Positions 1-31,001 of a stretch of DNA of 31,001 nt are shown here, one piece after another; the first letter of the stretch is position 1, and each line of letters starts with the position of its first letter. A program made the translations under genes and the position numbers. Below the pieces are notes generated by a model, which was not told where the DNA came from, did no database searches, and was given only the letters and a program-made list of their open reading frames with translations. The stretch is from Utricularia gibba (Eukaryota; Streptophyta; Magnoliopsida; Lamiales; Lentibulariaceae), in assembly GCA_002189035.1 (NCBI GenBank), contig NEEC01000301.1, forward strand, positions 1-31,001, written 5' to 3'.

Positions 1-1162
1 TCAGCTTAGGCTTGGGCCGAAAGTAAGTTGAAGCCCGGCAAAAAAGTGATGTATTTATTAACGTTCGGTTTTCGGGGTTGCCTACATGGTTTTTTCAAGG
101 AACAGCTTCTCGTTTTGTGGTGGCCAGTCTCACTAGGAACTTGGTCCGGGCCGCTGATTCTTTATGGCTCATGAGGACAAAAGGATGCAAATCGATGAAT
201 ACAATGATGCATTTGTTTAAATTACGATATCACGTGCACCCCACATCATTTTTTCAACAACGTACTTTATACTTGAAGAGGCGGTCTTGGGTGCACCTAG
301 AACGGGACAAAGGTCAGGTTGGGCTTTGCCAGAGAGTTAGTTGTAGCCCGGCAATGAAAGTGATGTATTTATTAACGTTTGGTTTTCGGGGTTGCCTACA
401 TGGTTTTCAAGGAAAAGCTTCTCGTTTTGTGGCGGCTGCTCTCGCTGGGAACTTGGTCCGGGCCCCCGATTCTATATGGCTCATGAGGTCAACCAGATGC
501 AAATCGATGAATATAATGATGCATTTGTTTTAAATTACGATATCACGTGCACCCTACATCATTTTTTCAACAACTTACTTTATACTTGAGCAGGTGGTCT
601 TGGGGGGCAAGAGGAACAGGACAAAGGTCAGCATAGGCTTTGGCCGAAAGTAAGTTGTAGCCCGGCAAAGAAAGTGATGTATGTATTAACGTTCGGTTTT
701 CGGGTTGCTTACATGGTTTTTCAAGGAACAGCTTCTCCTTTAGTGGCGGCCAGTCTCGCTAGGAACTTGGTCCGGGCCCCTGACTCTTTATGGCTCATGA
801 GGAGAAAAGGATGCAAATCCATGAATACAATGATGCATTTGTTTAAATTACGATATCACGTGCACCCTACATCATTTTTTCAACAACTACTTTATACTTG
901 AGGAGGTGGTCTTGGGGGGCAAGAGGAACCGGACAAAGGTCAGCTTAGGCTTGGGCCGAAAGTAAGTTGTAGCCCGGCAAAGAAAGTGATGTATTTATTA
1001 ACGTTCGGTTTTCGGAAGCTGCCTAAATGCTTTTTGAAAGAACATCTTCTCGTTTTATGGCGGCCAGTCTCGCTGGGAACTTGGTCCTTGACCCTGGTTC
1101 TGTATGGCTCATGGGGTGATGAAAAAAAATGATGCATTTGTTTAAATTACGGTATCACGTGC
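1..1162. repeat. Satellite array block 1 (about 3.7 monomers, classes F-G-H-I)
   Basis: Head-to-tail copies of the ~312-bp monomer. The recurring core GTAAGTTGTAGCCC (or the GTTAGTTG variant) appears near 23, 337, 650 and 961. The block begins inside a monomer and ends after the sequence CACGTGC where retroelement fragment 1 starts. The four monomers carry class markers seen again at 4064-5216 and 9036-10184: GGTCAGGTTGGGC in the second, GGTCAGCATAGGC in the third, and CGGAAGCTGCCTAAATGC in the fourth. The fourth also lacks about 15 bp between GGGGT and GATGA. No coding or RNA gene is supported; open frames here change frame between copies. Confidence 0.96.
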
Positions 1163-1898
1163 CCTGGTTATATTCATATTGTGCATTTTGGTGAGGAGAG
1201 CAGATTCACCATAAGTTTTCTCAACTTCATTACCATCTCTTAGTTCCAATCTCTTTTCTGTAGATTGCAACTCAATCATGAACTCTCTAAATGTTGGCTC
1301 TGGTGTAACAGGATATTCAGGATACAGCTGATGGAGCTTTCCTTTCAATAATGTCAAGGATTTTTCTTTCTGTCTCAAGTGCACATAACTTTGGCTCGAA
1401 TCTTGCAGGTAGGCTCATGATTGCCTTGCTAATCACCTTTTGATCCTCAAGTTTTTCCCCCAATCCTCGAATCTCCTTCACAAGCTTCGCAGTACGTTCA
1501 TAATAGACTTGTATGGTTTCATTGTCTAACATTTTGTTCCTCTCAAAGTCCTCCAGCTTGTTTTTGCATAATATCTCTCTGAGTTTGGCATCGCCTTCAT
1601 AATGGGATTTGAGAGTATCCCATATTTCTTTTGCTGATTGACACTCTGCAATATCATCAAATAGATGTTCAGAGATGGCTTGATACAAGGCATCCATTGC
1701 TTCATCTTTTCTCTGTTGAAGATACTCAGCTTCCTCTTGCTGTTCTGATGTGGATTTGCTTGTTATTGTAATAGCCGGAATCTCCCTTTCAACAACATCC
1801 CAAATCTTTCTGACCCGAAGGTAGCTGCGCATCTTTTTGACCCAGCTTCCATACTCTGAACCATCAAATATTGGAGGTCCTCTACCAGATGCCATCAT
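1142..1898 (-). pseudogene. copia gag fragment 1, frameshifted
   Basis: Remnant of a copia Gag (capsid/nucleocapsid precursor). From the ATG at 1898 the product starts MMASGRGPPIFDGSEYGSW, a DUF4219-like N terminus, followed by a UBN2-type Gag region with IWDTLKSHYEG and SLPARFEP. An extra T in the run at 1343-1345 shifts the frame. The first frame then ends as IERKAPSAVS near 1317, and the remainder (KLHQLYPEYPV onward) is read in another frame down to the stop at 1142. The other two copies have two Ts here and stay open. As in those copies, the last codons come from satellite and the zinc knuckle is absent. A one-base indel could be real or a consensus error. Confidence 0.85.
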
Positions 1899-2002
1899 AG
1901 CCACCGCTTGACAAGCTTTGGGTTGATACTTGGTAATCTACCAAGTAAAAAACGCTGAACGGTATATAAAATACTGAAACGAACACAGGTTTGAGAACCT
2001 TA

Positions 2003-2016
2003 CTGCTCTGATACCA
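2003..2016 (-). other. Primer-binding site (initiator tRNA-Met), fragment 1
   Basis: On the minus strand the bases directly after the LTR are TGGTATCAGAGCAG. The first 12, TGGTATCAGAGC, are the complement of the 3' end of plant initiator tRNA-Met including CCA, the standard primer for minus-strand cDNA synthesis in plant copia elements. Its position next to the TG...CA LTR fixes the element's orientation. Confidence 0.9.
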
Positions 2017-2146
2017 TGTTGTTGCAAGAAAAATAGAGTCTTGGGAAGTAACAAAAGGTATGCTTATGAGATCACCTTGGATGAAAAACGACTCATGAAC
2101 AATAAGAATGACCGAAAACCTAATTGACACGCATTTCTAGTAGGGC

Positions 2147-2154
2147 TATATATA
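2147..2154 (-). promoter_or_regulatory. TATA box of LTR 1
   Basis: TATATATA inside the LTR, in the minus-strand context GGCTATATATACC on the plus strand. It lies about 130 bp before the LTR 3' end, a usual position for a retroelement core promoter. Transcription from it would run leftward through gag into the satellite. It has one base fewer on one flank than the other copies. Confidence 0.6.
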
Positions 2155-2215
2155 CCAAATACCTAGGTTACCCAACAGGGCCACAATCATTGAAAACACA
2201 CAAAAAGCCCAACAA

Positions 2216-2250
2216 CTCGAATCCAACACTTCCATGCTCGAACCCAACAC
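2216..2250 (-). repeat. Short direct repeat inside LTR 1
   Basis: Two 14-bp copies, CTCGAATCCAACAC (2216-2229) and CTCGAACCCAACAC (2237-2250), differ at one base and start 21 bp apart. They lie upstream of the TATA box with respect to LTR transcription, where copia LTRs often carry repeated enhancer-like motifs. A regulatory role is inference only. The same pair is present in LTRs 2 and 3. Confidence 0.6.
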
Positions 2251-2336
2251 CTTTTTTTATCTGAAATATGACATTATGACACAAGTTTAGTTCTTCCAAT
2301 CACCTTCAAGCTTTGGATTGAGGCTGATCTCCAACA

Positions 2337-5216
2337 CTTGGTCCGGGCCCCTGATTCTTTATGGCTCATGAGGACAAAAGGATGCAAATCGATGAATACA
2401 ATGATGCAATTGTTTAAATTACGATATCACGTGCACCCTACATGATTTTTTCAACAACTTACTTTATACTTGAGGAGGTGGTCTTGGGGGCAAGAGGAAC
2501 CGGACAAAGGTCAGCTTATGCTTGGGTCGAAAGTAAGTTGTAGCCTGACAAAGAAAGTGATCTATTTATTAACGTTCGGTTTTCGGGGCTACCTACATGG
2601 TTTTTCAAGGAACGCTTCTCGTTTTGTGGCGGCCAGTCTCGCTGGAACTTGGTCTTTACCCCGATTCTGTATGGCTCATGAGGTCAACCGAATGCAAATC
2701 GATTAAAAAAAATGATGCATTTGTTTAAATTGCGATATGACGTGCACCCCACATGATTTTTTCAACAACTTACTTTATACTTGAGGAGGCGGTCTTGGGG
2801 TACAGCTGGAACGGGACAAAGGTAAGGTTTGGCTTGCGCCGAGAGTTAGTTGTAGCCCGACAAATAAAGTGATAATTTGATATCGTTCGGTTTTCGGGGC
2901 TACCTACATGGTTTTTCAAGGAACGCTTCTCGTTTTGTGGCGGCCAGTCTCGCTGGGAACTTGGTCCTTGACCCCGATTCTGTATGGCTCATGAGGTCAA
3001 CCGATGCAAATCGATTAAAAAAGTGATGCATTTGTTTAAATTGCGATATCACGTGCACCCCACATGATTTTTTCAACAACTTACTTTATACTTGAGGAGG
3101 CGATCTTGGGTGCACCTGAACGGACAAAGGTAAGGTTTGGCTTGCGCCGAGAGTTAGTTGTAGCCCGACAAATAAAGTGATGTATTTATTATCGTTCGGT
3201 TTTCGGGGGCTGCCTACATGGTTTTTCAAGGAACCGCTTCTCGTTTTGTGGCGGCCAGTCTCGCTGGGAACTTGGTCCTTGACCCCGATTCTGTATGGCT
3301 CATGAGGTCAACCGGATGCAAATCGAAAAAAAAATGATGCATTTGTTTAAATTACGATATCACGTGCACCCCACATGATTTTTTCGACAACTTACTTTAT
3401 ACATGGGAGGCGGTCTTGGGGGGTACCTGGAACGGAAAAGGTCAGCTTAGGCTTGGGCCGATAGTAAGTTGTAGCCCGGCAAAGAAAGTGATGTATTTAT
3501 TATCGTTCGGTTTTTGGGGGCTGCCTACATGGTTTTTCAAGGAACATCTTCTCTTTTTGTGGCGGCCGCTCTCGCTGGGAACTTGGTCCGGGCCCTGATT
3601 CTCTTTGGCTCATGAGGACAAAAGGATGCAAATCGATGAATACAATGATGCATTTGTTTAATTACGATATCACGTGCACCCCACATGATTTTTTCAACAA
3701 CTTACTTTATACTTGAGGAGGTGGTCTTGGGGGCAAGAGGAACCAGACAACGGTCATATTAGGCTTGGGCCGAAAGTAAGTTGTAGCCCGGCAAAAAGTG
3801 ATGTATTTATTAACGTTCGGTTTTCAGGGTTCCCTACATGGTTTTCCAAGGAAAAGCTTTTCGTTTTGTGGCGGCCGCTCTCGCTGGGACTTGGTCCGGG
3901 CCCCTAATTCTTTATGGCTCATGAGGACAAAAGGATGCAAATCGATGAAATAATGATGCATTTGTTTAAATTACGATGTCGCGTGCACCCCAAATGATTT
4001 TTTAACAACATACTTTATACATGAGGAGGCGGTCTTGGGGGGCACTTGGAACCGGAAAAAGATCAGCTTAGGCTTGGGCCGAAAGTAAGTTGTAGCCCGG
4101 CAAAGAAAGTGATGTATTTATTAACGTTCGGTTTTCGGGGTTGCCTACATGGTTTTCAAGGAACAGCTTCTCGTTTTGTGGTGGCCAGTCTCACTAGGAA
4201 CTTGGTCCGGGCCGCTGATTCTTTATGGCTCATGAGGACAAAAGGATGCAAATCGATGAATACAATGATGCATTTGTTTAAATTACGATATCACGTGCAC
4301 CCACATCATTTTTTCAACAACGTACTTTATACTTGAAGAGGCGGTCTTGGGGTGCACCTAGAACGGGACAAAGGTCAGGTTGGGCTTTGCCAGAGAGTTA
4401 GTTGTAGCCCGCAATGAAAGTGATGTATTTATTAACGTTTGGTTTTCGGGGTTGCCTACATGGTTTTTCAAGGAAAAGCTTCTCGTTTTGTGGCGGCTGC
4501 TCTCGCTGGGAACTTGGTCCGGGCCCCGATTCTATATGGCTCATGAGGTCAACCAGATGCAAATCGATGAATATAATGATGCATTTGTTTAAATTACGAT
4601 ATCACGTGCACCCTACATCATTTTTTCAACAACTTACTTTATACTTGAGCAGGTGGTCTTGGGGGCAAGAACAGGACAAGGTCAGCATAGGCTTTGGCCG
4701 AAAGTAAGTTGTAGCCCGGCAAAGAAAGTGATGTATGTATTAACGTTCGGTTTTCGGGGTTGCTTACATGGTTTTTCAAGGAACAGCTTCTCCTTTAGTG
4801 GCGGCCAGTCTCGCTAGGAACTTGGTCCGGGCCCCTGACTCTTTATGGCTCATGAGGAGAAAAGGATGCAAATCCATGAATACAATGATGCATTTGTTTA
4901 AATTACGATATCACGTGCACCCTACATCATTTTTTCAACAACGTACTTTATACTTGAGGAGGTGGTCTTGGGGGCAAGAGGAACCGGACAAAGGTCAGCT
5001 TAGGCTTGGGCCGAAAGTAAGTTGTAGCCCGGCAAAGAAAGTGATGTATTTATTAACGTTCGGTTTTCGGAAGCTGCCTAAATGCTTTTTGAAAGAACAT
5101 CTTCTCGTTTTATGGCGGCCAGTCTCGCTGGGAACTTGGTCCTTGACCCTGGTTCTGTATGGCTCATGGGTGATGAAAAAAAATGATGCATTTGTTTAAA
5201 TTACGGTATCACGTGC
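2337..5216. repeat. Satellite array block 2 (9 monomers)
   Basis: Nine tandem monomers between retroelement fragments 1 and 2, with the core GTAAGTTG/GTTAGTTG near 2532, 2846, 3152, 3464, 3775, 4085, 4397, 4704 and 5016. The block begins inside a monomer (CTTGGTCCGGGCCCC directly after the LTR) and ends at CACGTGC. The second monomer has the private variant GATAATTTGATATCG in place of GATGTATTTATTATCG. The last four monomers repeat the F-G-H-I order of block 1. No gene is supported. Confidence 0.95.
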
Positions 5217-5951
5217 CCTGGTTATATTCATATTGTGCATTTTGGTGAGGAGAGCAGATTCACCATAAGTTTTCTCAACTTCATTACCATCTCTTAGTTC
5301 CAATCTCTTTTCTGTAGATTGCAACTCAATCATGAACTCTCTAAATGTTGGCTCTGGTGTAACAGGATATTCAGGATACAGCTGATGGAGCTTTCCTTCA
5401 ATAATGTCAAGGATTTTTCTTTCTGTCTCAAGTGCACATAACTTTGGCTCGAATCTTGCAGGTAGGCTCATGATTGCCTTGCTAATCACCTTTTGATCCT
5501 CAAGTTTTTCCCCCAATCCTCGAATCTCCTTCACAAGCTTCGCAGTACGTTCATAATAGACTTGTATGGTTTCATTGTCTAACATTTTGTTCCTCTCAAA
5601 GTCCTCCAGCTTGTTTTTGCATAATATCTCTCTGAGTTTGGCATCGCCTTCATAATGGGATTTGAGAGTATCCCATATTTCTTTTGCTGATTGACACTCT
5701 GCAATATCATCAAATAGATGTTCAGAGATGGCTTGATACAAGGCATCCATTGCTTCATCTTTTCTCTGTTGAAGATACTCAGCTTCCTCTTGCTGTTCTG
5801 ATGTGGATTTGCTTGTTATTGTAATAGCCGGAATCTCCCTTTCAACAACATCCCAAATCTTTCTGACCCGAAGGTAGCTGCGCATCTTTTTGACCCAGCT
5901 TCCATACTCTGAACCATCAAATATTGGAGGTCCTCTACCAGATGCCATCAT
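5196..5951 (-). CDS. Truncated copia Gag polyprotein, fragment 2 (251 codons, chimeric end)
   Basis: N-terminal part of a copia Gag, the structural protein of the retrotransposon particle. Numbering from the first ATG (5951; an in-frame GTG lies two codons upstream), residues about 11-37 resemble DUF4219 (FDGSEYGSWVKKM ... IWDVVE). Residues from about 69 to 200 are UBN2/Retrotran_gag_2-like, with IWDTLKSHYEG near 92-102 and SLPARF near 162-167. FMIELQSTEKRLE near 213-225 matches the part of the family before the zinc knuckle. The CCHC knuckle, protease and pol are missing. The last six residues (ARDTVI) and the stop are encoded by satellite DNA. The frame is intact, but the protein lacks nucleic-acid binding and catalytic domains and is most likely a relic. 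The family assignment is firm; expression is unknown. Confidence 0.85.
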   Translation of the reverse strand: MMASGRGPPIFDGSEYGSWVKKMRSYLRVRKIWDVVEREIPAITITSKSTSEQQEEAEYLQQRKDEAMDALYQAISEHLFDDIAECQSAKEIWDTLKSHYEGDAKLREILCKNKLEDFERNKMLDNETIQVYYERTAKLVKEIRGLGEKLEDQKVISKAIMSLPARFEPKLCALETERKILDIIEGKLHQLYPEYPVTPEPTFREFMIELQSTEKRLELRDGNEVEKTYGESALLTKMHNMNITRARDTVI

Positions 5952-6055
5952 AGCCACCGCTTGACAAGCTTTGGGTTGATACTTGGTAATCTACCAAGTA
6001 AAAAACGCTGAACGGTATATAAAATACTGAAACGAACACAGGTTTGAGAACCTTA

Positions 6056-6069
6056 CTGCTCTGATACCA
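6056..6069 (-). other. Primer-binding site (initiator tRNA-Met), fragment 2
   Basis: Minus-strand TGGTATCAGAGCAG directly abuts the LTR end; the first 12 bases match the complement of the plant initiator tRNA-Met 3' end. Confidence 0.9.
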
Positions 6070-6394
6070 TGTTGTTGCAAGAAAAATAGAGTCTTGGGAA
6101 GTAACAAAAAGGTAATGCTTATGAGATCACCTTGGATGAAAAACGACTCATGAACAATAAGAATGACCGAAAACCTAATTGACACGCATTTCTAGTAGGG
6201 CTTATATATACCAAATACCTAGGTTACCCAACAGTGGGCCACAATCATTGAAAACACACAAAAAGCCCAACAACTCGAATCCAACACTTCCATGCTCGAA
6301 CCCAACACCTTTTTTTATCTGAAATATGACATTATGACACAAGTTTAGTTCTTCCAATCACCTTCAAGCTTTGGATTGAGGCTGATCTCCAACA
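6070..6394 (-). repeat. 5' LTR of copia fragment 2 (325 bp)
   Basis: Minus-strand TGTTGG...CAACA ends with the primer-binding site immediately downstream. It contains the TATA box and the internal 14-bp direct repeat. It differs from LTR 1 by small insertions, for example AACAGTGGGCC where LTR 1 has AACAGGGCC. Confidence 0.88.
6203..6210 (-). promoter_or_regulatory. TATA box of LTR 2
   Basis: TATATATA in the LTR, about 130 bp before its 3' end on the minus strand, oriented toward gag and the satellite to the left. Confidence 0.6.
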
Positions 6395-8141
6395 CTTGGT
6401 CCGGGCCCCTGATTCTTTATGGCTCATGAGGACAAAAGGATGCAAATCGATGAATACAATGATGCAATTGTTTAAATTACGATATCACGTGCACCCTACA
6501 TGATTTTTTCAACAACTTACTTTATACTTGAGGAGGTGGTCTTGGGGGGCAAGAGGAACCGGACAAAGGTCAGCTTATGCTTGGGTCGAAAGTAAGTTGT
6601 AGCCTGACAAAGAAAGTGATCTATTTATTAACGTTCGGTTTTCGGGGCTACCTACATGGTTTTTCAAGGAACCGCTTCTCGTTTTGTGGCGGCCAGTCTC
6701 GCTGGGAACTTGGTCCTTTACCCCGATTCTGTATGGCTCATGAGGTCAACCGAATGCAAATCGATTAAAAAAAATGATGCATTTGTTTAAATTGCGATAT
6801 GACGTGCACCCCACATGATTTTTTCAACAACTTACTTTATACTTGAGGAGGCGGTCTTGGGTGCACCTGGAACGGGACAAAGGTAAGGTTTGGCTTGCGC
6901 CGAGAGTTAGTTGTAGCCCGACAAATAAAGTGATAAATTTGATATCGTTCGGTTTTCAGGGGCTACCTACATGGTTTTTCAAGGAACCGCTTCTCGTTTT
7001 GTGGCGGCCAGTCTCGCTGGGAACTTGGTCCTTGACCCCGATTCTGTATGGCTCATGAGGTCAACCGGATGCAAATCGATTAAAAAAATGATGCATTTGT
7101 TTAAATTGCGATATGACGTGCACCCCACATGATTTTTTCAACAACTTACTTTATACTTGAGGAGGCGGTCTTGGGTGCACCTGGAACGGGACAAAGGTAA
7201 GGTTTGGCTTGGCCGAGAGTTAGTTGTAGCCCGACAAATAAAGTGATGTATTTATTATCGTTCGGTTTTCGGGGGCTGCCTACATGGTTTTTCAAGGAAC
7301 CGCTTCTCGTTTTGTGGCGGCCAGTCTCGCTGGGAACTTGGTCCTTGACCCCGATTCTGTATGGCTCATGGGGTCAACCGGATGCAAATCGAAGAAAAAA
7401 AATGATGCATTTGTTTAAATTACGATATCACGTGCACCCACATGATTTTTTCAACAACTTACTTTATACATGGGGAGGCGGTCTTGGGGGTACCTGGAAC
7501 GGAAAATGGTCAGCTTGGCTTGGCCGATAGTAAGTTGTAGCCCGGCAAAAAAGTGATGTATTTATTATCGTTCGGTTTTCGGGGGCTGCCTACATGGTTT
7601 TTCAAGGAACATCTTCTCTTTTTGTGGCGGCCAGTCTCGCTGGGAACTTGGTCCGGCCCCGATTCTTTGGCTCATGAGGTCAAAAGGATGCAAATCGATG
7701 AAAAAATGATGCATTTGTTTAATTACGATATCACGTGCACCCCACATGATTTTTTCAACAACTTACTTTATACTTGAGGAGGCGGTCTTGGGGCAAGAGG
7801 AACCAGACAAGGTCATTTAGGCTTGGGCCGAAAGTAAGTTGTAGCCCGGCAAAGAAAGTGATGTATTTATTAACGTTCGGTTTTCGGGTTCCTACATGGT
7901 TTTCAAGGAAAAGCTTTTCGTTTTGTGGCGGCCGCTCTCGCTGGGAACTTGGTCCGGGCCCCGATTCTTTATGGCTCATGAGGTCAAAAGGATGCAAATC
8001 GATGAAAAAATGATGCATTTGTTTAAATTACGATGTCGCGTGCACCCCAAATGATTTTTTTAACAACTTACTTTATACTTGAGGAGGCGGTCTTGGGGGG
8101 CACTTGGAACCGGAAAAAGTCAGCTTAGGCTTGGGCCGAAA

Positions 8142-9057
8142 GTAAGTTGTAGCCCGGCAAAGAAAGTGATGTATTTATTACGTTCGGTTTTCGGGGTTGC
8201 CTACATGGTTTTTCAAGGAACAGCTTCTCGTTTTGTGGGCCAGTCTCGCTGGAACTTGGTCCGGGCCCTGATTCTTTATGGCTCATGAGGACAAAAGGAT
8301 GCAAATCGATGAAAAAATGATGCATTTGTTTAAATTACGATATCACGTGCACCCCACATGATTTTTTCAACAACTTACTTTATACTTGAGAGGCGGTCTT
8401 GGGGTGCACCTAGAACGGGACAAAGGTCAGGTTGGGCTTGCCGAGAGTTAGTTGTAGCCCGGCAAAGAAAGTGATGTATTTATTATCGTTCGGTTTTCGG
8501 GGTTGCCTACATGGTTTTTCAAGGAAAGCTTCTCGTTTTGTGGCGGCTGCTCTCGCTGGGAACTTGGTCCGGGCCCCGATTCTTATGGCTCATGAGGTCA
8601 ACCAGATGCAAATCGATGAATAAAATGATGCATTTGTTTAAATTACGATATCACGTGCACCCTACATCATTTTTTCAACAACTTACTTTATACTTGAGCA
8701 GGTGGTCTTGGGGGCAAGAGGAACAGGACAAAGGTCAGCATAGGCTTGGCCGAAAGTAAGTTGTAGCCCGGCAAAGAAAGTGATGTATTTATTAACGTTC
8801 GGTTTTCGGGGTTGCTACATGGTTTTTCAAGGAACAGCTTCTCTTTGTGGCGGCCAGTCTCGCTGGAACTTGGTCCGGGCCCCTGATTCTTTATGGCTCA
8901 TGAGGAGAAAAGGATGCAAATCTGAATACAATGATGCATTTGTTTAAATTACGATATCACGTGCACCCTACATGATTTTTTCAACAACTACTTTATACTT
9001 GAGGAGGGTCTTGGGGGGCAAGGAACCGGAAAAGGTCAGCTTAGGCTTGGGCCGAAA
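8142..9057. repeat. F-G-H three-monomer unit, first copy (~916 bp)
   Basis: Measured from core to core. The three monomers share order and class markers with the next 926 bp: GGTCAGGTTGGGC in the second monomer (near 8427) and GGTCAGCATAGGC in the third (near 8734). This extra trimer is missing from the compound unit at 1163-5216 and accounts for the length difference between the two units. It is more diverged from block 1 than the second copy is. Confidence 0.75.
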
Positions 9058-9983
9058 GTAAGTTGTAGCCCGGCAAAGAAAGTGATGTATTTATTAACGT
9101 TCGGTTTTCGGGGTTGCCTACATGGTTTTTCAAGGAACAGCTTCTCGTTTTGTGGTGGCCAGTCTCACTAGGAACTTGGTCCGGGCCCTGATTCTTTATG
9201 GCTCATGAGGACAAAAGGATGCAAATCGATGAATACAATGATGCATTTGTTTAAATTACGATATCACGTGCACCCCACATCATTTTTTCAACAATACTTT
9301 ATACTTGAAGAGGCGGTCTTGGGGTGCACCTAGAACGGGACAAAGGTCAGGTTGGCTTTGCCGAGAGTTAGTTGTAGCCCGGCAATGAAAGTGATGTATT
9401 TATTAACGTTTGGTTTTCGGGTTGCCTACATGGTTTTTCAAGGAAAAGCTTCTCGTTTTGTGGCGGCTGCTCTCGCTGGGAACTTGGTCCGGGCCCCCGA
9501 TTCTATATGGCTCATGAGGTCAACCAGATGCAAATCGATGAATATAATGCATTTGTTTAAATTACGATATCACGTGCACCCTACATCATTTTTTCAACAA
9601 TACTTTATACTTGAGCAGGTGGTCTTGGGGGCAAGAGGAACAGGACAAAGGTCAGCATAGGCTTTGGCCGAAAGTAAGTTGTAGCCCGGCAAAGAAAGTG
9701 ATGTATGTATTAACGTTCGGTTTTCGGGTTGCTTACATGGTTTTTCAAGGAACAGCTTCTCCTTTAGTGGCGGCCAGTCTCGCTAGGAACTTGGTCCGGG
9801 CCCCTGACTCTTTATGGCTCATGAGGAGAAAAGGATGCAAATCCATGAATACAATGATGCATTTGTTTAAATTACGATATCACGTGCACCCTACATCATT
9901 TTTTCAACAACTACTTTATACTTGAGGAGGGGTCTTGGGGGGCAAGAGGAACCGGAAAAGGTCAGCTTAGGCTTGGGCCGAAA
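9058..9983. repeat. F-G-H three-monomer unit, second copy (~926 bp)
   Basis: Direct tandem partner of the preceding trimer. It has the same class order and matches 1-960 and 4085-5015 closely, including the variants GGTGGCCAGTCTCACTAGG in F and CTCCTTTAGTGGCGG in H. Confidence 0.8.
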
Positions 9984-10163
9984 GTAAGTTGTAGCCCGGC
10001 AAAGAAAGTGATGTATTTATTAACGTTCGGTTTTCGGAAGCTGCCTAAATGCTTTTTGAAAGAACATCTTCTCGTTTTATGGCGGCCAGTCTCGCTGGGA
10101 ACTTGGTCCTTGACCCTGGTTCTGTATGGCTCATGGGGTGATGAAAAAAAATGATGCATTTGT

Positions 10164-10919
10164 TTAAATTACGGTATCACGTGCCCTGGTTATATTCATA
10201 TTGTGCATTTTGGTGAGGAGAGCAGATTCACCATAAGTTTTCTCAACTTCATTACCATCTCTTAGTTCCAATCTCTTTTCTGTAGATTGCAACTCAATCA
10301 TGAACTCTCTAAATGTTGGCTCTGGTGTAACAGGATATTCAGGATACAGCTGATGGAGCTTTCCTTCAATAATGTCAAGGATTTTTCTTTCTGTCTCAAG
10401 TGCACATAACTTTGGCTCGAATCTTGCAGGTAGGCTCATGATTGCCTTGCTAATCACCTTTTGATCCTCAAGTTTTTCCCCCAATCCTCGAATCTCCTTC
10501 ACAAGCTTCGCAGTACGTTCATAATAGACTTGTATGGTTTCATTGTCTAACATTTTGTTCCTCTCAAAGTCCTCCAGCTTGTTTTTGCATAATATCTCTC
10601 TGAGTTTGGCATCGCCTTCATAATGGGATTTGAGAGTATCCCATATTTCTTTTGCTGATTGACACTCTGCAATATCATCAAATAGATGTTCAGAGATGGC
10701 TTGATACAAGGCATCCATTGCTTCATCTTTTCTCTGTTGAAGATACTCAGCTTCCTCTTGCTGTTCTGATGTGGATTTGCTTGTTATTGTAATAGCCGGA
10801 ATCTCCCTTTCAACAACATCCCAAATCTTTCTGACCCGAAGGTAGCTGCGCATCTTTTTGACCCAGCTTCCATACTCTGAACCATCAAATATTGGAGGTC
10901 CTCTACCAGATGCCATCAT
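10164..10919 (-). CDS. Truncated copia Gag polyprotein, fragment 3 (251 codons, chimeric end)
   Basis: The encoded protein appears identical to that at 5196-5951. The first ATG is at 10919 (an in-frame GTG sits two codons earlier). The DUF4219-like start, the UBN2-like core with IWDTLKSHYEG and SLPARF, and the pre-knuckle region are present. The chain ends in ARDTVI and a TAA read from satellite (stop at 10164-10166). The zinc knuckle, protease and all enzymatic domains are missing. Identity with the second copy fits recent amplification of the compound repeat rather than selection on the protein. It is most likely an inert fragment, though the LTR promoter lies in the right place to transcribe it. 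Confidence 0.85.
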   Translation of the reverse strand: MMASGRGPPIFDGSEYGSWVKKMRSYLRVRKIWDVVEREIPAITITSKSTSEQQEEAEYLQQRKDEAMDALYQAISEHLFDDIAECQSAKEIWDTLKSHYEGDAKLREILCKNKLEDFERNKMLDNETIQVYYERTAKLVKEIRGLGEKLEDQKVISKAIMSLPARFEPKLCALETERKILDIIEGKLHQLYPEYPVTPEPTFREFMIELQSTEKRLELRDGNEVEKTYGESALLTKMHNMNITRARDTVI

Positions 10920-11023
10920 AGCCACCGCTTGACAAGCTTTGGGTTGATACTTGGTAATCTACCAAGTAAAAAACGCTGAACGGTATATAAAATACTGAAA
11001 CGAACACAGGTTTGAGAACCTTA

Positions 11024-11037
11024 CTGCTCTGATACCA
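11024..11037 (-). other. Primer-binding site (initiator tRNA-Met), fragment 3
   Basis: Minus-strand TGGTATCAGAGCAG immediately after the LTR end, matching the plant initiator tRNA-Met complement over its first 12 bases. Confidence 0.9.
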
Positions 11038-11362
11038 TGTTGTTGCAAGAAAAATAGAGTCTTGGGAAGTAACAAAAAGGTAATGCTTATGAGATCACCT
11101 TGGATGAAAAACGACTCATGAACAATAAGAATGACCGAAAACCTAATTGACACGCATTTCTAGTAGGGCTTATATATACCAAATACCTAGGTTACCCAAC
11201 AGTGGGCCACAATCATTGAAAACACACAAAAAGCCCAACAACTCGAATCCAACACTTCCATGCTCGAACCCAACACCTTTTTTTATCTGAAATATGACAT
11301 TATGACACAAGTTTAGTTCTTCCAATCACCTTCAAGCTTTGGATTGAGGCTGATCTCCAACA
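11038..11362 (-). repeat. 5' LTR of copia fragment 3 (325 bp)
   Basis: TGTTGG...CAACA on the minus strand, with the same TATA box, internal 14-bp direct repeat and adjoining primer site as LTR 2, and the same length. Confidence 0.88.
11171..11178 (-). promoter_or_regulatory. TATA box of LTR 3
   Basis: TATATATA in the LTR about 130 bp before its 3' end on the minus strand; same context as LTR 2. Confidence 0.6.
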
Positions 11363-13055
11363 CTTGGTCCGGGCCCCTGATTCTTTATGGCTCATGAGGA
11401 CAAAAGGATGCAAATCGATGAATACAATGATGCAATTGTTTAAATTACGATATCACGTGCACCCTACATGATTTTTTCAACAACTTACTTTATACTTGAG
11501 GAGGTGGTCTTGGGGGGCAAGAGGAACCGGACAAAGGTCAGCTTATGCTTGGGTCGAAAGTAAGTTGTAGCCTGACAAAGAAAGTGATCTATTTATTAAC
11601 GTTCGGTTTTCGGGGCTACCTACATGGTTTTTCAAGGAACCGCTTCTCGTTTTGTGGCGGCCAGTCTCGCTGGGAACTTGGTCCTTTACCCCGATTCTGT
11701 ATGGCTCATGAGGTCAACCGAATGCAAATCGATTAAAAAAAATGATGCATTTGTTTAAATTGCGATATGACGTGCACCCCACATGATTTTTTCAACAACT
11801 TACTTTATACTTGGGGAGGCGGTCTTGGGGTGCACCTGGAACGGGACAAAGGTAAGGTTTGGCTAGCGCCGAGAGTTAGTTGTAGCCCGACAAATAAAGT
11901 GATAAATTTGATATCGTTCGGTTTTCAGGGGCTACCTACATGGTTTTTCAAGGAACCGCTTCTCGTTTTGTGGCGGCCAGTCTCGCTGGGAACTTGGTCT
12001 TTGACCCCGATTCTGTATGGCTCATGAGGTCAACCGGATGCAAATCGATTAAAAAAAATGATGCATTTGTTTAAATTGCGGTATGACGTGCACCCCACAT
12101 GATTTTTTTCAACAACTTACTTTATACTTCAGGAGGCGGTCTTGGGGTGCACCTGGAACGGGACAAAGGTCAGCTTAGGCTTGGCAGAAAGTAAGTTGTA
12201 GCCCGCCAAAGAAAGTGATGTATTTATTATCGTTTGGTTTTCGGGGTTGCCTACATGGTTTTTCAAGGAACATCTTCTCGTTTTGTGGCTCGCTGGGGAC
12301 TTTTCCTGGACCCCGATTCTGTATGGCTCATGGGGTCAAAAGGATGCAAATCGATGAATAAAATGATGCATTTGTTTAATTACGATATCACGTGCACCCC
12401 ACATGATTTTTTCGACAACTTACTTTATACATGGGAGGCGGTCTTGGGGGTACCTGGAACCGGAAAATGGTCAGCTTAGGCTTGGGCCGATAGTAAGTTG
12501 TAGCCCGGCAAAGAAAGTGATGTATTTATTATCGTTCGGTTTTCGGGGGTTCCTACATGGTTTTTCAAGGAACATCTTCTCGTTTTGTGGCAGCCAGTCT
12601 CGCTGGGAGCTTTGTCCTGACCCCGATTCTGTATGGCTCATGGGGTCAAAAGGATGCAAATCGATGAATACAATGATGCATTTGTTTCAATTACGATATC
12701 ACGTGCACCCCACATGATTTTTTCGACAACTTACTTTATACATGGGAGGCGGTCTTGGGGGTACCTGGAACCGGAAAATGGTCAGCTTAGGCTTGGGCCG
12801 ATAGTAAGTTGTAGCCCGGCAAGAAAGTGATGTATTTATTAACGTTCGGTTTTCGGGGTTGCCTACATGGTTTTTCAAGGAACATCTTCCCGTTTTGTGG
12901 TGGCTAGTCTCGCTGGGAACTTTGTCCTGGACCTCGATTCTTTATGTCTTATGAGGTCAACCGGATGCAAATCGATGAAAAAAATTGATGCATTTGTTTA
13001 AATTACGATATCACGTGCACCCTACATGATTTTTTCAACAACTTACTTTATACTT

Positions 13056-14289
13056 GAGGAGGTGGTCTTGGGGGGCAAGAGGAACCAGACAACGGTCATA
13101 TTAGGCTTGGGCCGAAAGTAAGTTGTAGCCCGGCAAAGAAAGTGTTGTATTTATTAACGTTCGGTTTTCAGGGTTGCCTACATGGTTTTCCAAGGAAAAG
13201 CTTTTCGTTTTGTGGCGGCCGCTCTCGCAGGGCACTTGGTCCGGGCCCCTGATTCTTTATGGCTCATGAGGACAAAAGGATGCAAATCGATGAAAATAAT
13301 GATGCATTTGTTTAAATTACGATGTCGCGTGCACCCCAAATGATTTTTTAACAACATACTTTATACATGAGGAGGCGGTCTTGGGGGGCACTTGGAACCG
13401 GAAAAAGATCAGCTTAGGCTTGGGCGAAAGTAAGTTGTAGCCCGGCAAAGAAAGTGATGTATTTATTATCGTTCGGTTTACGGGGGCTTCCTACATGGTT
13501 TTTCAAGGAACATCTTCTCGTTTTATGGCGGCCAGTCTCGCTGGGAACTTGGTCCTTGACCCTGGTTCTGTATGGCTAATGGGGTCAACCGGATGCAAAT
13601 CGATGAAAAAAAATGATGCATTTGTTTAAATTGCGATATCACATGCACCCCACATGATTTTTTCAACAACTTACTTTATACTTGAGGAGGCGATCTTAGG
13701 GTGCACCTCGAACAGGACAAAGGTAAGGTTTGGCTTGCGCCAAGAGTTAGTTGTAGCCCGACAAAGAAAGTGATGTATTTATTATCGTTCGGTTTTTGGG
13801 GTTGCCTACATGGTTTTTCAAGGAACATCTTCTCGTTTTGTGGCAGCCAGTCTCGCTGGGAGCTTTGTCCTGGACCCCGATTCTGTATGGCTCATGGGGT
13901 CAAAAGGATGCAAATCGATGAATACAATGATGCATTTGTTTCAATTACGATATCACGTGCACCCCACATGATTTTTTCGACAACTTACTTTATACATGGG
14001 GAGGCGGTCTTGGGGGGTACCTGGAACCGGAAAATGGTCAGCTTAGGCTTGGGCCGATAGTAAGTTGTAGCCCGGCAAAGAAAGTGATGTATTTATTATC
14101 GTTCGGTTTCGGGGTTCCTACATGGTTTTTCAAGGAACATCTTCTCGTTTTGTGGCAGCCAGTCTCGCTGGGACTTTGTCCTGGACCCCGATTCTGTATG
14201 GCTCATGGGGTCAAATCATTGATGCATTTGTTTAAATTACGATATCACGTGCACCCTACATGATTTTTTCAACAACTTACTTTATATTT
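13056..14289. repeat. Higher-order tetramer A-B-C-D/E hybrid (1,234 bp)
   Basis: First complete ordered unit of the right-hand array. Cores lie near 13118, 13430, 13746 and 14060. The fourth monomer is the short hybrid form with GGGGTCAAATCATTGATGC at its join. Confidence 0.8.
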
Positions 14290-15533
14290 GAGGAGGTGGT
14301 CTTGGGGGGCAAGAGGAACCAGACAACGGTCATATTAGGCTTGGGCCGAAAGTAAGTTGTAGCCCGGCAAAGAAAGTGATGTATTTATTAACGTTCGGTT
14401 TTCAGGGTTGCCTACATGGTTTTCCAAGGAAAAGCTTTTCGTTTTGTGGCGGCTGCTCTCGCTGGGCACTTGGTCCGGGCCCCTGATTCTTTATGGCTCA
14501 TGAGGACAAAAGGATGCAAATCGATGAAAATAATGATGCATTTGTTTAAATTACGATGTCGCGTGCACCCCAAATGATTTTTTAACAACATACTTTATAC
14601 ATGAGGAGGCGGTCTTGGGGGGCACTTGGAACCGGAAAAAGATCAGCTTAGGCTTGGGCGAAAGTAAGTTGTAGCCCGGCAAAGAAAGTGATGTATTTAT
14701 TATCGTTCGGTTTTTGGGGTTGCCTACATGGTTTTTCAAGGAACATCTTCTCGTTTTGTGGTGGCAGTCTCGCTGGGAACTTGGTCCTTGACCCGATTCT
14801 GTATGGCTCATGGGGTCAACCGGATGCAAATCGATGAAAAAAATGATGCATTTGTTTAAATTACGATATCACGTGCACCCACATGATTTTTTCACAACTT
14901 ACTTTATACTGGGGAGGCGGTCTTGGGGGTACCTGGAACCGGAAAAGGTCAGCTTAGGCTTGGGCCGATAGTAAGTTGTAGCCCGGCAAAGAAAGTGATG
15001 TATTTATTAACGTTCGGTTTTCGGGGTTGCCTACATGGTTTTTCAAGGAACATCTTCTCGTTTTGTGGTGGCAGTCTCGCTGGGAGCTTTGTCCTGGACC
15101 CCGATTCTGTATGGCTCATGGGGTCAAAAGGATGCAAATCGATGAATACAATGATGCATTTGTTTCAATTACGATATCACGTGCACCCCACATGATTTTT
15201 TCGACAACTTACTTTATACATGGGGAGGCGGTCTTGGGGGTACCTGGAACCGGAAAATGGTCAGCTTAGGCTTGGGCCGATAGTAAGTTGTAGCCCGGCA
15301 AGAAAGTGATGTATTTATTAACGTTCGGTTTCGGGGTTGCCTACATGGTTTTTCAAGGAACATCTTCCCGTTTTGTGGTGGCTAGTCTCGCTGGGAACTT
15401 TGTCCTGGACCTCGATTCTTTATGTCTTATGAGGTCAACCGGATGCAAATCGATGAAAAAAATTGATGCATTTGTTTAAATTACGATATCACGTGCACCC
15501 TACATGATTTTTTCAACAACTTACTTTATACTT
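14290..15533. repeat. Variant tetramer A'-B'-D-like-E (1,244 bp, class C missing)
   Basis: The B monomer has TTTTTGGGGTTGCC and GTGGTGGCAGTCTCG where B normally has TTTACGGGGGCTTCC and TATGGCGGCC, and its second half runs into a D-like head (GGTACCTGGAACCGG near 14929). Class C is skipped and the unit closes with a normal E. Confidence 0.7.
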
Positions 15534-15846
15534 GAGGAGGTGGTCTTGGGGGCAAGAGGAACCAGACAACGGTCATATTAGGCTTGGGCCGAAAGTAAGT
15601 TGTAGCCCGGCAAAGAAAGTGATGTATTTATTAACGTTCGGTTTTCAGGGTTGCCTACATGGTTTTCCAAGGAAAAGCTTTTCGTTTTGTGGCGGCCGCT
15701 CTCGCAGGGCACTTGGTCCGGGCCCCTGATTCTTTATGGCTCATGAGGACAAAAGGATGCAAATCGATGAAAATAATGATGCATTTGTTTAAATTACGAT
15801 GTCGCGTGCACCCCAAATGATTTTTTTAACAACATACTTTATACAT
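15534..15846. repeat. Reference class A monomer (313 bp)
   Basis: Boundary set at GAGGAGGTGG. Diagnostic features are CAGACAACGGTCATATTAGG, GTTTTCCAAGGAAAAGCTTTT, GCGGCCGC (a NotI site), and GATGTCGCGTGCACC in place of GATATCACGTGCACC. The A' form has GGCTGCTCTCGCTGGG instead of GGCCGCTCTCGCAGGG. A' is found mainly after the hybrid D/E monomer, and A mainly after E. Confidence 0.85.
15581..15737. repeat. Half-monomer 1 of the internal dimer (~157 bp)
   Basis: Starts GGCTTGGGCCGAAAGTAAG and contains GATGTATTTATTAACG and CCTACATGGTTTTCCAAGG. It aligns with the following half without large gaps: the first 47 bases match at about 55 percent, and matching blocks such as GATGYATTTRTT and CCTACATGRTTTTT fall at the same offset. 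This shows the monomer arose by duplication of a ~156-bp unit. Confidence 0.65.
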
Positions 15847-15893
15847 GAGGAGGCGGTCTTGGGGGCACTTGGAACCGGAAAAAGATCAGCTTA
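15738..15893. repeat. Half-monomer 2 of the internal dimer (~156 bp)
   Basis: Starts GGCTCATGAGGACAAAAGG and contains GATGCATTTGTTTAAATTACG. CCCAAATGATTTTTTTAAC stands where most classes have CCTACATGATTTTTTCAAC. It is the partner of the preceding half; the two together make one 313-bp period. Confidence 0.65.
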
Positions 15894-16159
15894 GGCTTGG
15901 GCCGAAAGTAAGTTGTAGCCCGGCAAAGAAAGTGATGTATTTATTATCGTTCGGTTTACGGGGGCTTCCTACATGGTTTTTCAAGGAACATCTTCTCGTT
16001 TTATGGCGGCCAGTCTCGCTGGGAACTTGGTCCTTGACCCTGGTTCTGTATGGCTAATGGGGTCAACCGGATGCAAATCGATGAAAAAAAAATGCATTTG
16101 TTTAAATTGCGATATCACATGCACCCCACATGATTTTTTCAACAACTTACTTTATACTT
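15847..16159. repeat. Reference class B monomer (313 bp)
   Basis: Marked by GGAACCGGAAAAAGATCAGC, GGTTTACGGGGGCTTCC, TTTTATGGCGGCC, CTTGACCCTGGTTCTG, TATGGCTAATGGGG and GATATCACATGC (CACGTG changed to CACATG). It always precedes class C in ordered units. Confidence 0.85.
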
Positions 16160-16471
16160 GAGGAGGCGATCTTAGGGTGCACCTCGAACAGGACAAAGGT
16201 AAGGTTTGGCTTGCGCCAAGAGTTAGTTGTAGCCCGACAAAGAAAGTGATGTATTTATTATCGTTCGTTTTGGGGTTGCCTACATGGTTTTTCAAGGAAC
16301 ATCTTCTCGTTTTGTGGCAGCCAGTCTCGCTGGGAGCTTTGTCCTGGACCCCGATTCTGTATGGCTCATGGGGTCAAAAGGATGCAAATCGATGAATACA
16401 ATGATGCATTTGTTTCAATTACGATATCACGTGCACCCCACATGATTTTTTCGACAACTTACTTTATACAT
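16160..16471. repeat. Reference class C monomer (312 bp)
   Basis: Marked by GAGGCGATCTTAGGGTGC, CCTCGAACAGGACAAAGG, GGTAAGGTTTGGCTTGCGCC, GAGTTAGTTGTAGCCCGAC (instead of GTAAGTTGTAGCCCGGC), TGGCAGCCAGTCTCG, GGGAGCTTTGTCCTGG, TTTGTTTCAATTACG and TTTTTTCGACAAC. Confidence 0.85.
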
Positions 16472-16786
16472 GGGGAGGCGGTCTTGGGGGGTACCTGGAA
16501 CCGGAAAATGGTCAGCTTAGGCTTGGGCCGATAGTAAGTTGTAGCCCGGCAAAGAAAGTGATGTATTTATTATCGTTCGGTTTACGGGGGCTTCCTACAT
16601 GGTTTTTCAAGGAACATCTTCTCGTTTTGTGGCAGCCAGTCTCGCTGGGAGCTTTGTCCTGGACCCCGATTCTGTATGGCTCATGGGGTCAAAAGGATGC
16701 AAATCGATGAATACAATGATGCATTTGTTTCAATTACGATATCACGTGCACCCCACATGATTTTTTCGACAACTTACTTTATACAT
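16472..16786. repeat. Reference class D monomer (315 bp, full-length form)
   Basis: Marked by GGTACCTGGAACCGGAAAATG (KpnI-type GGTACC), CCGATAGTAAG, TTTACGGGGGCTTCC, TGGCAGCCAG and GGGAGCTTTGTCC, with TTTGTTTCAATTACG and TTTTTTCGACAAC in the second half. In most higher-order units this class is replaced by a shorter form with an E-like second half. Confidence 0.85.
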
Positions 16787-17097
16787 GGGGAGGCGGTCTT
16801 GGGGGTACCTGGAACCGGAAAATGGTCAGCTTAGGCTTGGGCCGATAGTAAGTTGTAGCCCGGCAAGAAAGTGATGTATTATTAACGTTCGGTTTTCGGG
16901 GTTGCCTACATGGTTTTTCAAGGAACATCTTCCGTTTTGTGGTGGCTAGTCTCGCTGGGAACTTTGTCCTGGACCTCGATTCTTTATGTCTTATGAGGTC
17001 AACCGGATGCAAATCGATGAAAAAAATTGATGCATTTGTTTAAATTACGATATCACGTGCACCCTACATGATTTTTTCAACAACTTACTTTATACTT
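16787..17097. repeat. Reference class E monomer (311 bp)
   Basis: The first part is D-like (GGTACCTGG, CCGATAGTAAG). It then has TTTTGTGGTGGCTAGTCTCG, GGACCTCGATTCTTTATG, TCTTATGAGGTCAACCGG, AAAAAATTGATGC, GCACCCTACATG and CAACAACTTAC. It leads directly into class A. Confidence 0.85.
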
Positions 17098-18333
17098 GAG
17101 GAGGTGGTCTTGGGGGGCAAGAGGAACCAGACAACGGTCATATTAGGCTTGGCCGAAAGTAAGTTGTAGCCCGGCAAAGAAAGTGATGTATTTATTAACG
17201 TTCGGTTTTCAGGGTTGCCTACATGGTTTTCCAAGGAAAAGCTTTTCGTTTTGTGGCGGCCGCTCTCGCAGGGCACTTGGTCCGGGCCCCTGATTCTTTA
17301 TGGCTCATGAGGACAAAAGGATGCAAATCGATGAAAATAATGATGCATTTGTTTAAATTACGATGTCGCGTGCACCCCAAATGATTTTTTTAACAACATA
17401 CTTTATACATGAGGAGGCGGTCTTGGGGGCACTTGGAACCGGAAAAAGATCAGCTTAGGCTTGGGCGAAAGTAAGTTGTAGCCCGGCAAAGAAAGTGATG
17501 TATTTATTATCGTTCGGTTTACGGGGGCTTCCTACATGGTTTTTCAAGGAACATCTTCTCGTTTTATGGCGGCCAGTCTCGCTGGGAACTTGGTCCTTGA
17601 CCCTGGTTCTGTATGGCTAATGGGGTCAACCGGATGCAAATCGATGAAAAAAAATGATGCATTTGTTTAAATTGCGATATCACATGCACCCCACATGATT
17701 TTTTCAACAACTTACTTTATACTTGAGGAGGCGATCTTAGGGTGCACCTCGAACAGGACAAAGGTAAGGTTTGGCTTGCGCCAAGAGTTAGTTGTAGCCC
17801 GACAAAGAAAGTGATGTATTTATTATCGTTCGGTTTTTGGGGTTGCCTACATGGTTTTTCAAGGAACATCTTCTCGTTTTGTGGCAGCCAGTCTCGCTGG
17901 GAGCTTTGTCCTGGACCCCGATTCTGTATGGCTCATGGGGTCAAAAGGATGCAAATCGATGAATACAATGATGCATTTGTTTCAATTACGATATCACGTG
18001 CACCCACATGATTTTTTCGACAACTTACTTTATACATGGGGAGGCGGTCTTGGGGGTACCTGGAACCGGAAAATGGTCAGCTTAGGCTTGGGCCGATAGT
18101 AAGTTGTAGCCCGGCAAAGAAAGTGATGTATTTATTATCGTTCGGTTTACGGGGGCTTCCTACATGGTTTTTCAAGGAACATCTTCTCGTTTTGTGGCAG
18201 CCAGTCTCGCTGGGAGCTTTGTCCTGGACCCCGATTCTGTATGGCTCATGGGTCAAATACATTCCGATGCATTTGTTTAAATTACGATATCACGTGCACC
18301 CTACATGATTTTTTCAACAACTTACTTTTATTT
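17098..18333. repeat. Higher-order tetramer A-B-C-D/E hybrid (1,236 bp)
   Basis: Same order as the unit at 13056. The hybrid join reads GGGTCAAATACATTCCGATGC near 18249. Confidence 0.8.
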
Positions 18334-19570
18334 GAGGAGGTGGTCTTGGGGGCAAGAGGAACCAGACAACGGTCATATTAGGCTTGGGCCGAAAGTAAGT
18401 TGTAGCCCGGCAAAGAAAGTGATGTATTTATTAACGTTCGGTTTTCAGGGTTGCCTACATGGTTTTCCAAGGAAAAGCTTTTCGTTTTGTGGCGGGTGCT
18501 CTCGCTGGGCACTTGGTCCGGGCCCCTGATTCTTTATGGCTCATGAGGACAAAAGATGCAAATCGATGAAAATAATGATGCATTTGTTTAAATTACGATG
18601 TCGCGTGCACCCCAAATGATTTTTAACAACATACTTTATACATGAGGAGCGGTCTTGGGGGGCACTTGGAACCGGAAAAAGATCAGCTTAGGCTTGGGAC
18701 GAAAGTAAGTTGTAGCCCGGCAAAGAAAGTGATGTATTTATTATCGTTCGGTTTACGGGGGCTTCCTACATGGTTTTTCAAGGAACATCTTCTCGTTTTA
18801 TGGCGGCCAGTCTCGCTGGGAACTTGGTCCTTGACCCTGGTTCTGTATGGCTAATGGGGTCAACCGGATGCAAATCGATGAAAAAAAAATGATGCATTTG
18901 TTTAAATTGCGATATCACATGCACCCCACATGATTTTTTCAACAACTTACTTTATACTTGAGGAGGCGATCTTAGGGTGCACCTCGAACAGGACAAAGGT
19001 AAGGTTTGGCTTGCGCCGAGAGTTAGTTGTAGCCCGACAAAGAAAGTGATGTATTTATTATCGTTCGGTTTTTGGGGTTGCCTACATGGTTTTTCAAGGA
19101 ACATCTTCTCGTTTTGTGGCAGCCAGTCTCGCTGGGAGCTTTGTCCTGGACCCCGATTCTGTATGGCTCATGGGGTCAAAAGGATGCAAATCGATGAATA
19201 CAATGATGCATTTGTTTCAATTACGATATCACGTGCACCCCACATGATTTTTTCGACAACTTACTTTATACATGGGGAGGCGGTCTTGGGGGTACCTGGA
19301 ACCGGAAAATGGTCAGCTTAGGCTTGGGCCGATAGTAAGTTGTAGCCCGGCAAAGAAAGTGATGTATTTATTATCGTTCGGTTTACGGGGGCTTCCTACA
19401 TGGTTTTTCAAGGAACATCTTCTCGTTTTGTGGCAGCCAGTCTCGCTGGGAGCTTTGTCCTGGACCCCGATTCTGTATGGCTCATGGGGTCAAATACATT
19501 GATGCATTTGTTTAAATTACGATATCACGTGCACCCTACATGATTTTTTCAACAAACTTACTTTATACTT
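18334..19570. repeat. Higher-order tetramer A'-B-C-D/E hybrid (1,237 bp)
   Basis: A' form at the start (GGTGCTCTCGCTGGGC near 18494). The hybrid join is GGGTCAAATACATTGATGC near 19488. Confidence 0.8.
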
Positions 19571-20810
19571 GAGGAGGTGGTCTTGGGGGCAAGAGGAACC
19601 AGACAACGGTCATATTAGGCTTGGGCCGAAAGTAAGTTGTAGCCCGGCAAAGAAAGTGATGTATTTATTAACGTTCGGTTTTCAGGGTTGCCTACATGGT
19701 TTTCCAAGGAAAAGCTTTTCGTTTTGTGGCGGCGCTCTCGCTGGGCACTTGGTCCGGGCCCCTGATTCTTTATGGCTCATGAGGACAAAAGATGCAAATC
19801 GATGAAAATAATGATGCATTTGTTTTAAATTACGATGTCGCGTGCACCCAAATGATTTTTTTTAACAACATACTTTATACATGAGGAGGCGGTCTTGGGG
19901 GGCACTTGGAACCGGAAAAAGATCAGCTTAGGCTTGGGACGAAAGTAAGTTGTAGCCCGGCAAAGAAAGTGATGTATTTATTATCGTTCGGTTTACGGGG
20001 GCTTCCTACATGGTTTTTCAAGGAACATCTTCTCGTTTTGGCGGCCAGTCTCGCTGGGAACTTGGTCCTTGACCCGATTCTGTATGGCTAATGGGGTCAA
20101 CCGGATGCAAATCGATGAAAAAAAAATGATGCATTTGTTTAAATTACGATATCACGTGCACCCCACATGATTTTTTCAACAACTTACTTTATACTTGAGG
20201 AGGCGTCTTGGGTACCTGAACAGGACAAAGGTAGGTTTGGCTTGGCCGAAGTAAGTTGTAGCCCGACAAAGAAAGTGATGTATTTATTATCGTTCGGTTT
20301 TTGGGGTTGCCTACATGGTTTTTCAAGGAACATCTTCTCGTTTTGTGGCAGCCAGTCTCGCTGGGAGCTTTGTCCTGGACCCCGATTCTGTATGGCTCAT
20401 GGGTCAAAAGGATGCAAATCGATGAATACAATGATGCATTTGTTTCAATTACGATATCACGTGCACCCCACATGATTTTTTCGACAACTTACTTTATACA
20501 TGGGGAGGCGGTCTTGGGGGGTACCTGGAACCGGAAAATGGTCAGCTTAGGCTTGGGCCGATAGTAAGTTGTAGCCCGGCAAAGAAAGTGATGTATTTAT
20601 TAACGTTCGGTTTCGGGGTTGCCTACATGGTTTTTCAAGGAACATCTTCCGTTTTGTGGTGGCTAGTCTCGCTGGGAACTTTGTCCTGGACCCGATTCTT
20701 TATGTCTTATGGGTCAACCGGATGCAAATCGATGAAAAATTGATGCATTTGTTTAAATTACGATATCACGTGCACCCTACATGATTTTTTCAACAACTTA
20801 CTTTATACTT
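19571..20810. repeat. Tetramer A'-B-C-E (1,240 bp)
   Basis: A full-length E replaces D and the hybrid after class C. The C monomer here (20213 onward) has several small losses, for example GGTAGGTTTGGCTTGGCC. Confidence 0.75.
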
Positions 20811-22038
20811 GAGGAGGTGGTCTTGGGGGGCAAGAGGAACCAGACAACGGTCATATTAGGCTTGGGCCGAAAGTAAGTTGTAGCCCGGCAAAGAAAGTGA
20901 TGTATTTATTAACGTTCGGTTTTCAGGGGGTTGCCTACATGGTTTTCCAAGGAAAAGCTTTTCGTTTTGTGGCGGCCGCTCTCGCAGGGCACTTGGTCCG
21001 GGCCCCTGATTCTTTATGGCTCATGAGGACAAAAGGATGCAAATCGATGAAAATAATGATGCATTTGTTTAAATTACGATGTCGCGTGCACCCCAAATGA
21101 TTTTTTTAACAACATACTTTATACATGAGGAGGCGGTCTTGGGGGCACTTGGAACCGGAAAAAGATCAGCTTAGGCTTGGGCCGAAAGTAAGTTGTAGCC
21201 CGGCAAAGAAAGTGATGTATTTATTATCGTTCGGTTTACGGGGGCTTCCTACATGGTTTTTCAAGGAACATCTTCTCGTTTTATGGCGGCCAGTCTCGCT
21301 GGGAACTTGGTCCTTGACCTGGTTCTGTATGGCTCATGGGGTCAACCGGATGCAAATCGATGAAAAAAAATGATGCATTTGTTTAAATTGCGATATCACG
21401 TGCACCCACATGATTTTTTCAACAACTTACTTTATACTTGAGGAGGCGATCTTGGGTGCACCTCGAACAGGACAAAGGTAAGGTTTGGCTTGCGCGAGAG
21501 TTAGTTGTAGCCCGACAAAGAAAGTGATGTATTTATTATCGTTCGGTTTTTGGGGTTGCCTACATGGTTTTTCAAGGAATCTTCTCGTTTTGTGGCAGCC
21601 AGTCTCGCTGGGAGCTTTGTCCTGGACCCCGATTCTGTATGGCTCATGGGGTCAAAAGGATGCAAATCGATGAATACAATGATGCATTTGTTTCAATTAC
21701 GATATCACGTGCACCCCACATGATTTTTTCGACAACTTACTTTATACATGGGGAGGCGGTCTTGGGGGGTACCTGGAACCGGAAAATGGTCAGCTTAGGC
21801 TTGGGCCGATAGTAAGTTGTAGCCCGGCAAAGAAAGTGATGTATTTATTATCGTTCGGTTTCGGGGTTCCTACATGGTTTTTCAAGGAACATCTTCTCGT
21901 TTTGTGGCAGCCAGTCTCGCTGGGAACTTTGTCCTGGACCCCGATTCTGTATGGCTCATGGGGTCAAATCGATGCATTTGTTTAAATTACGATATCACGT
22001 GCACCCTACATGATTTTTTCAACAACTTACTTTATATT
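20811..22038. repeat. Higher-order tetramer A-B-C-D/E hybrid (1,228 bp)
   Basis: Ordered unit whose hybrid join is the shortest seen, GGGTCAAATCGATGC near 21961. Confidence 0.78.
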
Positions 22039-23274
22039 GAGGAGGTGGTCTTGGGGGCAAGAGGAACCAGACAACGGTCATATTAGGCTTGGCCGAAAGT
22101 AAGTTGTAGCCCGGCAAAGAAAGTGATGTATTTATTAACGTTCGGTTTTCAGGGTTGCCTACATGGTTTTCCAAGGAAAAGCTTTTCGTTTGTGGCGTGC
22201 TCTCGCTGGGCACTTGGTCCGGGCCCCTGATTCTTTATGGCTCATGAGGACAAAAGGATGCAAATCGATGAAAATAATGATGCATTTGTTTAAATTACGA
22301 TGTCGCGTGCACCCAAATGATTTTTTAACAACATACTTTATACATGAGGAGGCGGTCTTGGGGGCACTTGGAACGGAAAAAGATCAGCTTAGGCTTGGGC
22401 GAAAGTAAGTTGTAGCCCGGCAAAGAAAGTGATGTATTTATTATCGTTCGGTTTACGGGGTTCCTACATGGTTTTTCAAGGAACATCTTCTCGTTTTGTG
22501 GCGGCCAGTCTCGCTGGGAACTTGGTCCTTGACCCTGGTTCTGTATGGCTAATGGGTCAACCGGATGCAAATCGATGAAAAAAAATGATGCATTTGTTTA
22601 AATTGCGATATCACGTGCACCCACATGATTTTTTCAACAACTTACTTTATACTTGAGGAGGCGATCTTGGGTGCACCTGAACAGGACAAAGGTAAGGTTT
22701 GGCTTGCGCCGAGAGTAGTTGTAGCCCGACAAAGAAAGTGATGTATTTATTATCGTTCGGTTTTTGGGGTTGCCTACATGGTTTTTCAAGGAACATCTTC
22801 TCGTTTTGTGGCGCCAGTCTCGCTGGGAGCTTTGTCCTGGACCCGATTCTGTATGGCTCATGGGGTCAAAAGGATGCAAATCGATGAATACAATGATGCA
22901 TTTGTTTCAATTACGATATCACGTGCACCCCACATGATTTTTTCGACAACTTACTTTATACATGGGGAGGCGGTCTTGGGGGGTACCTGGAACCGGAAAA
23001 TGGTCAGCTTAGGCTTGGGCCGATAGTAAGTTGTAGCCCGGCAAAGAAAGTGATGTATTTATTAACGTTCGGTTTTCGGGGTTGCCTACATGGTTTTTCA
23101 AGGAACATCTTCTCGTTTTGTGGTGGCCAGTCTCGCTGGGAACTTTGTCCTGGACCCGATTCTTATGTCTTATGAGGTCAACCGGATGCAAATCGATGAA
23201 AAAATGATGCATTTGTTTAAATTACGATATCACGTGCACCCTACATGATTTTTTCAACAACTTACTTTATACTT
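22039..23274. repeat. Tetramer A'-B-C-E (1,236 bp)
   Basis: Ends in an E monomer with TGGTGGCCAGTCTCG rather than TGGTGGCTAGTCTCG, and AAAAAATGATGC rather than the E-typical AAAAAATTGATGC. Confidence 0.75.
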
Positions 23275-25447
23275 GAGGAGGTGGTCTTGGGGGGCAAGAG
23301 GAACCAGACAACGGTCATATTAGGCTTGGGCCGAAAGTAAGTTTAGCCCGGCAAAGAAAGTGATGTATTTATTACGTTCGGTTTTCAGGGTTGCCTACAT
23401 GGTTTTCCAAGGAAAAGCTTTTCGTTTTGTGCGGCCGTCTCGCAGGGCACTTGGTCCGGGCCCCTGATTCTTTATGGCTCATGAGGACAAAAGGATGCAA
23501 ATCGATGAAAATAATGATGCATTTGTTTAAATTACGATGTCGCGTGCACCCCAAATGATTTTTTTAACAACATACTTTATACATGAGGAGGCGGTCTTGG
23601 GGGGCACTTGGAACCGGAAAAAGATCAGCTTAGGCTTGGGCCGAAAGTAAGTTGTAGCCCGGCAAAGAAAGTGATGTATTTATTATCGTTCGGTTTTTGG
23701 GGTTGCCTACATGGTTTTTCAAGGAACATCTTCTCGTTTTGTGGTGGCTAGTCTCGCTGGGAACTGGTCCTTGACCCCGATTCTGTATGGCTCATGGGGT
23801 CAACCGGATGCAAATCGAAGAAAAAAAATGATGCATTTGTTTAAATTACGATATCACGTGCACCCTACATGATTTTTTCGACAACTTACTTTAACATGGG
23901 GAGGCGGTCTTGGGGGTACCTGGAACCGGAAAATGGTCAGCGTAGGCTTGGGCCGATAGTAAGTTGTAGCCCGACAAATAAAGTAATGTATTTATTATCG
24001 TTCGGTTTTCGGAAGCTGCCTAATGGTTTTTTGAAGAACATCTTCTCGTTTTATGGCGGCCAGTCTCGCTGGGAACTTGGTCCTTGACCCTGGTTCTGTA
24101 TGGCTCATGGGGTCAACCGGATGCAAATCGATGAAAAAAATGATGCATTTGTTTAAATTGCGATATCACGTGCACCCCACATGATTTTTTCAACAACTTA
24201 CTTTATACTTGAGGAGGCGATCTTAGGGTGCACCTCGAACAGGACAAAGGTAAGTTTGGCTTGCGCCAAGAGTTAGTTGTAGCCCGACAAAGAAAGTGAT
24301 GTATTTATTATCGTTCGGTTTTTGGGGTTGCCTACATGGTTTTTCAAGGAACACTTTCTCGTTTTGTGGCAGCCAGTCTCGCTGGGAGCTTTGTCCTGGA
24401 CCCGATTCTGTATGGCTCATGGGGTCAAAAGGATGCAAATCGATGAATACAATGATGCATTTGTTTAAATTACGATATCACGTGCACCCCACATGATTTT
24501 TTCGACAACTTACTTTATACATGGGGAGGCGGTCTTGGGGGTACTGGAACCGGAAAATGGTCAGCTTAGGCTTGGGCCGATAGTAAGTTGTAGCCCGGCA
24601 AAGAAAGTGATGTATTTATTATCGTTCGGTTTTCGGGGGCTTCCTACATGGTTTTTCAAGGAACATCTTCTCGTTTTGTGGCGCCAGTCTCGCTGGGAGC
24701 TTTGTCCTGGACCCCGATTCTGTATGGCTCATGGGTCAAAAGGATGCAAATCGATGAACAATGATGCATTTGTTTAATTACGATATCACGTGCACCCACA
24801 TGATTTTTTCGACAACTTACTTTATACATGGGGAGGCGGTCTTGGGGGGTACCTGGAACCGGAAAATGGTCAGCTTAGGCTTGGGCCGATAGTAAGTTGT
24901 AGCCCGGCAAAGAAAGTGATGTATTTATTATCGTTCGGTTTTCGGGGTTGCCTACATGGTTTTTCAAGGAACATCTTCGTTTTGTGGTGGCTAGTCTCGC
25001 TGGGAACTTTGTCCTGGACCCCGATTCTGTATGGCTCATGGGGTCAAAAGGATGCAAATCGATGAAAAATGATGCATTTGTTTCAATTACGATATCACGT
25101 GCACCCCACATGATTTTTTCGACAACTTACTTTATACATGGGGAGGCGGTCTTGGGGGGTACCTGGAACGGAAAATGGTCAGCTTAGGCTTGGGCCGATA
25201 GTAAGTTGTAGCCCGGCAAAGAAAGTGATGTATTTATTAACGTTCGGTTTTCGGGTTGCCTACATGGTTTTTCAAGGAACATCTTTTCGTTTTGTGGTGG
25301 CTAGTCTCGCTGGGAACTTGTCCTGGACCGATTCTTATGTCTATGAGGTCAACCGGATGCAAATCGATGAAAAAAATTGATGCATTTGTTTAAATTACGA
25401 TATCACGTGCACCCTACATGATTTTTTCAACAACTTACTTTATACTT
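23275..25447. repeat. Irregular heptamer (2,173 bp)
   Basis: Seven monomers between successive class A starts: A, a B/E mosaic, a D/I mosaic, C, D, a D/E mosaic and E. The third monomer (core near 23960) carries CGGAAGCTGCC and CGACAAATAAAG, variants otherwise seen only in the retroelement-linked part of the window. It is a disordered patch within the tetramer series. Confidence 0.72.
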
Positions 25448-26667
25448 GAGGAGGTGTCTTGGGGGCAAGAGGAACCAGACAACGGTCATATTAGGCTTGG
25501 GCCGAAAGTAAGTTTAGCCCGGCAAAGAAAGTGATGTATTTATTAACGTTCGGTTTTCAGGGTTGCCTACATGGTTTTCCAAGGAAAAGCTTTTCGTTTT
25601 GTGGCGGCCGCTCTCGCAGGGCACTTGGTCCGGGCCCCTGATTCTTTATGGCTCATGAGGACAAAAGGATGCAAATCGATGAAAATAATGATGCATTTGT
25701 TTAAATTACGATGTCGCGTGCACCCCAAATGATTTTTTTAACAACTACTTTATACATGAGGAGGCGGTCTTGGGGGCACTTGGAACCGGAAAAAGATCAG
25801 CTTAGGCTTGGGCCGAAAGTAAGTTGTAGCCCGGCAAAGAAGTGATGTATTTATTATCGTTCGGTTTTCGGGGTTCCTACATGGTTTTTCAAGGAACATC
25901 TTCTCGTTTTGTGGCGGCCAGTCTCGCTGGGAACTTGGTCCTTGACCCTGATTCTGTATGGCTAATGGGGTCAACCGGATGCAAATCGATGAAAAAAATG
26001 ATGCATTTGTTTAAATTACGATATCACATGCACCCACATGATTTTTTTCAACTTACTTTATACTTGAGGAGGCGATCTTGGGTGCACCTGAACAGGACAA
26101 AGGTAAGGTTTGGCTTGGCCAAGTAGTTGTAGCCCGACAAAGAAAGTGATGTATTTATTATCGTTCGGTTTTTGGGGTTGCCTACATGGTTTTTCAAGGA
26201 ATCTTCTCGTTTTGTGGCAGCCAGTCTCGCTGGGAGCTTTGTCCTGGACCCCGATTCTGTATGGCTCATGGGGTCAAAAGGATGCAAATCGATGAATACA
26301 ATGATGCATTTGTTTCAATTACGATATCACGTGCACCCCACATGATTTTTTCGACAACTTACTTTATACATGGGGAGGCGGTCTTGGGGGGTACCTGGAA
26401 CCGGAAAATGGTCAGCTTAGGCTTGGGCCGATAGTAAGTTGTAGCCCGGCAAAGAAAGTGATGTATTTATTATCGTTCGGTTTACGGGGGCTTCCTACAT
26501 GGTTTTTCAAGGAACATCTTCTCGTTTTGTGGCAGCCAGTCTCGCTGGGAACTTTGTCCTGGACCCCGATTCTGTATGGCTCATGGGTCAAACATTCGGA
26601 TGCATTTGTTTAAATTACGATATCACGTGCACCCTACATGATTTTTTCAACAACTTACTTTATACTT
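25448..26667. repeat. Higher-order tetramer A-B-C-D/E hybrid (1,220 bp)
   Basis: Ordered unit. The hybrid join reads GGGTCAAACATTCGGATGC near 26585. Class C is shortened, with GGCCAAGTAGTTG where others read GCGCCAAGAGTTAGTTG. Confidence 0.78.
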
Positions 26668-27889
26668 GAGGAGGTGGTCTTGGGGGCAAGAGGAACCAGA
26701 CAACGGTCATATTAGGCTTGGGCCGAAAGTAAGTTGTAGCCCGGCAAAGAAAGTGATGTATTTATTAACGTTCGGTTTTCAGGGTTGCCTACATGGTTTT
26801 TCAAGGAAAAGCTTTTCGTTTTGTGGCGGCTGCTCTCGCTGGGCACTTGGTCCGGGCCCTGATTCTTTATGGCTCATGAGGACAAAAGTATGCAAATCGA
26901 TGAAAATAATGATGCATTTGTTTAAATTACGATGTCGCGTGCACCCCAAATGATTTTTTTAACAACATACTTTATACATGAGGAGGGTCTTGGGGGGCAC
27001 TTGGAACCGGAAAAAGATCAGCTTAGGCTTGGGCGAAAGTAAGTTGTAGCCCGGCAAAGAAAGTGATGTATTTATTATCGTTCGGTTTTCGGGGGCTTCC
27101 TACATGGTTTTTCAAGGAACATCTTCTCGTTTTATGGCGGCCAGTCTCGCTGGGAACTTGGTCCTTGACCCTGGTTCTGTATGGCTCATGGGGTCAACCG
27201 GATGCAAATCGATGAAAAAAATGATGCATTTGTTTAAATTGCGATATCACGTGCACCCCACATGATTTTTTTCAACAACTTACTTTATACTTGAGGAGGC
27301 GATCTTGGGTGCACCTCGAACAGGACAAAGGTAAGGTTTGGCTTGGCCAAGAGTTAGTTGTAGCCCGACAAAGAAAGTGATGTATTTATTATCGTTCGGT
27401 TTTTGGGGTTGCCTACATGGTTTTTCAAGGAACATCTTCTCGTTTTTGGCAGCCAGTCTCGCTGGGAGCTTTGTCCTGGACCCGATTCTGTATGGCTCAT
27501 GGGTCAAAAGGATGCAAATCGATGAATACAATGATGCATTTGTTTAATTACGATATCTGCACCCCACATGATTTTTTCGACAACTTACTTTATACATGGG
27601 GAGGCGGTCTTGGGGGGTACCTGGAACCGGAAATGGTCAGCTTAGGCTTGGGCCGATAGTAAGTTGTAGCCCGGCAAAGAAAGTGATGTATTTATTATCG
27701 TTCGGTTTTCGGGGGCTTCCTACATGGTTTTTCAAGGAACATCTTCTCGTTTTGTGGCGCCAGTCTCGCTGGGAGCTTTGTCCTGGACCCGATTCTGTAT
27801 GGCTCATGGGGTGCAAAATGGATGCATTTGTTTAAATTACGATATCACGTGCACCCTACATGATTTTTTCAACAACTTACTTTATATTT
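26668..27889. repeat. Higher-order tetramer A'-B-C-D/E hybrid (1,222 bp)
   Basis: Ordered unit with hybrid join GGGGTGCAAAATGGATGC near 27808. In its C monomer GATATCTGCACC near 27553 has lost three bases of the usual GATATCACGTGCACC. Confidence 0.78.
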
Positions 27890-28795
27890 GAGGAGGTGGT
27901 CTTGGGGGCAAGAGGAACCAGACAACGGTCATATTAGGCTTGGGCCGAAAGTAAGTTGTAGCCCGGCAAAGAAAGTGATGTATTTATTAACGTTCGGTTT
28001 TCGGGTTGCCTACATGGTTTTCAAGGAAAAGCTTTTCGTTTTGTGGCGGCCTCTCGCTGGGCACTTGGTCCGGGCCCCTGATTCTTTATGGCTCATGAGG
28101 ACAAAAGGATGCAAATCGATGAAAAAATGATGCATTTGTTTAAATTACGATGTCGTGCACCCCAAATGATTTTTTAACAACATACTTTATACATGAGGAG
28201 ACGGTCTTGGGGGGCACTTGGAACCGGAAAAGATCAGCTTAGGCTTGGGACGAGTAAGTTGTAGCCCGGCAAAGAAAGTGATGTATTTATTATCGTTCGG
28301 TTTTACGGGGCTTCCTACATGGTTTTTCAAGGAACATCTTCTCGTTTTGTGGCGGCCAGTCTCGCTGGGAACTTGGTCCTGACCCGATTCTGTATGGCTC
28401 ATGGGGTCAACCGGATGCAAATCGATGAAAAAAAATGATGCATTTGTTTAAATTACGATATCACATGCACCCCACATGATTTTTTCAACAACTTACTTTT
28501 ACTGAGGAGGCGGTCTTAGGGGCACCTGAACAGGAAAAGGTAGGTTTGGCTTGGGCCGATAGTAAGTTGTAGCCCGGCAAAGAAAGTGATGTATTTATTA
28601 TCGTTCGGTTTACGGGGGCTTCCTACATGGTTTTTCAAGGAACATCTTCTCGTTTTGTGGCAGCCAGTCTCGCTGGAGCTTTGTCCTGGACCCCGATTCT
28701 GTATGGCTCATGGGGTCAAATACATTGATGCATTTGTTTAAATTACGATATCACGTGCACCCTACATGATTTTTTCAACAACTTACTTTATATTT
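27890..28795. repeat. Trimer A'-B-C/D hybrid (906 bp)
   Basis: The third monomer has a C-like beginning (CACCTGAACAGG, GGTAGGTTTGGC near 28520-28550), then switches at the core to D (GGGCCGATAGTAAG), and ends with the same join GGGGTCAAATACATTGATGC as the hybrid D/E class. One monomer has been lost by recombination within the core region. Confidence 0.75.
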
Positions 28796-30023
28796 GAGGA
28801 GGTGGTCTTGGGGGCAAGAGAACCAGACAACGGTCATATTAGGCTTGGGCCGAAAGTAAGTTGTAGCCCGGCAAAGAAAGTGATGTATTTATTAACGTTC
28901 GGTTTTCAGGGTTGCCTACATGGTTTTCCAAGGAAAAGCTTTTCGTTTTGTGGCGGCTGCTCTCGGGCACTTGGTCCGGGCCCCTGATTCTTTATGGCTC
29001 ATGAGGACAAAAGTATGCAAATCGATGAAAATAATGATGCATTTGTTTAAATTACGATGTCGCGTGCACCCCAAATGATTTTTTAACAACATACTTTATA
29101 CATGAGGAGACGGTCTTGGGGGCACTTGGAACCGGAAAAAGATCAGCTTAGGCTTGGGACGAAAGTAAGTTGTAGCCCGGCAAAGAAAGTGATGTATTTA
29201 TTATCGTTCGGTTTACGGGGGCTTCCTACATGGTTTTTCAAGGAACATCTTCTCGTTTTATGGCGGCCAGTCTCGCTGGGAACTTGGTCCTTGACCCTGT
29301 TCTGTATGGCTAATGGGGTCAACCGGATGCAAATCGATGAAAAAAAATGATGCATTTGTTTAAATTGCGATATCACATGCACCCCACATGATTTTTTCAA
29401 CAACTTACTTTATACTTGAGGAGGCGATCTTAGGGTGCACCTCGAACAGGACAAAGGTAAGGTTTGGCTTGGCCAAGAGTTAGTTGTAGCCCGACAAAGA
29501 AAGTGATGTATTTATTATCGTTCGGTTTTTGGGGTTGCCTACATGGTTTTTCAAGGAACATCTTCTCGTTTTGTGGCAGCCAGTCTCGCTGGGAACTTGT
29601 CCTGGACCCCGATTCTGTATGGCTCATGGGGTCAAAAGGATGCAAATCGATGAATACAATGATGCATTTGTTTCAATTACGATATCACGTGCACCCCACA
29701 TGATTTTTTCGACAACTTACTTTATACATGGGGAGGCGGTCTTGGGGGGTACCTGGAACCGGAAAATGGTCAGCTTAGGCTTGGGCCGATAGTAAGTTGT
29801 AGCCCGGCAAAGAAAGTGATGTATTTATTATCGTTCGGTTTACGGGGCTTCCTACATGGTTTTTCAAGGAACATCTTCTCGTTTTGTGGCAGCAGTCTCG
29901 CTGGGAGCTTTGTCCTGGACCCCGATTCTGTATGGCTCATGGGTCAAATACATGATGCATTTGTTTAAATTACGATATCACGTGCACCCTACATGATTTT
30001 TTTCAACAACTTACTTTATACTT
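28796..30023. repeat. Higher-order tetramer A'-B-C-D/E hybrid (1,228 bp)
   Basis: Ordered unit with hybrid join GGGTCAAATACATGATGC near 29941. Confidence 0.8.
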
Positions 30024-31001
30024 GAGGAGGTGGTCTTGGGGGGCAAGAGGAACCAGACAACGGTCATATAGGCTTGGGCCGAAAGTAAGTTGTAGCCCGG
30101 CAAAGAAAGTGATGTATTTATTAACGTTCGGTTTTTAGGGTTGCCTACATGGTTTTCCAAGGAAAAGCTTTTCGTTTTGTGGCGGCTGCTCTCGCTGGGC
30201 ACTTGGTCCGGGCCCCTGATTCTTTATGGCTCATGAGGACAAAATGCAAATCGATGAAAATAATGATGCATTTGTTTAAATTACGATGTCGCGTGCACCC
30301 CAAATGATTTTTTAACAACATACTTTATACATGAGGAGGCGGTCTTGGGGGGCACTTGGAACCGGAAAAAGATCAGCTTAGGCTTGGGACGAAGTAAGTT
30401 GTAGCCCGGCAAAGAAAGTGATGTATTTATTATCGTTCGGTTTACGGGGGCTTCCTACATGGTTTTTCAAGGAACATCTTCTCGTTTTGGCGGCCAGTCT
30501 CGCTGGGAACTTGGTCCTTGACCCTGGTTCTGTATGGCTAATGGGGTCAACCGGATGCAAATCGATGAAAAAAAATGATGCATTTGTTTAAATTGCGATA
30601 TCACATGCACCCCACATTTTTCAACAACTTACTTTACTTGAGGAGGCGATCTTAGGGGCACCTCGAACAGGACAAAGGTGGTTTGGCTTGCGCCAAGAGT
30701 TAGTTGTAGCCCGACAAAGAAAGTGATGTATTTATTATCGTTCGGTTTTGGGGTTGCCTACATGGTTTTCAAGGAACATCTTCTCGTTTTGTGGCAGCCA
30801 GTCTCGCTGGGAGCTTGTCCTGGACCCCGATTCTGTATGGCTCATGGGGTCAAAAGGATGCAAATCGATGAATACAATGATGCATTTGTTTCAATTACGA
30901 TATCACGTGCACCCACATGATTTTTTTCGACAACTTACTTTATACATGGGGAGGCGGTCTTGGGGGTACCTGGAACCGGAAAATGGTCAGCTTAGGCTTG
31001 G
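30024..31001. repeat. Higher-order unit A'-B-C-D..., cut by the window end
   Basis: Starts with A' (GGCTGCTCTCGCTGGGC near 30184), then B and C. It runs off the window in a D- or E-type head with GGTACCTGGAACCGG near 30965. Confidence 0.75.

Follow-up and report, generated by a model that had tools for sequence, protein, structure and literature searches.

Retrotransposon capture into plant satellites is a known process, with maize centromere 10 (CEN10) among the examples, and the first-pass annotation of this locus had already placed it there; the pairing described here adds another case. In maize, CEN10 contains incomplete centromeric retrotransposons together with higher-order repeats of CentC that arose by segmental duplication, and novel tandem repeats derived from CR1 are cited near CEN9 (PMC4806543). 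The likeness lies in the partial retrotransposons within a centromere satellite region, in the adjacent duplications that lead to higher-order repeats, and in the short-homology end joining proposed as the cause there and likewise here. The elements in CEN10 are CR elements, whereas here a copia piece is repeated 16-25 times; the portions of the maize report drawn on here do not describe a single truncated fragment as a repeated part of a CentC unit (PMC4806543).

In Lathyrus sativus, satellites are derived from retrotransposons, their monomers coming from tandem repeats inside Ogre elements (PMC7004042). Retrotransposon sequence has turned into tandem repeat in both systems, and the arrays are complex and interlaced, but the Lathyrus monomers are Ogre-derived, while here monomer and element are dissimilar and were joined later. 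ATHILA LTR retrotransposons are said by Wlodzimierz et al. 2023 to lie within Arabidopsis CEN178 arrays, some of them duplicated with their flanks; they are reportedly Ty3-type and mostly full elements or solo LTRs, in contrast to the one truncated copia 5′ piece found here.

The window, the whole stretch of Utricularia gibba DNA that was analysed, is a 31-kb contig made entirely of satellite with monomers of ~312 bp (TRF, profile scan). The satellite makes up at least 2% of the assembly, presumably that of Lan et al. 2017; it is a 100-Mb plant assembly. There is a weak sign of a half-monomer structure of ~156 bp (66% over 56 bp, E 0.008). Neither RNA genes at the Rfam gathering threshold nor tRNAs were found in the window. 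A tie to the 161-bp centromeric repeat of Genlisea nigrocaulis was rejected, as the two printed primers, compared in place of the repeat, have at least 8 mismatches at every window position. Three inserts interrupt the array, each a minus-strand copia piece of one LTR, a primer-binding site (PBS) and ~240 codons of gag (Table 1), spaced 4,054 and 4,968 bp apart. The gag frame is open in copies 2 and 3, with the final codons of the copy 2 frame extending into satellite, and copy 1, near the contig start, is frameshifted and has further small indels.

Table 1. Positions of satellite segments and insert parts in the window.
Feature	Positions	Strand	Basis
Satellite monomers (~312 bp), left flank of insert 1	1..1166	+	TRF, profile scan
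Last, partial monomer before insert 1, private variant TTACGGTATC	from 1085	+	profile scan, variant count
Insert copy 1: copia LTR, PBS, truncated gag, frameshifted	1167..2336	-	
gag 5′ part of copy 1, ending at left junction	1167..1895	-	
PBS TGGTATCAGAGC of copy 1, abutting LTR	2005..2016	-	sequence
LTR of copy 1, TGTTGGA...CAACAACA, 320 bp	2017..2336	-	
First right-hand monomer of copy 1, private variant GATGCAATTG at 2403	2337..2646	+	profile scan
Left-junction partial monomer of copy 2, with TTACGGTATC	5140..5220	+	profile scan, variant count
Insert copy 2	5221..6394	-	
Open gag frame of copy 2, 253 aa from upstream GTG	5196..5957	-	
LTR of copy 2, 325 bp	6070..6394	-	
First right-hand monomer of copy 2, GATGCAATTG at 6461	6395..6709	+	profile scan
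Left-junction partial monomer of copy 3, with TTACGGTATC	10107..10188	+	profile scan, variant count
Insert copy 3, gag frame open	10189..11362	-	
LTR of copy 3, 325 bp	11038..11362	-	
First right-hand monomer of copy 3, GATGCAATTG at 11429	11363..11677	+	profile scan
Satellite without interruption up to contig end	11678..31001	+	TRF, profile scan

The insert is an incomplete LTR retrotransposon in which one LTR, the PBS and part of gag are followed by satellite again. Its LTR has TG...CA ends and an adjacent PBS, which presumably matches a tRNA, and the gag of copy 2 belongs to Pfam Retrotran_gag_2 (PF14223, E 2.3e-27), a copia-type domain. An ordinary copy on contig C510 carries gag_pre-integrs, rve and then RVT_2 in one frame, so that integrase precedes reverse transcriptase, and the source is thus a Ty1/copia family. 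It has 66 matches elsewhere than in the inserts. A perfect 5-bp target duplication, AATTT, flanks the copy on C1, while the LTR pairs on C510 and C4 have no matching duplication (one of three pairs). The satellite does not appear to derive from the element: monomer and insert have no similarity at E 1e-10, and at that threshold this part of the element, the only one compared, matched nothing but the 25 inserts in 140 kb of satellite stretches.

At both junctions the three window inserts agree letter for letter, as the first-pass annotation had proposed, and the private variant GATGCAATTG that it had noted in the first flanking monomer occurs exactly three times in the window, each time to the right of an insert, although one base before the positions originally given (2404, 6462 and 11430). 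Chance can be set aside: what separates one insert from another is mostly small indels, whereas monomer pairs average 90.8% identity (sd 3.5; 400 pairs sampled at random from 327 near-complete monomers, 3.7% of them at 99% or more). The search of the whole assembly with the junctions, which had been suggested as a check, extended the set well beyond the window: the left junction is present at 25 places on five contigs, letter-identical in all of them, and the right junction has the same joining base in 24 of 24 readable copies. In the 140 kb of satellite stretches, TTACGGTATC occurs 25 times, always at a left junction, and GATGCAATTG 23 times, always in the first right monomer. Six fragment-specific substitutions are shared by all 24 complete inserts and by none of the three ordinary copies compared. 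Because of these substitutions and the private variants in both flanking monomers, a single founding event for all inserts is well supported. Two further substitutions largely divide the inserts into two groups; exceptions exist at both sites, and the history of the inserts is therefore not a simple tree.

It is very probable that one copia insertion was truncated and then amplified together with the surrounding satellite, much as had been read from the three window copies, and that unequal exchange was the means of amplification. A Ty1/copia element would have integrated once, in minus orientation, so that the end of its 5′ LTR came to abut CTTGGTCC in a monomer; the LTR end at this joint is exact in the 24 readable copies, and integration is what appears to have placed it there. 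A deletion would then have removed the element from within gag onward, the 3′ LTR and ~0.2 kb of satellite, or perhaps whole monomers as well. The gag-side break was likely produced by microhomology-mediated end joining, as TGCACC is present there in the satellite and in the element alike; the match is imperfect, however, with two or three bases of either parent missing from the joint. An intermediate, a full element at the same satellite position, was not found. The chimeric block would finally have been multiplied by unequal homologous exchange between monomers, which would carry the insert along with a variable number of whole monomers, and two local blocks would have arisen in this way on one contig.

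The spacing of the inserts does not support the fixed 4-5 kb compound unit envisaged at first, as the 19 insert-to-insert periods measured span 3,113 to 6,840 bp. In all 19 intervals the satellite between inserts amounts to n + 0.16 to 0.36 monomers, where n is 6, 8, 9, 10, 12, 13, 14 or 18, and whole monomers plus ~0.3 are what unequal exchange between monomers would leave. Contig C477 contains 13 inserts, among them one block of five at 3,764-3,779 bp and another of five at 3,113-3,149 bp, and these 3.77 kb and 3.15 kb blocks are compound, or higher-order, satellite repeats. Between them, within 136,001-166,000, coverage was confined to 150,001-151,000. In the pairs compared, flank identity is 95-100% within the 3.77 kb block and 94-100% within the 3.15 kb block, and a core of ~1.55 kb (the insert, ~300 bp to its right and 75 bp to its left) is at least 97% identical in all of them. 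The flanks can be mosaic. The insert at C477:113570 is 100% identical on its right side over 2.5 kb to the next one in its block, C477:117343, whereas its left flank departs from its own block past 300 bp, with 83-97% identity thereafter, and tracks window copy 2 instead (of 17 windows over 2.5 kb, 16 are at 98-100% and the second is at 89%).

The almost constant period of the two five-insert blocks and the complete identity of some flanks over 2.5 kb might also point to an excised circle of satellite and insert that was copied by rolling-circle replication and then reinserted, in place of unequal exchange in situ. This is rather unlikely, as spacings that differ by whole monomers and flanks that are mosaic between blocks are expected of in-place exchange, although both processes can act together.

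An assembly artefact, in which a single insert was multiplied by collapsed or misjoined PacBio contigs, is very unlikely. C39 and C513 run alongside C477 at ~98%, and there is an overlap between C21 and the left end of C15. Several of the copies may therefore have been counted more than once from a single locus, and because of this possible redundancy the conservative count is 16 copies on two contigs. The first window insert, the closest to the contig start, has more indels than the other two, and the average read spans just two or three units, the mean subread length published for U. gibba being 10,385 bases (PMC5793159). However, an artefact would not readily account for 13 inserts on one contig with two blocks of different period, with the three of the window at other intervals, for intervals that range unequally from 6 to 18 monomers, or for the two substitutions by which most inserts fall into one of two groups.

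It is scarcely credible that the element was inserted several times at one favoured satellite position and each copy then truncated in the same way, and this reading was rejected. The family is present in the satellite from at least one more insertion, on C235, where the LTR end and part of gag were kept, but that event has another gag breakpoint, the other orientation and 87% identity. Independent hits would be very unlikely to give the same gag breakpoint 25 times, with private variants in both neighbours.

The putative centromeres of U. gibba are described, in the part of the account drawn on here, as being without satellite repeats (PMC8333044), and this species is now documented to have a satellite that accounts for 2% or more of its assembly. 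On C402 it adjoins a copia cluster, which is only suggestive of a centromeric role. It is conceivable, if improbable, that the genome is changing its centromere type, with satellite-poor copia-cluster centromeres on some chromosomes while others build satellite arrays through which pieces of that copia family are spread as part of the repeat unit; the LTR promoter, facing the satellite, would drive satellite transcripts that help to set up the centromere or its heterochromatin. The capture event itself is still legible in the breakpoints of the founder, in the private variants of both neighbours and in the whole-monomer steps of the spacing, so that each step of the exchange by which satellite repeats are built can be followed. 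Events of this kind are known, but this one is preserved at a stage that is unusually easy to read.

Contig C15, which is the window as assembled from end to end in a genome of 100,091,633 bases and 516 contigs, consists throughout its 31,001 bases of satellite monomers of ~312 bp, every one in plus-strand orientation, interrupted by three truncated copia inserts. In each insert an LTR with TG...CA ends is immediately followed by a primer-binding site TGGTATCAGAGC, presumably fitting the initiator methionine tRNA, and then by gag, which begins at its own start codon and breaks off after ~240 codons. The gag frame of copy 2 matches the Pfam family Retrotran_gag_2 (E 2.3e-27), and across 24 inserts of the assembly the frame is free of stops in 14 and contains at least one stop in 10. 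The remainder of the window, 11363-31001, compared with itself is 92.4% identical at a four-monomer shift vs ~86% at a one-monomer shift, which hints at a higher-order repeat of four monomers.

Truncated copia inserts within the satellite of contig C15
Insert	Position	Strand	LTR length
Copy 1	1167-2336	minus	320 bp
Copy 2	5221-6394	minus	325 bp
Copy 3	10189-11362	minus	325 bp

The junctions support one founding event. The first-pass annotation had proposed a single insertion amplified with its satellite surroundings, with breakpoints common to all three copies, and a search of the whole assembly with both junction sequences extends this observation. A 200-bp query across the left junction, where satellite meets gag, has full-length matches in at least 25 places (13 on contig C477, four each on C39 and C513, three on C15 and one on C21), a lower bound since the best 40 of 499 candidates were scored; the remaining 28 rows of this search match the element part alone or the satellite part alone. 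The right-junction query, joining the LTR end to satellite, matches in full in at least 23 places (from the best 40 of 981 candidates). On C21 the insert reaches the contig end ahead of its right junction, and on C513 the final insert is followed by nine bases only. In the retrieved sequences the left junction is letter-identical in 25 of 25 copies, and on the right CAACA meets the identical monomer base in all 24 readable copies, the letters being CTTGGTCCG in 23 of them, with one G of CTTGGTCCG missing from the other.

The left-junction variant TTACGGTATC is found 25 times in the satellite stretches compared (140,282 bases), every time at a junction, and its usual counterpart TTACGATATC 209 times. 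The private variant noticed earlier in the first flanking monomer, GATGCAATTG, occurs 23 times in these stretches and always within the first right-hand monomer. Six substitutions (1,165 compared columns) are present in all 24 complete inserts and in none of three ordinary copies of the family. Among the inserts themselves nine columns show substitutions, two widely shared and seven confined to copy 1 or the insert at C39:9595, near indels. The two shared sites largely divide the inserts into those of the window and C477 103-130 kb and those of C477 173-192 kb, C39 and C513, with exceptions at C477:188150, C477:191276 and C513:30839 for the first site and at C39:9595 and C477:188150 for the second, where one further insert is gapped. 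The alignment also has 50 indel columns, some of which are probably sequencing errors.

The order of events that we infer is integration, followed by a deletion with end joining. At the right junction the LTR is complete to its very end, as expected from integration. At the left joint, satellite CACGTGCACCCTACATG and element TTGCACCTGAGGTTATATTC give the joint sequence CACGTGCCCTGGTTATATTC; TGCACC is common to both parents, the joint is a few bases short, and CACGTGCCC occurs in satellite stretches at the 25 joints only. The gag-side break would have been made by error-prone end joining at TGCACC with the loss of these few bases. The monomer position at which satellite restarts on the right differs from that at which it stops on the left, so that ~0.2 kb of monomer, or ~0.2 kb plus whole monomers, would have been lost along with the rest of the element.

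Another 5' end of the family, 87% identical and in the opposite orientation, lies on contig C235 (5948-7424 of its stretch L084), also with an exact LTR end. Its gag is cut at a different point, and it is neighbored by turned-round satellite and a 58-bp LTR piece. Judged on its sequence, this truncated copy is an independent and older event, so that the copia family has entered the satellite on at least two occasions. On C235 a single match to the primer-site pattern is present, and by this pattern no amplification of the copy is seen.

The 24-base primer-site pattern (up to two mismatches, whole assembly) has 90 matches, 24 within inserts and 66 outside, and its reversed control none. In an ordinary copy on contig C510 the element runs on beyond the gag breakpoint of the inserts, its pol stretch contains integrase and then RVT_2 reverse transcriptase, which is the copia order, and its second LTR adjoins CTCCCCCC, readable on the element strand as a polypurine tract. 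Of three LTR pairs compared, that of C510 differs at 0 of 325 sites, that of C1 at 4 of 324 and that of C4 by 20 substitutions, so that the C4 LTRs are probably parts of different elements; a perfect 5-bp target duplication, AATTT, is present at C1, with no match at C510 or C4. Primer-site matches are clustered on several large contigs, e.g. C4 1.98-2.05 Mb and C2 2.83-2.92 Mb. Inside the former cluster (C4:1,985,001-2,003,000) an identical arrangement of copia pieces occurs twice, ~12 kb apart, likely a local duplication.

Between copy 2 and the C510 copy there are 11 differences over 1,174 sites. If substitutions accumulate at 0.7 to 1.3e-8 per site per year, the common source of the two would date to some 0.4 to 0.7 million years ago. 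Genlisea and Utricularia are described as having elevated rates in a number of plastid, mitochondrial and ribosomal sequences (PMC4542322), which would shorten this estimate. Dating the amplification itself is unsafe because of exchange and conversion among inserts.

The repeat unit was first put at 4-5 kb, which proved too narrow: over 19 intervals between neighboring inserts, leaving out the ~43-kb gap between the two insert groups on C477, periods vary from 3,113 to 6,840 bp. The intervening satellite is a whole number of monomers (6, 8, 9, 10, 12, 13, 14 or 18) with a remainder of 0.16 to 0.36 monomer. C477 also holds two regular blocks of five inserts each, spaced at 3,764-3,779 bp in one and at 3,113-3,149 bp in the other, which rolling-circle copying may have produced; the number of units in these blocks is not secure, as it is taken from assembled contigs. 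When flanks are compared with gaps excluded, each of 225 right-hand and 272 left-hand pairs keeps at least 97% identity, over ~300 bp to the right and over 75 bp to the left. Identity drops as low as 94.7% in the next 75 bp on the left and, in single windows farther out, to 81%; pairs of monomers drawn at random have a mean identity of 90.8% (sd 3.5). The insert at C477:113570 has a right flank identical to that of the next insert of its own block (100% across 2.5 kb), and a left flank which departs from that block beyond 300 bp and tracks window copy 2 over 2.5 kb with 98-100% identity, except for one 89% window. The flanks of the inserts are mosaic, a pattern that we attribute to unequal homologous exchange between in-register monomers.

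Contig C39 parallels C477:172-188 kb across 16 kb at 97.8%, C513 parallels C477:174-186 kb across 12 kb at 97.9%, and the C21 end overlaps the C15 start at 98.4%; these overlaps could represent allelic sequence, near-copies or remnants of the assembly process. C477 and C15 alone hold 16 inserts.

The satellite makes up 2-3% of the assembly. A monomer pattern (up to two mismatches) has 7,145 matches, with none for its control, corresponding to 2.2 Mb at one per 312 bp, or to ~2.9 Mb given its 77% detection in retrieved stretches (293 of 380 monomer hits). The first 100 matches in contig order are all exact and the earliest lies on C7, so that C1-C6 should be without an exact match, mismatched forms being possible there. 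Among 15 contigs >1 Mb examined, satellite is present at 2 of 29 readable ends (C402 end, C414 start); in the smaller contigs C460 and C510 it is present at either end. In each of these two, diverged satellite is plus-strand where the contig starts and minus-strand where it ends, so that the flanking arrays are oppositely oriented. On C402, 4.4 kb separate the last copia match from the first hit to diverged satellite beyond it, and satellite was not found in 38 kb read from the C4 copia cluster. A pericentromeric location fits these observations, which do not prove it. C3 and C4 carry plant telomere repeats at each end; C1 and C2 carry them at the start, with none seen at the other end.

A second compound array, of ~2.33-kb units, lies shortly beyond the C402 copia cluster (C402:2,595,031-2,629,907). 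Its unit combines ~0.84 kb of diverged satellite with a large imperfect inverted repeat of ~1.49 kb containing 62-bp subrepeats, and units are 98.8-99.2% alike (within 9.6 kb, stretch L086). At C477:887-2500 the array is broken by non-satellite sequence holding a large inverted repeat and what looks, by eye, like Ty3-type retrotransposon sequence.

The minus-strand LTR contains TATATAA in copies 2 and 3 and TATATAG in copy 1, which resembles a TATA box, and a putative LTR transcript would pass through gag into satellite. This motif, the copia clusters with little satellite on one large contig at least, and the satellite beside a copia cluster on another are the basis for a reading, in our opinion improbable, in which the centromere type of the genome is in the course of change. 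In PMC8333044, satellite repeats are said, citing its reference 15, to be absent from the putative centromeres of U. gibba. Among the titles and abstract openings listed for Utricularia satellites, tandem repeats or centromeres, none names this satellite or compound repeat. The capture of retrotransposons into plant satellites, which the first-pass annotation had described as a known process, is documented in two publications: in maize centromere 10, partial retrotransposons and duplications form higher-order repeats, attributed to short-homology end joining (PMC4806543), and the routes by which transposons feed satellites have been gathered in a review (PMC12628747).
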